Below, in pieces: positions 1-64,000 of a DNA stretch of 64,000 nucleotides. Both the position numbers and the translations under genes were made by a program. The DNA is from Polynucleobacter sp. UK-Gri1-W3. Lineage in GTDB: Bacteria > Pseudomonadota > Gammaproteobacteria > Burkholderiales > Burkholderiaceae. The stretch covers positions 62,001-126,000 of the forward strand of contig NZ_JACVQA010000008.1 in the NCBI RefSeq assembly GCF_018881595.1, written 5' to 3'. Numbering within the stretch: the stretch's first letter is position 1; every line of letters starts with the position of its first letter. The notes beneath the pieces are model-generated. The model was given only the letters and a program-made list of their open reading frames with translations. It was not told the DNA's origin and made no database searches.

Positions 1-73
1 CAATGCCATAGGCGATGGAGCGGTTGGAGAGGAGGCCGGTAATGAGGATTTTTTTGCCGGTGAGAAAGCCCAT
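1..73 (-). CDS. fabI: Enoyl-ACP reductase FabI, N-terminus only
   Basis: The minus strand from an ATG at 73-71 reads MGFLTGKKILITGLLSNRSI and then AYGI before leaving the window. This is the typical opening of FabI, the NADH-dependent enoyl-ACP reductase of fatty-acid elongation, with the start of the Rossmann nucleotide-binding loop (ITGLLSNRSIAYGI). Only 24 codons are present, so the call rests on the conserved N-terminus. It is transcribed divergently from the yej genes. Confidence 0.85.
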   Translation of the reverse strand, partial: MGFLTGKKILITGLLSNRSIAYGI

Positions 74-123
74 GATGTGTCCTTTACTTCAAATATGATT
101 AGCTATCTACAATTGTTGCATAT

Positions 124-1992
124 ATGCCTACCCTCAAGCTCATTCGACAAATTGCCTATTTCTTGCTGCTAGCCCTGCTAGCTGGGCTTGGACCCAATAC
201 AGCTATGGCGGGGCAGGGAATTGCTCAGTACGGTAAGCCCAAGTATCCCGAGGGTTTTGCCCATTTTGACTACGTCAATCCCAGCGCCCCCCGTGGTGGA
301 ACCCTGGTCTTGCCAAATCCAGGACAAAGAACCAGTTTTGATAAGTTCAATCCGTATACCTTGCGGGGCGTGACTGCACCTGGGATAGATTTGATGTTTG
401 AATCTTTGGCCGAAGGAAGTGCAGATGAGGTTTCTAGTATTTACGGTTTATTGGCGGATGACATTGAAGTTGCTAAAGACCGTAAGTCAGTCACATTTCA
501 TATTCGCTCGGAAGCAAAGTTTTCAGATGGCAGTCCAGTCTTGGCTGCAGACGTAAAGCATAGTTTTGATACCTTGATGAGCGGTCTTGCACATCCTCGT
601 TACAAAACGACTTTTGCAGATGTGAAACAAGCCGTTGTTATCTCTGATCGAGTAGTACGGTTCGACTTTATAAATAACAATACTGAATTACCGATCATGG
701 TCGGCACCTTACCCATTTTTTCTCGTAACTGGGGAAAGCGTCCTGACGGTACGATGGTTGCTTTTGACAAGCTCGCCTTTGAGGCGCCGATTGGAAGTGG
801 CCCTTACTTAATCGAGTCTTTTAAGGCTGGCAAATCGATTACCTATAAGAAAAATCCGCAGTACTGGGTTGATCAACTTAGCAAGCCCCTGAATGTGAGG
901 GTGGGCTTTTATAATTTTGATCGCGTCTTATACAAACTGTATAGCGATGATGCTGTGAGGCTGGAGGCCTTTAAAGCCGGGGAGTTTGATGCTTTAGTTG
1001 AGTATCGAGCTAAGATTTGGGCTAAAGGTTACGTGGGCTCTAAATTTGATAACGGTACACTTTTAAAGAAGGCCTTTGTTAATCACAATGGCGCTGGCAT
1101 GCAGGGCTTTGCCATGAATGTGCGCAAACCTACATTGCAAGACCCACGCGTTCGCCAAGCATTGGGATTGGCGCTGGATTTTGAATGGCTCAATCGCCAA
1201 ATATTTTTTGATCAGTATGGCCGCATTAATAGCTTCTTTACAAATAGCGATCTAAGCGCGAACTACGATGGTCCACGCAAACCTACTGAAGCAGAATTGA
1301 AATTGCTTAGACCATTGAAGGCTAAATATCCACAGTGGGTACCGGATGCCGTTTTTGGTCCAATGCCTGCACCACCTTCAACGAACTCGCCGGGCAGTCT
1401 TCGTCAAAATCTCCGTCAGGCTCGTGAATTGCTAATGCATGCAGGTTGGCAGTATCGTGATGGCGCCCTTCGGAATGAAAAGGGCGAGCCGTTTCGAATT
1501 GAAATGGTGGAGAACGGTGGATTTTTCTTGAGAGTTCTTTCTGCTTATGGTCGAAATTTGGAAAAGTTAGGCATCCAACTCGATATTCGTACCAGTGACT
1601 TTGCTTTGTATCAAAAGCGTATGGACGAGTATGACTTTGACATGACAACTACTCGTTTTCCGGATTCACAAAATCCAGGAAATGAATTGTGGGACCGATT
1701 TGGCAGTCAAGCAGCCAAAACAAAGGGCTCGGACAACATCATTGGCATACAGTCGCCAGTCGTAGATGCTTTAATAGAAGAGATTACGAAAGCACAGAAT
1801 CGCGAAGAGTTACGTGCAGCATGTAGAGCGCTAGATCGGATTCTTTGGAATAGTTATTACGTCGTTCCCCAGTGGTACAACCCAACGCATCGTATTGCCT
1901 TCCGCACTGAAATGCGCTACCCAGAACCTCCGCTGTATTACCAGGCTGAACCTTGGATCATGCAAAACTGGTGGAAAGAAGAGGCTAAATAA
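124..1992 (+). CDS. yejA: Peptide ABC transporter periplasmic binding protein, YejA type
   Basis: A 622-residue extracellular solute-binding protein of family 5. A signal peptide (hydrophobic residues about 10-25, cleavage near AMA-GQG) targets it to the periplasm. The body has the features of the YejA branch: an early SAPRGG segment, the FHIRSEAKFSDGSPVLAADV stretch of the SBP_bac_5 fold, and a C-terminal QWYNPTHRIAFR region. Its stop overlaps the next start (TAATG) and two permeases and a double ATPase follow, so the four genes form one oligopeptide importer. In E. coli YejABEF takes up peptides including microcin C; the substrate here is unknown. Confidence 0.9.
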   Translation: MPTLKLIRQIAYFLLLALLAGLGPNTAMAGQGIAQYGKPKYPEGFAHFDYVNPSAPRGGTLVLPNPGQRTSFDKFNPYTLRGVTAPGIDLMFESLAEGSADEVSSIYGLLADDIEVAKDRKSVTFHIRSEAKFSDGSPVLAADVKHSFDTLMSGLAHPRYKTTFADVKQAVVISDRVVRFDFINNNTELPIMVGTLPIFSRNWGKRPDGTMVAFDKLAFEAPIGSGPYLIESFKAGKSITYKKNPQYWVDQLSKPLNVRVGFYNFDRVLYKLYSDDAVRLEAFKAGEFDALVEYRAKIWAKGYVGSKFDNGTLLKKAFVNHNGAGMQGFAMNVRKPTLQDPRVRQALGLALDFEWLNRQIFFDQYGRINSFFTNSDLSANYDGPRKPTEAELKLLRPLKAKYPQWVPDAVFGPMPAPPSTNSPGSLRQNLRQARELLMHAGWQYRDGALRNEKGEPFRIEMVENGGFFLRVLSAYGRNLEKLGIQLDIRTSDFALYQKRMDEYDFDMTTTRFPDSQNPGNELWDRFGSQAAKTKGSDNIIGIQSPVVDALIEEITKAQNREELRAACRALDRILWNSYYVVPQWYNPTHRIAFRTEMRYPEPPLYYQAEPWIMQNWWKEEAK

Positions 1993-3068
1993 TGCAAGGA
2001 AATATGCGCGCCTATATCTTTAAGCGTTTGCTGTTGATGATTCCTACTTTGTTAGGTGTGCTCACTTTAACTTTTGCGGTAGTGCAATTTGTTCCGGGTG
2101 GCCCAGTTGAGCAAATGATATTAGAGCTCAAAGGCAAGGGCGATGCAGCGGTTGGAGGATCGGAATCTTCTGGTTCAGGGGCAACTTATCGTGGGCGTCA
2201 AGGTATCGATGCACAGCGCCTGGAAGAGGTAAAGGCCTTATACGGATTTGATAAGCCACCACTCGAGCGTTATTTCATGATGTTGGGTCGCTTCGCAAGA
2301 TTTGACTTGGGACAAAGCTATTACCAGCACGAAAGCGTTTGGAGTTTAGTGGTCTCTAAATTACCAGTCTCTATCAGCATCGGACTCTGGACCTTCTTTA
2401 TTACCTATTTAGTTTCGATTCCCTTGGGTATCGCCAAAGCAGTACGCGATGGTTCACGTTTTGATGCCATTACCAGCAGCATGATTCTGGTTGGTTATGC
2501 CATTCCGGGATTTGTATTGGGGGTCTTATTGCTCGTTCTCTTTGGCGGCGGCAGTTTCTTGCAGTTATTTCCGCTGCGAGGGCTTACTTCGGACAACTGG
2601 AGTGATCTGAGTTTGATTGGCAAAGTCATGGATTATTTGTGGCATTTGGTGCTACCGATTACCGCATCTGTTCTGGGTAGCTTTGCCGTTGTCACCATGT
2701 TGACTAAGAATTCTTTCCTAGAAGAGATTCGCAAGCAGTATGTATTGACTGCGCGCGCAAAAGGACTCACTGAAAAACAAGTGCTCTGGAAACACGTATT
2801 CCGAAATGCGCTCTTGCCGCTAGTAACAGGTTTCCCAGCAGCATTTATTGGGGCATTTTTTACAGGTTCATTGTTGATCGAGACGCTATTCTCATTGGAC
2901 GGACTTGGTTTGCTCTCATACGAATCTGTAATGAGGCGTGACTATCCTGTAGTGTTCGGTACCTTATATTTATTTACTCTTATTGGCTTATTCACCAAGC
3001 TCATTTCTGATCTTTGCTATGTATATGTAGACCCACGCATTCAGTTTGGCGCGGGAGGGGGCTCATGA
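1992..3068 (+). CDS. yejB: Peptide ABC transporter permease, YejB type
   Basis: A 358-residue inner-membrane permease of the DppB/OppB family. An N-terminal transmembrane helix (RLLLMIPTLLGVLTLTFAVV) is followed by a periplasmic insert with a Gly/Ser-rich stretch around residues 50-65, typical of YejB, and five further membrane segments. The ATPase-contact loop (EAA-like) is seen around LTARAKGLTEKQVLWKHVFRNA. The start codon shares a base with the yejA stop. An internal ATG four codons downstream (MRAYIFKR) is an alternative start. Confidence 0.9.
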   Translation: MQGNMRAYIFKRLLLMIPTLLGVLTLTFAVVQFVPGGPVEQMILELKGKGDAAVGGSESSGSGATYRGRQGIDAQRLEEVKALYGFDKPPLERYFMMLGRFARFDLGQSYYQHESVWSLVVSKLPVSISIGLWTFFITYLVSIPLGIAKAVRDGSRFDAITSSMILVGYAIPGFVLGVLLLVLFGGGSFLQLFPLRGLTSDNWSDLSLIGKVMDYLWHLVLPITASVLGSFAVVTMLTKNSFLEEIRKQYVLTARAKGLTEKQVLWKHVFRNALLPLVTGFPAAFIGAFFTGSLLIETLFSLDGLGLLSYESVMRRDYPVVFGTLYLFTLIGLFTKLISDLCYVYVDPRIQFGAGGGS

Positions 3069-4090
3069 GTCGTTGGCTGCGCTTTAAAAATAGTCGCATG
3101 GGTTATGCGAGCCTTTGGATCTTCATGGTGCTATTTGGCCTATCGATGTGTGCCGAGCTGATCGCGAATGACAAGCCCTTAGTAGTTCGCTATGAGGGCC
3201 ATTTCTATTTTCCAATTGTGAAGAGTCAGCCTGAAACTGTTTTTGGCGGAGATTTTGCAACACCAACAGACTTTTTGGATCCGGATATTCACCGAAACAT
3301 TACCAGCAACGGTAATTGGGCGATCTATCCGCCGATTCACTATAGCTATGAGACGCTGAACTACTTTTCTCAGGTGCCCAATCCTGCACCACCTTCTTGG
3401 GAGAACTGGTTAGGTACTGATGATCGTGGGCGCGATGTATTGGCTCGACTGATCTATGGCTTTCGCTTATCTATTCTTTTTGGCCTTGCCCTAACTATCG
3501 TTGGCGTGAGTGTGGGCATTATTACTGGGTCTTTAATGGGATTCTTTGGCGGTAAGTTTGACCTGATCTCCCAACGCTTGATTGAAATCTGGTCGGCAAT
3601 GCCCGAGTTGTACTTACTCATTATTTTTGCTTCGATCTTTAATCCTAGCGTCTCTTTATTAATTATCTTATTGGCAGCATTTGGTTGGATGGGGTTATCG
3701 GATTACGTGCGCGCAGAATTTTTCCGTAATCGTGCTTTGGAATATGTGCGCGCAGCCCGAGCGCTTGGTTTGACAAACATGCAGATTATGTGGCGTCACA
3801 TTCTGCCCAATAGTTTGACACCAGTAATTACCTTTTTGCCGTTTCGCATGAGTGCCGCCATATTGTCTTTGACCAGCTTGGACTTTTTAGGATTGGGAGT
3901 TCCTCCAGGAACCCCAAGCTTGGGCGAGCTGCTCTCTCAGGGTAAGAGCAATCTCGATGCTTGGTGGATTTCCTTATCCACCTTTGTAGTCTTGGTTGTA
4001 ACTCTGCTGCTGTTGACCTTTATGGGGGAAGCATTACGTAATGCATTTGACTCGCGCAAAGCTGGCTTGATGAGTGGAGGGCGCTCATGA
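3065..4090 (+). CDS. yejE: Peptide ABC transporter permease, YejE type
   Basis: A 341-residue DppC/OppC-type permease. I place the start at the ATG at 3065, which overlaps the yejB stop (ATGA) and begins MSRWLRFKNSRMGYASLWIF; a longer frame from 3014 lies inside yejB and is unlikely. A first membrane segment and a long periplasmic loop precede the NWLGTDDRGRDVLARLIYGF signature of the family and five more helices. The EAA-type loop is at VRAARALGLTNMQIMWRHI. It pairs with YejB to form the channel. Confidence 0.9.
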   Translation: MSRWLRFKNSRMGYASLWIFMVLFGLSMCAELIANDKPLVVRYEGHFYFPIVKSQPETVFGGDFATPTDFLDPDIHRNITSNGNWAIYPPIHYSYETLNYFSQVPNPAPPSWENWLGTDDRGRDVLARLIYGFRLSILFGLALTIVGVSVGIITGSLMGFFGGKFDLISQRLIEIWSAMPELYLLIIFASIFNPSVSLLIILLAAFGWMGLSDYVRAEFFRNRALEYVRAARALGLTNMQIMWRHILPNSLTPVITFLPFRMSAAILSLTSLDFLGLGVPPGTPSLGELLSQGKSNLDAWWISLSTFVVLVVTLLLLTFMGEALRNAFDSRKAGLMSGGRS

Positions 4091-5748
4091 GCGAAGCTTC
4101 AAATCAAAAACAGCCCTTGTTACGCTATGAAGATTTATGCATTTCATTTGGATCGGGTCGGCGAGAAAAGTTCGCAGTCAACCATTTGGATTTGGATATC
4201 GGCATCGGTGAGCGTGTTGCTTTGGTCGGCGAGTCAGGTTCTGGTAAGACGCTAACTGCTTTGGCACCCTTACGACTCGAGCCTGAGGGCGCCAAAGTTT
4301 CCGGAAAGATTCTGTGGAATAAAAAAGATGGGAAGGGCGCTGTAGATTTGCTCTCCATGCCTTTGCAAGATATTCGGGAAATTCGTGGTCGTGAAATTGC
4401 GATGGTGTTTCAGGAGCCAATGACAGCTCTTAACCCATTGTTTACTGTTGGCAATCAAATTATTGAGGCGGTACAAATCTATCAACCCTTGATTTCTAAG
4501 GCGGACTCGATTGATGCTGCGATTGACTTGCTTAGAAAGACCGGAATTCCTGAGCCTGAGCGCCGCTTTCATTCTTATCCACATCAGCTATCTGGCGGTC
4601 AAAGGCAGCGCGCCATGATTGCGATGGCCTTGGCATGTAAACCACGGCTATTGATTGCGGATGAACCGACTACCGCCTTAGATGTGAGTTTGCGTTTGCA
4701 AATTTTGGATTTACTCAAAGAGCTCCAAGAAGAATCCAAGGATCATGGAGGAATGGGAATACTCCTGATTACGCATGACCTTAATATGGTGAAACATTTT
4801 GCACAGCGTGTTGCAGTATTGAATCAAGGCAATCTGATGGAATCTGGCCCCACTAAGCAAGTATTTGAGCATCCAGAAGATCCCTATACCCGCGCTTTGG
4901 TCAATAGTGAGCCAGTGCGTGACTTAGCTCCACTCATGCCTCTTGCCCCAGTGCTCTTAAAAACAGAAGAGCTATCGGTTGCTTATCCAAGCTCAAGGTC
5001 CGTCTCTTGGTTTAAAAAAGCGCCATCACATAAAGTTCTAAAAAAAGTGGGCTTTGGATTGAAGCAAGGGCAGACCATTGGTGTTATTGGGGAGTCCGGC
5101 TCTGGTAAGACAACACTGGGTATGGCGGTACTTGGTTTATTGGGCGACTCTGCAGCTGAAGTGACTGGTAGTGTGGATGTGCTGGGTAATGAATGGCAAA
5201 AACTGAAACCCATTGAACGACGCGCGATGCGTTCTAGCTTGCAAGTTATTTTTCAAGATCCCTTTGGTTCGCTGTCACCCCGTATGAATGTCTTGCAGAT
5301 TGTTTCTGAAGGTTTGGATGTGCACTTTCCTGGGCTGTCTGCTGCAGAGCGCGAGACTCGCGTAGTAGACATGCTCAAAGAAGTTGGCCTCGATCGCTCA
5401 GCTTTACTGCGTTATCCCCATGAGTTTTCTGGCGGACAACGACAACGTATCGCAATTGCCCGCGCTCTTATCTTGCGTCCACAAATTTTGGTTTTAGATG
5501 AGCCGACCTCTGCATTGGATGTATCCATTCAAAAGCAGGTGCTTGCTTTACTGACCGAGCTGCAGAAAAAGTACAACTTAGCGTATCTGATGATCAGTCA
5601 TGATTTGGCAGTGATTCGGGCCATGTCTCATGAGGTAATGGTTCTCAAAGAAGGTAAGGTTGTGGAATTTGGCGACACCGAAACCCTTATTAAGCATCCC
5701 CGTCAGGTCTATACCAAAGAGCTTTTTGCTGCTGCTGAGCTGACCTAG
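4087..5748 (+). CDS. yejF: Peptide ABC transporter double ATPase, YejF type
   Basis: A 553-residue cytoplasmic ATPase with two complete ABC domains in one chain. Domain 1 has Walker A GESGSGKT (about residue 50), signature LSGGQRQR and Walker B LLIADEP. Domain 2 repeats these with GESGSGKT, FSGGQRQR and ILVLDEP (about residues 340-480). The fused arrangement is diagnostic of YejF/GsiA-like transporters. Its ATG overlaps the yejE stop, so the four yej genes are translationally coupled throughout. Confidence 0.92.
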   Translation: MSEASNQKQPLLRYEDLCISFGSGRREKFAVNHLDLDIGIGERVALVGESGSGKTLTALAPLRLEPEGAKVSGKILWNKKDGKGAVDLLSMPLQDIREIRGREIAMVFQEPMTALNPLFTVGNQIIEAVQIYQPLISKADSIDAAIDLLRKTGIPEPERRFHSYPHQLSGGQRQRAMIAMALACKPRLLIADEPTTALDVSLRLQILDLLKELQEESKDHGGMGILLITHDLNMVKHFAQRVAVLNQGNLMESGPTKQVFEHPEDPYTRALVNSEPVRDLAPLMPLAPVLLKTEELSVAYPSSRSVSWFKKAPSHKVLKKVGFGLKQGQTIGVIGESGSGKTTLGMAVLGLLGDSAAEVTGSVDVLGNEWQKLKPIERRAMRSSLQVIFQDPFGSLSPRMNVLQIVSEGLDVHFPGLSAAERETRVVDMLKEVGLDRSALLRYPHEFSGGQRQRIAIARALILRPQILVLDEPTSALDVSIQKQVLALLTELQKKYNLAYLMISHDLAVIRAMSHEVMVLKEGKVVEFGDTETLIKHPRQVYTKELFAAAELT

Positions 5749-5761
5749 AGAAGAGCAAAAA

Positions 5762-5776
5762 CCCATCTCAGATGGG
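5762..5776. terminator. Short hairpin after yejF
   Basis: A perfect inverted repeat, CCCATCTCAGATGGG, lies 13 bases after the yejF stop. On the plus strand it lacks a following T run. On the minus strand it is followed by five T. It may end yejF transcription weakly, or stop antisense transcription from the right. Confidence 0.35.
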
Positions 5777-5812
5777 CTAAATTGGTGCATTTGCCCCTAT
5801 TTAAAGCAAAAT

Positions 5813-5828
5813 TATGTTTATAAACATA
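5813..5828. promoter_or_regulatory. 16-bp palindrome upstream of the NlpC/P60-like gene
   Basis: TATGTTTATAAACATA is a perfect 16-bp palindrome about 57 bases upstream of the start at 5886. Size and position fit a dimeric-regulator operator. The regulator is not identifiable from the sequence. Confidence 0.3.
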
Positions 5829-5885
5829 GACTTATACATATAGTGAAGGCTTGGTTAATTAGGGGTTCTTTGTTAAACTGAACAG

Positions 5886-6533
5886 ATGTCATTGAAAAAA
5901 GCATTGCTTTTAAAACTACTAGGCCTGACTTTAGGAGTCATCGTCTCTGTATCTGCTTATGCGGCCGATCCGGTCGTTGAGGCATCTGCTGAAGCCGTAG
6001 TTCCTAAAGAGAGCATGTTCCAGGCTGGGCGTTCTTACATTGCTCGCGTATCAGATCGTTTGGCAGACACCGTTACCGGCAAATCTGAAGAGTTAATTAA
6101 CCGCGCTATGGAAGTCATTGGCGTGCGTTATCGCTGGGATACAGAATTACCGCAATCCGGATTAGATGGCAGTAGTTTTGTTGGCTATGTATTTAAAGAT
6201 AAGCTTGGATTTTTATTGCCACGTAAATCCACTCAAATGAGTCGTGTTGGCAAACCAATTACCCGTGAAGAATTACAACCAGGTGATCTCGTATTCTTCA
6301 ACACGATGCGTCTGACTTTTTCTCATGTTGGAATCTATGTAGGTGATAACAAGTTCATTCATTCTCCCTCTAAAGGTACGAATGTTCGAGTGGATGATCT
6401 CGGTAGTCTTTATTGGGATAAACGTTTTGATGGCGCACGTCGCTTAGATGGCAGTGATAACCTGAACGACTCGGAGCGTCAAGAGCTCCTCAATGAAGTA
6501 AACAATCTCAAACGTAAGTCACGCAGCCTTTAA
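5886..6533 (+). CDS. NlpC/P60-fold secreted protein without catalytic cysteine
   Basis: A 215-residue protein with a signal peptide (to about AYA-ADP, residue 26) and a C-terminal NlpC/P60 domain (about residues 73-185). The family normally cuts cell-wall peptides with a Cys-His-His triad. The fold is recognisable from GVRYRW, LPRKSTQMSRVG, LQPGDLVFF, SHVGIYVGDNKFIHSPS and the final GARRL. The catalytic DCSGF motif reads DGSSF here (Gly95 at the Cys position) and the whole protein contains no cysteine, although the His of SHVGIY is kept. It is therefore probably not a cysteine peptidase; it could be a binding or scaffolding pseudo-enzyme. A charged tail (NDSERQELLNEVNNLKRKSR) ends the protein. 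Confidence 0.75.
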   Translation: MSLKKALLLKLLGLTLGVIVSVSAYAADPVVEASAEAVVPKESMFQAGRSYIARVSDRLADTVTGKSEELINRAMEVIGVRYRWDTELPQSGLDGSSFVGYVFKDKLGFLLPRKSTQMSRVGKPITREELQPGDLVFFNTMRLTFSHVGIYVGDNKFIHSPSKGTNVRVDDLGSLYWDKRFDGARRLDGSDNLNDSERQELLNEVNNLKRKSRSL

Positions 6534-6536
6534 ATA

Positions 6537-6552
6537 AAGGCTCTTTAGCCTT
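6537..6552. terminator. Weak convergent hairpin
   Basis: A 6-bp stem AAGGCT/AGCCTT with a CTTT loop lies between two convergent genes. No strong T run follows on either strand, so it is only a weak bidirectional terminator candidate. Confidence 0.3.
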
Positions 6553-6559
6553 ATGGCTG

Positions 6560-7483
6560 CTAGCCCTTCAGCTTTTCTTTAATCAGCCCCATTTGCTCTT
6601 GTGCAGCGAGTTCGCCAGCAAGAATGGCGGCATTCCTGGATTTGAAATCACCACTACCCATTTGCTTTAATTGCGGCTGAATCACTATGTCCGCGCTTTT
6701 GAGTTCGTATTGGTTGATGCTTCGCTGCATGATTGAAATGGTCTGCTGCAGAACGCCCAGGGTTCCACTGGCATCTTGATGAACGGGTTCAGATGAGATG
6801 TTGACTGCAATCACTAAAGTTGCACCCATTTGTCTTGCATAACTAACGGGAACTGGCGCTACTAAGCCGCCATCCAAATATTCTTTGCCGCTAATCACTG
6901 CCGGCTGAAATACACCTGGCACGCTGCAGGATGCACGAACGGCTAAGCCGGTGTTTCCTGTTCTAAATAAAACCCCTTTGCCTGACTGCAATTCAGTAGC
7001 GACAATTCCCAAAGGGATGCGCATTTGTTCAATAGTTTTATTTTGTACTTCTCGGTTAACCATGTTTTGCAGTGCATCACCCTTAATCAGCCCACCAAAT
7101 CGTCCGGCAAAAGGGAGTCCCCAGTCCGCAATTGTGGCCTCATCCAGATTTAGGGCTAGGCGGTTTAGGTCATTACCTGTTGCGCCTGAGGCCAGTAAGG
7201 TAGCAATAACGCTACCAGCACTACTGCCAACAACGATATCGGGCCTAATGCCCTGGGCTTCCAGAGCCTTAATGACACCTATATGGGCAAAACCTCTGGC
7301 TGCGCCTGCACCTAAAACCAATCCAACCACTGGTTTCTTGCTACTAATCATGCTGCAAGAGCTCAGGCCGGCACCCCCAAGAAGGGCGCTCATGCTAATT
7401 CCGAGGCCCAGGAGTCTACGGCGCCCTATAGATTCTGGAGCGCTAGACGGGGCTAAGGGGGATGTTGTGGAATTCTTGTGCAT
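6560..7483 (-). CDS. Patatin-like phospholipase, lipoprotein-like (RssA type)
   Basis: A 307-residue patatin-like hydrolase. The oxyanion-hole motif GLVLGAGAARGFAHIGVIKA, the nucleophile elbow GSSAG and the Asp of YLDGGLVAPVPV make the Ser-Asp dyad complete. The N-terminus has a twin-arginine-like segment (SIGRRRLLGLG) and then a lipobox-like GLSSC, which suggests export and lipid anchoring; whether export is Tat or Sec is inference. The substrate, phospholipid or other acyl ester, cannot be told. It converges with the NlpC-like gene. Confidence 0.8.
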   Translation of the reverse strand: MHKNSTTSPLAPSSAPESIGRRRLLGLGISMSALLGGAGLSSCSMISSKKPVVGLVLGAGAARGFAHIGVIKALEAQGIRPDIVVGSSAGSVIATLLASGATGNDLNRLALNLDEATIADWGLPFAGRFGGLIKGDALQNMVNREVQNKTIEQMRIPLGIVATELQSGKGVLFRTGNTGLAVRASCSVPGVFQPAVISGKEYLDGGLVAPVPVSYARQMGATLVIAVNISSEPVHQDASGTLGVLQQTISIMQRSINQYELKSADIVIQPQLKQMGSGDFKSRNAAILAGELAAQEQMGLIKEKLKG

Positions 7484-7507
7484 GTAGCTATTGTATTAAG
7501 CCTACCT

Positions 7508-7670
7508 TATAATGGTTGAAAGGTGAACGAAAAGGACTTCGTTTCAGCGCGGTCATATCCCAATAAGAACTGATGAGATGGATTGTCCGTAGTCGCTAGA
7601 GAACACCAAAACCCATTACTGAATACATTTTTAAAGCCTAATCAGGATTACTCCTGGTAGCCCGAATTTT
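7508..7670 (+). promoter_or_regulatory. Promoter -10 and about 150-base leader of scpB
   Basis: A consensus TATAAT box at 7508-7513 has no good -35 at normal spacing. If used, it would give a leader of about 150 bases before the scpB ATG at 7671. The leader holds no ORF I trust and matches no RNA family I know. Confidence 0.4.
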
Positions 7671-8420
7671 ATGGACGATCACAATAAGCGCGTAATTGAA
7701 ACAGCCCTCCTGTGCGCACAGGAACCACTCACTGTTGCTGATTTGTCTCGCTTATTTGTAGAAGACATCACTACTGCTGATATCGAGGAAGCATTAATCG
7801 AAATTCAGCGCACTTGGGATGACAAGGGTATGGAGTTGGTGCATATCGCTACCGGCTGGCGTTTTCAGAGTCGCCTTTCGATGCGTGAATATCTTGATCG
7901 CCTGACTCCAGAAAAGCCACCAAAGTATTCACGTGCTGTGATGGAGACATTAGCCATCATTGCCTATCGTCAACCAGTCACTCGTGGTGAGATCGAGGAA
8001 ATTCGCGGTGTTGCAGTGAGTAGTAACGTGATGAAGCAGTTAGAAGACCGTGGCTGGGTAGAGGTGATTGGCCACAAGGAAACAATTGGTCGCCCAGGTT
8101 TATATGCAACCACAAAGCAGTTCTTAGATGATTTAAGTCTGACAAATTTACAAAGCCTACCAATTTTGGAAGATGCTGCACCAATGGCTGCTGCAGCGCA
8201 ATTAGGCCAAGCAGTGATGGAGTTTGATCCATCTGCCACAGTCGAGACAGTCATCATCGAGGCTGATGCAAAAGAAGTAAGTGAGACCGATGCTGAAGTA
8301 GTAGAAATAGTTATTGAAGAAATTGAAGAAACTGAAGAAACGACTATTGAAATTACTGAAGATGGAACAATTGAAGAGGTTACCCCTGAGTCTGAAAATA
8401 ATCCAGACGAAACAAAATAA
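7671..8420 (+). CDS. scpB: Segregation and condensation protein B
   Basis: A 249-residue ScpB, the small winged-helix partner of the SMC-ScpA condensin-like complex that organises the chromosome. The N-terminal two-thirds carry the ScpB signatures [27 protein letters not shown] and [21 protein letters not shown]. After residue 185 there is a very acidic tail rich in Glu, Ile and Thr ([17 protein letters not shown]), which is extra to the conserved fold and probably disordered. rluB follows after six bases. Confidence 0.92.
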
Positions 8421-8426
8421 TAATTA

Positions 8427-10247
8427 ATGACAAGCTCTAACGAAAACGATTCATCCCCGATAGTAAATTCATCGGCACCTCCTTCCAATTCAGACGCTGC
8501 GCAATCGAATTCTGATAGCCCTAAGACTGAAGGTGGGGAGCGTGCTGAACGTGGCGATCGTCGCCCACGCCGCCAGGGTGCTGGAGGTAGTAAGCATCCC
8601 TTTAATAAAAAACGCCCGTTCAATAAGGATCGGCCACGCCGCGAGGGTGGTGATTCCAATGGTCCCCGTGAAGGGGGAAATAACCCCGGCAACAATCAGT
8701 CCGCAAAATTAGCCCCGAATCCCGCTGAAAGCGAAGCTTTGTTTGCTTCAGTAGTATCTGGTGAATTCGACGCTGCCTTAGATGCGCCGGAGATTGAAGA
8801 AGTTAAAAATCCTGATGGCTTTAATGAGAGTGAGATCTCTCATCAAGCTGGAGCTGAACATCGTGCACAACGTGCCCAACGTTCCCGTGAAGATGAAGAT
8901 CCTGATGCGCCAACAGATGAAGAAATGAGTAGTCTGCAGTTTGCGAACGTTGATGACCTTCCACTCAGTTTGCGCGATGAAGTTTGGTCTGATCTTGATG
9001 GCCTAGACGATGACGCAGATGATGAAGATACTGTTAAGTTGCACAAAGTATTGGCTGATGTCGGCATGGGCTCACGTCGAGATATGGAAGACTTGATTAT
9101 TCAAGGGCGCGTATCGGTTAACGGATTACCTGCGCACATTGGTCAACGTATCGGACCAACAGATCAAGTACGTATCAATGGCAAGCCAGTCCATCGCAAG
9201 ATTCAGACTAAGCCGCCACGCGTCATCTTGTATCACAAGCCTGCTGGTGAGATCGTGAGTCAGTCTGACCCTGAAGGTCGCCCAACGGTATTTGATCGTT
9301 TGCCAAAGCCTCGTCAAGGACGCTGGATCGCAGTAGGTCGCTTGGACTTTAATACTGAAGGCCTTTTGTTATTCACTACTTCTGGTGAATTAGCGAATCG
9401 TTTAATGCATCCACGTTACGGTGTCGAGCGTGAATACGCAGTGCGTATCTTGGGCGACTTGAGTCAAGAAAATACATCACTATTAAAGAGTGGTATTACG
9501 CTCGATGACGGCCAAGCCAAATTCTTACGTTTAGCAATGGGTGGTGGTGAAGGCGCTAACCGCTGGTACCACGTTGCATTAAACGAAGGTCGTAATCGCG
9601 AAGTGCGTCGTATGTTTGAGGCGGTTGGTCATGTGGTATCTCGCTTGATCCGAACCCGTTATGGCATTTTCTTATTGCCCCCACGCTTAAGACGTGGCAA
9701 ATGGGAAGAGATTGAGGCCGGCGGTATCTATAACTTGATGAAGTCTGCAGGCTTAAAAATGCCTCAGCCACAAGACAAGGGTCGCAACCCTAACGCTAAC
9801 TCTAATCATCGTGATCGTCGCCCTATGGGAGAAGATTTCCAGCCCGATCCAATGCAGACCTCAGTTTCTTACTGGGGATCACGTGATGCTTTAACCCTTG
9901 CTAGCGGCCACAATGGCCTAACGCACCAGGGTAGAGGTGGAAAACCTGGTGGCGGTGGTGGCTCCGGTGAAGGACGCGGACCTTTCCGCGGTCGTGCTCA
10001 AGGCGGTAGACCTGGTCAGGGTGGTCAAGGGGGTCGTGGCGGTCAAGGCGGGCAGGGTGGCCAAGGTGGACAAGGCGGAAATGGTCAAAACCGCAGTAAA
10101 GGCGGCAAAGTTCATCATGGACAGTCAGCTTTTGTGACTGGAAACCCTCAAAGTCCTGGAAATGGGCCAAAGCGTGGCGCACCAAAAGGAAGAAAACCCT
10201 TCAATAAAGGGCCTAGAAAACCGCGTAATCCGGGCAAAAGCTTCTGA
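8427..10247 (+). CDS. rluB: 23S rRNA pseudouridine synthase RluB, with long tails
   Basis: A 606-residue protein whose central part (about 205-450) is a RluB/RsuA-family synthase: S4 RNA-binding domain [20 protein letters not shown], catalytic [14 protein letters not shown] with the active Asp, and [16 protein letters not shown]. RluB makes pseudouridine 2605 in 23S rRNA. The roughly 200-residue N-terminal region is low-complexity and charged ([18 protein letters not shown]). The C-terminal roughly 150 residues are Gly/Arg/Lys-rich with GGQGGQGG-type repeats. Both tails look disordered and RNA-binding; E. coli RluB is less than half this length. The ATG at 8427 is six bases after scpB. Confidence 0.9.
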
Positions 10248-10274
10248 TTTGTATCGATTTTCTGCCAAATAGGC

Positions 10275-10395
10275 TATAATTTCGGTCTTACAGCAGGTTT
10301 CTGTTGTTTTAGTGGTTACCGACTGATGTTGCGATCAACGTAAGTCGGCCTGTTCTGAATTTCGAGAATATGGGCTTTGAAGCCCATTTTTTTTT
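10275..10395 (+). ncRNA. Structured leader (possible attenuator RNA) of the rimP operon
   Basis: A TATAAT box at 10275-10280 precedes about 110 bases that fold into successive hairpins: a stem near 10291-10308, a nested stem CCGACT/AGTCGG (10319-10348) with an inner GTTG/CAAC, and a strong terminator at 10370-10395. The transcript would end about 25 bases before the rimP start unless read through. In E. coli the rimP-nusA-infB leader also contains terminators and NusA controls its own operon; that the same holds here is inference. Confidence 0.55.
10370..10395 (+). terminator. Rho-independent terminator inside the rimP leader
   Basis: A perfect stem ATGGGCTT/AAGCCCAT with a two-base centre (really a four-base loop) is followed by nine T. 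It sits upstream of rimP rather than after rluB in a simple spacer, because a promoter lies between rluB and it. Confidence 0.8.
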
Positions 10396-10419
10396 GCCAT
10401 TTTGGTATGAAGGGGTGTC

Positions 10420-10911
10420 GTGAAGGATCAGCAGGTTATTTCAGCAGAGCTGGAAAACTTAGGTTACACGCTAGTAGAGATTGAGCGTGAAGCCGGAGGA
10501 TTGCTGCGCGTCACGATTGAAAACCCAGATTACGAACGTTTGATTTCTGTTTTGGATTGCGAGAAGGTAAGTCATCAGTTGAGTTACACCTTGCCAGTAG
10601 AAAACATCCCTTACGAGCGTTTAGAGATTTCTTCTCCAGGATTGGATCGCCCAGTAAAAAGTGCCGCAGATTTTGTTCGCTTCGCTGGTATGGAAGTGGA
10701 TTTGAAGTTGCGTGTTGCAGTTGGTAGTCGCAAGAATTTTCGTGGTGAGTTACAAGGTTTGCTAAGTGGTGAATTGAATTCACCGGATGCAAAGTTTGGT
10801 TTGGTATTTGAGGGTGCTGATGGTCAGCCTTCTCAATTGGAGTTCTCTTTAGCCGAGGTCGATAAGACTCGGTTGGTCCCTGTTATTGATTTCAAAGGAA
10901 GAAAGTCATGA
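10420..10911 (+). CDS. rimP: Ribosome maturation factor RimP
   Basis: A 163-residue RimP, needed for late 30S subunit assembly. It shows the family pattern [16 protein letters not shown], then [33 protein letters not shown] with the conserved SPG-DRP loop, and a C-terminal SH3-like half. The start is GTG at 10420, preceded by GAAGGGG. The stop overlaps the nusA start. Confidence 0.93.
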
Positions 10912-12389
10912 GCCGAGAAGTTCTCATGTTGGCAGACGCGTTAGCGCGTGAAAAGAACGTTGATCAAGCAATTGTGTTCGAGGCGTTGGAGATGGCTTTG
11001 GCCTCTGCGACTAAGAAGCGCTACGCTACAGAAGACGTGGATATCCGCGTTTCAATTGATCGCGAAACTGGTGAATACGAAACCTTCCGTCGTTGGTTGG
11101 TTGTTCCGAACGAAGCCGGTTTACAGGAGCCAGATAAAGAGATTCTGCAATTTGAGGCCCAAGAGCAGCTTGCTGATATGGAAGTTGGCGACTACATCGA
11201 AGAGGAAATTGAATCTTTAGCATTTGGTCGTATCGGCGCACAAGCTGCTAAGCAAGTCATCTTGCAGCGCATCCGTGATGCTGAGCGCGAACAGATTTTG
11301 AACGACTACCTTGAGCGTGGCGAAAAAGTCATGACCGGCACCGTCAAGCGTGCCGACAAGAATGGCCTGATCATTGAATCCGGTCGTGTTGAAGCCTTAC
11401 TGCGTCGTGATCAAATGATCCCAAAAGAGAACTTACGTTCTGGTGATCGTGTTCGCGCCTATATCCTTAAGGTGGATCGCGAAGCACGTGGCCCACAAAT
11501 CGAACTCTCACGTACTTGCCCAGACTTCTTGATTAAGTTGTTTGAGAACGAAGTTCCAGAAATGGAACAGGGCTTACTAGAGATTAAGGGTGCTGCCCGT
11601 GATCCTGGTGTACGCGCAAAGATTGCTGTGATTACTTATGACAAGCGTATCGACCCAATCGGTACTTGCGTTGGCGTTCGTGGTACACGTGTGACTGCGG
11701 TTCGCAACGAAGTTGCTGGCGAAGCGGTGGACATCGTATTGTGGTCTGAAGATCCAGCCCAGTTTGTAATTGGTGCCTTGGCTCCAGCTCAAGTATCTTC
11801 TATCGTGGTTGACGAAGAGCGTCATGCGATGGACGTAGTGGTGGATGAAGAGAATTTGGCAATTGCCATTGGTCGTAGCGGACAAAACGTTCGTTTGGCG
11901 AGCGATTTGACTGGCTGGCAGATCAACATCATGACTCCTGAGGAGTCTGCTGAGAAAACTGAAAAAGAAGCATCTTCTGTGCGCCAGCTGTTTATGGACA
12001 AGTTGGATGTAGATCAAGAAGTTGCCGACATTTTGATTGAAGAAGGCTTCAATACATTGGAAGAAGTGGCTTATGTGCCATTGTCTGAAATGTTAGAAAT
12101 TGATTCATTCGATGAAGATACTGTGAATGAGCTACGTACTCGTGCACGTGACTCTTTGTTAACTATGGAGTTGGCAAAGGAAGAGCGTATTGGAGAAGTT
12201 TCCCAAGATTTACGCTCCCTAGATGGAATGACAACAGAACTGATTGCTAAGCTTGCTGACAATCAAGTTCATACCCGTGACGACCTTGCTGAACTGGCTG
12301 TTGATGAGCTGGTTGAGGCGACACAAATTGACGAAGAAACTGCGAAAACGCTCATCATGAAAGCGCGCGAACATTGGTTTACTTCATGA
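10908..12389 (+). CDS. nusA: Transcription termination/antitermination factor NusA
   Basis: A 493-residue NusA. In order: the RNA-polymerase-binding N-terminal domain (residues 1-125), an S1 domain (about 135-200, [16 protein letters not shown]), two KH domains ([11 protein letters not shown] and [13 protein letters not shown]), and two acidic C-terminal HhH repeats ([20 protein letters not shown] and later). It binds RNA polymerase and nascent RNA and modulates pausing and termination. ATGA overlap with rimP couples their translation. Confidence 0.95.
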
Positions 12390-12402
12390 GAGGAAGTAGT
12401 GC

Positions 12403-15171
12403 ATGGCAACAACAGTAAAAGTACTCGCTAAAGAATTAAAACGTACCGCGCCAGACCTCTTGGAGCAGTTGAAGGCGGCCGGTATCGAAAAAGGTTCTGA
12501 GGACGACAGCATTACCGAAAAGGACAAAACTGTCCTGCTCGAGCATTTGCAAAAAGCCCACGGCAGCGCAGATTCAAGCACGCGCAAAAAGATTACCTTA
12601 ATCAAGCGCGAGAGCTCAGAAATTCGTCAAGCTGATTCTGCTGGTCGCACTCGTACCGTGCAGGTTGAAGTTCGTAAAAAACGTGTACTCGTTAAGGCCG
12701 GAGAAAAAGCCCCTGAAGAAGCTCCCGCTCAAGAGGTTAAAGAGGCTGCACCAGCCGCACCAGCTGTACCAGCTAAACCTGTTATTTCTGCAGAAGAATT
12801 AGAGAAACGCGCAGCTGAAGCAACACGTCAGGCTGAGTTATTGGCTCGTCAAGAAGCGGAAATGAAGGCGGCCGAAGAAGCGCGTCAAAAAGAGGTTGCC
12901 GCTCCGGTGGTTGCTAAAGAAGAGGCGCCTGTAGATGCAGCGCCGGCTGCTGCTGCAGCTGCTGCAGAGAAAAAAGCCGCAGCAGATAAGGCAGCTAAAG
13001 ATTTAGCTGTAAGCAAAGAAAAAGAATTAGCAGACATTCGTGTCCGTCGTGCTGCTGCTGAAGCAGAAGCATTGGCAATTCGCGACATGATGAGTGCTCC
13101 AGCACGTGTTTTAAAGGCACCAAGCGAAATTGCTGCTGAAGAAGCCAAAAAAGGCACATTACACAAGCCTGCCAAAGTTGAAGGTGCCGATGATAAGAAG
13201 AAGGCTGTCGCCAAAGTTGGCGGTAAGACCATTAAGTCTGCTGAGACATCTTCTACATGGCAAGAAGAGGGCGCTAAGAAACCTGGCGGCCTAAAGACTC
13301 GCGGAGATTCTTCTGGTGGTGTTGGCGGTTGGCGTTCAGGCGGTGGCCGTAAGAAGCAACGTCAAATCGCAGAAGCGAACGTCGACACCAACTTCCAAGT
13401 ACCAACAGAAGCTATAGTGCGCGATGTTCACGTACCAGAAACTATTACTGTTGCTGAGTTAGCTCATGCAATGGCGGTGAAGAGTGCAGAAGTGATTAAG
13501 CTTTTGATGGGTATGGGCCAAATGGTCACCATCAATCAAGTACTTGACCAAGATACTGCAATGATTCTTGTGGAAGAAATGGGTCACAAAGCCTTTGCAG
13601 CGAAATTGGATGATCCGGATTTAGAGCTCGGTACAGTCGGTCATGATGCGGAGTTATTGCCGCGTCCTCCAGTTGTAACGGTGATGGGTCACGTTGACCA
13701 CGGTAAAACTTCCTTGCTCGATAAGATTCGCGCTGCCAAAGTAGCCACCGGTGAAGCCGGCGGCATTACTCAGCACATCGGCGCATACCATGTGGAAACT
13801 CCACGCGGCATGATTACCTTCTTGGATACCCCGGGCCACGAAGCCTTTACGGCAATGCGTGCTCGTGGTGCTAAGGCGACCGATATTGTGATCTTGGTAG
13901 TTGCCGCTGATGACGGTGTGATGCCGCAAACAAAAGAAGCGATTCACCATGCGCTCGCAGGTGGTGTTCCTATTGTTGTCGCTATTAACAAGATTGATAA
14001 GCCAGAAGCCAATTCAGAGCGCGTTAAAACTGAATTAGTAGCAGAACAAGTGGTTCCTGAAGAGTACGGTGGCGATGTGCCATTTATTCCAGTGTCCGCT
14101 AAAACAGGCGAAGGCATTGATGCTCTTCTTGAAAACGTTTTGTTGCAAGCAGAAATTCTTGAACTGAAAGCGCCTAAAGATGCGCCAGCACAAGGTTTGG
14201 TCATTGAGGCACGCTTAGATAAAGGTAAGGGCCCAGTGGCAACTATCTTGGTTCAGTCAGGCACATTAAAACGTGGTGATATGTTGTTGGCCGGTTCAAC
14301 TTATGGCCGCGTACGCGCCATGCTAGATGAAAACGGTAAGCCATGTAATGAGGCAGGTCCATCTATCCCAGTTGAGATTCAAGGTTTAGGAGATGTTCCT
14401 GCGGCTGGTGAGTCAGTACAAGTGGTTCCTGATGAGCGTAAGGCTCGTGAGATTGCACTTTTCCGTCAAGGTAAGTTCCGTGATGTGAAGTTGGCTAAAC
14501 AGCAGGCATTTAAGCTTGAAACCATGATGGAAAACATGGAAGAAGGCGCCATTGAAGCCAAGTTATTGCCGTTGATCATCAAAGCGGACGTACAAGGCTC
14601 TCAAGAAGCTTTGGCTCAATCTTTAATGAAGCTTTCTACTCCAGAAGTGAAGGTTCAAATTGTTCACGCAGGCGTTGGTGGCATTACTGAAACTGACGTG
14701 AACTTGGCTGTTGCTTCTAAGGCCGTTATTTTTGGATTCAACTCCCGTGCAGATGCCGCAGCTCGCAAGTTAGCCGAGAACAATGGCGTAGACATCCGTT
14801 ATCACAACATCATCTATGACGCAGTAGACGAGGTGAAGCTGGCGCTGAGCGGCATGTTGACTCCAGATAAGAAAGAAGAAATCACTGGTCTGGTTGAGAT
14901 TCGTCAAGTCTTCCTGGTATCTAAGGTTGGCGCGATTGCTGGTTGCTTGGTTGTTGATGGCATCATCAAGCGTACATCTAGTGTGCGTCTCTTGCGCGAT
15001 AACGTGGTTGTTTGGACTGGTGAGTTGGATTCTCTCAAGCGTTTCAAAGATGACGCCAAAGAAGTTCGTGCCGGTGTTGAGTGCGGCCTGTCATTAAAAG
15101 GTTACAACGATATTAAAGAGGGTGATCAGCTTGAGGTATTTGAAGTTACTGAAGTTGCACGTTCACTCTAA
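12403..15171 (+). CDS. infB: Translation initiation factor IF-2
   Basis: A 922-residue IF-2, the GTPase that places initiator tRNA on the 30S subunit. There is an N-terminal IF2_N segment ([20 protein letters not shown]), a long Ala/Glu/Lys-rich linker (about 90-300), a second IF2_N region, then the G domain with G1 GHVDHGKT, G3 DTPGHEAF and G4 NKID, followed by domains II-IV. The Ala-rich linker is usual for betaproteobacterial IF-2. It starts 13 bases after nusA. Confidence 0.95.
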
Positions 15172-15176
15172 TTAAT

Positions 15177-15560
15177 ATGCATAAGACTAGTCCGCATCGT
15201 AACCAGCGTCTCGCCGATCAAATTCAGCGAGACCTGGCCGAGCTTATTCCGCGCGAATTGCGCAGTCCAAGCTTGGGTTTGATTACTTTACAAAGTATTG
15301 AGCTCACGCCAGATTTGGCGCACGCTAAGGTGTTCTTTACTGTTTTAGGTGCTGAGCCTGAGCATGCTTTAAAGGCGCTACAAGAAAAAGCAGGATATTT
15401 ACACTCACTTTTGTTTAAGCGTTTGCATATCCATACTGTTCCTACATTACATTTTCACTATGACAGCTCTGTTGAGCACGGCATAGAGATGTCTCGATTG
15501 ATCGATCAAGCCGTGGATAGTGACCGCAGCAGCAGTGATCAAGCGGACGAGACTAAGTAA
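15177..15560 (+). CDS. rbfA: Ribosome-binding factor A
   Basis: A 127-residue RbfA, a KH-fold 30S assembly factor. The N-terminal helix [20 protein letters not shown], the strand segment [13 protein letters not shown] and the [19 protein letters not shown] end motif are characteristic. It lies five bases after infB in the same operon. Confidence 0.92.
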
Positions 15561-15563
15561 TTC

Positions 15564-16475
15564 ATGTCTATTCGGATCGACGGCGTAGTGCTACTAGATA
15601 AACCCGCTGGGATGAGCTCACAAGGTGCGGTGACTGCTGTCAAGCGCGCCTTTAATGCCGACAAAGCTGGACATACCGGCACATTAGATCCAATGGCAAC
15701 TGGCTTGCTTCCTATTTGTCTTGGTGAAGCCACTAAGTACTCTCAAGACTTGCTTGAAGCTGATAAGACCTATATTGCGAGAGTGAAGTTTGGTTCGCGT
15801 ACCGATACTGGTGATGCTGAAGGGCAGATTATTGAAGAGTTGCCTTTGCCTGTGTTTGCAAGCGAAGCCGAAATCAAGATTGCCTTAGATTCCTTGCTCC
15901 CGAAATTTACCGGCCCGATTTCTCAGGTACCGCCAATGTATTCCGCGCTCAAGCGTGACGGTAAACCTTTATATGAATATGCTCGTGCTGGCGTTGAGTT
16001 AGAGCGCGCTCCACGGGATATTACGATTCACTCCATTCGCTGGACTGATGTTACTTGGCCTGAGGCCACTTTAGAGGTGAGTTGCAGTAAAGGCACCTAT
16101 ATTCGTGTGCTGGCCGAAGATATTGGTAATGCCATAGGCTGTGGCGCCCATTTGGTTGGCTTACGCCGAACCGAAGTAGGGCACCTAAATCTTGAGCAGT
16201 CCTTTACGATTGAATCGATTCAAAGTGGCTTGCAAAATAGCGCTAACTATATATTGCCTGTTGACGCCTTGTTACAAACGTTGCCTCACTTAACGGTGGA
16301 TGAGCAACAGGCTAAACGTCTTGAGATGGGGCAGCGAGTTCCTCTCAATTTACCTTCCATCGAAGCATTGGTACGTATCTACCGCGCCACTGCTGCTCCT
16401 CATAACTTTATTGGCACTGCTGATTGGCGCTCTGGTGTTTTACATCCAAAGCGTTTGATCTCCTCAGCCCATTAA
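15564..16475 (+). CDS. truB: tRNA pseudouridine(55) synthase
   Basis: A 303-residue TruB, which makes pseudouridine 55 in the T loop of most tRNAs. The catalytic segment HTGTLDPMATGLLPICLGEATK contains the active Asp; PPMYSALKRDGKPLYEYAR and CSKGTYIRVLAEDIG are the other family motifs. It starts four bases after rbfA and is the last gene of the rimP operon. Confidence 0.94.
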   Translation: MSIRIDGVVLLDKPAGMSSQGAVTAVKRAFNADKAGHTGTLDPMATGLLPICLGEATKYSQDLLEADKTYIARVKFGSRTDTGDAEGQIIEELPLPVFASEAEIKIALDSLLPKFTGPISQVPPMYSALKRDGKPLYEYARAGVELERAPRDITIHSIRWTDVTWPEATLEVSCSKGTYIRVLAEDIGNAIGCGAHLVGLRRTEVGHLNLEQSFTIESIQSGLQNSANYILPVDALLQTLPHLTVDEQQAKRLEMGQRVPLNLPSIEALVRIYRATAAPHNFIGTADWRSGVLHPKRLISSAH

Positions 16476-16481
16476 ACAAAT

Positions 16482-16510
16482 TTGACTTATTTACCCACTA
16501 ATCTTAATTA
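16482..16510 (+). promoter_or_regulatory. Probable typA promoter
   Basis: TTGACT at 16482-16487 and TAATTA at 16505-16510 are 17 bases apart, upstream of the typA ATG at 16546. The match is moderate. Confidence 0.4.
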
Positions 16511-16545
16511 ACCCGAATTTATATTCTTAACTTTAGAAGCTTCAC

Positions 16546-18363
16546 ATGACTAAACGCGCACTTCGTAACATCGCTATCATCGCCCACGTTGACCACGGTA
16601 AAACTACCTTGGTTGACCAACTCTTGCGCCAATCTGGCACATTCCGCTCCAATGAAAAAATGACTGAACGCGTCATGGACTCAAACGACTTGGAAAAAGA
16701 GCGTGGTATTACTATTTTGTCCAAGAACTGTGCGGTGGAATATGACGGCACACACATCAATATCGTTGATACCCCAGGACACGCCGACTTCGGTGGTGAA
16801 GTGGAGCGTGTGCTCTCGATGGTTGACGGTGTATTGCTCTTGGTCGACGCGGTTGAAGGTCCAATGCCACAGACCCGCTTCGTTACTAAGAAAGCTTTGG
16901 CTTTGGGTTTGAAACCAATCGTGGTGATTAACAAGGTTGACCGCCCAGGCGCGCGTTGCGATTACGTGATCAACGCCACTTTTGAGCTGTTTGATAAGCT
17001 TGGCGCAACTGAAGAGCAGTTAGACTTCCCTGTTGTGTATGCATCTGGTTTGAATGGTTATGCAGGTTTGACTGACGATGTACGTGAAGGTGATATGCGT
17101 CCATTGTTTGACACAGTGTTAAAGCATGTACCAGTTCGTGATGACAATCCAGAAGGCCCATTGCAATTGCAAATTACCTCGATTGAATACAGCACTTACG
17201 TCGGTAAGATTGGCGTAGGCCGAGTAAACCGCGGTACTGTAAAGCCATTAATGGACGTTGTATTTATGGACGGTCCTGACGGCGTTCAGCGTAAAGGCCG
17301 TATTAACCAAGTATTGAAATTCCGCGGCTTAGAGCGCGAACTAGTAGATGAAGCGCAAGCGGGCGATATCGTATTGGTAAATGGGATTGAAGATTTGGCA
17401 ATTGGTACAACTATCTGCGCACCAGATGTACCGGAAGCATTGCCAATGCTCAAGATCGATGAACCTACTTTGACTATGAACTTCATGGTGAACACTAGCC
17501 CATTGGCTGGTCGTGAGGGTAAATTTGTTACTAGTCGTCAGATTCGTGAGCGTTTAGATCGCGAATTGAAGTCAAACATGGCTTTGCGCGTAAAAGAAAC
17601 AGACGACGACACTGTATTTGAAGTATCTGGTCGTGGCGAATTGCACCTCACCATCTTGGTGGAGACTATGCGTCGTGAAGGTTACGAATTAGCGGTTTCC
17701 CGTCCGCGCGTTGTTTTCCATGAAGTAGATGGCGTGAAGATGGAGCCGTATGAGAACTTAACGGTTGACTTAGAAGATACAACTCAAGGCGCCGTGATGG
17801 AAGACTTGGGTAAGCGTAAGGGTGAATTGCTCGACATGGTGAGTGACGGCAAAGGTCGTACACGTCTTGAGTACCGCATTCCTGCGCGTGGTTTGATCGG
17901 CTTCCAAGGCGATTTTATGACTATGACCCGTGGTAATGGCTTGATGAGCCATACCTTTGATTCTTATGCGCCAGCTAAAGACGGTATCTTAGGTGAGCGT
18001 CATAACGGCGTATTGATTAGCCAAGACGATGGTGAAGCAGTTGCATATGCATTGTGGAAGTTGCAAGACCGCGGTCGTATGTTTGTGAGCCCTGGAGATC
18101 CTTTATATGAGGGTATGGTGATCGGTATTCATAGTCGCGATAACGATTTGGTTGTGAACCCCATTAAGGGCAAGCAATTAACCAACGTTCGCGCATCTGG
18201 TACTGACGAAGCTGTTCGTTTAGTAACTCCAATCGCAATGAACTTGGAATATGCAGTAGAGTTTATTGATGACGATGAATTGGTTGAAGTAACGCCTAAG
18301 AGTATTCGTATTCGTAAGCGCTACCTCAAGGAGCATGAGCGTAAAAAAGCATCACGCGAGTAA
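16546..18363 (+). CDS. typA: Ribosome-associated GTPase TypA/BipA
   Basis: A 605-residue translational GTPase of the EF-G/LepA class. G1 [20 protein letters not shown]2 region [11 protein letters not shown]3 [12 protein letters not shown] and G4 NKVDRPGAR are all intact, followed by domain II and the C-terminal domains ([20 protein letters not shown]). It binds ribosomes and helps 50S assembly and stress growth. It has its own promoter and terminator. Confidence 0.94.
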
Positions 18364-18383
18364 TTTCACTCAAGCTACACAAC

Positions 18384-18411
18384 AAAGGTCACCTCAGGGT
18401 GGCTTTTGTTC
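18384..18411 (+). terminator. Terminator of typA
   Basis: A stem GGTCACC/GGGTGGC-type hairpin (with G-U pairs) around a TCA loop is followed by a T-rich stretch, 20 bases after the typA stop. Confidence 0.65.
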
Positions 18412-18483
18412 TTCATTGAAATCAAAATAACAAATTAACTATTAATTGTTACAAATCAATTAATTAAATAAAAATAGATATAC

Positions 18484-20859
18484 ATGCTGCCATCAATAGA
18501 ACAACGCCTTGCCCAAGAACTTTCTGCTAAACCTGCTCAAGTATCGGCTGCTATAGCCCTAATGGATGAGGGTGCAACCGTACCATTTATTGCTCGTTAC
18601 CGCAAAGAAGCCACTGGTGGATTAGATGACACGCAATTGCGTTTATTAGAAGAGCGACTTAGCTACCTTCGCGAATTAGAGGGTCGACGTAAAACGATTG
18701 TTGCTTCGATTGAAGAGCAGGGCAAGATGACCCCAGAGCTTCTCAAAGCCATCATGCTGGCAGAAGATAAGACGCGCTTAGAAGACCTTTATCTACCTTA
18801 TAAGCCCAAGCGAAGAACAAAAGCACAAATTGCCTTAGAGGCTGGTTTAGAGCCTTTGGCAAATGATTTATTGGCTAATCCCAATTTAGATCCTGAAACG
18901 GAAGCAGCAAAGTATTTGAAGGAAGCCTTTCAGGTGGATGGCACTGACAACCCTGGAGTACCTGATACTAAGGCTGCTCTTGAAGGCGCCCGTCAAATTC
19001 TGATGGAGCGCTTTGCAGAGGATGCTGCATTGGTGCAATCTCTCAGGGAGTATTTGCAAGATCATGGTGTTGTAGATTCCAAAGTGATTGCTGGCAAAGA
19101 GCAAGAAGGTGAGAAGTTTGCTGATTACTTTGATTACTCCGAGCCAATCAAAGCGATTCCATCACATCGTGCCTTAGCTTTATTCAGAGGTCGTCGTGAG
19201 CAGATGTTGATGGTCAATCTACGCCTAGATACCGAAGAAGAAAAACTAAAGTGGGATGCTCCTCATAATCCTTGTGAAAACCGCATTGCCAATCATTTCA
19301 AGATTAAAAATGATGGTCGTCCTGCCGATGCTTGGTTAGCCGATACTGTGCGCTGGACCTGGCGCATCAAGTGTTCTTTGCATTTGGAGTCAGAACTTAT
19401 GACTGCGCTGCGTGAACGCTCAGAAACTGAGGCAATTAACGTCTTTGCGCGCAACCTAAAAGATCTTTTGCTAGCAGCGCCTGCTGGCCCAAGGGTCACA
19501 ATTGGTCTAGATCCAGGAATGCGTACCGGTGTCAAAGTGGCAGTAGTGGATGCCACCGGCAAAGTCGTCGATACCGAGGTCATTTACCCGCATCAACCTA
19601 AAAATGATTGGGCTGGTTCATTACATACTCTGGCAAAGTTGGCTGAAAAACACAATGCCACCTTGATCTCGATTGGTAATGGTACCGCCTCTCGTGAGAC
19701 TGATAAATTGGCCCAAGAACTCATTAAAGCCAAACCAGAGCTTAAGCTCACTAAGATTGTGGTCTCTGAAGCAGGGGCATCAGTCTACTCAGCATCAGAA
19801 TATGCCTCAAAAGAATTGCCCGGTATGGACGTCTCATTACGTGGCGCCGTATCAATTGCACGTAGATTGCAAGATCCGCTTGCTGAGTTAGTGAAGATTG
19901 ATCCTAAATCTATTGGTGTGGGTCAATATCAGCATGATGTGATGCAAACCCAATTAGCAAAATCTCTAGTAGCAGTAGTAGAGGATTGCGTGAATGCCGT
20001 AGGTGTGGATGTCAACACAGCCTCAGCACCATTGCTAGCAAGGGTCTCAGGCTTAAGCTCTACCGTTGCTGAAGGTATTGTGGCGTACCGAGACAGTAAG
20101 GGTGCATTTAAATCCAGAGCTGATCTGAAGAGTGTGCCTCGTCTTGGCGATAAAACGTACGAGCAGGCTGCTGGGTTCTTACGCATCATGAATGGCGATG
20201 ATCCATTAGACGCATCTGCAGTTCATCCAGAGTCCTATCCTTTAGTAGAAAAAATCTTGAAGGATATTAAGAAGGGAGTGAAAGAAGTCATTGGCGATGC
20301 TAGCTTACTTAAATCACTCTCACCAGAAAAATATGCCGATGGTCAGTTTGGTTTACCTACTGTAACTGACATTATTAAAGAATTAGAAAAGCCAGGTCGT
20401 GATCCACGTCCAGAATTTACCACTGCTACCTTTAAGGATGGCGTAGAAAAAATTAGCGATCTCAAAGTGGATATGATTTTGGAAGGCGTAGTGACTAACG
20501 TTGCTGCCTTTGGCGCCTTTGTGGATATTGGTGTGCATCAAGATGGCCTAGTTCATATTTCTGCGCTGTCCAATACATTCGTAAAAGATCCGCATAGCGT
20601 GGTCAAGGCCGGGCAAGTGGTGAAAGTCAAGGTACTAGAGGTAGATGAAAAGCGTAAGCGAATTGCATTGACGATGCGCTTAAGTGATGAGGCTCCAAGA
20701 GATGGCGCTAAGGCAGGAGCAAAGCTTGAGCAAAGAATGCCGAATCGTCCTAACTCGGAGCCTAAGTCAGCTGAAGCTAGAAAACCTCAAGAAGACAGAA
20801 GACAGGCGCCCCCCATGAATAATGCAATGGCAGCAGCCTTTGGAAAACTTAAGAAATAG
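18484..20859 (+). CDS. tex: Transcription accessory protein Tex (S1 RNA-binding)
   Basis: A 791-residue Tex protein. Order: N-terminal helical part with [20 protein letters not shown], a YqgF-like nuclease fold (about 330-460, [18 protein letters not shown]), helix-hairpin-helix repeats (about 500-580), and an S1 domain (about 650-730, [28 protein letters not shown]). The tail is Lys/Arg/Pro-rich. Tex binds nucleic acid and acts in transcription and stress fitness; its precise task is not settled. Confidence 0.93.
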
Positions 20860-20864
20860 TATTT

Positions 20865-20905
20865 TTTAGAGAATTTCTCATCATAAGAGTGGCAAATTCT
20901 CTAAA
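20865..20905. repeat. 12-bp inverted repeat after tex
   Basis: TTTAGAGAATTT (20865-20876) and AAATTCTCTAAA (20894-20905) form a perfect 12-bp stem with a 17-base loop. There is no T run after the right arm, so it is not a classical terminator; it could stabilise the tex mRNA 3' end. Confidence 0.5.
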
Positions 20906-20946
20906 CTACTAGTCTGTAACTGTAAATACTAAAAGCAAGGATCCCT

Positions 20947-21939
20947 GTGAAAATCTCCCCATCAATTATTCGCTTTGCAGTAATTTCGCTCTGTGCAGTA
21001 GGCGTTAGCGTTTCTGCTGCTAAAGCTGCTGATTTCCCTGGCGATCGTCCAATTACTTTAGTGGTGCCATTTTCTGCTGGCGGTCCAACCGACAAGGTGG
21101 CTCGTGAGCTTGCTTTGGCAATGGGTAAGCAACTTAAAGGCCAGGTGATCGTTGATAACAGTCCTGGCGCTGGTGGCACGATTGCCGCTAAGCGAGTAAT
21201 CAACTCCAAGAACGATGGCTACACATTATTGATTCACCATATTGGTATGTCTACCGCTCCAGCTTTGTATAAGAACTTGGGCTTTGATCCAATGAATGAC
21301 TACGAGTATGTTGGCCAAGTTGCTGATGTACCAATGATATTGGTTGGCAATAAAGATTTGCCTCCTAAGAATTATCAAGAACTTCTCCCGTATATGAAGG
21401 CAAACGTAGGCAAAATTGCTTACGCCAATGCTGGTGTAGGTTCTGCTAGTCACTTGTGCGGCTTGTTGTTCATGAGTCGTATTCAGTTGGATTTGACAAC
21501 CGTTCCTTACAAAGGCACTGCGCCTGCGTTGACTGACTTGATCGGTGGCCAAGTGCAATTGATGTGTGATCAGACAACTAACCTGTCAGGTCAGCTAGCA
21601 ACTAACGCAGTCAAGCCATATGGCACAACTACGATGCAACGCATCAAGGCTTTTGATAAGATTCCAACGCTTAATGAGCAGGGCTTAAAGAACTTTGAAG
21701 TGAAAGTTTGGCATGGCGTTTATGCGCCAAAAGGCACTCCTAAAGCAGAGATGGATAAGTTGGCTAAAGCATTGCAAGGTGCCATTCAAGATCCGCTATA
21801 TAAGCAACACATGGCTGAGTTAGGTGTTGAGATTCCATCACTAGCAAATGCAACCCCAGAAGGCCTGAAAAAGCACTTGAAGGCACAGATTGATTTGTGG
21901 ACACCAATCATTAAAGCTGCTGGCATCTACGCAGACTAA
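20947..21939 (+). CDS. Bug/TctC-family periplasmic solute-binding protein
   Basis: A 330-residue tripartite tricarboxylate transporter substrate-binding protein (Bug family). A signal peptide ends near SAAKA-ADF. Typical motifs are RPITLVVPFSAGGPTDKVAR, IVDNSPGAGGT and the TVPYKGTAPALTDLIGGQVQ stretch. The start is GTG at 20947 with AAGGA upstream. No TctA/TctB membrane genes are adjacent, so it is an orphan, as is common in Burkholderiales; the ligand is unknown, probably a small carboxylate. Confidence 0.88.
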   Translation: MKISPSIIRFAVISLCAVGVSVSAAKAADFPGDRPITLVVPFSAGGPTDKVARELALAMGKQLKGQVIVDNSPGAGGTIAAKRVINSKNDGYTLLIHHIGMSTAPALYKNLGFDPMNDYEYVGQVADVPMILVGNKDLPPKNYQELLPYMKANVGKIAYANAGVGSASHLCGLLFMSRIQLDLTTVPYKGTAPALTDLIGGQVQLMCDQTTNLSGQLATNAVKPYGTTTMQRIKAFDKIPTLNEQGLKNFEVKVWHGVYAPKGTPKAEMDKLAKALQGAIQDPLYKQHMAELGVEIPSLANATPEGLKKHLKAQIDLWTPIIKAAGIYAD

Positions 21940-21961
21940 GCAAAAATAAGCTGTGATACTA

Positions 21962-21985
21962 AAAGCCGCCTTAGGGCGGTTTTTT
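21962..21985 (+). terminator. Terminator after the Bug gene
   Basis: The stem CCGCC/GGCGG (21966-21979) with loop TTAG is followed by six or seven T. Confidence 0.8.
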
Positions 21986-22045
21986 GTTTCCTTTGCTAGG
22001 GCGTAATTTAAACTAAGCCCATCATGTAATTTTCTAGCAGGGTTT

Positions 22046-22942
22046 ATGAAAGTCAATTCAGAAGGGGTCTCGGCATCGCGGGTATATTTACCTGCTGATC
22101 AAGCTCATCTGAACTTGCTGGCATTTTTTGTTGCCCAGTTTCCGCACATTACTGAAGTTGAGTGGGCCGATCGCTTCGATGAAGGACTTATTCTTGACCA
22201 AGATGGTCATGCTCTTAAGGCAGGTGATCCCTATCTACCCAATACACACTTGTTGTACTTTAGGCGGCTTGCCCGTGAGCCAAATATTCCTTTTGAAGAA
22301 AAAATTCTTTATCAAGATGAGCATATCTTGGTTGCAGATAAACCCCATTTCTTGCCAGTCACACCAAGCGGTCTTTATTTACATCAGACCTTACTAAATC
22401 GACTTAAGAAAAAAACGGGTATACAAACCCTTAGCCCCATTCATCGAATTGATCGCGATACTGCTGGCCTAGTTATCTTTTGTGTCAACCCAAATGAACG
22501 AGCTCAATACCAAAATTTGTTCAGGGATAGGGCGGTTAAAAAAGTATACGAAGCGATTGCGCCGTATTCAGAAGATATCAGTAAGCAAGTGCCAATGACT
22601 TATCAAAGTCGCCTAGAAGAATCTGAACACTTTTTGCAAATGCAAGAAGTGCAGGGTGACCCTAACTCCGATACCTTAATAGAGATCATCGCAGTCAAAG
22701 AGCCCTGGGCTAAATATCGACTCACTCCTGGCAGCGGTAAAAAGCATCAACTACGCTGCCATCTCAATGCACTTAATATTCCCATTAAGAATGATCAGAT
22801 TTATCCGATCCTTACACCTTATCAAGAATATGACTTGGATTTTTCCAAACCATTACAGCTGCTTGCAAAGGAAATATCCTTTATTGACCCTCTGGATGAA
22901 GCAAAAAAGGCCTTCAATAGCCCTCAAGAGCTAGTGCTTTAG
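22046..22942 (+). CDS. RluA-family pseudouridine synthase
   Basis: A 298-residue RNA pseudouridine synthase of the RluA/TruC group. The active-site motif reads HRIDRDTAGLVIF, with the catalytic Asp in the usual HRLDxxTSG position; ILVADKPHFLPVTP and KHQLRCHLNALNIPI are further family motifs. There is no clear S4 domain at the N-terminus. The target (23S rRNA or tRNA) cannot be decided from the sequence. Confidence 0.88.
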   Translation: MKVNSEGVSASRVYLPADQAHLNLLAFFVAQFPHITEVEWADRFDEGLILDQDGHALKAGDPYLPNTHLLYFRRLAREPNIPFEEKILYQDEHILVADKPHFLPVTPSGLYLHQTLLNRLKKKTGIQTLSPIHRIDRDTAGLVIFCVNPNERAQYQNLFRDRAVKKVYEAIAPYSEDISKQVPMTYQSRLEESEHFLQMQEVQGDPNSDTLIEIIAVKEPWAKYRLTPGSGKKHQLRCHLNALNIPIKNDQIYPILTPYQEYDLDFSKPLQLLAKEISFIDPLDEAKKAFNSPQELVL

Positions 22943-23040
22943 TTCTATAGAGCCCTTATTTAGCGGTTAAATCATAGTTATGCACTAAAAATAGGCCTAG
23001 ATTTTAGTAAAGTATTAGCTCTTAGGCTAATATTCGTCGC

Positions 23041-23358
23041 ATGACGTCCAAACCCCGTTACCGCTGGCTATTGAATCGTTTAAGACACCAGCCAAATGGT
23101 CTGGAAGAGTGCAACCCCGATCTGATTGTTGAGTATGCAAAGGCAACTAGTGCAAAGGTTTTTTATCGTACTAATGAATATCCACGCTGCCCACAGTTAA
23201 CTCGAGATTTTAGTAAGCTCGTAAAACATAAATTAGCAGTACGTAAAAGATCATTTCTGTATGACCTCAATGGATTTATGTTGTCTCCGAGGGCAACCTT
23301 CATTTATCGGTTAACGCCTGTGTCTGCGAATTCTCTTACCTGGGTAGATCGGGAATGA
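23041..23358 (+). CDS. Hypothetical 105-residue basic protein
   Basis: I do not recognise this protein. It is basic, with Arg/Lys-rich ends (RYRWLLNRLRHQ, KHKLAVRKRSF), two cysteines and no signal peptide or membrane helix. Its stop overlaps the start of the following diguanylate cyclase gene (ATGA), so the two are probably co-translated and may work together. A TAATAT box lies just upstream of the ATG. Confidence 0.6.
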   Translation: MTSKPRYRWLLNRLRHQPNGLEECNPDLIVEYAKATSAKVFYRTNEYPRCPQLTRDFSKLVKHKLAVRKRSFLYDLNGFMLSPRATFIYRLTPVSANSLTWVDRE

Positions 23359-24194
23359 TGCAAATGAACAGTATTGATAGTCTATTTGGGATCAAGCCAA
23401 AATTGGCGGTTCAGCTTGGATTTATTTCACTATTTCTAATTTTATTAATCGATGTTCTATCGCCCGATGATTATCGATTAGTTCTACTCTACTTATTTCC
23501 TGCTGCAATCATTGCATTAAATGCGAAGTCAATGAAGGTGGTTATCGTAGCTCTGATTATCACCACCTTATTTGAAAATTACTTTCTCTTTAGGGATGGG
23601 TATTACCCTCTCTATTTTACGAAGATAGAAGTATTAAATATTTTGATTCGTTTTCTGGCTACCTTATTAATCATGTGGCTTGCCAGGTCGCTCAGGCGCA
23701 GTCAATTACGCGTGAATCTTCTCGCTAATACCGACTCTTTAACGGGTTTGTGGAATAGGCGTTGGGCTCGAATCATGATAGAGCAGGCTATTGCAGGGCT
23801 AGAGGAGCGTAAAGAGATATTTTCTGTTGCGATGATTGATGTTAATGACTTTAAAAAAATTAATGATATTCGAGGGCATTTAGTTGGTGATCAGGTATTA
23901 ACAAAGATCGCGCATACCCTAATGAAATTTTCATCTGAGAAAACAATGTTTTTCCGTTTGGGTGGGGATGAGTTTTTGATTGTTGCATCAAAGATCAATG
24001 AGCATGAAATGAATCGCATGTGCAGCGATATTGTTAAAACAGTAAATCAGACAATGAGTGATTCTGGGTATCCGGTTACCATAAGTATTGGCATGGCAAC
24101 ATATAGTGATAATTCAGGTACCGTATCAGCAATTTTGCACCAGGTAGATTTGGAGATGTATCGCCACAAAACTGCAGGCAAAAATTCTCAATAG
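23355..24194 (+). CDS. Membrane diguanylate cyclase (GGDEF)
   Basis: A 279-residue protein with about four to five N-terminal membrane helices (residues 15-115) and a C-terminal GGDEF domain (about 122-279). The active motif is an intact GGDEF (RLGGDEFLIV), so it should make c-di-GMP from two GTP. The inhibitory RxxD site five residues before GGDEF is absent (SEKT there), so product inhibition may be weak. It is coupled to the small upstream gene by an ATGA overlap. Confidence 0.85.
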   Translation: MMQMNSIDSLFGIKPKLAVQLGFISLFLILLIDVLSPDDYRLVLLYLFPAAIIALNAKSMKVVIVALIITTLFENYFLFRDGYYPLYFTKIEVLNILIRFLATLLIMWLARSLRRSQLRVNLLANTDSLTGLWNRRWARIMIEQAIAGLEERKEIFSVAMIDVNDFKKINDIRGHLVGDQVLTKIAHTLMKFSSEKTMFFRLGGDEFLIVASKINEHEMNRMCSDIVKTVNQTMSDSGYPVTISIGMATYSDNSGTVSAILHQVDLEMYRHKTAGKNSQ

Positions 24195-24232
24195 ACTTCT
24201 CAAGAAGAGTTATCTATTGGGGATCTACAGAT

Positions 24233-25873
24233 TTAGGCTTTCAGAGCAGAAAAACTTTGGGCTTGAGACCGATGCCAATACAACTCAAATACTCTAGGTA
24301 GATTGAGGTTTGGATCAATATGTTCTGCCTTGAGTAGCAGGCCTGCAGGCATTTCAGGTAGCAAGAAAGATAAAAGACGCACCTCATGTTTATTAATGCG
24401 TCGGATGATATGAGGGGCATCAATTTCACCGGGATGACTGAGGCCTGCTGCCTCGACCAGTTCTTTCAGGGTCTTGAGTGTTTCATTGTGGAAGTTATAA
24501 ACACGCTCGGCTTTATTGGGGACTACTAAGGCTTTCTGGCGCAAAGGATCTTGTGTGGTGACGCCGGTAGGGCAGTTGCCAGTATTGCAAACTTGTGCCT
24601 GAATACAGCCAATCGAGAACATAAAGCCGCGGGCGCTATTGCACCAGTCAGCGCCTAAAGCAAAAGCTACTGCCATATCAAATGCGCTAATAATCTTTCC
24701 TGCGCAACCAATTCTGATTTGATCGCGTAAATTTGCACCCATCAGGGTGTTATGAACTAGGCGTAAACCTTCTTGAAGTGGAGTCCCCACATGATTAGTA
24801 AACTCTACTGGTGATGCACCAGTACCACCTTCAGAGCCATCCACTACGATAAAGTCAGGATGAATGCCGGTCTCTAGCATTGCTTTAACAATGCCAAACC
24901 ATTCCCAGGGATGGCCAACGCAGAACTTAAAACCCACTGGCTTGCCGCCAGATAGGTCGCGTAGTTTCTTCACAAAGTGAATGAGCTCAAGCGGAGTGGA
25001 GAATGCGCTATGTGAGGCAGGGGAGATACAGGCCTCGCCTTCTTTTACGCCACGCGCAGCGGCGATCTCAGCCGTCACCTTGGAGCCCGGTAGGATGCCA
25101 CCGTGACCAGGCTTGGCGCCTTGGCTTAACTTGATCTCAATCATCTTGACTTGAGGGTCTAATGCATTCTCAGCGTATTTTTCGGCATTAAAACTGCCAT
25201 CGGAATTGCGACAGCCAAAGTAGCCAGAGCCAATTTCCCAAATGAGGTCGCCGCCATGGACGCGATGGTATTCAGAAATCGACCCTTCGCCAGTGTCATG
25301 CGCAAAGCCACCTTTTTTAGCGCCAAGATTTAAAGCCAAGATAGCATTGGCACTCAACGATCCAAAGCTCATTGCTGAGATATTGAAAATGCTTGCTGAA
25401 TATTTCTGTTTGCAATCTTTGCCACCAATCTCAACCCGGAAGTCATGGTTAGGCAGTCGGGTGGGGGCGAAGGATTGATTGATCCATTGGTATCCTGGTG
25501 CCATCACATCTAGAGTGGTTCCAAAGGGTATTTGATCGGGCACAGCCTTTGCGCGTGAATACACTAATGTGCGCTGCTCTTTTGAGAATGGAGTTTCATC
25601 ATTGTCACCCTCGATAAAGTACTGTCGAATTTCTGGGCGAATAAATTCCAGCATGAAACGCAAATGACCGATAACAGGGTAATTGCGAAGAATGGCAACT
25701 TTGGTTTGAATAAGGTCGTAGATGCCTACAACAGTTAAAAATCCAAATAATATGAAGAAGCGATATGCCTGTAGATGCAGTTCTATAGAGGCGAAACTGA
25801 CGACTGCCCCCAAAATACAAAGTCCAAAAGGGATGTAGCGAATGGGTACGTATTTATTAGGGGATATGGCCAT
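24233..25873 (-). CDS. FMN-binding glutamate synthase-like protein with membrane anchor
   Basis: A 546-residue protein of the glutamate synthase domain 2 family. Two N-terminal membrane helices (about 10-50) anchor it; then a TIM-barrel FMN domain with VVDGSEGGTGASPVEF and IGCAGKIISAFD, and the Cys cluster CIQAQVCNTGNC (C-x5-C-x4-C) that holds a 3Fe-4S centre in glutamate synthases. The amidotransferase domain is missing, so it is not a complete glutamate synthase; its electron donor and substrate are unknown. Confidence 0.85.
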   Translation of the reverse strand: MAISPNKYVPIRYIPFGLCILGAVVSFASIELHLQAYRFFILFGFLTVVGIYDLIQTKVAILRNYPVIGHLRFMLEFIRPEIRQYFIEGDNDETPFSKEQRTLVYSRAKAVPDQIPFGTTLDVMAPGYQWINQSFAPTRLPNHDFRVEIGGKDCKQKYSASIFNISAMSFGSLSANAILALNLGAKKGGFAHDTGEGSISEYHRVHGGDLIWEIGSGYFGCRNSDGSFNAEKYAENALDPQVKMIEIKLSQGAKPGHGGILPGSKVTAEIAAARGVKEGEACISPASHSAFSTPLELIHFVKKLRDLSGGKPVGFKFCVGHPWEWFGIVKAMLETGIHPDFIVVDGSEGGTGASPVEFTNHVGTPLQEGLRLVHNTLMGANLRDQIRIGCAGKIISAFDMAVAFALGADWCNSARGFMFSIGCIQAQVCNTGNCPTGVTTQDPLRQKALVVPNKAERVYNFHNETLKTLKELVEAAGLSHPGEIDAPHIIRRINKHEVRLLSFLLPEMPAGLLLKAEHIDPNLNLPRVFELYWHRSQAQSFSALKA

Positions 25874-26033
25874 AATGAGCTTAAATGTAGATGGTCTAAG
25901 TATATGAATTTAATACTAATCAAACATTTTGACTTAAATCAAGTTAAATAACACTTCATCAGTGATTTTCCGCGATTATCAAGCGTTGCAGGAGTATTCT
26001 CAAAGGGTAGTCAATATTATTAATAGGAAGAAT

Positions 26034-26417
26034 ATGTCATTAAATCACGCAGTTATTTGGATTGACCATAGAGAAGCTCATGTCATGTTTTTGAGCGCAG
26101 AGGCTAGTGAAGCTGAAATTATTCGCAGCAAAACTACCCATGCGCATTTGCACCACAAGGCGAATGAAGTTGGTAGTGGCAAGCTAGCCTTAGATCATAA
26201 GTACCTGCATTCAGTTATTAATGCCGTGAATGAATCCAAAGAAATTTTGATTCTTGGCCCAGGTTCTGCAAAATTAGAGTTAATCAAGCACGCGCACAAG
26301 CATGATGCCAATATTGCAGAAAAAATTGTTGGCGTGGAAACAGTTGATCATCCTTCTGATAAAGAAATCCTTGCCTATGCTCGTAAGTTTTTCTATAAAG
26401 TAGATCAGATGTTATGA
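26034..26417 (+). CDS. Small eRF1-domain-3-like (baeRF-type) protein
   Basis: A 127-residue protein, reading from the ATG at 26034 (AGGA upstream) as MSLNHAVIWIDHREAHVMFL. The C-terminal half (ILILGPGSAKLELIKHAHKH, then IVGVETVDHPSDKEILAYAR) resembles domain 3 of release-factor-like bacterial proteins, often annotated as translational machinery proteins. A longer frame from 25962 exists but lacks a good ribosome site. It overlaps the next gene by ATGA. The function is inferred only. Confidence 0.6.
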   Translation: MSLNHAVIWIDHREAHVMFLSAEASEAEIIRSKTTHAHLHHKANEVGSGKLALDHKYLHSVINAVNESKEILILGPGSAKLELIKHAHKHDANIAEKIVGVETVDHPSDKEILAYARKFFYKVDQML

Positions 26418-26680
26418 AAATTGAATTTATTGGCCCACCAACTTTAATGGCTGATCGAGGCATCAGTTATTTTGCAAAGCTCGATGGCAAGGATCTTGAA
26501 TGCCAATTTAGTTATGAGGCCTTGGGGGATGTTGATCCCGATAGTATCTTGGGTAACCCATTGGAGCATTTTATAAAGCATCAACTAAAACTGCTTTCCG
26601 TTGCCGAAGCTAAAATTACTCAGGGACATAGTCATAATGGCGTGCTACAAATTCATAGTAATGATTTGGTTATAGATTAA
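26414..26680 (+). CDS. DUF1488-like small protein
   Basis: An 88-residue cytosolic protein with the pattern of DUF1488 (YFAKLDGKDLECQFSYEALGDVD). The function of the family is unknown. The start overlaps the stop of the upstream gene, so both are co-translated. Confidence 0.55.
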   Translation: MKIEFIGPPTLMADRGISYFAKLDGKDLECQFSYEALGDVDPDSILGNPLEHFIKHQLKLLSVAEAKITQGHSHNGVLQIHSNDLVID

Positions 26681-26714
26681 ATTTCGCAAACAGTTAGATG
26701 AGGGGTAATTGCAA

Positions 26715-26978
26715 ATGACTAAAGTAGCTAAAGAAGAATTGGGTCCAGATGGACTCCCCGGACATGATTACTTTCTAGATGCAGTAAATCATATTGATGA
26801 GGCTGTAGCAAACAATACGATTGCAGCTGGCGCAGCCAAAGGAATCATCTTTAGTCTGGTGGAAACCTTAGGTGCCATGGTTGGTGATCCTGATCTACCA
26901 AATCATCTGAAATCCGGCTATATGGGGGCTTTGGATCTCGCAGTTGAGTTAGAGGCTAAGCTCGCTAAATTGCGTTAA
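26715..26978 (+). CDS. Hypothetical 87-residue protein
   Basis: I do not recognise this protein. It is soluble and acidic, with two helices likely (NHIDEAVANNTIAAGAAKGI and YMGALDLAVELEAKLAKL). The ATG at 26715 has GAGGGG at good spacing; a TTG at 26709 is possible but less likely. It is the last gene before a terminator. Confidence 0.55.
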   Translation: MTKVAKEELGPDGLPGHDYFLDAVNHIDEAVANNTIAAGAAKGIIFSLVETLGAMVGDPDLPNHLKSGYMGALDLAVELEAKLAKLR

Positions 26979-27002
26979 TCAAGTAGTTTCTTTGTTTTAC
27001 AG

Positions 27003-27029
27003 TAAGGGCAGCTTCGGTTGCCCTTATTC
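27003..27029 (+). terminator. Terminator after the 26-27 kb gene group
   Basis: A perfect 8-bp stem TAAGGGCA/TGCCCTTA with an eight-base loop is followed by a short T-rich tail. Confidence 0.65.
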
Positions 27030-27032
27030 ATA

Positions 27033-27048
27033 TGTCTGATAGCAGACA
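27033..27048. promoter_or_regulatory. Putative operator (motif copy 1)
   Basis: TGTCTGATAGCAGACA: half-sites TGTCTG and CAGACA are perfect inverted repeats. It lies 60 bases upstream of the Rap1a-like gene. It is one of five copies of a TGT-N10-ACA motif in 27.0-31.6 kb. Confidence 0.5.
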
Positions 27049-27107
27049 GACTAATTCATCAGTATTTTTTAGACTAATTACTGCTTAGTCAAAATAAGAA
27101 AGTGAAT

Positions 27108-27518
27108 ATGTATATGAAAAAACTATCAATAGTATGTGCTTCACTATTAATGTCTGCAGGGGTGGCTATAGCGGCCACCGGAACGCCTGTCGCAATTAGT
27201 ACGCTTGAGCTAGCAGGTGTGTGTAGCGATCAGTCGAACCCATCCCCACAGGTTTATTGTGATATCTATGGTCAGGGTGTGTACGACAGCTATTTAGTGA
27301 CACGTCACCCTAAAAGGGCTCCAGAGTTCATTTGCGTAGTGCAGCCAGCACCATCACGTAGAGAGGTGATGAGTCAATTCATCGATTGGGTAAAAGTAAA
27401 CTCAGTTTATAACTCTGCGCCAGCTGCAGATACCTTACTACGATTTCTAGCAGTGCGTTTTCCGTGTGATTCATCCAGCATGTCTCCTGGAAATGCTGCT
27501 ACCAAAATTATTCGATAG
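27108..27518 (+). CDS. Rap1a/Tai-like secreted protein
   Basis: A roughly 136-residue protein with an N-terminal signal peptide (KKLSIVCASLLMSAGVAIAA) and four cysteines after it (CSDQ, YCDIYGQG, FICV, FPCD). The spacing and the YC-x-Y-GxGVYDSY segment resemble the Rap1a/Tai immunity-protein fold, which neutralises type VI cell-wall effectors; many homologues are free-standing. No effector gene is next to it. GTG 27102, ATG 27108 and ATG 27114 are all possible starts; I chose 27108 by spacing from AAGAAAG. Confidence 0.55.
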   Translation: MYMKKLSIVCASLLMSAGVAIAATGTPVAISTLELAGVCSDQSNPSPQVYCDIYGQGVYDSYLVTRHPKRAPEFICVVQPAPSRREVMSQFIDWVKVNSVYNSAPAADTLLRFLAVRFPCDSSSMSPGNAATKIIR

Positions 27519-27533
27519 ATTTAAAGGGAAAAT

Positions 27534-27809
27534 ATGAAAACGACTTTACTGGTTTTATCTACTACCGCTATCCTGGGGCTATCAGCCTGCTCTAATATGA
27601 GTAACACTCAGCAACGAACCCTGTCTGGAGCTGCGATTGGTACTGCTGCTGGTGTTGGAATAGGGGCGCTTACTGGCGGTGGTTTGTTATGGGGTGCTGC
27701 AGGTGGAGCGGCCGTAGGTGCTGCAGGCGGCTATATCTACGATCAGTATGAAAAAGATCAAAAGAAGGCTCCCCCAAAATCGAACTCCACTAAATCAACT
27801 GTCAATTGA
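27534..27809 (+). CDS. Glycine-zipper lipoprotein
   Basis: A 91-residue lipoprotein: signal peptide with lipobox LSAC, then a Gly/Ala-rich double-helix zipper (GAAIGTAAGVGIGALTGGG and GAAGGAAVGAAGGYIYDQYE) and a Lys-rich tail. Glycine-zipper proteins of this kind sit in the cell envelope, mostly the outer membrane. It is probably co-transcribed with the Rap1a-like gene 15 bases upstream. Confidence 0.75.
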   Translation: MKTTLLVLSTTAILGLSACSNMSNTQQRTLSGAAIGTAAGVGIGALTGGGLLWGAAGGAAVGAAGGYIYDQYEKDQKKAPPKSNSTKSTVN

Positions 27810-27825
27810 TAGATTGACGATCATT

Positions 27826-27850
27826 AAAAAGCCGCGATTTGCGGCTTTTT
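27826..27850. terminator. Bidirectional terminator
   Basis: AAAAAGCCGC and GCGGCTTTTT flank a five-base loop. The perfect stem with A run before and T run after works for both converging genes. Confidence 0.85.
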
Positions 27851-27865
27851 AATTAGACAGAAAAA

Positions 27866-28282
27866 TTACTTCACAACAAGCAACTTATTGGTAACAGACT
27901 TAACGCCTTCGGTAGTCTCTGATAACTTCACTATCTTATTGATGTTTGCCTGAGTATCAGCTGAGCCAGTGAGTGTAACAACGCCGTTTACCGTATCGAC
28001 TGAGACCTTGATTGACTGCAGCCCAGGTTCATTGAGAAGGTCACCCTTAATCTTTGCGGTAATCTGGGTATCACTAAGCGCTTGACCGGTCGCCTTATCT
28101 TGTTCAATGAGTGCTTTATCTGCCTTATCGGCAGAATTCGAAACAGCTGTAGTAACGTTTTCAGTCACTTGATCAATCTTTTTGCCAGCCGTTTCTGCTG
28201 GACCAGGTTTATCACAGGCGACTAATCCAGATACGATCATCATGGGGGCAAAAATTGCCTTAAAACTATTATCAATTTTCAT
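27866..28282 (-). CDS. BON-domain lipoprotein
   Basis: A 138-residue lipoprotein (lipobox SGLVAC, residues about 18-23) with a Lys/Asp/Ala-rich linker and one C-terminal BON domain (about 70-138: DTQITAKIKGDLLNEPGL, VVTLTGSADTQANINKIV, VKSVTNKLLV). BON domains, as in OsmY, bind phospholipid and protect the envelope under osmotic stress. It follows the DUF3309 gene on the same strand. Confidence 0.82.
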   Translation of the reverse strand: MKIDNSFKAIFAPMMIVSGLVACDKPGPAETAGKKIDQVTENVTTAVSNSADKADKALIEQDKATGQALSDTQITAKIKGDLLNEPGLQSIKVSVDTVNGVVTLTGSADTQANINKIVKLSETTEGVKSVTNKLLVVK

Positions 28283-28303
28283 ATTTTTCTTTCGTGGATG
28301 TAT

Positions 28304-28459
28304 TTATATTCTGCCAGTGAGGATGAGGATCAGTAGTATTAAAACCACCAAACCTAACCCACCACTTGGTGCGTATCCCCAATTTTTGCTGTGTGGCCAA
28401 GCAGGGATGGCACCCACTAGCATCAAAATTAAGAGAACTAAAACGATGGTTCCTAACAT
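28304..28459 (-). CDS. DUF3309 small membrane protein
   Basis: A 51-residue protein beginning MLGTIVLVLLILMLVGAIPA. Two hydrophobic helices flank the conserved WPHSKNWGYAPSGGLGL centre, the hallmark of DUF3309. The ATG at 28459 has AAAGGA upstream; a longer frame from 28489 is not needed. The function is unknown; members are often near stress genes. Confidence 0.82.
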   Translation of the reverse strand: MLGTIVLVLLILMLVGAIPAWPHSKNWGYAPSGGLGLVVLILLILILTGRI

Positions 28460-28518
28460 TTGAAATTCCTTTCGTGTGATTACTACCATCTACTCTATAA
28501 GTGTCACACTGTTATGAC

Positions 28519-28534
28519 TGTTCGCCATCAGACA
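28519..28534. promoter_or_regulatory. Putative operator (motif copy 2)
   Basis: TGTTCGCCATCAGACA (reverse complement TGTCTGATGGCGAACA) lies in the divergent spacer, 60 bases from the DUF3309 start and 114 from the CsbD start. Confidence 0.5.
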
Positions 28535-28647
28535 TATGAAGAAATAATTTTTATTAATCGAAAATAATTTTCTATTAGTACGCCAGCGCACTGAAGATAG
28601 GCATCTCAACGCTATAGCATATAAGCTCATACACAAAGGGGGTTTAA

Positions 28648-28872
28648 ATGAACTGGGATATCGTCGAAGGCAATTGGAAGCAATTTAAAGGCAAAGTTCG
28701 TACTCGTTGGGGCAAGCTAACAGATGATCAATTGGATTTGATTGCCGGAAAGAGAATCGAGTTAGCCGGGAAAATTCAAGAAGCTTATGGTGTCGGCAAA
28801 GATGAGGTTGAAGAGCAAATCAAATTATTTGAAGAGCAGATGAGGGACTTCAAGATCACAGCTATAAAGTAG
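28648..28872 (+). CDS. CsbD-family stress protein
   Basis: A 74-residue protein with the CsbD pattern (MNWDIVEGNWKQFKGKVR, then GKLTDDQLDLIAGKRIELAG). CsbD-like proteins are abundant general-stress proteins of unknown mechanism, probably helical and soluble. AAAGGGGG stands before the ATG. It is divergent from the DUF3309-BON pair. Confidence 0.88.
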   Translation: MNWDIVEGNWKQFKGKVRTRWGKLTDDQLDLIAGKRIELAGKIQEAYGVGKDEVEEQIKLFEEQMRDFKITAIK

Positions 28873-28947
28873 TGTTTGCAAGCTTGGTGCTGTGATGAAT
28901 TAGTCTTTAATGATTACTAAGGCATTGCACACCAGCTTTCATTAACA

Positions 28948-29463
28948 ATGGGAAAAAGTAATTATCAGGTAATCATTTCTTCTATAGCCGTCTGCCTACT
29001 TATTACTCATAGCATAGGTTGTAAGGCTGAATCATAAGGTCCTATAGACGTGATTGATGAATCCTCCAAATCAGAAGTCTGGCTTAATCCCGGGCTGTAT
29101 TCCTATCATTTTGATCAAAACCGAAACTTTAATTCAGTGAATTATGGCTTTGGCGTGGAGTATCTCTTCTCAACTGTAGCCTCAGTAACTGCCGGAACTT
29201 TCCGTAATAGCAACTACTATCAATCAAACTATCTTGGAGTATATTGGCAGCCTATTGCCATTGGCCCTATTCAGATCGGGTTAGTTGCCGGCGCATTTAA
29301 TGGATATGCAAATACTAATGACGGCGGTTGGTTTCCAGCAGCTTTGCCTGCGTTGACTATTAAGGGCGATTTAGTGGGTCTCAACTTAATGGTGATACCC
29401 ACTATTCCTGGCCGCGTAGCCGGGTCACTATCATTTCAGCTAAAGATAAAAGTCTTTGATTAA
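28948..29463 (+). pseudogene. Outer-membrane beta-barrel-like gene interrupted by an in-frame stop
   Basis: An ATG at 28948 opens a signal-peptide-like segment (MGKSNYQVIISSIAVCLLIT, ending near GCKAES). A TAA at 29035-29037 interrupts the frame. The same frame then continues to 29463 with 137 residues of beta-rich, aromatic-alternating sequence (LNPGLYSYHFDQNRNFN, GWFPAALPALTIKGD, a final SLSFQLKIKVF) like a small outer-membrane barrel. Both parts are in one frame, so a single nonsense change explains the break. Translation could start at GTG 29050, but that product would lack a signal peptide. Confidence 0.6.
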
Positions 29464-29465
29464 TA

Positions 29466-30155
29466 TCATTCGCTAAAAATCTCAGCGTAAATTTTTCTAT
29501 TTTTTTCATAGCAGCTACAAGCTTCTGCTTGCAGGGCTGTGCGGTTTATTACTTTAATTTCTCCGCGATGATATTCAATTAGACCTCTTCTTCTAAAATC
29601 TGCTGCAGTAGTTGTTATGCCTACACGTCTAACCCCCAACATTAAAGAGATAAATTCATGTGTCATTGAGAAAGTGGGGGATTGCGCTCTATCCTGGCTC
29701 ATCAGAAGCCACTTTGCAAGGCGTTGGTCAATCTGATGAAAGTGTTCGCAGGCTGCAGAAAGGCCTAATTGCTTTATGCGAACCGCAAGATAGCTGTTAA
29801 TGAGCTTACTCAGTTCTGGGCGATTTTTTATCTCAGCTAAAAAATCGCCAATACCTATTTGCCATGCGCTTCCCGCGCCCTGAACAAGAGCGCCAAAGGG
29901 GTTGTTGGCAATTCCCAGGACTGACTCAGCACCTAGAACGCCTTCTCTGCCTACCATGCCAACCTCAATAGCAGGGTGCTCATCCAAGCTTTGGGTTACA
30001 GAGATAAAACCATCCACTGGAAAATAGATGTAATCAAAAGGACTATCTGCCGTACAAATAACTTGGGAGAGGGTTAATTCTATAAGCTGTGCTTTGGCTT
30101 GTAGTGATTCCTGAGTCTTTTTAGGTAGTAAGTCAATTAGATGATTCTTATTCAT
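29466..30155 (-). CDS. Crp/Fnr-family transcription regulator (copy A)
   Basis: A 229-residue protein: N-terminal cyclic-nucleotide-type beta-roll (about 10-130, VCTADSPFDYIYFPVDGFIS, VGMVGREGVLGAESVLG) and a C-terminal winged helix (about 150-220) with MTHEFISLMLGVRRVGITTT as the helix-turn-helix and EACSCYE near the end. It lacks the Fe-S cysteine set of Fnr, and the cAMP pocket is not evident, so the signal is unknown. It is paralogous to the next upstream gene and in the same direction. Confidence 0.85.
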   Translation of the reverse strand: MNKNHLIDLLPKKTQESLQAKAQLIELTLSQVICTADSPFDYIYFPVDGFISVTQSLDEHPAIEVGMVGREGVLGAESVLGIANNPFGALVQGAGSAWQIGIGDFLAEIKNRPELSKLINSYLAVRIKQLGLSAACEHFHQIDQRLAKWLLMSQDRAQSPTFSMTHEFISLMLGVRRVGITTTAADFRRRGLIEYHRGEIKVINRTALQAEACSCYEKNRKIYAEIFSE

Positions 30156-30279
30156 TTGTGATTACCTTAGGGTTAAATATGAAACCCTTGTTCGGGCAGT
30201 AGGGTTTGAATGACGTAGGTGAAAGTTATCCCGTCATAATTCTCGCCCTACAAATCTCTAGCGTTAGTCTGCTAGCGAA

Positions 30280-30999
30280 CTAAGTCGCAATTTTATTTGG
30301 TAGAAGGCGATCATATTCAGTTTTAACTACTTGATAGCACTCACAGGTGCGATGTTCAAGCCCAGGTCGATCTAGAACCGTGATGTGGCCACGCGAATAT
30401 TTAATAAGTCCTGCCTTTTGAACTTTTAGTGCAGCTTCTGTTACGCCTTCTCTACGAACGCCCAACATATTGGCAATTAACTCCTGAGTCATTACTAGTT
30501 CATTGCTTGGTAAACGATCTAGGCTAAGCAGTAGCCAGCGACAAAATTGTTGATCTAGGGTGTGGTGACGATTGCAAACAGCGGTTTGAGCCATCTGTGT
30601 AATGAGTGCTTGGGTATAGCGCAATAACAAATGCATGACAGGGCCGCCCTTGTTGAATTCTTCCAATAGCAGGCTAGAGCGGATCTTGTAACCCAGCCCG
30701 GCACTTTGAACAACGGCTCTGCTAGAGGTCGACTCTCCACCCATAAAGATGGAAATGCCAACTACTCCTTCATTGCCAACAATAGCAATTTCTGCTGAAG
30801 AACCATTTTCTAGGGCGTATAGCAATGAAACAATGGCGGTCGAGGGAAAGTAAACATGGCTCATTTTTGTGCCGGGCTCGTATAAAACTTTTCCGAGTGG
30901 TAGCTCAATAGGTTCAATGTTGGGCAATAACCTTTCCCATTCAACAATAGGAATGTATTGAAATAGATGGTTTTGCGCTTTTAGATACTTTAATTCCAT
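30280..30999 (-). CDS. Crp/Fnr-family transcription regulator (copy B)
   Basis: A 239-residue paralogue of copy A: beta-roll (VLYEPGTKMSHVYFPSTAIV, IAIVGNEGVVGISIFMGG) and helix-turn-helix MTQELIANMLGVRREGVTEA followed by the wing KAGLIKYSRGHITVLDRPGLE. It is separated from copy A by about 120 bases. A copy of the 16-bp motif stands 68 bases upstream of its start, which suggests autoregulation or cross-regulation. Confidence 0.87.
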   Translation of the reverse strand: MELKYLKAQNHLFQYIPIVEWERLLPNIEPIELPLGKVLYEPGTKMSHVYFPSTAIVSLLYALENGSSAEIAIVGNEGVVGISIFMGGESTSSRAVVQSAGLGYKIRSSLLLEEFNKGGPVMHLLLRYTQALITQMAQTAVCNRHHTLDQQFCRWLLLSLDRLPSNELVMTQELIANMLGVRREGVTEAALKVQKAGLIKYSRGHITVLDRPGLEHRTCECYQVVKTEYDRLLPNKIAT

Positions 31000-31066
31000 A
31001 CAAATACCTTGATATTGGTTGTCGGCTGAAGACTTATTAAGTCTATTTGTCGGAATGAGTTAGGTA

Positions 31067-31082
31067 TGTGCGATACCGCACA
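31067..31082. promoter_or_regulatory. Putative operator (motif copy 3), upstream of Crp/Fnr copy B
   Basis: TGTGCGATACCGCACA: perfect half-sites TGTGCG and CGCACA around ATAC. It is the most symmetric copy and is upstream of the regulator gene that ends at 30280. Confidence 0.55.
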
Positions 31083-31101
31083 TAAGACAAGCTTACACGA
31101 T

Positions 31102-31128
31102 AAAAAACCCACCAAAGATTAGTGGGTT
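31102..31128 (-). terminator. Minus-strand terminator
   Basis: Read on the minus strand, AACCCAC and GTGGGTT form a stem followed by a run of T. It would end transcription of the broken gene at 31195-31447. Confidence 0.7.
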
Positions 31129-31194
31129 GGCATCCTGATGTAAAGCAGTCCTAGCCTAAGCTAGGCAGCTAAAACAGTTATTCGCCGCAATACA

Positions 31195-31447
31195 TTATTT
31201 CATTGCTGAAGCTGTATTGGCAGCATTAGCAGTATTTTTACAAGCAATTTCGCTATATTCATTTGCTTGTACGGTATGACCTTGAGCTACGGCTGCATGA
31301 TAGCCAGCTTGTTTTGTATCTCCAGATGCGCAATGTTTAGCAGCTTCTTTGTGTGCCATTGACGCAGCGTCACAATGTTCGGCAGCTTTTACATGAGTGT
31401 TTTGGAGTTACTGGGTTTGAAGTATTTGATTTTGGGTCGAGTGTCAT
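31195..31447 (-). pseudogene. Frameshifted His/Ala/Lys-rich small protein
   Basis: The minus-strand ATG at 31447 has GGAGAT upstream and opens 25 codons (MTLDPKSNTSNPVTPK...) that stop early. In the +1 frame from about 31398 a clear coding stretch runs to the TAA at 31195: HVKAAEHCDAASMAHKEAAK, then GDTKQAGYHAAVAQGHTVQA. This pattern resembles short His/Ala-rich proteins common in betaproteobacteria. One extra base near 31400 would explain both frames. Confidence 0.55.
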
Positions 31448-31539
31448 ATAAATCTCCTGATGAATTTAAATAGAGAATTCTCTATACAGATGAGCTAAAA
31501 AACTCATCACTCAATATAAAGTGCATACTCAAATGATTG

Positions 31540-31555
31540 AGTCTGATAACGCACA
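31540..31555. promoter_or_regulatory. Putative operator (motif copy 4)
   Basis: AGTCTGATAACGCACA differs from the consensus at the first base. It is 125 bases upstream of the BON gene at 31680. Confidence 0.4.
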
Positions 31556-31574
31556 TATAAAAAATATTTTCTTA

Positions 31575-31590
31575 TGTCTGATATCGAACA
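31575..31590. promoter_or_regulatory. Putative operator (motif copy 5)
   Basis: TGTCTGATATCGAACA is a near-perfect inverted repeat around GATATC, 90 bases upstream of the BON gene at 31680 and 20 bases from copy 4. Confidence 0.5.
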
Positions 31591-31679
31591 ATCAATTACT
31601 TAAATGAAGAATAGGGTAAATGTGTACCTAAGGAATTGTCGACGCCTCAATTGTTCGACCATCTTCATGAAAGTCAAAA

Positions 31680-32015
31680 ATGAATCTATCAAAAAAAATC
31701 GTAGCACTACTCATGTCCGGCCTACTGATTTCATTGGGCGCTTGTGCTGCATCTGATACCAAGGAAAGTACTGGGCAGTATGTAGACAACAGCGTTCTCA
31801 CTGCTAAGGTAAAAGCCGCCATCTTTAATGACCCAACTTTAAATTCTTCAGAGATTACTGTGCAAACGTTCAAGGGTGAAGTGCAGCTTAGCGGCTTTGT
31901 GAGCAGTATTGACCAAACCAATAGAGCGGTAGATGTTGCCAAGGGCATCCCAGGCGTTACTTCAGTGAAAAATGATATGCGCGTAAAGGGAAGTAACAAC
32001 CCCTTCTATAAATAA
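31680..32015 (+). CDS. BON-domain lipoprotein, second copy
   Basis: A 111-residue lipoprotein (lipobox LGAC at about residues 19-22) with one BON domain (VLTAKVKAAIFNDPTLNSSE, GEVQLSGFVSSIDQTNRAVD, VTSVKNDMRVK). It is shorter than the BON protein at 27866 because it lacks the charged linker. It is probably envelope-located and stress-induced; two operator-like motifs lie upstream. Confidence 0.85.
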   Translation: MNLSKKIVALLMSGLLISLGACAASDTKESTGQYVDNSVLTAKVKAAIFNDPTLNSSEITVQTFKGEVQLSGFVSSIDQTNRAVDVAKGIPGVTSVKNDMRVKGSNNPFYK

Positions 32016-32112
32016 GAAATTTTTTGAGCCAATTCTCGCATTGTTGTTGCTTCAGTGATTTAAGTCTGATGCACCAGTAGTTCCATAGTTTAACGACACA
32101 AAGGAGTTTTCA

Positions 32113-32289
32113 ATGAATAAAGATCAAGTTAAAGGCCGCGTAGAAGAAGTTAAAGGCAAAGTAAAAGAAGTTGCTGGCAATATTGTTGGCAATAAATCTC
32201 TCGAGGGTGAAGGTCTTGTTCAAAAGACGGTAGGGAAGATCCAGGCTGGAGTAGGTGATGCCAAGGCTGAGCTGAAGAGCAAGCTTTAA
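32113..32289 (+). CDS. CsbD-family stress protein, short
   Basis: A 58-residue protein beginning MNKDQVKGRVEEVKGKVKEV and continuing AGNIVGNKSLEGEGLVQKTVGK: a typical short CsbD protein, highly charged and helical. AAGGAG stands seven bases before the ATG. It is a second CsbD in the same 5-kb cluster. Confidence 0.9.
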   Translation: MNKDQVKGRVEEVKGKVKEVAGNIVGNKSLEGEGLVQKTVGKIQAGVGDAKAELKSKL

Positions 32290-32310
32290 AGCATTGGTTT
32301 TATTGAAATT

Positions 32311-32346
32311 AACCTCAGATCAGCATCAACTGATCTGAGGTTTTAA
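32311..32346 (+). terminator. Terminator of the short csbD gene
   Basis: A perfect 13-bp stem (AACCTCAGATCAG with its complement at 32330-32342) and a six-base loop are followed by a short T run. Confidence 0.8.
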
Positions 32347-32359
32347 ATAAAGGAATCGT

Positions 32360-32749
32360 ATGGATTATCTTCAAAAACTAGGCGCTGCATTTTTAGCCAG
32401 CCTATCTTTGGTTGCGTGTGTATCGATGTCTAACGGGCAAAGTATTGTTAAAACTACTGATGGCTACTTAGTTGGCACCAATAATATGACTCTTTATACC
32501 TTTGATGGTGATGTGGCTAAGTCAGGTAAGTCAGTGTGTAATGGAGACTGCGCTATCAATTGGCCACCTCTATTGGTGGATGTTAATGCCACTTCTTATG
32601 GGGACTATTCAATCATTACTTGTGACGATGGTAAGAAGCAATTTGCCTACAAAGGTAAACCTTTGTACTCCTTCTTCATGGATAAGAAGCCGGGTGATCG
32701 TACAGGGGATAACTACTCCAACGGTGCATGGCATGTTATCAGAATGTAA
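32360..32749 (+). CDS. Secreted-repeat lipoprotein (COG4315 type)
   Basis: A 129-residue lipoprotein (lipobox LVAC) with two copies of the short repeat of the Lipoprotein_15 family: NMTLYTFDGDVAKSGKSVCN-GDCAINWPPLL and KKQFAYKGKPLYSFFMDKKPGDRTGDN. These proteins are periplasmic or surface-exposed and of unknown function. It starts 14 bases after the preceding terminator stem. Confidence 0.82.
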   Translation: MDYLQKLGAAFLASLSLVACVSMSNGQSIVKTTDGYLVGTNNMTLYTFDGDVAKSGKSVCNGDCAINWPPLLVDVNATSYGDYSIITCDDGKKQFAYKGKPLYSFFMDKKPGDRTGDNYSNGAWHVIRM

Positions 32750-32770
32750 TTAACAAAAAAATATGAAAGA

Positions 32771-32790
32771 CCCGCTACGGCGGGTTTTTT
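32771..32790 (+). terminator. Terminator of the lipoprotein gene
   Basis: The stem CCCGC/GCGGG with loop TACG is followed by six T. Confidence 0.85.
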
Positions 32791-32933
32791 GTTATTCAGC
32801 TCTATATAAAAACAAGGTCAACCAATAGCGCCCTAAGCATTCTGTGAGTCAAGACAATATTTGGCGGATTCGAGGCAAAACCATCTAAAATCATTCTCTA
32901 TTATTAGTTGCATAAAAAGATAGCTCAAAATCC

Positions 32934-34016
32934 TTGAATAGCATCCCAAAAAAACGTTTAGCAGTGGCGCCCATGATGGAGTGGACGGATCGTCATTGCC
33001 GTTCTTTTCATCGCACGCTTACTAAAGAAGCCGTTCTTTATACGGAGATGGTGACTTCTGGTGCCTTGATGCATGGGGACGTCCCGCGTCATCTAGATTA
33101 TTCGCAAGATCAACATCCAGTCGTTTTGCAGTTGGGCGGATCTGAGCCTTCCGATTTAGCAAAGTCTGCCGAGCTAGCGCAGCAGTGGGGCTACAATGAA
33201 ATTGATCTTAATTGCGGTTGTCCGTCAGAGCGCGTGCAGCGTGGCGCCTTCGGCGCTTGTTTAATGGCTGAGCCTAATTTAGTGGCTGAGTGTGTCCGCT
33301 CAATGAAAAGCGCAGTAGATATTCCAATCTCCGTAAAGCATCGTCTAGGCTTGGATTCGATGGATGCAGCGAACTCGGAGACTGACTACCAATTTGCGCT
33401 GAACTTTATTCTTGCTGTTGCTGATGCCGGTGCAAGTCAAGTAACAATTCATGCTCGTAATGCTGTGCTCAAAGGTTTATCTCCCAAAGAGAATCGTAGT
33501 AAACCACCATTGCGTTATGAAGTAGCTGCAAAACTTAGGCTGGATGCACAAAAGCAATTTCCAAATCTCAAAGTGTTACTCAACGGTGGCTTAGAAACGA
33601 ATGAGCAAATTGCCGGTCACTGGAATGACTTTGATGGTTTCATGGTGGGAAGAGCTGCATATCATTTTCCGGCGCTGCTTTTAGGTTGGGATGACATGAT
33701 CAACACGGATGGCGATGCTGCTGGTTATCTTTTCAGTGAAACCGAGTGGCACCGCATTCAAATTGCATTGGTGAAACAAGTACAAGCTTGGTTTGATGAG
33801 TGCCAAGCAAAAGGCAAACCTTTTTATATAGGCGTCTTTACAAGACACATCCTGGGTCTAGCTCATGGCAGGGCAGGATCGCGTTATTGGCGTCAGCGCC
33901 TATCTGATCACCATGCTTTAGCCAAAGTTCAAAGCAAAGCCGCCATTGTGGATTTCTTTATCGATGCGAGCCTTTGCCTAGGAGATTGGGCGGCTTTTGA
34001 GTTCGAAACTGCCTAA
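32934..34016 (+). CDS. dusA: tRNA-dihydrouridine(20/20a) synthase DusA
   Basis: A 360-residue FMN flavoenzyme that reduces uridine 20/20a in the tRNA D loop. It has VAPMMEWTDRHCRSFHRTL, ELNCGCPSERVQRGAFGACL with the catalytic Cys (read here as DLNCGCPSERV), VSVKHRLG-like SVKHRLGLD and the FMN-phosphate site LNGGLETN. The start is TTG at 32934: a stop lies seven codons upstream and the next ATG (MMEWTD) would cut the first beta-strand. It ends 66 bases before the tRNA-His gene. Confidence 0.93.
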   Translation: MNSIPKKRLAVAPMMEWTDRHCRSFHRTLTKEAVLYTEMVTSGALMHGDVPRHLDYSQDQHPVVLQLGGSEPSDLAKSAELAQQWGYNEIDLNCGCPSERVQRGAFGACLMAEPNLVAECVRSMKSAVDIPISVKHRLGLDSMDAANSETDYQFALNFILAVADAGASQVTIHARNAVLKGLSPKENRSKPPLRYEVAAKLRLDAQKQFPNLKVLLNGGLETNEQIAGHWNDFDGFMVGRAAYHFPALLLGWDDMINTDGDAAGYLFSETEWHRIQIALVKQVQAWFDECQAKGKPFYIGVFTRHILGLAHGRAGSRYWRQRLSDHHALAKVQSKAAIVDFFIDASLCLGDWAAFEFETA

Positions 34017-34039
34017 AGACAGGCTTTAAAGGGCAGTTT

Positions 34040-34069
34040 TTGACAGAATTTTGAGCAAAAAGCTATAAT
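34040..34069 (+). promoter_or_regulatory. Strong tRNA-His promoter
   Basis: A perfect TTGACA (34040-34045) and perfect TATAAT (34064-34069) are 18 bases apart, 14 bases before the tRNA. Confidence 0.85.
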
Positions 34070-34082
34070 CTAATTCTTCAGT

Positions 34083-34159
34083 GGCGGACGTAGCTCAGTT
34101 GGTAGAGTCCCAGATTGTGATTCTGGTTGTCGCGGGTTCGAGCCCCGTCGTTCGCCCCA
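34083..34159 (+). tRNA. tRNA-His (anticodon GTG)
   Basis: A full cloverleaf: acceptor GCGGACG pairs with CGTTCGC, the D arm is GCTCAGTTGGTAGAGT, the anticodon stem-loop is CCAGATTGTGATTCTGG with GTG, and the T arm is GCGGGTTCGAGCCCCGT. The extra G at 34083 (G-1) pairs with the discriminator C73, the identity feature of tRNA-His. CCA is encoded. Its 3' part is repeated at 35215-35263. Confidence 0.97.
34111..34159 (+). repeat. Left copy of 49-bp direct repeat (attachment-site-like)
   Basis: The 49 bases from the anticodon stem to the CCA end of tRNA-His recur identically at 35215-35263. This is the pattern left by site-specific integration into a tRNA 3' end. Confidence 0.85.
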
Positions 34160-34205
34160 TATTCTATATAGCTCTTAAGGTTTTTAGAAGCCTTAAAGGG
34201 GCCCC

Positions 34206-34231
34206 AAAAAAGTAACCACATGGTTACTTTT
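34206..34231 (+). terminator. Terminator downstream of tRNA-His
   Basis: The stem GTAACC/GGTTAC (34212-34227) with loop ACAT is flanked by an A run and a T run. Confidence 0.7.
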
Positions 34232-34440
34232 CTCATTTAAGTCCAGATAAGCCCCATTTCAAGCGCTCGGTATCATATTTGCCTGCGCGACAACCAGATA
34301 GCGATACTTATGTTTCGCATCTAATCAGGTTGATGCAAGTCGGAATATCAAAAGACTGGTTGGCGGCAATCGGCCTCAAGTTACCAAATTCAGTAATACC
34401 CTACTTATGCAGAGTATTTGCTTTTGCTTTTTGTGGATAA
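34232..34440 (+). other. Possible degraded ORF in the island
   Basis: No valid gene is seen, but one plus-strand frame stays open to the TAA at 34438 (segments SHLSPDKPHFKRSVSYLPAR and LIRLMQVGISKDWLAAIGLK) without a convincing start. The short YFSHLSPD string is reminiscent of tyrosine-recombinase C-termini, but this is too little for a call. Confidence 0.2.
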
Positions 34441-34470
34441 GATTATTTTATTGTGAATTATTCAACCCAG

Positions 34471-34505
34471 TTGCTTGCCCTCATATATTTATGTACAATG
34501 TACAT
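34471..34505 (+). promoter_or_regulatory. brnT promoter with overlapping operator
   Basis: TTGCTT (34471-34476) and TACAAT (34494-34499) are 17 bases apart. A perfect palindrome ATGTACA-A-TGTACAT (34491-34505) covers the -10 box. The predicted start of transcription falls at about the brnT ATG (34506), so the message may be leaderless. BrnA-type antitoxins repress their own operon. Confidence 0.6.
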
Positions 34506-34784
34506 ATGACTTCATTGAGATTTGAATGGGAGCCCCGAAAAGCTTCGGTTAACCTGAAAAAGCACGGCGTTTCGTTTGAAGAAGCGAAATCTGTGTTTTC
34601 TGATGAGGGTGCCAAATTAATTTCCGATCCCGATCATTCGGAAGATGAAGACAGATTTATTTTGCTAGGCGTAAGCCACGCACTTCGGACAATTTTGGTT
34701 TGCCATTGCTATCGAAGTGAAGGTAATGTCATACGTATTATTTCGGCTCGTAAGGCGACGCCTAAAGAGTCAAAAGCTTATTAA
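34506..34784 (+). CDS. brnT: BrnT-family ribonuclease toxin
   Basis: A 92-residue BrnT toxin, a RelE-fold ribonuclease. It shows FEWEPRKASVNLKKHGVSFE, then DPDHSEDEDRFILLGVSHA and the C-terminal VIRIISARKATPKESKAY with conserved Arg and Lys. I chose ATG 34506; the ATG at 34491 lies in the operator palindrome. The antitoxin gene follows 11 bases later. Confidence 0.9.
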   Translation: MTSLRFEWEPRKASVNLKKHGVSFEEAKSVFSDEGAKLISDPDHSEDEDRFILLGVSHALRTILVCHCYRSEGNVIRIISARKATPKESKAY

Positions 34785-34795
34785 AGGTGATGAAC

Positions 34796-35005
34796 ATGCG
34801 TAAAGAATATGATTTCTCAAAAGCTCGTAAAAATCCATATGCTTCTATGCTCAAGAAGCCTATTACGATTCGTTTAGACGAAGATTCTGTTAGCTACTTT
34901 AAGTCCGTGTCTGAAGAAGTAGGCATTCCTTATCAAAGCCTCATTAATCTCTATTTGCGTGATTGTGCGGCATCTCATAAGAAGTTAAACCTTAGCTGGA
35001 AGTAG
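34796..35005 (+). CDS. brnA: BrnA-family antitoxin
   Basis: A 69-residue ribbon-helix-helix antitoxin: MRKEYDFSKARKNPYASMLK is the toxin-binding and linker part, and KPITIRLDEDSVSYFKSVSE is the DNA-binding ribbon and first helix. The ATG at 34796 has AAAGG at good spacing; GTG 34787 or ATG 34790 are alternatives. It partners BrnT and should bind the palindrome before brnT. Confidence 0.9.
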   Translation: MRKEYDFSKARKNPYASMLKKPITIRLDEDSVSYFKSVSEEVGIPYQSLINLYLRDCAASHKKLNLSWK

Positions 35006-35109
35006 TTTGGAGGTGGGGTTAAATATCCTGAGCCCTGGTCTATGGCAGTTTTGATCGCTGTTGAAATCTTAAAATAGACTTCTACCTCTTACTCAAGAGA
35101 ATTTACCTT

Positions 35110-35177
35110 TTCATGGTTACTAGGGTTTGTAACCCTCTGATTTTATTGAGTTGAAAAATTGAAAAAGTAACCATGAA
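35110..35177. repeat. Nested inverted repeat inside the island end
   Basis: TTCATGGTTACT (35110-35121) and AGTAACCATGAA (35166-35177) are perfect 12-bp arms, enclosing a second hairpin AGGGTT/AACCCT (35122-35136). The arm core GTAACCATG resembles the terminator stem at 34212-34227 at the other end of the island. Confidence 0.6.
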
Positions 35178-35214
35178 TCACCTTGTAAGCCATATATCTC
35201 TTGATATAAGCCTT

Positions 35215-35263
35215 CAGATTGTGATTCTGGTTGTCGCGGGTTCGAGCCCCGTCGTTCGCCCCA
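35215..35263 (+). repeat. Right copy of the 49-bp tRNA-His repeat
   Basis: Identical to 34111-34159. The 5' half of a tRNA is missing before it, so it is not a second tRNA gene. Confidence 0.85.
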
Positions 35264-35270
35264 CAGCATT

Positions 35271-35299
35271 AAAAAAAGCTCTCATTGAGGAGCTTTTTT
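35271..35299 (+). terminator. Terminator, probably the original tRNA-His terminator
   Basis: GCTC (35278-35281) and GAGC (35290-35293) pair, with seven A before and six T after. It lies right behind the tRNA repeat. Confidence 0.65.
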
Positions 35300-35327
35300 C
35301 TTTCCGCCACTCATATTTCTTTTACTC

Positions 35328-35809
35328 TTATCTCTTGCTTCTGGCTGATCTAGCCGATTCAGCCGTAAGGTTAGACATTTTTACAGCTTCGGCGGCGGCC
35401 ATAGCTGCGCGCTTAGTGGCCTCAGCAGCTTCAGCTGAGGCCAATATAGAGGACTCCTCGGCTTGATGGGCAACAGCTGCAGCGGCTGCAGCGGCAGCAG
35501 CAGAGGCAGCAGCAGCGGCTTCAATGGCAGCTTCGGCAGAGGCAGCAGCGGCCGCCTCTGCGGCATCCACCACCGCTTCTGATGCGGCTAGCTTGGCTGC
35601 AGTTGCGCAATTCTTGGCTGAGAGGGAGGCTTTTTCAGCAGATATAGCAGCTCTCTTAGCGGCTTCAAGTGCGCTCGAGGTCAAAGCCTTGAGGGTATTT
35701 ATCGCATCAGCGTAGCGAGCATTAACGGTGATATATCCCTGACGTAGGTTGCTCACCTCGGATTCCAGGCCGATCAGCTTTGCATAGATTTTTCAATATC
35801 TTCTTTCAT
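35328..35809 (-). pseudogene. Ala-rich coiled-coil protein, frameshifted near its start
   Basis: The minus strand from GTG 35756 encodes 142 residues that are mostly Ala, Glu, Lys and Ser (a long Ala tract at about 60-95), probably one long helix. Upstream, ATG 35809 with AAGGGA before it reads MKEDIEKSMQS and stops, while the +1 frame continues as KIYAKLIGLESEVSNLRQGY straight into the main ORF. Adding one A to the five-A run at 35789-35793 would restore MKEDIEKIYAKLIGLE. The function is unknown. If GTG 35756 is used, a shorter protein could still be made. Confidence 0.5.
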
Positions 35810-35899
35810 ATTCCCTTGTTAGTAGTTTATGTTTTCATACTCTGCCTATTTATTGGCAATTGCAAGCCTTTTAGGGCGATTTAGGGCCATAATAAAAAC

Positions 35900-37129
35900 A
35901 TGAAAACAAAGCCTATAAATCAGCATAACTTATCTTCTGATTTAGCCATTCGTGACGAGTTAGAAAAGCGAGGCTGGGCTTTATCCGCACTTTCAGAAGC
36001 GGCTGCTGCACTGGCACGTGCAAACTCTACTGAGTTATTGATTCAAGAGGTTTGTCAGGCGATTGCTGCACAAGGTCCATACATTCTTGCTTGGGTGGGA
36101 CAAGCTGAGGGTGACGCCTTTAAGACCGTCAAAGTAGTTGGGGTTGCTGGGGCTGCCTCTGGCTACATTAAAGATATTGTGGTGAGCTGGTCCAGCGCTG
36201 AAGTAACCGGACGCGGACCTGCAGGTAGTTGCATTCGAAATAATAAAACGAGCGTAGTTATCGATGGTGAAATCGATCCTGGATTTGTTGCTTGGCGCGA
36301 GCATGCCAAGGGGTTTGGAATTCGCTCGGTAATCGGTTGTCCAATTCCTGATGGTATTACTGGGATACCCTTTGGTGTACTGATGGTGTATTCGAAAGTT
36401 CCGAATACATTTAGAGCTTCTGAAGTTCAGTTATTTGAAAGTCTTGCTAAAGAGATTGGATTTGGACTGCGCTCTATTGAACGTCAACATAAGTTAGATG
36501 ACCAAATTCATGAAAAAGAAGTAACGCAAGAGCGCCTTGCAACTGCATTACGCGCAACTATTGAGGCTATGTCCAAGACTATGGAGTGGCGCGACCCCTA
36601 TACTGCCGGTCATCAAAAGAGGGTAGCTAGTATTGCGATGGCTATTGGCCGTCAATTAGGTTGGGACAATGAGCGTATTCAGGCTATCTATATGGCAGCA
36701 ATGGTGCATGACATTGGCAAGATGGCAGTGCCATCAGAAATTTTGACCAAGCCCTCACGATTGACTGACCTGGAAATGCAAATGGTGCAAGGGCACGTAG
36801 AGGCTGGCTATCAAATTCTGAAGGATATTCCATTTCCCTGGCCAATCGCGGATATGGTGCGCCAACATCATGAGCGTTTAGATGGCAGTGGTTATCCGCT
36901 GGGTTTGAAGGATGAGCGGATCAGCCAGGAGGGAAGGGTATTGGCCGTAGCCGATACGATCGAGGCAATGGCAACTCATAGACCTTATCGGCCTGCTAAG
37001 GGATTAAATTCAGCAATGGATGAAATTCAAGCTGAGGCAGGTACCAAGCTAGATGCGAAAGTTGTTGAGGCTGCATTTAAGTTGCTTGAAGATGGAAATG
37101 AACTGCAAAATATATTAGATACGCATTAA
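35900..37129 (+). CDS. GAF + HD-GYP c-di-GMP phosphodiesterase
   Basis: A 409-residue cytoplasmic protein: a GAF sensor domain (about 30-195; GFGIRSVIGCPI, FGVLMVYSK), a helical linker and a C-terminal HD-GYP domain (about 215-395). The metal and substrate residues are present: GHQKRVASIA, HDIGK, GHVEAGYQIL and HHERLDGSGYPLGL. It should hydrolyse c-di-GMP. It is two bases from the next diguanylate cyclase gene, so the same operon makes and degrades the signal. Confidence 0.88.
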   Translation: MKTKPINQHNLSSDLAIRDELEKRGWALSALSEAAAALARANSTELLIQEVCQAIAAQGPYILAWVGQAEGDAFKTVKVVGVAGAASGYIKDIVVSWSSAEVTGRGPAGSCIRNNKTSVVIDGEIDPGFVAWREHAKGFGIRSVIGCPIPDGITGIPFGVLMVYSKVPNTFRASEVQLFESLAKEIGFGLRSIERQHKLDDQIHEKEVTQERLATALRATIEAMSKTMEWRDPYTAGHQKRVASIAMAIGRQLGWDNERIQAIYMAAMVHDIGKMAVPSEILTKPSRLTDLEMQMVQGHVEAGYQILKDIPFPWPIADMVRQHHERLDGSGYPLGLKDERISQEGRVLAVADTIEAMATHRPYRPAKGLNSAMDEIQAEAGTKLDAKVVEAAFKLLEDGNELQNILDTH

Positions 37130-37131
37130 AG

Positions 37132-37965
37132 ATGACGATTAAATGGATTGCACTCGGCGCGTATTATTTGGCATTACTTGCGCAAGTTTTTGCAACGATT
37201 TTTGCGCTCAAGATATTTTTTAAATCAAAAGCGTATCGCCTGGCTAGCGGCTCCTTAGCTCTCGGTTTTGGCTTAATGGTAGGGAGGCGGATTACTTCTC
37301 TTCTGCATTTTTATCTAGATGGTTACTACAACCTCTTGGATGCAGCCTTGGCCTTTTCTATTTCAGTACTGCTTTTTCTGGGGCTGATGCAAATCAAAAA
37401 AATTATTTTAGAGTTAGAGGAAAAGAATTTCCTGCTTGACCATATATCAAAGACAGATTCATTAACTCAAGCTTTAAGTCGATTGGAAACTTTCCATCAA
37501 GCAGAATTGGAGATTGAAAGATCTTTGCGCAATGGGGAGCCGGTAGCCTTCCTTATGCTCGATATTGACCACTTTAAAAATATCAATGATGAGTATGGCC
37601 ATCCGCTAGGCGATATCGTTCTGACAAATCTTGTGAAGCACTGCCAAAAAGAGCTCCGTGTTATTGATATTTTCGGGCGCGTCGGTGGCGAGGAATTTTT
37701 CGTTGTTTTGCCAGGGGATGATATCGGGAGTGCTTTTGAGGTCGCTGAGCGCTTGCGTAAAAGGGTGTTCTCTACCCCTTCAGCTCTTGTGGGTGGTAAA
37801 GAAATCTTTATATCAATCAGTATCGGCGCCGCTAGTTTCAGCCCCAAAATGGATGGAGAGACCAAGTCCAGTCTGGTTTTAAGGACTTTTTATGCCAAAG
37901 CCGACCAAGCCATGTATGCAGCTAAGTCTAAAGGCCGTAACCGAACGGAGATTTGGACTCAATAG
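37132..37965 (+). CDS. Membrane diguanylate cyclase (GGEEF)
   Basis: A 277-residue protein with three to four N-terminal membrane helices (about 5-85) and a GGDEF domain. The active motif is GGEEF (RVGGEEFFVVLPG). An RxxD inhibitory site (RVID) stands five residues upstream, so product inhibition is likely. Its place between an HD-GYP gene and dgkA, in the same tight run as bcsA, points to control of the glucan synthase by local c-di-GMP. Confidence 0.88.
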   Translation: MTIKWIALGAYYLALLAQVFATIFALKIFFKSKAYRLASGSLALGFGLMVGRRITSLLHFYLDGYYNLLDAALAFSISVLLFLGLMQIKKIILELEEKNFLLDHISKTDSLTQALSRLETFHQAELEIERSLRNGEPVAFLMLDIDHFKNINDEYGHPLGDIVLTNLVKHCQKELRVIDIFGRVGGEEFFVVLPGDDIGSAFEVAERLRKRVFSTPSALVGGKEIFISISIGAASFSPKMDGETKSSLVLRTFYAKADQAMYAAKSKGRNRTEIWTQ

Positions 37966-38005
37966 GCTAATAAAATAGCTTATATTCCTAATAAAATTGA
38001 TAGCA

Positions 38006-38350
38006 ATGCCAAAAAAGAGAAATATTATTCATGCAACTATCAATGCGATTGATGGCGTCAAAGAACTCGTCCTTCAAAAGGCGGCCCGTAGAGAGTTAAT
38101 TCTTGTGGTGATTGCCATCGGATTTTTTTGTTATCGCCCAAATGTGTATACCGTATTAATGGCTGTTCTATCCCTGGTTTTGCTAGCGGTTGAAGCGCTT
38201 AATACGGCCATTGAAAAGATCTGCGATCTCATTACCTTGGAAGAGCATCCTGAGATTAAAAAGATCAAAGATCTTGGTGCGGCAGCAGTGATGATTATCG
38301 TGTTGGCTATTGGTCTCATCTTTATTCGCTACTTATCTCCATTCTTCTGA
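38006..38350 (+). CDS. dgkA: Diacylglycerol kinase DgkA
   Basis: A 114-residue three-helix membrane kinase that phosphorylates diacylglycerol to phosphatidic acid. It has the family signature LLAVEALNTAIEKICDLI and the N-terminal NAIDGVKELVLQKAARREL. I chose the ATG at 38006 over the TTG at 37997. Its stop overlaps the next start (TGATG). In this operon it may recycle the diacylglycerol released by BcsG. Confidence 0.9.
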   Translation: MPKKRNIIHATINAIDGVKELVLQKAARRELILVVIAIGFFCYRPNVYTVLMAVLSLVLLAVEALNTAIEKICDLITLEEHPEIKKIKDLGAAAVMIIVLAIGLIFIRYLSPFF

Positions 38351-39042
38351 TGAGGAACTTTTTAAGCGCCTTTCATATACATATCATCCCTAGGAGTGAT
38401 ATGGAGTCACCGGATGAATCATCTCATCAAGCCATTCGAGACAAGGCACTTCTTTTAATTGCAAGAATTTGTAGAGATTTTCGCGGCACAACCTTTGAAG
38501 AGTCTCGCGAAAAAATCATTTATTCATTTGAGCAAATCAGTTTCGCAGCACAAGCGGCTATGGCTATTCAAATAGAGGCTGATGCAACGAATGCAAAAAA
38601 TCATTCAGACCCTATATGTTTGGCCTCGATTGGGATTGTTTCTCTGATTAATCCATTTACTGGACTCAAGGAAGAAGAGCGCTCTATCCAATTGGCATCC
38701 TTCATGGCTGAGGCTGCTGGCCCTGGAGAGCTTTATCTATCTGAGGGCGCGCATGATTCCTTAAAAAACCCAGATGCACTTCTGTGTCGCTTTACACGAC
38801 AGCTACTGAGAACGGGTGAGGATAGAGCCCTCAATGCCTATGAAGTTTTTTGGAATCCAACCGAGGTTGATCCAGGAAGGCTCCATCAAGATCCCAGTGC
38901 TATCGATTTGGAGCTTCAACCGATTCGCTCCTTTGGTCTGAAATTGGTTGCTGGGATTTTGCTATTGTTCTTTTGTGTGCTACTGCTTACTGTGGGCTAT
39001 GAAGCCCTATGGGAGTGGTTTATTTATATGGTTAATCGCTAA
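38350..39042 (+). CDS. Degenerate nucleotide-cyclase-like protein with C-terminal membrane helix
   Basis: A 230-residue protein. Residues about 30-180 have the outline of a class III cyclase fold (SFEQISFAAQAAMAIQIEAD, then EERSIQLASFMAEAAGPGEL-YLSEGAHDSL and NAYEVFW), but the metal-binding Asp residues and the GDG segment are not seen, so it is probably non-catalytic. A single membrane helix (about 198-222, LKLVAGILLLFFCVLLLTVG) ends it. It overlaps both dgkA and bcsA starts, so it is almost certainly part of the same system, perhaps a regulatory or assembly subunit of BcsA. This is inference. Confidence 0.6.
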   Translation: MRNFLSAFHIHIIPRSDMESPDESSHQAIRDKALLLIARICRDFRGTTFEESREKIIYSFEQISFAAQAAMAIQIEADATNAKNHSDPICLASIGIVSLINPFTGLKEEERSIQLASFMAEAAGPGELYLSEGAHDSLKNPDALLCRFTRQLLRTGEDRALNAYEVFWNPTEVDPGRLHQDPSAIDLELQPIRSFGLKLVAGILLLFFCVLLLTVGYEALWEWFIYMVNR

Positions 39043-41774
39043 TGTTTTTGCGCGATCGTCACTCCAGAATCACTGCAAGCTTATTGATGTTTGCCGTTGG
39101 TATTGGCGTCATGATTTACTTCGCTGAGGAATTACTCAATCTTGGCGGCCAGCTCTATTTAGGTTGGGGCTCTTTTTTCATCATCTTCCTAATGTCGAAG
39201 GTGAAGTATTTCCGTAATCAACCTTGGCGTTCTGTATTCATTGTTCTAGCGCTCTTTGTTAGTTGCCGTTATATGGCATGGCGTATTTTTGACACTTTAA
39301 TTTATAACGGTTTCTTTGACTTTATCGGCACCGCTCTGTTATTCCTGGCAGAGCTGTATGGCTTTACCTTATTCCTGCTAGACATGTTTGTGAACTTCTC
39401 GCCAATGTCTAGTGAAATCGTTCCCTTATCTCAAGACGAGTCTTCTTATCCCTCTGTAGATATCTTTATTCCTACTTACGATGAGTCTGAAACTATTGTT
39501 CGCATGACGGTGACGGCTGCGACTCAGATTCAATACCCTAAAGAAAAGCTCAATATTTACATCCTGGACGACGGCGGGACCCATGCCAAGCGTCGCAGCA
39601 AGGAAACGGGTCATCAAGCCTGGAGGCGCCATTACAGCTTGAGAAGACTCGCCAAAGATCTGGGTGTGCATTACATCACCCGCGATACCAATCAAAAAGC
39701 TAAAGCTGGAAATATCAATCACGCTTTGCAGCATAGCAAAGGTGAGCTGATTCTCATTTTGGATTGTGATCAAATACCAACCAAAGATATTTTGCACAAT
39801 ACAGTAGGGCAGTTTTTAAGCGATCCCAAAATGTTTTTGGTGCAAACACCGCATTTCTTTATCAATGAAACTCCAGTCAATAACGTGATTACTGGCGTTT
39901 CTAATCGCCCGGATGAGAGCGAGATGTTTTATCGCAAGATTCAGCCTGCCATGAATTTTTGGAACTCTGCCTTTTTCTGTGGCTCCGCAGCGGTACTGCG
40001 CCGTCAGTACCTCATGGAAATAGGTGGTATTGCCATTAAGACAATTACGGAAGATTGTGAGACATCACTTATTCTCCATGCGCATGGATATAACAGCAGC
40101 TATATCAATAAACCCATGGTCTGCGGTCTTTCTCCAGAGACTCCATCTGACTATCTGACCCAGCATTCACGTTGGGCCAAGGGGATGCTTCAGATCTTGA
40201 TGCATTACAACCCCTTGTTTATGCGTGGGCTCAGTCTGCCACAGCGTTTGGCATATTTTTCTTCGTCATACTCGTGGCTTTTTGGATTTGCACGATACAT
40301 CTTTTTCTTGGCGCCATCAGCCTTCTTAATTTTAGGCCTTAATGTGTATTCAGCCAATTGGCACGAGATGGTGGATTTCACGGTGCCTTATGCGTTGAGT
40401 ATTTTAGTGGTGATCTCATACTTCTTTGCTGGTTCGCGTCAACTCTTCTTCTCGGAAATTTATGAAACTGTGAAAGGTTTTAGGATGATTAGAGAGCTCA
40501 TGCCGGTTCTTCTAAATCCTTGGAAGCAAAAGTTTCTAGTAACGCCAAAAGGCCTTACCTTAGAAAGAGAGCAGCTTAGCTGGGATGCCTTCCCATTATT
40601 TATCCTGGTAACTATCAACGCCGTTTCTATTCTTATTGCTGCTCTTCGCTGGCATTACGAGCCTATTTGGCATGACAACATCGTCATTACCGCAATATGG
40701 TGTTGTATCAATATTTGGTTGGGCTTAATGTCTCTAGGCGCCTTTTGGGAAAAGCGTCAAGTCAGAGCTTATTACCGAATTGGTGGTGGTGGGGCAGTGA
40801 GGGTTCTTCGTGGTAATGGCCTACCTGTTATCGAAGCAAATTTAGAGGATGTTTCAGTAAGTGGCATCGGGTTTGTTCTTCCATTTAACACGGACCTAAA
40901 AGTTGGCGAATCCATTCAATTAGCCGTGAATGATAGTTATGGAAACCACTATAAATTTATGGCAAAAGTAGTTCGTATGCTAAAAGAGACTGACCATTAT
41001 TTTTGCGGTACACAGTTTGTCGCTGAACAAATTGGTAGCCCTGAAGCCATTGCCTTCGTTTATGGAGATAGTGGTCGTTGGCAGCACATTTGGGATGCTA
41101 GTGCGGAACTCAAGCATTCAAAGCTTCAGTTGTATTTGTTAACGAAGTTAGGGCTGAAGGCGGTACGCGAAAACTCTGCGGGCTATTTTGCTTACATCAC
41201 AAAAAGTCTAGGCGCTTTTATCGTGATGCTATTTAATCCCTATGTTTGGTTTTATGCGATCACTGGCTTAGTCAATTGGATTATTTATCTACTTTATTTA
41301 TTCGTGGTCTATACCATTGGCTTAGTCGATCATGAGCAGGCAAGAACCTTTCCACGCTTACAGGCTGGAGAGAGAATGACTCTTTATTTCCCCAAGCTTG
41401 ATGCTACCTTGGAAGGCTGGCTCTTTGATATCTCACTAACTGGCGTTGGTATTAAAGTCAATCTACCTTTCTTAATTGACGATAACGAGTTAATAGAAGT
41501 TTTTGTATCTGGAGTCTTGAAATCACAGCAACGCATGGATTGCATTATTCGCCGAGTAATTAAAACCGGTGATGAAGTAATATTAGGTGCAGAATTTATC
41601 GTAGATAACAGCAACTTCTTCAAGATTGTGAGCTTCGTTTATGGCCAAGGTTCAAAGATGGTATTTTCATTGGCGATTCAGAATTTAAGGCGAATTCTGT
41701 CCTACCTCTTTTTCATCGGTGAGTTGTCGGATGAACGCAAGAGTCTCGCTTCCTCTAAGCCCTTGGGTAAATGA
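39042..41774 (+). CDS. bcsA: Cellulose synthase catalytic subunit BcsA with two PilZ domains
   Basis: A 910-residue membrane glycosyltransferase of family 2. In order: membrane helices (about 10-120), catalytic domain with LDDGGTHAKRR (about 176), DCDQ (about 240), FFCGS (about 313), TEDCE (about 336) and QHSRW (about 374), more helices (400-560), a PilZ domain from about 573 (RAYYR, then DVSVSG), two further helices (about 715-760) and a second PilZ-like region from about 766 (RTFPR, then DISLTG). The usual BcsA has one PilZ domain. It makes beta-1,4-glucan when c-di-GMP binds. It overlaps the next gene by 44 bases. No bcsB follows. Confidence 0.9.
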   Translation: MFLRDRHSRITASLLMFAVGIGVMIYFAEELLNLGGQLYLGWGSFFIIFLMSKVKYFRNQPWRSVFIVLALFVSCRYMAWRIFDTLIYNGFFDFIGTALLFLAELYGFTLFLLDMFVNFSPMSSEIVPLSQDESSYPSVDIFIPTYDESETIVRMTVTAATQIQYPKEKLNIYILDDGGTHAKRRSKETGHQAWRRHYSLRRLAKDLGVHYITRDTNQKAKAGNINHALQHSKGELILILDCDQIPTKDILHNTVGQFLSDPKMFLVQTPHFFINETPVNNVITGVSNRPDESEMFYRKIQPAMNFWNSAFFCGSAAVLRRQYLMEIGGIAIKTITEDCETSLILHAHGYNSSYINKPMVCGLSPETPSDYLTQHSRWAKGMLQILMHYNPLFMRGLSLPQRLAYFSSSYSWLFGFARYIFFLAPSAFLILGLNVYSANWHEMVDFTVPYALSILVVISYFFAGSRQLFFSEIYETVKGFRMIRELMPVLLNPWKQKFLVTPKGLTLEREQLSWDAFPLFILVTINAVSILIAALRWHYEPIWHDNIVITAIWCCINIWLGLMSLGAFWEKRQVRAYYRIGGGGAVRVLRGNGLPVIEANLEDVSVSGIGFVLPFNTDLKVGESIQLAVNDSYGNHYKFMAKVVRMLKETDHYFCGTQFVAEQIGSPEAIAFVYGDSGRWQHIWDASAELKHSKLQLYLLTKLGLKAVRENSAGYFAYITKSLGAFIVMLFNPYVWFYAITGLVNWIIYLLYLFVVYTIGLVDHEQARTFPRLQAGERMTLYFPKLDATLEGWLFDISLTGVGIKVNLPFLIDDNELIEVFVSGVLKSQQRMDCIIRRVIKTGDEVILGAEFIVDNSNFFKIVSFVYGQGSKMVFSLAIQNLRRILSYLFFIGELSDERKSLASSKPLGK

Positions 41775-44700
41775 TCCCTTGAGAATAAGAGCTCTTCATC
41801 TCTGCTTTAGTTTTGTGCTGATCTCTTCAATTGGGGTGGTGGAATTTGTCTACGCTTCTGATGCAACCCTCAGTAGACAAGAGATTGCAGAGGCCAGAAG
41901 GGCGCTAACCCAGGCCACCATTCTTCAAAAAAGTGGCAAGTCGGCAGAGGCAAATGCATTTCTCAAGGAGAAGTTTCCTAATGGCCCGCCTGCAGGCGAT
42001 TTGGCAGTTGGCTATTTCAAAATTATCGCTAGCTTGCCGGGCGGCTGGAATGAGGCGCGCGCGGGATTGGAGGGGTTGGTTAAGTCTGACCCCAAAAACT
42101 TGCAATACACCTTGGCATTAGATACCTTATTAGGTTCAAATCTGGAAACCCGTGATATGGCTTTCCAGAATTTGGCTGAAACCTATAAAGTTCGCAAAGT
42201 GGATAAGCAGCGCGTTCTTCAAGTTTGGCGGGAAGTACTTAATGCGCAAGAGCCTGGTCCAGAATTGCTCCCGTACTATCAGAAGTATCTAGAAGTAGAT
42301 CCGCACAATCAAGAAATCACCGGCAGATGGATTCTGGAGAAGGATGTCCTTGCTGAACGTAAACGTATTGCGAGCGACCCCTTGCTTAAACGGCGGCAGG
42401 TTGGTTTGGATTTGTTGGATAAGGGTGACATCGTAGGGGCGGAGGCGCCACTGCTAGATACGCTTAAAGAACGCCCAAAAGATTATTTAGCATTAGGTGG
42501 TATGGGCGTTATTCGGATGAGACAAGGTAACTATGATGAGGCGGTTGCTTACTATCAAAAAGCTTTGGCGCTGAATCCAGAAAATAGCGGCAAGTGGAAG
42601 AGTCTGATATCTACCAGTCAATACTGGTTACAAATTCACCAGGCTGAGGATGCAAGGGATAAAAAGAATTACCCCTTGGCAATGGAGAAAATTCGAGCAG
42701 CTATTAATCTTGAGCCACAAGGTGCAGAAGCTATTGCTGTATTGGGAACTATTGAGGCTGAGCGAGGTAATACCAAGGAGGCTGAAAAACAGTTTCGAGA
42801 AGCCTTAAATATTGAGGCGGATAACGGTATTGCACTTCGTGGTTTAGTCCAATTGCTTATTAAAGCAGGTAAAGGTGATGAGGCATTAGCCTTAATTAAT
42901 TCACAGGCATCTGCTAATAGCTCTGCTGGTAAAGGCTATGATTATTTGCGAGTCAAGATTTTAAGTTCGCAGGCAGATGACTTGGTAAACAAAGGGCGTG
43001 CTATTGATGCCATTCCTTATCTACAGAGTGCGCTCAAGCTAGAACCAACCAACCCTTGGTTACGATTTCAGCTAGCTGGGATCTATGAGACCTCAGGCTC
43101 TATCAACAAAGGCTTGGCAGTAATGAAGGAGGGCTTGCGTCTGGCTCCCAATGATCCGGAAATGATTAACGCCAACGTACTGTTCTTATTAAGCGCTGAT
43201 AAAACTGATGAAGCCCTGAGCCTGATGCGCAGTGCATTGGCTAAACCCTCTTCCGATGTAACATCATTGCGCTTAACTTATGCCAATGTGCTCAATCGCC
43301 TGCAGCGTGATGATGAATTAAGTCCCGTGTTGCAACAGCTGTCAAAAACCCAATTATCAATCAGCGATAAGAAAAAATATACTCAGATAAGACTGGATTT
43401 TGAGATTCGCCAAGCCCTTCAAGCAGGCGATACTCAAAAAGCCATTACGCTTTTGCAACAAGCAATTGCACTCGATCAAGATGATGTTTGGTTGCGATTA
43501 GATTTAGCGCGTTTATACGCAAAGGTACATCGCCCAAAAGAGGGCATTGCACTATTCGACGCTTTCCTCAAAACCCATCCCAATAGTGTTGAAGGCTTGT
43601 ACGCCTATGCCTTGTACTTATCTGCTCTTGATCAAAATCAACCAGCCCTAAAGGTGTTAGAGCGCATTCCTACACCTGAGCGAACCCCAAAAATCACTCG
43701 TTTCCAAAGAAGTGTTTGGGTAGATCTTCAATTAACTCAGGTAAGCAGAGCAAATGCCCAAGGAAATCAAGCCAAGGCAATTGCTCAGCTAAGTGCTCTC
43801 GAAAATGAGGTATCCAATGATCCCGACCTTTCTTCCTTGGTTGCGCTGATGTGGGGAAAGATTGGTAAGGTAGAACAAGCTAATGCTCTCTTTGAGAAGA
43901 TTGAGCAAAGCACTCCAGACCTCTCTGTTGAATGGCATTTACGTTATGCCAATTACCTTCTCAATAATGATCAGCCCGAGGCATATCAGAAGGAGATGTT
44001 CCTGATATCTAGTCAAAAATTAAGCCCAGGTCAAAAGCAAGATTACGCAGATCTTCAGGAGACGGCTGAGCTCAGAGCGATCGGTCAGTTTATTAAGAGT
44101 GGCGATATTCAAGTGGCTAAACAAAAGCTACAACCGCTCATTTCTGTAACACCGAATAATTACAAGATGATGTATTTGGACAGCCAGATTCAAAGGAGAG
44201 AAGGTTACCTAGATAAAGCAATCGATATTGAGCAACGTGCGCTTGCTCAATCTCCGGTGCCAATCTCTAGTTACCATAGCCTTTCTACACTCAAACCGGC
44301 TGCAAGTTCATCAGGCGTTTCTGTGTTTCAGATTGACCCACCCATTTTGGAGCCCTCAGCTGTCTCATCCGGAAGTGCATACCAATACAGGCAAATGGCC
44401 GACATGATAGAGATGCGTTCCAATTGGCTTGATTCAGCTATAGATTATTTATCTCTCAATGGCACTCCAGGGCAGTCTTATTACCGGGCGACAGAAATTC
44501 CACTGGAGTGGAAGATGCCGATACGCTCCGATGAGCGCATTACTTTCCGAGCCGATCAGGTCAATATCAATGCTGGCACTATTGACGCAGGTAATGTATA
44601 TCAAGTTAGTACCTTTGGCACCATGGCCACTGTTTGCGGCGGAGGAGCCGGTACTGGGAAATGCCCAACTGGCTACTCAAATCAATCTGCCTCAGGTACC

Positions 44701-45558
44701 GCTATCAATATCGGATACGAGAAGCAAAACTTCAAGGCTGATATTGGCACAACACCCATTGGCTTTCTTACCCAGAACTGGATAGGCGGAGTCAAGCAGA
44801 GGTTAGATGTAGGTCCTGTTGGAGTCTCGTTAGAGTTGGCACGTCGCTCCATGACCAGCACCTTACTTTCTTATGCGGGAACTCGTGATCCTGTCACTGG
44901 ATCCGTTTGGGGAGGCATGATCGCAACTGGTGGAACGATTGGCTTAAGCTTAGACCAAGGCGGAACTCTTGGGGGCTGGACCTACTATCGAGCGCGTAGC
45001 CTCACTGGTACGAATGTTCAGAGTAATAGTGATAATCAATTCATGGCTGGCCTGAACTGGCGCATTATTAATGAAACAGATCGCCAACTCTCGAGCGGTC
45101 TTACCGGAATGCTCTGGGGCTTTAAACGAAATGCTGGTGAGTTTACTTATGGGCAGGGTGGTTACTACAGCCCACAAAGCTATCGCTCTGTAACCCTTCC
45201 TTTAAATTATTCTCAGCGTTTTGCTCGCTTCTCCTATGTTATCAGTGGTTCGGTATCGACCAATTGGTCTCGCACTGATGCAGCGCCTTACTTTCCGACC
45301 AATACTCAATATCAGGCGGAGTCAAACAACGCTACGTATTCCGCAAGCTCAGGCCCTGGTAGTGCATATTCTGCTTTGGCTGCTTGGGAGTACCAGGTCA
45401 CGCCATCCGTTTTCGTTGGTAACCGCTTGAAGTTGGAGCGTTCGCCTTACTATGCTCCAAATAGTTTTGTCTTGTATGTCCGGATCATGCTTGATGGCAA
45501 TTCACCAAATCCAGTGCCACTGCAAACCCAACCAGTAATACCGACATCTCGCTTTTAA
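41731..45558 (+). CDS. bcsC: BcsC-like TPR and outer-membrane export protein
   Basis: A 1275-residue protein with a signal sequence (about to YASD), a long TPR solenoid (about 50-850; repeats such as GNYDEAVAYYQKALALNPEN) and a C-terminal beta-barrel (about 930-1275) ending in Phe, the usual mark for outer-membrane insertion. BcsC threads the glucan through the periplasm and outer membrane. The ATG at 41731 lies inside bcsA; GTG 41719 is an alternative. It directly follows bcsA, in the place where bcsB is normally found. Confidence 0.88.
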   Translation: MNARVSLPLSPWVNDPLRIRALHLCFSFVLISSIGVVEFVYASDATLSRQEIAEARRALTQATILQKSGKSAEANAFLKEKFPNGPPAGDLAVGYFKIIASLPGGWNEARAGLEGLVKSDPKNLQYTLALDTLLGSNLETRDMAFQNLAETYKVRKVDKQRVLQVWREVLNAQEPGPELLPYYQKYLEVDPHNQEITGRWILEKDVLAERKRIASDPLLKRRQVGLDLLDKGDIVGAEAPLLDTLKERPKDYLALGGMGVIRMRQGNYDEAVAYYQKALALNPENSGKWKSLISTSQYWLQIHQAEDARDKKNYPLAMEKIRAAINLEPQGAEAIAVLGTIEAERGNTKEAEKQFREALNIEADNGIALRGLVQLLIKAGKGDEALALINSQASANSSAGKGYDYLRVKILSSQADDLVNKGRAIDAIPYLQSALKLEPTNPWLRFQLAGIYETSGSINKGLAVMKEGLRLAPNDPEMINANVLFLLSADKTDEALSLMRSALAKPSSDVTSLRLTYANVLNRLQRDDELSPVLQQLSKTQLSISDKKKYTQIRLDFEIRQALQAGDTQKAITLLQQAIALDQDDVWLRLDLARLYAKVHRPKEGIALFDAFLKTHPNSVEGLYAYALYLSALDQNQPALKVLERIPTPERTPKITRFQRSVWVDLQLTQVSRANAQGNQAKAIAQLSALENEVSNDPDLSSLVALMWGKIGKVEQANALFEKIEQSTPDLSVEWHLRYANYLLNNDQPEAYQKEMFLISSQKLSPGQKQDYADLQETAELRAIGQFIKSGDIQVAKQKLQPLISVTPNNYKMMYLDSQIQRREGYLDKAIDIEQRALAQSPVPISSYHSLSTLKPAASSSGVSVFQIDPPILEPSAVSSGSAYQYRQMADMIEMRSNWLDSAIDYLSLNGTPGQSYYRATEIPLEWKMPIRSDERITFRADQVNINAGTIDAGNVYQVSTFGTMATVCGGGAGTGKCPTGYSNQSASGTAINIGYEKQNFKADIGTTPIGFLTQNWIGGVKQRLDVGPVGVSLELARRSMTSTLLSYAGTRDPVTGSVWGGMIATGGTIGLSLDQGGTLGGWTYYRARSLTGTNVQSNSDNQFMAGLNWRIINETDRQLSSGLTGMLWGFKRNAGEFTYGQGGYYSPQSYRSVTLPLNYSQRFARFSYVISGSVSTNWSRTDAAPYFPTNTQYQAESNNATYSASSGPGSAYSALAAWEYQVTPSVFVGNRLKLERSPYYAPNSFVLYVRIMLDGNSPNPVPLQTQPVIPTSRF

Positions 45559-45571
45559 TACACTGTAGACA

Positions 45572-45982
45572 ATGAACAAACGAATCTCATCGCCAATATT
45601 GCTTCTCGTGATGGGTTTGCTCGCTTGCTCAATTCTGAGAGCTCAGCCATCGAATGTTGCCCCTGAGTTTGATCCCTATCTTCCAGGCGAATTAAATGAA
45701 AGAGCGCTCTATGAATTAAAGGATGGTGATATCTCCACTGCAGTAATTCTGCTGGAGCGGGCTTATCGCTTAAATCCCCACAGCCCTGATATCAAGGCTA
45801 ATCTAGAAATAGTAAGGAAGATTGATCAGGAGAAATCTGCCATTCAAGTCAATGGGGAGGTGGTCTACCTAGATGCACTTGGCAATACGCTCATTCCTGA
45901 AAAAACTCTAGATGTTCCAGCGCTGTGGCCGGAAACCCAGCCTAACCGTAGCCTTAATCCTAATCCTAAGCCAAAGCCCTAA
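45572..45982 (+). CDS. Small secreted TPR-type protein of the bcs operon
   Basis: A 136-residue protein with a signal peptide (a lipobox-like LLAC is followed by SILRAQP, so either lipoprotein or signal peptidase I cleavage is possible). It has one TPR-like unit (NERALYELKDGDISTAVILL-ERAYRLNPHSPDIKANL) and a Pro/Asn-rich tail (NPNPKPKP). It starts 13 bases after bcsC. I do not recognise a named family; it may be a periplasmic partner of BcsC. Confidence 0.6.
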   Translation: MNKRISSPILLLVMGLLACSILRAQPSNVAPEFDPYLPGELNERALYELKDGDISTAVILLERAYRLNPHSPDIKANLEIVRKIDQEKSAIQVNGEVVYLDALGNTLIPEKTLDVPALWPETQPNRSLNPNPKPKP

Positions 45983-45990
45983 TTAAGGTG

Positions 45991-47535
45991 CTAATTATTC
46001 GTTTCGAATACATTCCAGTTGATATCGTTGGAACGGAAGTAGTAAGAAGCACCAAACTTCATGATGACTGAGTCTTCGTTCTCAGCAACAAATCGGGTAC
46101 TAGGGATATTTTTTAAATAGGTTTCAGGTGAGGCAGCTGCAGCACCAAAGGGAACTTTACCCACAAACTTCGAAATCAAATCCGATGCAGCAAGATAGCT
46201 TGTTGGCTGCTCAATGACATTGGTTTTCATAGGTGTATCTGCTTTGCCAGTGAACATGATGCCAACGGGAATATTGGTCACATTTGGACTTGGGATTTCT
46301 CGCATACCCGTAATTTCATTCTTGTTTCTGCGGATCGCTGCACCATGCTCAGGAATGAAAACAATCACCACTTGTCGACCAGAGCTATTTACCTTGGTGT
46401 AAAAACGATCAACATCACTTAATAACTTACGCGCTCTGCGGGAGTAGGTTTCTACGCTGTTTTCTAGCTTGCCACCATCCAGCGCACGATTACCATCATG
46501 CAATGAGATCGTATTGTAGAAAAGGGCGACCCGTTCATTGGGGGACTTCATGCGCGCATCCCACCAATTCGATAGCACGGAGTAGTCATCATAAATTTGC
46601 GAACCGTCAAAACCTCTTAGGTAAGGGGTGGATTGCGTGTTATCGAATAGTGGGGCAGACATACCGCCCTCATTTCTGATTTCCTTAAGGAGATCTCCAT
46701 ATTTGCCATCATGATTTAAAGCAAGCTGTACCTGAAAGCCAGTTTTATTCAGGTTACTAAAAAGCAAGGAATCTTCGACAGGAGGTTTGTATAAATCCCG
46801 CTGGTCCTGCTGACCACGACTACCGCGTAATAAACGAATAATTGAAGGGCCACTGTAGGAAGATGCTGAATTAAAGTTGGTAAATAAATAATGGAAGCGT
46901 TGGAAAAGTGGATTGTTATCTTCTTTAATGTATCTCAGATCATCCCAAGCCAGCGAGCAGACATTAATCACCAGTACATCAAATGGAGCGCCGCTGGCCT
47001 TTTGAGAGCGATTGAATGCAGTCCGAGAGGCCTCTTCAATAAAGAAGCCATCAAGCGACTCTGTGAGTGCTGTATCGCTTGGTAGACCAATCACTTGGCC
47101 GTCTGCATCATAGGCCAATGGTGCCATCTTGGCTCCCAACGGAAGCAAAGTGCTCAAGATGGCTAATGAGGCTATTGTTGTCATTCTCAACTTCTTGGAA
47201 AGCAGGAAGTAAAAAAGATATAGACCCAGCAAGATGGCTATGACTCGCCAATCTAAAATTCGGATTAAGAGCTCTAAGTAATACTGGTAGCTAAAGTCTA
47301 GCAACTGACTAATTTTGGGAATGATATTGCGAAGCGGTGGCAGCGGGCTATCGAAGTAAAGTAGAGCGATGCCAGTAGGCAATGCTACCCATTTACGAAT
47401 TCGTAGCAAGGTTGGATTAGCATGGGAAAAAATTAGAAATAGCGCAAAGGCAGCATTAACAAAAAAATGGAAATGTATATAGCCTGTATAGAACAGGATA
47501 ATCTTAATGAGGAAATAGAAATTCCAAATTCCCAT
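45991..47535 (-). CDS. bcsG: Cellulose phosphoethanolamine transferase BcsG
   Basis: A 514-residue inner-membrane enzyme: about five N-terminal helices (to about 150) and a periplasmic alkaline-phosphatase-fold domain. The zinc and nucleophile residues of BcsG are all present: Cys in INVCSLAWDD (about 190), Ser in NSASSYSGPS (about 225) and Glu-His in PEHG (about 396). BcsG moves phosphoethanolamine from phosphatidylethanolamine to glucan, giving diacylglycerol as by-product. It follows bcsZ by one base and converges with the bcsA operon. No bcsE or bcsF is visible. Confidence 0.88.
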   Translation of the reverse strand: MGIWNFYFLIKIILFYTGYIHFHFFVNAAFALFLIFSHANPTLLRIRKWVALPTGIALLYFDSPLPPLRNIIPKISQLLDFSYQYYLELLIRILDWRVIAILLGLYLFYFLLSKKLRMTTIASLAILSTLLPLGAKMAPLAYDADGQVIGLPSDTALTESLDGFFIEEASRTAFNRSQKASGAPFDVLVINVCSLAWDDLRYIKEDNNPLFQRFHYLFTNFNSASSYSGPSIIRLLRGSRGQQDQRDLYKPPVEDSLLFSNLNKTGFQVQLALNHDGKYGDLLKEIRNEGGMSAPLFDNTQSTPYLRGFDGSQIYDDYSVLSNWWDARMKSPNERVALFYNTISLHDGNRALDGGKLENSVETYSRRARKLLSDVDRFYTKVNSSGRQVVIVFIPEHGAAIRRNKNEITGMREIPSPNVTNIPVGIMFTGKADTPMKTNVIEQPTSYLAASDLISKFVGKVPFGAAAASPETYLKNIPSTRFVAENEDSVIMKFGASYYFRSNDINWNVFETNN

Positions 47536-47536
47536 A

Positions 47537-48547
47537 TTACTTTTTCAGATCCTCTAGAGCCATTTTAGTAAATAAAGACAGCATTGATGAGTAATAACCT
47601 TGCGATGGATTAAAGCTTGGTAGTTGAGTCTTCTCTACATCAGGGTAAGCAAGCGCCATAGCTGCAATGCTTTGGAACCCTTCAGATGCATTGTACGTTG
47701 CCATTTCACCAGTCATAACATTAATCCAGGCGGGCGGCATTTTGCCGGCATAAGAGCCCCAGTAGTGTTGAAAAGGTTTTATGAAGGGTAGAGAGGCCTG
47801 CTTTCCCCAAATTAAATACAGGGGGATTCTGACTGCGTCATACCCAAATCGATCGTCATCCGTAGGACCGATCCTCTCACCCTCTAATACCAGCCAATCT
47901 GGAGGCAATTGCCATTTCCCAAATCTCGCTTCTTGAATCAGCTTTAGGCCGGTTAATCGCAGATCTTCCCATTCCGGAGCAGGGTCTAATCTAGATAATT
48001 CCGCAATCGCCGGAAATACCCAATAGGAGAGGTTGAGTTTTAAGCCATCTGGTTTTTCAAAACCCGCTGCACCAGGTAGCAAAACTGTTCCTTTATTAGT
48101 TTTGCGCAAGAGCTTTGCTCTAATGGACTGGCTTATTTGGATGGCGTTAAATAAATAGCTCGGTTCATTCCATTTGGTATAGGCACACGATAAGGCCCAT
48201 GCAATAAATAAATCGCCATCACTGGCGTTATTCATATCATTGATGCCTACCTGCGGAGACCAGCTCCAGGCAAACAGTTTATCGTCGCGCACTTGTAGAT
48301 TTTGCTGTGTCCAGCTCCACACTTGGGAGAATGTTTCAGGGTCGTTATTTTGTACTGCAAGAAGCAAGGCCATGCCTTGACCTTCGGTATGGCTTATAGC
48401 GTTTTGGCCTTTATCAATAACCCGACCATTCTCCATAAATTCGGATTTAAATTGGGTCCAATCATCCGTCCCAAACGCAGTCGACGAACAGAAGAGCGCA
48501 AAAAGAAAACTCAAGAGCCAAAATCGTAGAAGGGTACGCCTAGTCAT
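47537..48547 (-). CDS. bcsZ: Endo-beta-1,4-glucanase BcsZ (GH8)
   Basis: A 336-residue secreted GH8 glucanase. The signal peptide ends near STAFG-TDD. The acid Glu is in HTEGQGMALLLAV, the subsite Asp in NASDGDLFIAWAL, and the base Asp in FGYDAVRIPLYLIWG. In Bcs systems it trims the chain in the periplasm. It is the first gene of the minus-strand bcsZ-bcsG pair, divergent from the HD-GYP gene at 48664. Confidence 0.9.
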   Translation of the reverse strand: MTRRTLLRFWLLSFLFALFCSSTAFGTDDWTQFKSEFMENGRVIDKGQNAISHTEGQGMALLLAVQNNDPETFSQVWSWTQQNLQVRDDKLFAWSWSPQVGINDMNNASDGDLFIAWALSCAYTKWNEPSYLFNAIQISQSIRAKLLRKTNKGTVLLPGAAGFEKPDGLKLNLSYWVFPAIAELSRLDPAPEWEDLRLTGLKLIQEARFGKWQLPPDWLVLEGERIGPTDDDRFGYDAVRIPLYLIWGKQASLPFIKPFQHYWGSYAGKMPPAWINVMTGEMATYNASEGFQSIAAMALAYPDVEKTQLPSFNPSQGYYSSMLSLFTKMALEDLKK

Positions 48548-48663
48548 GGGATTATTAAATCTAGGAAAAAATATGCTGGCGATTGATTATGATTTGTATT
48601 ACTAAGGAATAGGGTACATTATGGAGTAATGGCTTGTCATTGGCCTAATTTATTTGGTATTTC

Positions 48664-49974
48664 ATGCAGTTAGCTAATCAAACCTTTTACTTTGCTGTAT
48701 TTATCATCCTTGTAGGGCTGATGGCCCGATTCTTGGCGAATAAGGATGACGATCGCTCTCAGTTTAGGGTAATTTACTGGCCCGCAGGCTTGAGCTTTCT
48801 GGCCGCCTCTATGTTGGGCTTTGCCACTGCTCCATGGGGTGGCATGCTTGTCTTGGCCTTGGCGAATATCTTTTTGATCGCCGCCCTCGCCAATATTTCC
48901 CTATTGTTTAGTTGCTGGAATGAATCTCTACAGAGATCGAGTAAGGTTGCTGCTGGCACCTTGTTTGGCGGTGCCTCCGCAATCTATATCTACTTACAGT
49001 TTTTTGGGGAAACAAAAGACCGTATTCAGTTAATGGACATTGTCCTGATTATCTTTTGTATTTGGCAGATTGTAGCCTTGAGTCAGTTGCTCAAAAAAGA
49101 TAACGCCTATCAAATTAAAGTATTGCTTGGTGTCGAGTTTATTCAGCTTGGGGCTCGCATCATTCGCTCACTTTTAGCACTTAATGAAGTGGACTATCCT
49201 GGCACGCTTTACCACGAGAGTGGCTGGGCATTTGTAATGCGTATAACCTCAATCCTTGCGATTGCTACGATCTGCATCCTGATTACCAATTACTACATAG
49301 AAAAGCTGTGGCATGAATATCGACGTAGCTCACGTGCGATTGAGGATGGGATGCTTAATAGTCTAAATGTACTTTCAATGGTGCGAGATAACGAAACAGG
49401 TAACCATATTCTCCGAACAAAGAATTATGTACGCGCTTTAGCAGAAAGACTTAGCTCTAGCGGTGCTTATGCAAACGAATTGTCTAAAAGGGATATTGAA
49501 AATATTGTGAAGGCCGCCCCCTTGCATGACATAGGTAAGGTTGGTATCCCGGATACCATTTTGAAAAAATCAGGATCGTTGACAGACGAGGAGTGGCAAG
49601 TGATGAAGACACATGCCACTCTTGGGCAAGATGTTTTAACTGCCGCCAAGCTGAAGGACGCCTTAGATACCGATGTATTAGATGCTGCAATCCAGATTGC
49701 GGGCTGTCATCATGAATGTTGGGATGGCTCTGGCTATCCGCGGGGGCTAAAAGGCAAAGAAATTCCCTTGCCAGCTAGGCTGATGTCCTTGGCTGACACC
49801 TATGATGCTTTGGTCAATGAACGGGTTTATAAAAAGAAGTGGTCTCATGAAGAGGCTTGCTTGGAGATTGCTAGGTTAAAAGGTCTTCGTTTTGACCCTC
49901 GTATTGTCGAAGCTTTCATTTTCGAAAAAGACAATTTCTTGAGGATCTCTGAGCTATATAGAGACTCGATATGA
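48664..49974 (+). CDS. Membrane HD-GYP c-di-GMP phosphodiesterase
   Basis: A 436-residue protein: about seven N-terminal membrane helices (residues 5-215) and a C-terminal HD-GYP domain with NHILRTKNYV, HDIGKVGIP, THATLGQDVL and HHECWDGSGYPRGLKG. All catalytic motifs are kept, so it should degrade c-di-GMP. It overlaps the following diguanylate cyclase gene by ATGA, which repeats the HD-GYP + GGDEF pairing at 35900-37965. Confidence 0.88.
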   Translation: MQLANQTFYFAVFIILVGLMARFLANKDDDRSQFRVIYWPAGLSFLAASMLGFATAPWGGMLVLALANIFLIAALANISLLFSCWNESLQRSSKVAAGTLFGGASAIYIYLQFFGETKDRIQLMDIVLIIFCIWQIVALSQLLKKDNAYQIKVLLGVEFIQLGARIIRSLLALNEVDYPGTLYHESGWAFVMRITSILAIATICILITNYYIEKLWHEYRRSSRAIEDGMLNSLNVLSMVRDNETGNHILRTKNYVRALAERLSSSGAYANELSKRDIENIVKAAPLHDIGKVGIPDTILKKSGSLTDEEWQVMKTHATLGQDVLTAAKLKDALDTDVLDAAIQIAGCHHECWDGSGYPRGLKGKEIPLPARLMSLADTYDALVNERVYKKKWSHEEACLEIARLKGLRFDPRIVEAFIFEKDNFLRISELYRDSI

Positions 49975-51524
49975 CGATTACTTTCGAGCCTAGCTCTAAT
50001 GTTAGACGTAACTCTAGCCTTATTTTGGGCGCCTCTATTATTCTGGCGGTCATCTTTATCATCAACGCAGTAATCTCAGGATATTTGTTACGCCGTAATA
50101 CAACCGACGATCGTGCGGATCAACTCGCCACCCTGACATTAATATTAGCCGAGCACACTTCGCAGATTATTTTCTCAGCTAATACTGTTTTAAATAGCAT
50201 TGATGATGTGGTTTACGCAGCAAAAATTGAAGATGAGAAAAGCTATCGCAAGTTCACATCAAATAAAAATCAGTTTGAGCTGTTGGAGGAAAAGACAAAA
50301 TCGAATTCTATTTTAGACGTCACTACTTTTGTGGCTAATGACGGTAAAGTCCTGAATTTCTCGCGCTCCTATCCTGCGCCTGAAATTAATCTGGCGGATC
50401 GTGATTATTTTGTCTACTTGAAAAATCACAATGATCTTGAGACCTTCTACAGCGCTCCCGTCCAGAACAAGGGGAATGGTAAGTGGGTTTTTTATTTGGC
50501 TAGGCGCGTCAATGGTGCGCACGATGAGTTTCTGGGTATCATTTTGGTGGGCGTCTCTGTTGAGGTCTTTTCCTCGTTGTACGAGAGGTTAGGCTCCAAC
50601 TTGGGCGATGGCGCAGCGATAACTCTGTATCGCCAAGATAAGACCTTATTAACTCGATGGCCGCTAGTTGAAAATCTGATAGGTCGTGTCAATACCAATA
50701 ACTTGATTGAGCAATCCTTAGGCGCTGCAGCAGACGGTAATGGCGTGATCTTTACATCCAAGACCGGCTTTACTCGGCAAAATACGTCTCCGGTTGAGCG
50801 CATGATTTCCTATAGAAAAGTTACTGGATATCCATTCATTGTCGGAGCCGTAGTCCCCGAGACTTTGTATTTGGCCAACTGGTATAAAAATGCGACTGGC
50901 GGATTAATTGCCACCATTTTGAGCATCATCATTTTATTCATTGGAACCTATTTTCTGCTGAGGACTTATCGTCGTAATGCTGAGAACCAATATCGTGCGC
51001 ATCACGATGTCCTTACCAGATTACCCAATAGAACCTTATTCTCCGACCGCCTCTCTTATTCACTAGCCAATTGCAAGCGCAACCAAGCTAAATTGGCGCT
51101 TCTTTTTATTGATTTAGATAATCTTAAAACGATTAATGATGTATACGGCCATCTCGTAGGAGATGCAGTCCTAATGCAGGTTGCCGAAAGAATACGATCC
51201 TGTTTACGAGATACGGATACTGTAGCCCGTCTCGGTGGAGATGAGTTTATTGTGCTCTTGCTGGGTGTTGGTGATGAGAAGAATGCCTTAATGGTTGCCG
51301 AAAAAATACGATCCTCTCTCATGATGCCGATGACGGCTGATGGCATAACTGTAAGTACAAGCGCAAGTATTGGAGTGGCTTTATATCCCGATCATGGATC
51401 TAATGAGTCTGATTTGATGAATAATGCTGATATGGCGATGTATGAGGCTAAATCTAGCGGTCGCAATACAATTCAGGTATTCAGCGAGAAAGTACTCAAA
51501 TCAGTTTTCAAAGATATTTCATAA
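49971..51524 (+). CDS. Cache-sensor diguanylate cyclase
   Basis: A 517-residue protein: first membrane helix (about 17-41), a periplasmic double-Cache-type sensor (about 45-290; NLADRDYFVYLKNHND, VYFLARRVNG-like segment and IGVSVEVFSSLYERLG-like segment), second helix (about 305-328) and a GGDEF domain. GGDEF is intact (RLGGDEFIVLL), with an RxxD site (RDTD) five residues before. An external small molecule is the likely signal. It is coupled to the HD-GYP gene before it. Confidence 0.9.
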   Translation: MTITFEPSSNVRRNSSLILGASIILAVIFIINAVISGYLLRRNTTDDRADQLATLTLILAEHTSQIIFSANTVLNSIDDVVYAAKIEDEKSYRKFTSNKNQFELLEEKTKSNSILDVTTFVANDGKVLNFSRSYPAPEINLADRDYFVYLKNHNDLETFYSAPVQNKGNGKWVFYLARRVNGAHDEFLGIILVGVSVEVFSSLYERLGSNLGDGAAITLYRQDKTLLTRWPLVENLIGRVNTNNLIEQSLGAAADGNGVIFTSKTGFTRQNTSPVERMISYRKVTGYPFIVGAVVPETLYLANWYKNATGGLIATILSIIILFIGTYFLLRTYRRNAENQYRAHHDVLTRLPNRTLFSDRLSYSLANCKRNQAKLALLFIDLDNLKTINDVYGHLVGDAVLMQVAERIRSCLRDTDTVARLGGDEFIVLLLGVGDEKNALMVAEKIRSSLMMPMTADGITVSTSASIGVALYPDHGSNESDLMNNADMAMYEAKSSGRNTIQVFSEKVLKSVFKDIS

Positions 51525-51587
51525 GCCTTATATTTACAAGTTAATTGTTTGCTGAGTAAAGCCTGATGTATTGGAGGATCATTGTTT

Positions 51588-52373
51588 ATGAAAAAATTTG
51601 AGACCCCCAAAATTCTTTTAATTCCATTGATTAGTATTGGGCTCTTGTTCATAGTGCTTAGATCAGCTCCAAGTCAAAGCGCACCAAGCTCAACTATTCC
51701 TACATTGCAAATCGGTAACTTGATCTGGGATCAAACAGAGATGAACATTGCTGATGTTAAGGCTTATGCAGCCTCAACCGGATTTGTTAGTGCTGCGGAA
51801 AAGAAGGGCGGCGGCTTGTCGTATGAATATGGCTTTGTTCAAAAGCCGGGATGGACCTGGAAGACCCCCTACGGTGTACCTGCAAAAGATTCTGAGCCAG
51901 CAGTGCATCTAAACCAAACAGAAGCAGAATCGATTTGTCGCTATTACGGCAAACGTTTGCCTACTGAATCTGAATGGACTAATGCAGCTTTCTTAGAACA
52001 AAGAGCGAGTCCTCCCGCTGGATATACGAAGGGTCAGCGTTACCCATATCCGGGAGGCAGCACTCCCGCGGTATCCCATTGCCTCAGTGGTTGTGGTGAC
52101 TACAAGGGGCTCGCACCGGCTGGCGCCCTGAATCGTGGTACTGGGCACGTTATTGCTGGTTCAACAAAGCCTGGCGTCAACGGATTGTTTGATATGGGTG
52201 GAAATGTTTGGGAATGGACATCAACAGAACGTAATGGCGGATATATCACTCGAGGTGCCTCATGGTGGTATGGCCCTGAGAGACAGCAAGAAAGCGATGT
52301 GGAATCTAAACCAGGTGATATTGCCGTGGTTTACATTGGTTTTCGGTGTGTCGCCGATGCCGTGAAACAATAG
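51588..52373 (+). CDS. SUMF1/FGE-fold secreted protein
   Basis: A 261-residue protein with an N-terminal signal or anchor helix (about 8-25) and a formylglycine-enzyme-like domain (AESICRYYGKRLPTESEWTNA, GLFDMGGNVWEWTSTE, ITRGASWW, IGFRCVAD). The cysteine pair that binds copper in true FGE is not in the expected place: the ITRGASWW region lacks Cys. It is therefore probably not a sulfatase activator, but one of the many structural or binding SUMF1 proteins. ATG 51588 is used, with GGAGG ten bases before; TTG 51582 is possible. The helicase gene follows after three bases. Confidence 0.75.
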   Translation: MKKFETPKILLIPLISIGLLFIVLRSAPSQSAPSSTIPTLQIGNLIWDQTEMNIADVKAYAASTGFVSAAEKKGGGLSYEYGFVQKPGWTWKTPYGVPAKDSEPAVHLNQTEAESICRYYGKRLPTESEWTNAAFLEQRASPPAGYTKGQRYPYPGGSTPAVSHCLSGCGDYKGLAPAGALNRGTGHVIAGSTKPGVNGLFDMGGNVWEWTSTERNGGYITRGASWWYGPERQQESDVESKPGDIAVVYIGFRCVADAVKQ

Positions 52374-52376
52374 GGG

Positions 52377-53705
52377 ATGACTAGTTCTGCTGCAGATTCC
52401 TCCGAAATTGAAATTACCCCAGATTACCAAGCGGTAATTGAGGCCGTTGATCGCCATGATCCTTATATCTTCGTTAGCGGTAAGGCTGGTACAGGTAAAA
52501 CAACCTTAATTGGATATTTGAGAGATGCCATCCCTGGGAACGTTGTAGTAGTGGCCCCCACAGGCGTTGCAGCTCTTCAAGTGAAGGGGGTGACGATTCA
52601 TTCTTTCTTTAGATTGCCGCCTCGCTTAATCTTTCCGGAAGAAGATATCAAGCCATTGCGTGATAAGCGTCTTTATAAAGACATTCGTTTACTTATCATT
52701 GATGAGATCTCGATGGTGCGCGCCGATGTAGTCGATGCGATGGATTTATTTCTGCGTGAAAACGGCCCCCAAAAAGGTCAGCCTTTTGGCGGTATTCAGG
52801 TGATGTTCGTGGGGGATTTGTTTCAGTTGCCCCCTGTGGTTTCTAGTGCTGATATGCAGGTCTTATCAGAGAGAGGGTATGAGGGGCCTTATTTCTTTTG
52901 CGCCATGGCCTTGCATCGTAAGGATGTCACGATGGTTGAGCTCTCAAAGATCTTTCGTCAAAAGGATGAGCACTTCGCAGGCCTGCTCAACCGTATTCGA
53001 ATTAATCAGGATATAGACGAAGCCATTGAAACTCTGAATGCCCAATGCTTCAAAAAAGATACTGAACTAGATGAGCAGACTATTACTCTAACGACTACCA
53101 ATGCCAGGGCGGATCAAATTAATGGTGCTGGGCTACGCGCTATCACTAGCGATAGTAAGGTCTACGCAGGCAAGTCGACAGGAAAATTCAATATTGATGA
53201 GCGTAATCTACCGTCACCCAATAGCTTGGTACTCAAGGTTGGCGCTAAGGTTATGTTTACGGCAACCGATCCAGGATTTCCGAAGCGCTGGGTGAACGGC
53301 ACGATCGGTGTGGTGCGAGAGTTATTACCCGATAAGGTGAAGGTAATGGTCCAAAATGGGCCTTACTCAAATACAGTTGAGGTTACGGGCCATCAGTGGG
53401 AGTCGTATCGTTACGATCATGACATGATGTCGGGAAAAATTTCCCCGAGCATCATTGGAACGTATGTGCAGATACCGCTCATGCTGGCTTGGGCCGTCAC
53501 TATTCACAAAAGCCAGGGCAAGACGCTTGATAAGGTGAAGGTCGATCTCTCATCGGGTGCATTTGCCTCAGGGCAGGTCTATGTAGCTTTAAGTCGCTGC
53601 AAAACGATTGAAGGCATTTCTCTACAAAGACCCATTGAGCCCAGAGATGTGAGCTGCGATCAGGAGATCAAGCGTTTCTATATGAACTGTTTGCCTTCTA
53701 AATAG
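52377..53705 (+). CDS. PIF1-like ATP-dependent DNA helicase
   Basis: A 442-residue superfamily 1 helicase: Walker A GKAGTGKTTLI (about 35-45), APTGVAALQVKGVTIHSFFR, Walker B LIIDEISMVRADV, VGDLFQLPPV, the Arg of FRQKD, and the C-terminal AWAVTIHKSQGKTLDKV. The set is that of PIF1/RecD-like helicases. Bacterial PIF1 unwinds 5' to 3' and can act on G-quadruplex or fork DNA; the role here is unknown. It is probably co-transcribed with the SUMF1 gene. Confidence 0.85.
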   Translation: MTSSAADSSEIEITPDYQAVIEAVDRHDPYIFVSGKAGTGKTTLIGYLRDAIPGNVVVVAPTGVAALQVKGVTIHSFFRLPPRLIFPEEDIKPLRDKRLYKDIRLLIIDEISMVRADVVDAMDLFLRENGPQKGQPFGGIQVMFVGDLFQLPPVVSSADMQVLSERGYEGPYFFCAMALHRKDVTMVELSKIFRQKDEHFAGLLNRIRINQDIDEAIETLNAQCFKKDTELDEQTITLTTTNARADQINGAGLRAITSDSKVYAGKSTGKFNIDERNLPSPNSLVLKVGAKVMFTATDPGFPKRWVNGTIGVVRELLPDKVKVMVQNGPYSNTVEVTGHQWESYRYDHDMMSGKISPSIIGTYVQIPLMLAWAVTIHKSQGKTLDKVKVDLSSGAFASGQVYVALSRCKTIEGISLQRPIEPRDVSCDQEIKRFYMNCLPSK

Positions 53706-53721
53706 GGTTATTCCCCCTCAT

Positions 53722-53750
53722 TTGACGCTCTTCTGTTTATGTAATTACAT
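53722..53750 (+). promoter_or_regulatory. mazE promoter with overlapping palindrome
   Basis: TTGACG (53722-53727) and TTACAT (53745-53750) are 17 bases apart. A perfect palindrome ATGTAATTACAT (53739-53750) overlaps the -10 box, as expected for an autoregulated toxin-antitoxin operon. Transcription would start only a few bases before the ATG at 53761, so the message may be nearly leaderless. Confidence 0.5.
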
Positions 53751-53760
53751 TGTTATTACT

Positions 53761-54051
53761 ATGAACAAAGACCATAAATCCAATGTTGTAACCAGCGCAC
53801 CACTGCAGGTGGCCATTAGAACTATTGGCAACTCTAAAGGCGTGGTCATCCCAAAGATTATTCTTGAGCAATCTGGAATACGGGAGATTGTGGAGATGTC
53901 GGTAGACGGAGAAAAAATCGTTCTAAGTAAGCCTAAAAATGCCATTAGAGAACATTGGGCTCAAGACGCGCAAAGTCTTGCGAAGCTTGGTGAGGATAAA
54001 TTGCTACTTGGAGATTTTGCTAACGATGAAGATGGAGATTGGGTTTGGTAA
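53761..54051 (+). CDS. mazE: MazE-type antitoxin (AbrB fold)
   Basis: A 96-residue antitoxin: N-terminal AbrB/MazE DNA-binding fold (VAIRTIGNSKGVVIPKIILE, EMSVDGEKIVLSKP) and an acidic toxin-binding tail ending DFANDEDGDWVW. ATG 53761 is preferred; a TTG at 53722 would lie inside the promoter. It overlaps the toxin gene. Confidence 0.85.
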   Translation: MNKDHKSNVVTSAPLQVAIRTIGNSKGVVIPKIILEQSGIREIVEMSVDGEKIVLSKPKNAIREHWAQDAQSLAKLGEDKLLLGDFANDEDGDWVW

Positions 54052-54377
54052 GGAGCATCGTTTCTTGTGGGGAAATTTGGCTCATCAATCTCGACCCAAC
54101 AATTGGAAGTGAAATTAAAAAAACACGCCCTTGTATTGTGGTCTCGCCTCAAGAGTTAAACGACTGTTTGCGCACTGTCATCGTTGCTCCCATGACTAGT
54201 AAGGGTAAGTCAGCAGGCTTTCGGGTACCTATTACGTTCGATGGAAAGAAGGGTTTAATTCTTATAGATCAAATTAGAGCTTTTGATAAAGCACGCTTAG
54301 TCAAGAAAGTTGGAAAGGTTAATTCCAAAACCTTAGCCGCCAGTCTTAGTGTGCTGCAAGAGACTTTTGCAATATAG
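54039..54377 (+). CDS. mazF: MazF/PemK-type endoribonuclease toxin
   Basis: A roughly 112-residue MazF: CGEIWLINLDPTIGSEIKKT-RPCIVVSP is the family N-terminus with the catalytic Arg, VIVAPMTSKGK contains the catalytic Thr-Ser segment, and LILIDQIRAFDKARL follows. It cuts mRNA at short sequence sites. The start is a TTG, either 54039 or 54045 (GGAG before the latter), overlapping mazE. Confidence 0.85.
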   Translation: MGLVRSIVSCGEIWLINLDPTIGSEIKKTRPCIVVSPQELNDCLRTVIVAPMTSKGKSAGFRVPITFDGKKGLILIDQIRAFDKARLVKKVGKVNSKTLAASLSVLQETFAI

Positions 54378-54384
54378 TTTCTTA

Positions 54385-55971
54385 TTAGAACCCAGCCGCC
54401 AATCCATCTCTACGGTGATCGCTGCCAGCGATAAAAGCTGAATCAGTATCTTCATTAAGTTTTGCGATTGCTTGTGCGCTGCCAAAATCTAGGCTATTCG
54501 CAGGCTGAACAGCAACTTCATGACCAAGCATCTTTAATCCCTCAATGACGCTGGCTGGCATGGACGCTTCCACTGTGAGCTTGCCTACATCATCGATACG
54601 CCAGCGTGGCGCATCGGAGCATGCCTGTGGGTTGAGATATTCATCCACAAAGCGCATTACGAACTGAATATGACCTTGCGGTTGCATATTGCCGCCCATG
54701 ACACCAAAAGCCATAGTGGGTTTGCCATACTTGGTAAGGAAAGCTGGAAGAATGGTGTGGAAAGGTCGTTTTCCTGGAGCAACTTGATTAGGGTGTCCAT
54801 CTTCAAGCCTAAAACTCATGCCGCGATTGTGAAAAGCAATGCCTCCTGGCGCTACAACACCGGAGCCAAAGCCTTTAAAGTTCGATTGAATGTACGAGAT
54901 CATCATGCCGGACTCATCGGCAGCGCAAAGATATACAGTGCCCCCTGAGTGTGGATCGCCAGGACCATAGCTTCCAGCCTTGTTGTGATCAATCATAGCT
55001 GCGCGACTTGCTAAGTAATCTCTATTCAATAAAGAGGTAACTGGCATTTCCATTGAGTGTGCATCGGAAACATAGGCATAGACATCAGCGAAAGCCATCC
55101 GCATGGCTTCAATTTGTAAATGAATGCGTTGTGCAGAATTAGCTGGGTACTGTTTTACATTAGCAGCTTCCAAGATGCCTAAAGCAATTTGCGCAGCGAT
55201 GCCTGAACCGTTAGGGGGTATCTCAAGGAGGGTGTGATCGCCATAGTCAAAAGCAAGAGGCTCTACCCACTCGGGCTTGTTATCGGCAAAATCTTGCATG
55301 GTGAAGCAACCACCAGTAGCCCCCGCAAAATCGACCATGCTCTGTGCAAGCGGACCCTTATAAAAAGATTCACCTTCTGTAGCAGCGATTTCTTTTAAAG
55401 TTTTAGCTTGCGCAGGGTATTTCCAGATTTGTCCTGCTTGAGGTGCTTTGCCATCAATTAAAAAAGATTCGGCAAACCCCGGTTGATTTTTCAGAACTGG
55501 AATAGCTTCACGCCATTGACGAGCGATAACCGGAGAAAGGGGAAAACCATTTTCCGCATAATCGATCGCACGTTTAAACAATTGCGCGAAGGGCAGCTTG
55601 CCAAATTTTCTGGAGAGTTCGATCCAACCAGCAACCATGCCTGGGACAGTGACTGTATTCCAGCCAATTAAATCCATGGCCTCTTTGCCGGCAAAATACT
55701 CCGGCTTCCAAGCTGCAGGGGCTCGGCCAGAAGCATTTAGGGCATGTATTTTCTTACCATCCCAAAGGATTGCAAAGCCATCTCCGCCTATGCCATTCAT
55801 CGTAGGTTCAACAACGGTGAGCGTGATTGCAGTTGCAAGTGCCGCATCCACTGCGTTGCCGCCACTCTGAAGAGCTTCAATGCCAGCCTGAGTGGCCAGT
55901 GGTTGAGAGCTCGCAACCGTGTTTTTAGCTAAAACAGGGGCGCGACTACCAAAAGGAGGGGATATCAACAT
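54385..55971 (-). CDS. ggt: Gamma-glutamyltransferase family protein
   Basis: A 528-residue Ntn-hydrolase of the gamma-glutamyltransferase family. The fold begins with GNAVDAALATAITLTVVEPT-MNGIGGDGF, and the self-processing Thr is in SGGTVYLCAADESG (about residue 343), giving large and small chains. FGVMGGNMQPQGHIQ is the conserved C-terminal segment. There is no signal peptide at the predicted start, so a cytoplasmic enzyme acting on a gamma-glutamyl or acyl compound is likely. It is followed upstream by a Bug protein, in the same direction. Confidence 0.87.
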   Translation of the reverse strand: MLISPPFGSRAPVLAKNTVASSQPLATQAGIEALQSGGNAVDAALATAITLTVVEPTMNGIGGDGFAILWDGKKIHALNASGRAPAAWKPEYFAGKEAMDLIGWNTVTVPGMVAGWIELSRKFGKLPFAQLFKRAIDYAENGFPLSPVIARQWREAIPVLKNQPGFAESFLIDGKAPQAGQIWKYPAQAKTLKEIAATEGESFYKGPLAQSMVDFAGATGGCFTMQDFADNKPEWVEPLAFDYGDHTLLEIPPNGSGIAAQIALGILEAANVKQYPANSAQRIHLQIEAMRMAFADVYAYVSDAHSMEMPVTSLLNRDYLASRAAMIDHNKAGSYGPGDPHSGGTVYLCAADESGMMISYIQSNFKGFGSGVVAPGGIAFHNRGMSFRLEDGHPNQVAPGKRPFHTILPAFLTKYGKPTMAFGVMGGNMQPQGHIQFVMRFVDEYLNPQACSDAPRWRIDDVGKLTVEASMPASVIEGLKMLGHEVAVQPANSLDFGSAQAIAKLNEDTDSAFIAGSDHRRDGLAAGF

Positions 55972-55993
55972 AAGGACTTATCTATTTAACGAC

Positions 55994-56974
55994 TTAATCA
56001 ACTTTAACATTCGCTGACTTTACTACCTTCTCCCATTTACTAGCTTCGCTTGCAGTAATTTCAGATAATTTTTCAGAGTTTGCAAACTGAGGATGAATAC
56101 CTTGGGCAGCCATACGTGCTTTGAAATCCGGATTCGTGAGAATTTTACGGATTTCCTTTTCTAATTTTGCAATGATTAGTGGAGATGTTCCCTTGGGAAC
56201 ATAAACCGCATAGAAGTTTTCCACATCAAACTGCTTCATACCATCTTGTCCGAGAGTGGGAACATTGGGCAATAAAGGGGAGCGTTCTGCTGCAGCGATC
56301 GCAATCGGGCGTAGCTTGCCACTCTGAATATGGGGCAATGAGGCAGTCACACTATCAAACATCATCAGGGTGTTGCCCGCAATCAAATCAGGCAAAGCAA
56401 AACTGCTGCCCTTGTAAGGGACATGGGTTCCTGTTGCGCCGATACGTTGCATAAACAAAGTGGACTCTAAGTGGGAGAGACTGCCATTACCTTGAGATGC
56501 GTAATTAAAGTCACCCTTTTTAGATTTGATAAATGCAATAAGCTCCGGGAGATTTTTTGCCGGAACACTTGGGTTCACCACAATTAAATGAGGAATTGTT
56601 CCAATTAATGCTACTGGAACAAAATCTTTCTGCAAGTCAGCCGGTGGATTTTTAAATAGGGCTGAAGAAATCGATTGATTTGTCAATGCACTAATGTTGA
56701 TAGTGTAACCATCAGGAGCGGCTTTAGCGCCAGCTTGTAAGCCAATCATTCCACCTGCACCCGGTTTGTTCTCTACAACAATGGATTGTCCCAATGCTTC
56801 TGCTAATGGTGCCGTCACGCTCCGCGCAAAGATATCGGTAGATCCGCCTGCAGGAAAGGACACAATCGCAACAATCGGCTTTTTAGGCCAATCTGTTTCT
56901 GGAGCTGCTAATGCTAGGTTGCTAAGGGCTACTGCTCCAAGAGCGCTAAGGAGCAAAGATTTAAGAAGGTTCAT
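55994..56974 (-). CDS. Bug/TctC-family periplasmic solute-binding protein
   Basis: A 326-residue Bug protein with a signal peptide (cleavage near LALA-APE). It has KPIVAIVSFPAGGSTDIFAR, VVENKPGAGGMIGLQAGAKA, and THVPYKGSSFALPDLIAGNT. The gene is 22 bases upstream of ggt on the same strand, so the ligand may be linked to a gamma-glutamyl or amino-acid compound; this is inference. Confidence 0.88.
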   Translation of the reverse strand: MNLLKSLLLSALGAVALSNLALAAPETDWPKKPIVAIVSFPAGGSTDIFARSVTAPLAEALGQSIVVENKPGAGGMIGLQAGAKAAPDGYTINISALTNQSISSALFKNPPADLQKDFVPVALIGTIPHLIVVNPSVPAKNLPELIAFIKSKKGDFNYASQGNGSLSHLESTLFMQRIGATGTHVPYKGSSFALPDLIAGNTLMMFDSVTASLPHIQSGKLRPIAIAAAERSPLLPNVPTLGQDGMKQFDVENFYAVYVPKGTSPLIIAKLEKEIRKILTNPDFKARMAAQGIHPQFANSEKLSEITASEASKWEKVVKSANVKVD

Positions 56975-57053
56975 TTAAGGATCCGAATGTAAGATGAGTA
57001 CTATAGTATTGGAAATTCAGAATCTTGTTTGCAAAGATCAACCAAAGAGACAC

Positions 57054-58403
57054 ATGACAATAATGAATAAAACACCAGGTGGAATTGACATGTCAGCTTA
57101 TTGGCTGCCATTTACGCCTAACCGCTACTTTCAGCACCACCCGAAGATCATGCAGTCAGCTAAGGGAGCTTACTACTTTGATGACCAGGGGCGTAAACTA
57201 TTTGATGGCCTATCTGGGCTTTGGTGCTCACCATTGGGGCATGCTGATCCACGTATTGGTGCAGCGATTCAAAAGCAGTTTGAAACGATGGATTATTGCC
57301 CTGCATTTCAGATGGCCAGTGAAACAACTTTTAGCTTGGCTAGTCGAATTGCGAAGATGGCGCCGGAGGGATTAGATAAAGTGTTTTTCACCAACTCTGG
57401 TTCTGAGGCGGTTGACACTGCATTGAAGATCGCCATTGGTTATCACCGAGTAATGGGCAATGCATCCCGTATTCGACTGATTGGTCGAGATCGCGCTTAT
57501 CACGGTGTTGGTATTGCCGGTATATCCGTAGGTGGCATGGTCGCCAATCGCAAAATGTTTGCCAGCATGATGATGCCCGGTGTAGATCATTTGCCACATA
57601 CGTTAAATCTTTCGCAGATGGCTTTCTCAAAAGGGCAGCCAAAGTGGGGTGCTCATTTGGCAGAAGAGTTGGAAAAGATTGTTGCTCTTCATGATGCCAA
57701 TACGATTGCTGCAGTCATCATGGAGCCAGTACAAGGATCGACCGGAGTAATCGTTCCGCCAGATGGCTATTTACAAAAGATTCGTGAGATCTGCACTAAG
57801 CACGGTATCTTGCTGATCTTTGATGAGGTGATTACCGGCTTTGGTCGCTTAGGTGCAAACTTTGGCGCCGATCGTTTCGGCGTTACTCCTGACATGATTA
57901 CGTTTGCCAAAGGTATTACTAATGGCGTTATACCCATGGGCGGTGTGATTGTTCGTGGCGATATTTATGACAACATCATTGCTAACGGTGGGCAAGAGCA
58001 AGCGATTGAATTTTTCCATGGCTATACCTACTCAGGTCATCCAATACCAGCAGCTACAGGCCATGCGGTACTGGATATTTTTGAGTCTGATGATTTAGTT
58101 AATCGTTCTCGGGCACTTGAACCGGTTTTAGAAAACGGACTTCATGCTCTAAAAGGCCAGTCAGGCATTTTGGATATACGTAACTTTGGTTTATCAGGCG
58201 CCGTTGAGCTTGACCCTGTTCCTGGAAAGCCTGGTCTTCGTGCGATGAAGGTATTGGAAGCCTGTATCGAAAGAGGTGCGTTGGTGAGGGTAGCGGGCGA
58301 TGCTATCGCCGTTGGACCTCCATTTATTTCTAAACCTGAAGAGGTTGAATTTCTGTGTAGCGTGTTGGGTGATGCTATAGATGTCGCTATGCAGATTCAA
58401 TAA
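57054..58403 (+). CDS. Class III omega-aminotransferase (beta-alanine--pyruvate type)
   Basis: A roughly 449-residue PLP enzyme. It has the YWLPFTPNRYFQHHP start of the beta-alanine--pyruvate group, FFTNSGSEAVDTALKIA, AYHGVGIAG, FDEVITGFGRLGA and the PLP lysine in TFAKGITNGVIPMGG. It probably moves an amino group from an omega-amino acid to pyruvate. I chose ATG 57054 because the conserved sequence begins soon after; ATG 56994 gives a 20-residue extension of no known value. It is divergent from the Bug-ggt pair. Confidence 0.85.
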   Translation: MTIMNKTPGGIDMSAYWLPFTPNRYFQHHPKIMQSAKGAYYFDDQGRKLFDGLSGLWCSPLGHADPRIGAAIQKQFETMDYCPAFQMASETTFSLASRIAKMAPEGLDKVFFTNSGSEAVDTALKIAIGYHRVMGNASRIRLIGRDRAYHGVGIAGISVGGMVANRKMFASMMMPGVDHLPHTLNLSQMAFSKGQPKWGAHLAEELEKIVALHDANTIAAVIMEPVQGSTGVIVPPDGYLQKIREICTKHGILLIFDEVITGFGRLGANFGADRFGVTPDMITFAKGITNGVIPMGGVIVRGDIYDNIIANGGQEQAIEFFHGYTYSGHPIPAATGHAVLDIFESDDLVNRSRALEPVLENGLHALKGQSGILDIRNFGLSGAVELDPVPGKPGLRAMKVLEACIERGALVRVAGDAIAVGPPFISKPEEVEFLCSVLGDAIDVAMQIQ

Positions 58404-58429
58404 GCAGGTTAAATAAGTAGATTCCTAAA

Positions 58430-59158
58430 TCACTTATTAAATAGGTGATAAATCACTGGGATAGCAATCGCGCTCACCACGCCGTTCATTCCCATAGCTA
58501 GGCTCGCATAGGTGCCCGCTTCTGGGTGAATGCTAAAAGCACGTGATGTACCAATACCATGCGCGCCGATGCCAATAGCAAAACCTCTTTGCCACCAAGC
58601 TTTCATACCTAATGCGTTCAATACAAAGGGTGCCAAAATAGCGCCTAGTATTCCGGTGCTCACTGCAAAGATAGCTGTCAGGGTGGGCGACACACCAATA
58701 CGCTCTGCGATACCCATAGCAATTGGTGCAGTGACTGATTTGGGATACATAGCACCAGTGATGCTGGAGTCTGCGCCAAGCACGGTAGCAATGCCTACCG
58801 CACTAATGATCGACACTAATCCGCCAGTACATAGCGAAGCAATCAAGGGGAGTGATCTCCCTTTAAGGCTGCTCAATCCTCTATAGATGGGGATGGCTAA
58901 AGATACTGTCGCGGAACCTAATAAAAAGTGAATGAACTGAGCGCCCTCAAAATAGGTTGAGTAGGGCATTTCAATAAATTGAATCGTACTTGCCACAATC
59001 AGAATGGCAATTGCCACTGGATTGGCCAATGGATTCTGATGACTAGCTTTATAAATGCTGAGCCCAATTTGATAGGCTGCTAGCGTAATAAACAGGGCAA
59101 AAAGCGGGCTACCTGATAAGTAGACCCAAATCTCAACGATGGAGTGCTTTTCACTCAT
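58430..59158 (-). CDS. lrgB: LrgB/CidB family membrane protein
   Basis: A 242-residue protein with about seven membrane helices and the LrgB motifs KSVTAPIAMGIAERIGVSP, GAILAPFVLNALGMKAWWQR-GFAIGIGAHGIGTSRA. It is the usual partner of LrgA; the pair affects autolysis and, in some bacteria, export of small metabolites such as pyruvate or glycolate. Its start overlaps the lrgA stop. Confidence 0.88.
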   Translation of the reverse strand: MSEKHSIVEIWVYLSGSPLFALFITLAAYQIGLSIYKASHQNPLANPVAIAILIVASTIQFIEMPYSTYFEGAQFIHFLLGSATVSLAIPIYRGLSSLKGRSLPLIASLCTGGLVSIISAVGIATVLGADSSITGAMYPKSVTAPIAMGIAERIGVSPTLTAIFAVSTGILGAILAPFVLNALGMKAWWQRGFAIGIGAHGIGTSRAFSIHPEAGTYASLAMGMNGVVSAIAIPVIYHLFNK

Positions 59159-59498
59159 GAGATTCTTTCTTGCTCAATAAACGGGCGACTAACGCGCTAG
59201 AGGCAATAGTGAGGATGACGCTACCAATGAGGGCGCTAATAATGGCCCATGCATTTGCCTTGAGCTGTGGCAAGAAAAGCACCACGCCAACGGCAGCTGG
59301 AACAAAGAGAAGTCCAAGGTACTGACTAAAGCCATCACCCACCATAGCTAAGTCGGCATTAATTCCTTTGCGCAAAACAAGCCACAGCACCAAGAGAACT
59401 AATCCAATGACCGGGCCAGGGAGCGTGGGCAAAAGGAACTTAGAAACAAGTTCACCCAAGCTTTGAAAGAGAAGGATTTGTACAAGACCAAAAATCAT
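59151..59498 (-). CDS. lrgA: CidA/LrgA family membrane protein
   Basis: A 115-residue holin-like protein with four membrane helices and the family pattern LGELVSKFLLPTLPGPVIGL and LGLLFVPAAVGV. It is upstream of lrgB and overlaps it by eight bases, so they are translationally coupled. Confidence 0.88.
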   Translation of the reverse strand: MIFGLVQILLFQSLGELVSKFLLPTLPGPVIGLVLLVLWLVLRKGINADLAMVGDGFSQYLGLLFVPAAVGVVLFLPQLKANAWAIISALIGSVILTIASSALVARLLSKKESHE

Positions 59499-59648
59499 GT
59501 ATCTATCTTACCGCCTGCGTGAATAGAGTGCCCGGATAACCATCTCAGTGCCTGAGGTACCAAAGAAGGGGTTTTCTGAAGCTGCGCCATGGCTATCTCA
59601 GTTAGATTTGTACTATTCAGGGATGCCCTGAGGATTCCAGCCAATATC

Positions 59649-59658
59649 TTGTATACAA
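59649..59658. promoter_or_regulatory. TTGTATACAA palindrome upstream of the amino-acid transporter
   Basis: A perfect 10-bp palindrome in the spacer between lrgA and the binding-protein gene. The form TTGT-AT-ACAA resembles GntR/FadR-class operators. No such regulator is seen in the window. Confidence 0.35.
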
Positions 59659-59715
59659 AACCTTGCTACACTGGTCTGAAAATAGCAGTTCATATTAATA
59701 AATAGGAGATTCAAC

Positions 59716-60867
59716 ATGAAGTCACTCGTATCTGGCTTGCTTCTTGCTTTGTGTTCCAGCCTTTCTTTTTCTGTATCGGCGAAAGACACGGTCAAGATTG
59801 CCTATATTGGACCATTGACCGGCGGCGTTTCCGCAAATGGTATTGGAGGACGAAATTCTGCTGATCTTGCAGTTCGCCTAAAGAACCAAGACCCTAATGC
59901 TAAATATAAGTATGAATTAGTTACCGCTGATGATGAGTGCAAGCCAAACGTAGGCGTTCAAGTCGCTACGAAAATTGCGTCTGATAGCTCCATCATCGCT
60001 GGTATAACGCATTACTGTTCAGCAGTCGCAATGAGTACTGTCGACGTTTATCACAAGTTTGGTTTGCCAGTGATGGTGTGGGGTGCTGTTCTACCTGAAA
60101 TCACTTATGGCAATGACTATAAAGAGATTCATCGCGTTAATGGTACGATGATTAATCAAAATGAAGTGGCAGCTAAATTCTTAACTGGCTTAGGCTACAA
60201 GAAGTGGGTCATCATTCATGACACTACCGATTACGGCAAAGGTCACAATAAGTATTTCTCTCAGTTCCTGACTAAAAATGGCGGCCAGATCTTGGGCACC
60301 TTTGGTGTCACCGCTGACCAGCAAGACTTCACGGCTGAATTAACCAAAATCAAGCAGTTGAATCCTGAAGTGGTTTACTTTGGCGGTCTCACACCAATTG
60401 GTATTCGCATCCGTACGCAAATGGATCGTTTGGGTATCAAGGCGGTATTTGAAGGAACTTCTGGAATTAAGTCTGATGCTTACATCGAAGGCTTAGGTAA
60501 ATTATCTGAAGGCTCTTTATCCTTCATCGAGGGTGCGCCATGGGAAAAACTCCCTGGCGGTCTTGAGTTCATAGCCAAGTATTCACAACAAAAGTATCCA
60601 GATGCACCTGAAGCCTACGGTCCTTTTGCCTATACCGCTACTAATTTGATCATGGCTGCAATCGAAAAGGCAGGACCTAATCGCAAGAAGGTCATGGATC
60701 TTTTAAATAACACCCAAAACGTAGAAACGATTATTGGCAAAGTCAGTTTTGATGATCATCGTCAAAACATTGTTCCTTTGATCTCTAAGTATGTTGCGCA
60801 AGATGGCAAATGGGTTCTCTGGGAAGATAGTCTCTATGCTAAGAAGCAGCGTAAGTTAGGGCAGTAA
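59716..60867 (+). CDS. Branched-chain amino-acid type ABC binding protein
   Basis: A 383-residue periplasmic binding protein (Peripla_BP_6). The signal peptide ends near VSAKD or SVSA-KDT. It has VKIAYIGPLTGGVSANGIGG, ELVTADDECKPNVGVQVATK, and the middle YFGGLTPIGIRIRTQ. AGGAG stands nine bases before the ATG. It heads a five-gene importer; the ligand may be Leu/Ile/Val or another amino or carboxylic compound. Confidence 0.9.
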   Translation: MKSLVSGLLLALCSSLSFSVSAKDTVKIAYIGPLTGGVSANGIGGRNSADLAVRLKNQDPNAKYKYELVTADDECKPNVGVQVATKIASDSSIIAGITHYCSAVAMSTVDVYHKFGLPVMVWGAVLPEITYGNDYKEIHRVNGTMINQNEVAAKFLTGLGYKKWVIIHDTTDYGKGHNKYFSQFLTKNGGQILGTFGVTADQQDFTAELTKIKQLNPEVVYFGGLTPIGIRIRTQMDRLGIKAVFEGTSGIKSDAYIEGLGKLSEGSLSFIEGAPWEKLPGGLEFIAKYSQQKYPDAPEAYGPFAYTATNLIMAAIEKAGPNRKKVMDLLNNTQNVETIIGKVSFDDHRQNIVPLISKYVAQDGKWVLWEDSLYAKKQRKLGQ

Positions 60868-60897
60868 TTGAAATCGTAGTAGAGGGGGTATTTTTGC

Positions 60898-61830
60898 ATG
60901 TCATTTGATATTTTTTTGCAGTACCTGCTCAATGGTTTGATGTTGGGTGTAATTTATGCAATCGTGGCAGTTGGATTTACCCTTTACTTCGGTGTTTTGG
61001 ATGTCATTAAGTTTTCTCACGGCGACATCCTCATGGTTGGGGCCTTTGCTGGCCTCACCGCCTATATTGGTATAGCCGAGACTTTTACTTCTCCTTGGCT
61101 ACAGCTTCTTGTGTTAATAGTAGTGAGTCTAGCTGTTGCAGCCTTTCTTGGTGCAGTCATTGCACGCTACCTCATCCTGCCTTTGCAGAAAGCGCCCCCA
61201 ATCAACACCTTATTGGTAACCTTGATGTTGGGCCTAGCGCTGCGTGAATTAGTCCGTTTGTTTTATCCAAATGGATCCAATCCAAAACCTTTTCCAAAGT
61301 TGCTGCCAGTTGATGGCATTGTTCTTGGCGAATTTACTTTGCGCTCTGATAGTCTCATCCTGCTCATTACTGGAGTCTTAATCATTGTTGCGGTTCAACG
61401 CCTGATCACCAAAAGCAAGATTGGCTTAGCTATTCGTGCGGTTGCACAAGATAGCGAAACAGCACGCATTATGGGCATTAACTTCCATCGAATTGTCTTG
61501 ATTACATTCATGTTGGGTTCAGCCTTGGCTGCACTAGCTGGCTTGATGAACGGTCTGTATTACAACGAAGTCAATTTCAGCATGGGTTTATTGCTAGGTG
61601 TGATTGGCTTCTCTGCTGCGGTAGTGGGCGGCTTGGGAAATTTCTATGGGGCGATTGTGGGAGGATTCTTATTTGCGGGACTCCAAACGATTGGCGCTGT
61701 TTTATTGCCGGCCATCATACCGAGCGTTCCAAGCGCTTACAAAGACGTCTTTGCCTTTGCGGTAATTATCATCATCATGGGATTGAAGCCTACGGGCTTG
61801 ATTTCTGAAAAATCCAGCGAGCGAGTTTAA
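60898..61830 (+). CDS. livH: Branched-chain amino-acid ABC permease LivH type
   Basis: A 310-residue permease with about eight membrane helices. It shows NGLMLGVIYAIVAVGFTLYFGVLDVIKFSHGDI at the start and the AIRAVAQDSETARIMGIN ATPase-contact loop. It is the first of two permeases. Confidence 0.92.
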   Translation: MSFDIFLQYLLNGLMLGVIYAIVAVGFTLYFGVLDVIKFSHGDILMVGAFAGLTAYIGIAETFTSPWLQLLVLIVVSLAVAAFLGAVIARYLILPLQKAPPINTLLVTLMLGLALRELVRLFYPNGSNPKPFPKLLPVDGIVLGEFTLRSDSLILLITGVLIIVAVQRLITKSKIGLAIRAVAQDSETARIMGINFHRIVLITFMLGSALAALAGLMNGLYYNEVNFSMGLLLGVIGFSAAVVGGLGNFYGAIVGGFLFAGLQTIGAVLLPAIIPSVPSAYKDVFAFAVIIIIMGLKPTGLISEKSSERV

Positions 61831-61832
61831 GT

Positions 61833-62975
61833 ATGAAGTTATTAATATCTGCCTTCATTGCCTGCTTGGTCTATTGCATTCTATTGTTGGGCTCTGAAAA
61901 CCAGTTAGAAGTTGGCGCTCTCGTAATCCTCGCGTTTGTAACCAGTTTGGTTGGTAAAAAATTAGGGTTGATGGATAAGCTTGCTATCGCCGTAAGAGAG
62001 CATCCTCAGTTTCCAGCTTATGCATCGATTGCGGGCGTACTCATAACCATGCTGGTGTTCCACAATTCACACTTTGCGCTATTGATGCTCGCTACAGTGC
62101 TGATCTATTCCATTGTTTGCCTTGGCTTAAACATTCAATTTGGTTATGTCGGTATCGTGAACTTTGCAGGCGCCGCTTTCTTTGGTATCGGTAGTTATAC
62201 CGCTGCAATATTGGCAACCCACGCAGCGATCCCGCATTTGCTGGTTCTATTTATCGCAGCAGGTATCTCTGCCCTGATTGGTTCCATATTGATCTATCCA
62301 GTGTTGAGAACACGTGGGCACTATGCTGCTTTGGTCACCATCGCTTTCGGTATCTTGTTCCGCAACTTCTTGGAGGTGAACGACACCTTGGGTGGTCCGC
62401 AGGGGCTAAAGATTCCACCGCTGATTATTTTTGGCTGGAATTTATCAGATGGTTTGTACATAGGTGGTTTTGAGTTTTCTTTCTACATCCCATACCTCCT
62501 GATCGCATTAGTTCTGCTAATTGCTAGTTTTAGAATCACCCGCAATTTAGAGCGCTCATGGATTGGCCTCAGTATGGATATGGTCCGTACCGATGAAATT
62601 GCAGCCTCTACTTTTGGTGTAAATATTGCGCACTGGAAGGTGGTGGCATTTACATTGGGCAACTTCATTGCTGGTATGGCAGGAGCGCTCTATGGAATGA
62701 TGACGGCCTATGTTGCCCCTAATAACTTTACCTTTGCTGACTCCTTGATATTGGTATCAATTGTGATTTTGGGTGGTATTGGTAACCCATGGGGAATTAT
62801 TCCTGCGGCAGCCATTGTGGTGATTCTTCCTGAGAAGCTGCAGTTCATTCAAGAATATCGTTTCTTGCTCTATGCCATTGTGGTGATCTTGATCTTGCTA
62901 TTCCGTCCTGATGGTTTATTGCCAAGGCGGATTCGTGAGTATTTCCCGGGTAATAAAGCGGGAGGCCAAAAATGA
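61833..62975 (+). CDS. livM: Branched-chain amino-acid ABC permease LivM type
   Basis: A 380-residue permease with about ten membrane helices. It has LGLNIQFGYVGIVNFAGAAF-FGIGSYTAA, RTRGHYAALVTIAFGILFRN and the contact loop SMDMVRTDEIAASTFGVN. It starts two bases after livH and overlaps livG by ATGA. Confidence 0.92.
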   Translation: MKLLISAFIACLVYCILLLGSENQLEVGALVILAFVTSLVGKKLGLMDKLAIAVREHPQFPAYASIAGVLITMLVFHNSHFALLMLATVLIYSIVCLGLNIQFGYVGIVNFAGAAFFGIGSYTAAILATHAAIPHLLVLFIAAGISALIGSILIYPVLRTRGHYAALVTIAFGILFRNFLEVNDTLGGPQGLKIPPLIIFGWNLSDGLYIGGFEFSFYIPYLLIALVLLIASFRITRNLERSWIGLSMDMVRTDEIAASTFGVNIAHWKVVAFTLGNFIAGMAGALYGMMTAYVAPNNFTFADSLILVSIVILGGIGNPWGIIPAAAIVVILPEKLQFIQEYRFLLYAIVVILILLFRPDGLLPRRIREYFPGNKAGGQK

Positions 62976-63766
62976 GTTCATTGACATCAACCAAGAAGCA
63001 AATCCTTGTCGCAGAAAAACTCACCATGCGCTTTGGTGGTGTGACGGCATTAGATTCATTGGATCTTCATGTGAATGAGGGAGAGGTATTGGGATTGTTG
63101 GGCCCCAATGGTTCTGGCAAGACCACCTTTTTTAACGTGATTACTGGTCTATATCGAGCAAGCTCAGGAAGTGTTTCATTTCGTGGTGAGGATTTGACTG
63201 ATGCTACTGCTCAGCAAGTGTATTTACATGCAATTACTCGCACCTTTCAGCGCTCGCGTTTGTCTTTACCGCTGACTGTCTTTGACAACATTGCTATTGG
63301 CGATAACCGTCGATTAAATACGGGGCTTTTCTTTAATTTGTTTCAAAGAGAGAAATTCAAGCAAGAATACGAAGGTTTGGTTGAGCAGGTAAGGCAGTTG
63401 CTCCTTACGTTTAACCCTAAGTTAGCTGACAAAATATTTGAGCCAGTGGCAAGCTTGCCAATGATTGATCGCCGCCGCATTGAAATCTGCAGAGCCTTGA
63501 TCAGTCAGCCCGATTTACTTCTTTTAGATGAGCCTTCGGCTGGTATGACTCATGATGAGACCGCTGAAGTAATGGATGATATTTTGCAAGTTCGCAGCAA
63601 GATTAAGCCATTCACTATTATTTTGATTGAGCATGAAATGGGTTTGATTCAAAGGATGACTGAGCGTTGTATTGTTCTGAACTATGGCAAGAAAATTGCT
63701 GAGGGCACTTACGATGAGATCGTGAACAATCGCGAAGTACAAGTCGCTTATTTGGGGCAGGAATAA
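62972..63766 (+). CDS. livG: Branched-chain amino-acid ABC ATPase LivG type
   Basis: A 264-residue ATPase: Walker A GPNGSGKTT (about 45), Q-loop ITRTFQRSRL, Walker B LLLLDEPSAGM and the H-loop IEHEM. The signature region reads SLPMIDRRRIEICRA, where the usual SGGQ is replaced by SLPMID. This variant is worth noting but the length and order are normal. Confidence 0.9.
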   Translation: MSSLTSTKKQILVAEKLTMRFGGVTALDSLDLHVNEGEVLGLLGPNGSGKTTFFNVITGLYRASSGSVSFRGEDLTDATAQQVYLHAITRTFQRSRLSLPLTVFDNIAIGDNRRLNTGLFFNLFQREKFKQEYEGLVEQVRQLLLTFNPKLADKIFEPVASLPMIDRRRIEICRALISQPDLLLLDEPSAGMTHDETAEVMDDILQVRSKIKPFTIILIEHEMGLIQRMTERCIVLNYGKKIAEGTYDEIVNNREVQVAYLGQE

Positions 63767-63768
63767 TC

Positions 63769-64000
63769 ATGGCCTTATTAGAGATTGAACACATCTATAC
63801 CGCATACGATCGCATTGATGTTTTGGAAGACGTCTCCATCAAAGTCGAGATGGGTGAAATTACCTGCATTCTTGGTGCCAATGGCGCCGGTAAATCTACC
63901 TTAATTCGATCCGTCCTAGGATTGACCCCGGCTAATCGTGGAAAAATCATCTTTAATGGCGTAGATATTGCCCATTTGCCAACACATCGCATTATTGAAG
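63769..64000 (+). CDS. livF: Branched-chain amino-acid ABC ATPase LivF type, 5' part
   Basis: The start of the second ATPase, MALLEIEHIYTAYDRIDVLE, with Walker A GANGAGKST. It runs off the window at 64000 after 77 codons. The ATG is two bases after the livG stop. Confidence 0.9.
   Translation, partial: MALLEIEHIYTAYDRIDVLEDVSIKVEMGEITCILGANGAGKSTLIRSVLGLTPANRGKIIFNGVDIAHLPTHRIIE

Follow-up and report, generated by a model that had tools for sequence, protein, structure and literature searches.

In the type II bcs system of E. coli (BcsRQABEFG plus BcsZC), a type of which BcsG and BcsE are features (PMC11470070), the subunit BcsB is described as necessary for BcsA activity and the first TPR of BcsC as binding it, and BcsG is recruited by the N- and C-terminal domains of BcsA, as far as the accessible text of the source goes (PMC11379886). 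According to PMC11022532, citing Omadjela 2013, the TM anchor of BcsB stabilises the channel and is by itself enough for activity. Cellulose synthases without BcsB are nonetheless on record. In the cyanobacterial type IV bcs and XcsA-HlyD systems BcsA is found without it, the partners described in the accessible part of the source being HlyD-like proteins, BcsW and TolC (PMC12430437). The c-di-GMP-responsive CslA of Streptomyces is served by GlxA, an unrelated TM-anchored protein; the TM anchor is thought important, and the extracellular part of the partner is needed besides it (PMC11022532, same limit). In Zymomonas, finally, what had looked like a loss of bcsB has been explained as a BcsA-BcsB fusion (PMC7112194, in part). 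Within the genus considered here, P. asymbioticus QLW-P1DMWA-1 has a 'cellulose synthase operon protein C' and a 'catalytic subunit', which none of three other strains has; the accessible text of that study mentions cellulose twice, neither time touching BcsB (PMC5018217).

Here we describe a bcs locus in a window of 64,000 nucleotides (the whole stretch of DNA that was analysed) from a genome of the freshwater bacterium Polynucleobacter, 2.30 Mb in 22 contigs and rated 100% complete. On the plus strand, genes for a GAF-HD-GYP protein, a GGDEF protein, a diacylglycerol kinase (DAGK) and a cyclase-like membrane protein (P0001) are followed by bcsA, bcsC and the gene of a small TPR protein; bcsG and bcsZ come next on the minus strand, and then a second HD-GYP gene on the plus strand. 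The features are as follows.

35900..37129, plus strand: GAF and HD-GYP protein, probable c-di-GMP phosphodiesterase (Pfam HD_5 8.5e-42, GAF 1.4e-11)
37132..37965, plus strand: GGDEF protein, probable diguanylate cyclase (Pfam GGDEF 2.4e-34)
37997..38350, plus strand: DAGK_prokar, small membrane diacylglycerol kinase (Pfam 1.7e-20)
38350..39042, plus strand: P0001, degenerate class III cyclase-homology domain and one C-terminal TM helix (AF2 model, fold match)
39042..41774, plus strand: bcsA, UDP-forming cellulose synthase catalytic subunit, with GT2 core, TM helices, PilZ1 and C-terminal extension (TIGR03030, solved BcsA)
40749..41111, plus strand: PilZ1 of BcsA, c-di-GMP motifs R575xxxR579 and D603xSxxG608 (PF07238 4.2e-9)
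41112..41771, plus strand: C-terminal extension of BcsA, putative hydrophobic hairpin and PilZ2, motifs R768xxxR772 and D796xSxTG801 (hydropathy, PF07238, hhalign)
41779..45558, plus strand (probable start; longest ORF from 41719): bcsC, periplasmic TPR solenoid and outer-membrane barrel (BCSC_C 4.3e-102, TPRs)
45572..45982, plus strand: small protein with signal-like N-terminus (by eye) and one TPR-like motif (weak TPR_14, 8.4e-4)
45991..47535, minus strand: bcsG, cellulose phosphoethanolamine transferase (PF11658 6.8e-168)
47537..48547, minus strand: bcsZ, GH8 endoglucanase (PF01270 5.8e-61)
48664..49974, plus strand: HD-GYP protein (Pfam HD_5 1.2e-31)

With the type II system of E. coli this locus has BcsA, BcsC, BcsZ and the phosphoethanolamine transferase BcsG in common; it differs from that system in being without BcsB, without BcsE and without the N-terminal region of BcsA, and in having a second TM-PilZ module. 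BcsE (PF10995) was found in none of 13 genomes that carry the locus (carriers hereafter), the same search matching in E. coli. The cyanobacterial type IV and XcsA-HlyD systems share with it a BcsA without BcsB but differ in their partners: Polynucleobacter has BcsC, BcsG and BcsZ, and no gene of the cluster has a Pfam match of the HlyD-like kind. A BcsB-less synthase is also what it has in common with Streptomyces CslA-GlxA; Polynucleobacter, in contrast, would export in Gram-negative style via BcsC, and a Pfam match to a GlxA-type copper oxidase was not found among the cluster genes.

Results

A cellulose synthase locus under purifying selection

A first-pass annotation had read the region as a glucan synthase locus with BcsA and BcsC, and profile searches bear this out: BcsA passes the CelA equivalog model TIGR03030 (727 bits against a cut-off of 699.1), and the BCSC_C domain of BcsC is matched as listed above. 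BcsA also matches solved BcsA chains (best 5ej1, E 2.6e-115), with which its catalytic and gating segments align, and what we take to be the GT2 motifs, the gating loop and the PilZ c-di-GMP motifs are all in place, the motif residues of PilZ1 being invariant in 12 aligned rows. The match to E. coli BcsA begins at E. coli residue 179, the N-terminal region of the E. coli protein being missing. BcsG, the component that marks a type II bcs system, exceeds the cut-off of its own model (TIGR03368, 558.7 bits against 410.2) and matches the solved BcsG 9b8v over nearly its whole length (E 6.8e-109). BcsC and BcsZ, at 558.6 and 153.7 bits, lie below their NCBIfam equivalog cut-offs of 858 and 299, and BcsZ is 28% identical to E. 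coli BcsZ over 335 columns. The small TPR protein has 124-136 residues and one weak TPR motif, occurs in each of the 12 loci compared (the window's included) and shows, by eye, no hydrophobic stretch beyond its N-terminus.

The arrangement is kept across carriers, whose BcsAs are 81-95% identical. DAGK, the cyclase-like protein, bcsA, bcsC, the small TPR protein, bcsG and bcsZ follow one another in the same order in all 12 loci compared (the window and 11 others), and locus L106, from carrier G407, agrees, its DAGK gene included; the GAF-HD-GYP and GGDEF genes are each in place in 11 of the 12 loci, both being absent from L026. Relative to the window, the BcsA core has a median pN/pS of 0.064, PilZ1 one of 0.19, the TM part of the extension 0.18 and PilZ2 0.097 (10 comparisons, L022 left out), and the cyclase-like protein 0.22 (9 comparisons, L020 and L022 left out); G407 was not included in these estimates. 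Since BcsA, its extension and P0001 are thus under purifying selection, the locus does not appear to be decaying. Some lineages nevertheless do without it: in carrier G099 bcsC is interrupted by an in-frame stop, and in another genome, G106, what is left of the cluster is a broken remnant (with no BcsB).

One detail of the initial reading, that bcsA directly overlaps bcsC, is probably wrong, as comparison with 11 homologous loci indicates. The BcsC match starts at query residue 20-21 in seven of them, at 44-46 in two and at 2 in two; an in-frame stop just upstream rules out the long start in eight, the frame being open in the remaining three (L019, L020 and L029). The shared part of BcsC opens, in the window, with a TTG at 41779, 4 bases past the bcsA stop, and this is the probable start codon. 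Because of these in-frame stops and the position of the TTG, we regard the overlap as a probable start-codon artefact: the two genes adjoin, probably without overlapping.

BcsB is absent from genomes that carry the locus

No gene of BcsB type had been seen around bcsA and bcsC, and this absence extends to the whole genome, where PF03170 has no match in any of the six frames; of 14 control genomes, the same search matched in two, those of E. coli and B. subtilis. The subunit by which a BcsA-BcsB cellulose synthase is recognised is therefore missing. Across the genus, full-length BcsA of at least 81% identity occurs in 12 of 151 genomes, that of the window among them, and PF03170 in five of the 151, no genome belonging to both sets. 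Four of the five BcsB-bearing genomes have a distant canonical BcsA (34-36% identity); in the fifth (G141) BcsB lies on a short contig, with no BcsA among the matches listed. A 13th carrier, G407, came out of the family search, and BcsB was not found there either.

There are a number of ways in which BcsB might be present and yet escape notice. Were it fused to another gene, it should have shown, because the PF03170 search covers all six frames, and a fusion to BcsA or BcsC was seen neither in that whole-genome search nor in the domain make-up of the proteins. Were it hidden by divergence, a profile built from the BcsBs of 11 relatives might be expected to recover it; at E<=10 this profile finds none in any of the 13 carriers. 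The match of this profile in control genome G084 (5.9e-190) is to one of its own 11 rows and was bound to occur, the independent control being E. coli BcsB, which was matched at 4e-109. A gap in the assembly is likewise rejected, the genome being rated complete and 5 of 12 carriers being single-contig, with BcsB missing from all. Eight genomes of named records with 82-95% identical BcsA, P. parvulilacunae Ross1-W9 for example, also had no BcsB; seven of them appear to be carriers already counted, the new one being Polynucleobacter sp. 80A-SIGWE (L052). The observation that had been named as decisive against the first reading, a bcsB elsewhere in the genome that is conserved together with the locus, was thus sought in 13 of 13 carriers and 8 of 8 named-record genomes, and none was found. 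Among plasmids, BcsA matches turned up in 415 records, in none of which did the match extend over 80% of the query.

A probable single loss of BcsB

The nearest BcsAs outside the genus belong to three betaproteobacterial MAGs (L054-L056) and are 43-44% identical. A search of the class at E<=1e-60 yielded BcsA matches in 22 of 369 genomes besides the window, and BcsB is present in all 16 non-Polynucleobacter class genomes whose BcsA reaches at least 339 bits, in one of six weaker ones and in all three MAGs. The five weak class matches without BcsB are distant BcsA-like proteins, and two of the genomes concerned are about 80% complete. In the nine nearest loci examined (three MAGs, six class genomes) bcsB lies directly after bcsA.

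We placed 37 BcsAs in a quick maximum-likelihood tree, with support given as SH-aLRT only, some long outer branches, the extension columns dropped by a 60% fill rule, and two fragments (G407 and the second G043 copy) as well as carriers G071 and G134 left out. The 10 BcsB-less Polynucleobacter rows group together (SH-aLRT 100) as the sister clade of the MAGs (SH-aLRT 99), nested inside BcsB-bearing BcsAs. Because the BcsB-less clade is nested among BcsB-bearing ones, BcsB was probably lost once, in the Polynucleobacter lineage. Like the locus described here, the MAG loci have a BcsC-like gene nearby and, adjacent, a cyclase-type protein with a TM tail; unlike it they have bcsB directly after bcsA and no BcsG in the stretch examined, and the BcsAs of L054 and L056 have no second PilZ as aligned.

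A second TM-PilZ module at the C-terminus of BcsA

Polynucleobacter BcsA continues for about 200 residues beyond the usual C-terminal helix. Residues about 713-762 of this extension are hydrophobic and can be read, from hydropathy, as a hairpin that would lie in the membrane; behind them comes another PilZ domain, PilZ2, in which RxxxR and DxSxxG motifs are both present. Its PF07238 score is borderline (22.8 bits genome-wide and 21.1 alone, for a cut-off of 22.5), but its motif residues are invariant in 12 aligned rows. The genome has two PilZ matches, both within BcsA. Of 398 family genomes, 13 have the extension, and these belong to a single genus; of 398 phylum genomes, 3 have it, each of them a Polynucleobacter.

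What might be the origin of this module? One scenario is the fusion of a YcgR-type domain; another is a duplication within BcsA itself. Aligned with hhalign, the extension matches the TM8-PilZ module of MAG BcsA L054 with a score of 79.4 (prob 97.6, 130 ungapped columns, 28% identity) and the last TM helix plus PilZ of L055 with 64.2, L056 not being among the sequences scored. Against its own last TM helix and PilZ1 it scores 57.3, a value that 0 of 200 column shuffles reach (best 24.9). E. coli YcgR scores 18.0, against 79.4 for the MAG BcsA, and we reject the YcgR-type fusion. Seven other BcsAs taken singly, that of E. coli included, score only 15-26, so that the case for duplication rests on the protein's own sequence and those of the MAGs. 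Since the extension aligns with the TM-PilZ modules of its own protein and of the sister clade, and not with YcgR, it probably arose by duplication of the last TM helix and PilZ of BcsA itself. Searched as a profile, the extension matches no solved structure at E<=1. Folded from an alignment without L055 (which has unread bases), BcsA gives a poor AF2 model, with a pLDDT of 41.9 that is too low to test the placement of the extension.

P0001, a degenerate cyclase beside bcsA

The gene directly before bcsA is present in all 12 loci, the window's included, and in L106, its TM helix being conserved. P0001 has no Pfam or NCBIfam match. In its AF2 model (pLDDT 76.8) the protein folds as a class III cyclase, with a TM helix towards the C-terminus (190-215), and the fold is matched in the PDB by adenylyl cyclase 4wp8 (E 1.9e-10, prob 1.00). 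In a two-sequence comparison it is 25% identical over 104 residues (E 4e-10) to part of the cyclase-type protein beside a MAG bcs locus; by eye, that protein looks like a class III cyclase, joined in L054 and L056 to a kinase-like half. Three segments of the L054 protein, FTDLKGS, GDGSLSHF and VNTASRFE, which we take to be motifs of active cyclases, are not kept in P0001. The metal-binding aspartates and catalytic motifs of a true cyclase being lost, we reject that function. At E<=1e-6, a profile of P0001 recovers no relative from 274 class genomes apart from the window's own. P0001 is probably a signalling pseudoenzyme inherited together with the bcs locus.

Discussion

Having found BcsB absent from all 13 carriers, with the remaining genes kept in place, we are led to ask how BcsA might manage without it. 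The TM anchor of BcsB is said to suffice for activity, which makes the BcsA hairpin a natural candidate to replace it in cis, with the TM helix of P0001 second. The first-pass annotation had proposed the cyclase-like protein or the small TPR protein for this role; the former, a degenerate cyclase with one TM tail, keeps its place as a candidate, and the latter, conserved but small, loses ground. In our view the strongest candidate is one that was missing from those proposals, the duplicated TM-PilZ extension of BcsA itself.

Reading the locus in this way, we consider it an even call that it directs c-di-GMP-controlled synthesis and export of cellulose (beta-glucan) without BcsB, the BcsA hairpin taking over from the TM anchor of BcsB in cis. 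BcsA would polymerise UDP-glucose and pass the chain through the channel that it forms in the membrane, BcsC would take the glucan over the periplasm and the outer membrane, BcsG would add phosphoethanolamine from lipid, and BcsZ would trim the glucan. Taking phosphoethanolamine from lipid leaves diacylglycerol, the substrate of DAGK, and the neighbouring DAGK may recycle what BcsG leaves behind. The HD-GYP and GGDEF neighbours would set local c-di-GMP, to which the two-PilZ BcsA would respond. Starting from an ancestor with BcsB, the Polynucleobacter lineage would have lost BcsB, and its BcsA would have gained the duplicated TM helix and PilZ domain. The added hairpin may pack against the BcsA channel and so give in cis what the anchor of BcsB gives in trans; the cyclase-like protein perhaps joins the duplicated membrane module in this replacement, and the two PilZ domains could make activation respond to two c-di-GMP sites. 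Two points weigh against this reading: loss of BcsB would also cost a tether, because the first TPR of BcsC is said to bind BcsB in E. coli, and in CslA-GlxA a TM anchor is not enough without the extracellular part of the partner. A more far-reaching version, to which we give tentative credence short of an even chance, is that of a self-sufficient synthase, whose duplicated TM-PilZ module would provide both support in cis and two c-di-GMP sensors, with BcsA, BcsC and BcsG forming a BcsB-free, envelope-spanning exporter.

Several other explanations must be weighed against this one. P0001 might itself substitute for BcsB, its TM tail binding BcsA and stabilising the channel, and the dead cyclase fold serving as a scaffold or nucleotide sensor. 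In favour of this, P0001 stands directly before bcsA in all 12 loci compared, and it is present in L106 too, with its TM helix conserved; the service of GlxA to CslA (PMC11022532, in part) offers a precedent. However, P0001 is kin to the cyclase-type protein beside the BcsB-bearing MAG loci, so that its association with the system appears to predate the loss, and its TM helix would run opposite to that of BcsB if its domain is cytosolic. We regard this substitution as rather unlikely. A shade less probable again is replacement by a non-homologous partner, either encoded elsewhere in the genome, where profile searches are blind to non-homologous proteins, or the small TPR protein at 45572, which all 12 loci have; the small size of the latter, its single weak motif and its want of a hydrophobic stretch past the N-terminus speak against it, as does the fact that no other large unknown gene is found in the cluster or immediately flanking it.

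The remaining doubts concern the product and the state of the locus. The scores of BcsZ and BcsC below their equivalog cut-offs would fit a product other than secreted cellulose, be it another beta-glucan or a short or periplasmic one, but BcsA and BcsG both exceed theirs, and the cluster holds the GH8 enzyme BcsZ together with BcsG, which leaves such a product improbable, in our estimate to about the same degree as the non-homologous partner. That the locus is a relic which lost BcsB and is no longer active would agree with the decayed copy in G106 and the stop inside bcsC of G099. If this were general, however, we would not expect purifying selection on BcsA, the extension and P0001 (10 and 9 pairs), or the same order of genes in all 12 loci, and we think it very improbable.

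BcsB-less synthases with other partners are already known; what is new here is the BcsA extension of about 200 residues with a putative hairpin and a second PilZ. The view that the combination of genes is an undescribed variant gains support from the absence of BcsB in 13 of 13 carriers and from the open-licence literature, in the accessible parts of which we found no description of it and nothing relevant under wording for a two-PilZ BcsA. A Gram-negative system that is conserved and has BcsA, BcsC and BcsG yet lacks BcsB amounts to a natural experiment on the role of BcsB, in which the duplicated TM-PilZ module is a definite, removable candidate for its replacement; such a BcsB-less system could also serve as a compact chassis for modified cellulose.

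BcsA-like proteins without BcsB

Weak BcsA-like proteins scoring 210-258 bits occur in five genomes of the same class (G711, G579, G815, G598 and G830), and BcsB was not found in any of these five; their BcsA-like proteins may represent other BcsB-less synthases. In Polynucleobacter, two genomes each hold two canonical bcsA-bcsB pairs:

G043: on contig C15
G100: on contigs C83 and C86, where a contig end cuts one bcsB

Variation in and around the cluster

Damaged copies of the BcsB-less cluster are found in other genomes of the genus. A decayed copy in G106 (L030; G106:C1:960000-979500) has the same dihydrouridine synthase gene nearby, and BcsB is absent from that genome; in one carrier, G099, the bcsC of locus L024 is interrupted by an in-frame stop roughly two thirds of the way into the gene. 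At locus L026 (G039), the GGDEF and GAF-HD-GYP genes are absent from their usual place 5' of DAGK, which is occupied by an HD-GYP gene (L026 positions 2708-4015) 56% identical to the HD-GYP gene at 48664 in the window.

In the window the cluster is flanked by BrnT-type toxin and MazE-like antitoxin genes, one on each side (34407-34784 and 53722-54051), and an FGE-sulfatase-like gene of the formylglycine-generating enzyme family (51582-52373) adjoins the dCache-GGDEF gene.

A DAGK gene, at 37997-38350 in the window, stands in all 12 bcsG-bearing loci compared, the window's own included, and a further locus, L106, carries one too. Diacylglycerol recycling by DAGK may be tied to phosphoethanolamine transfer onto cellulose.
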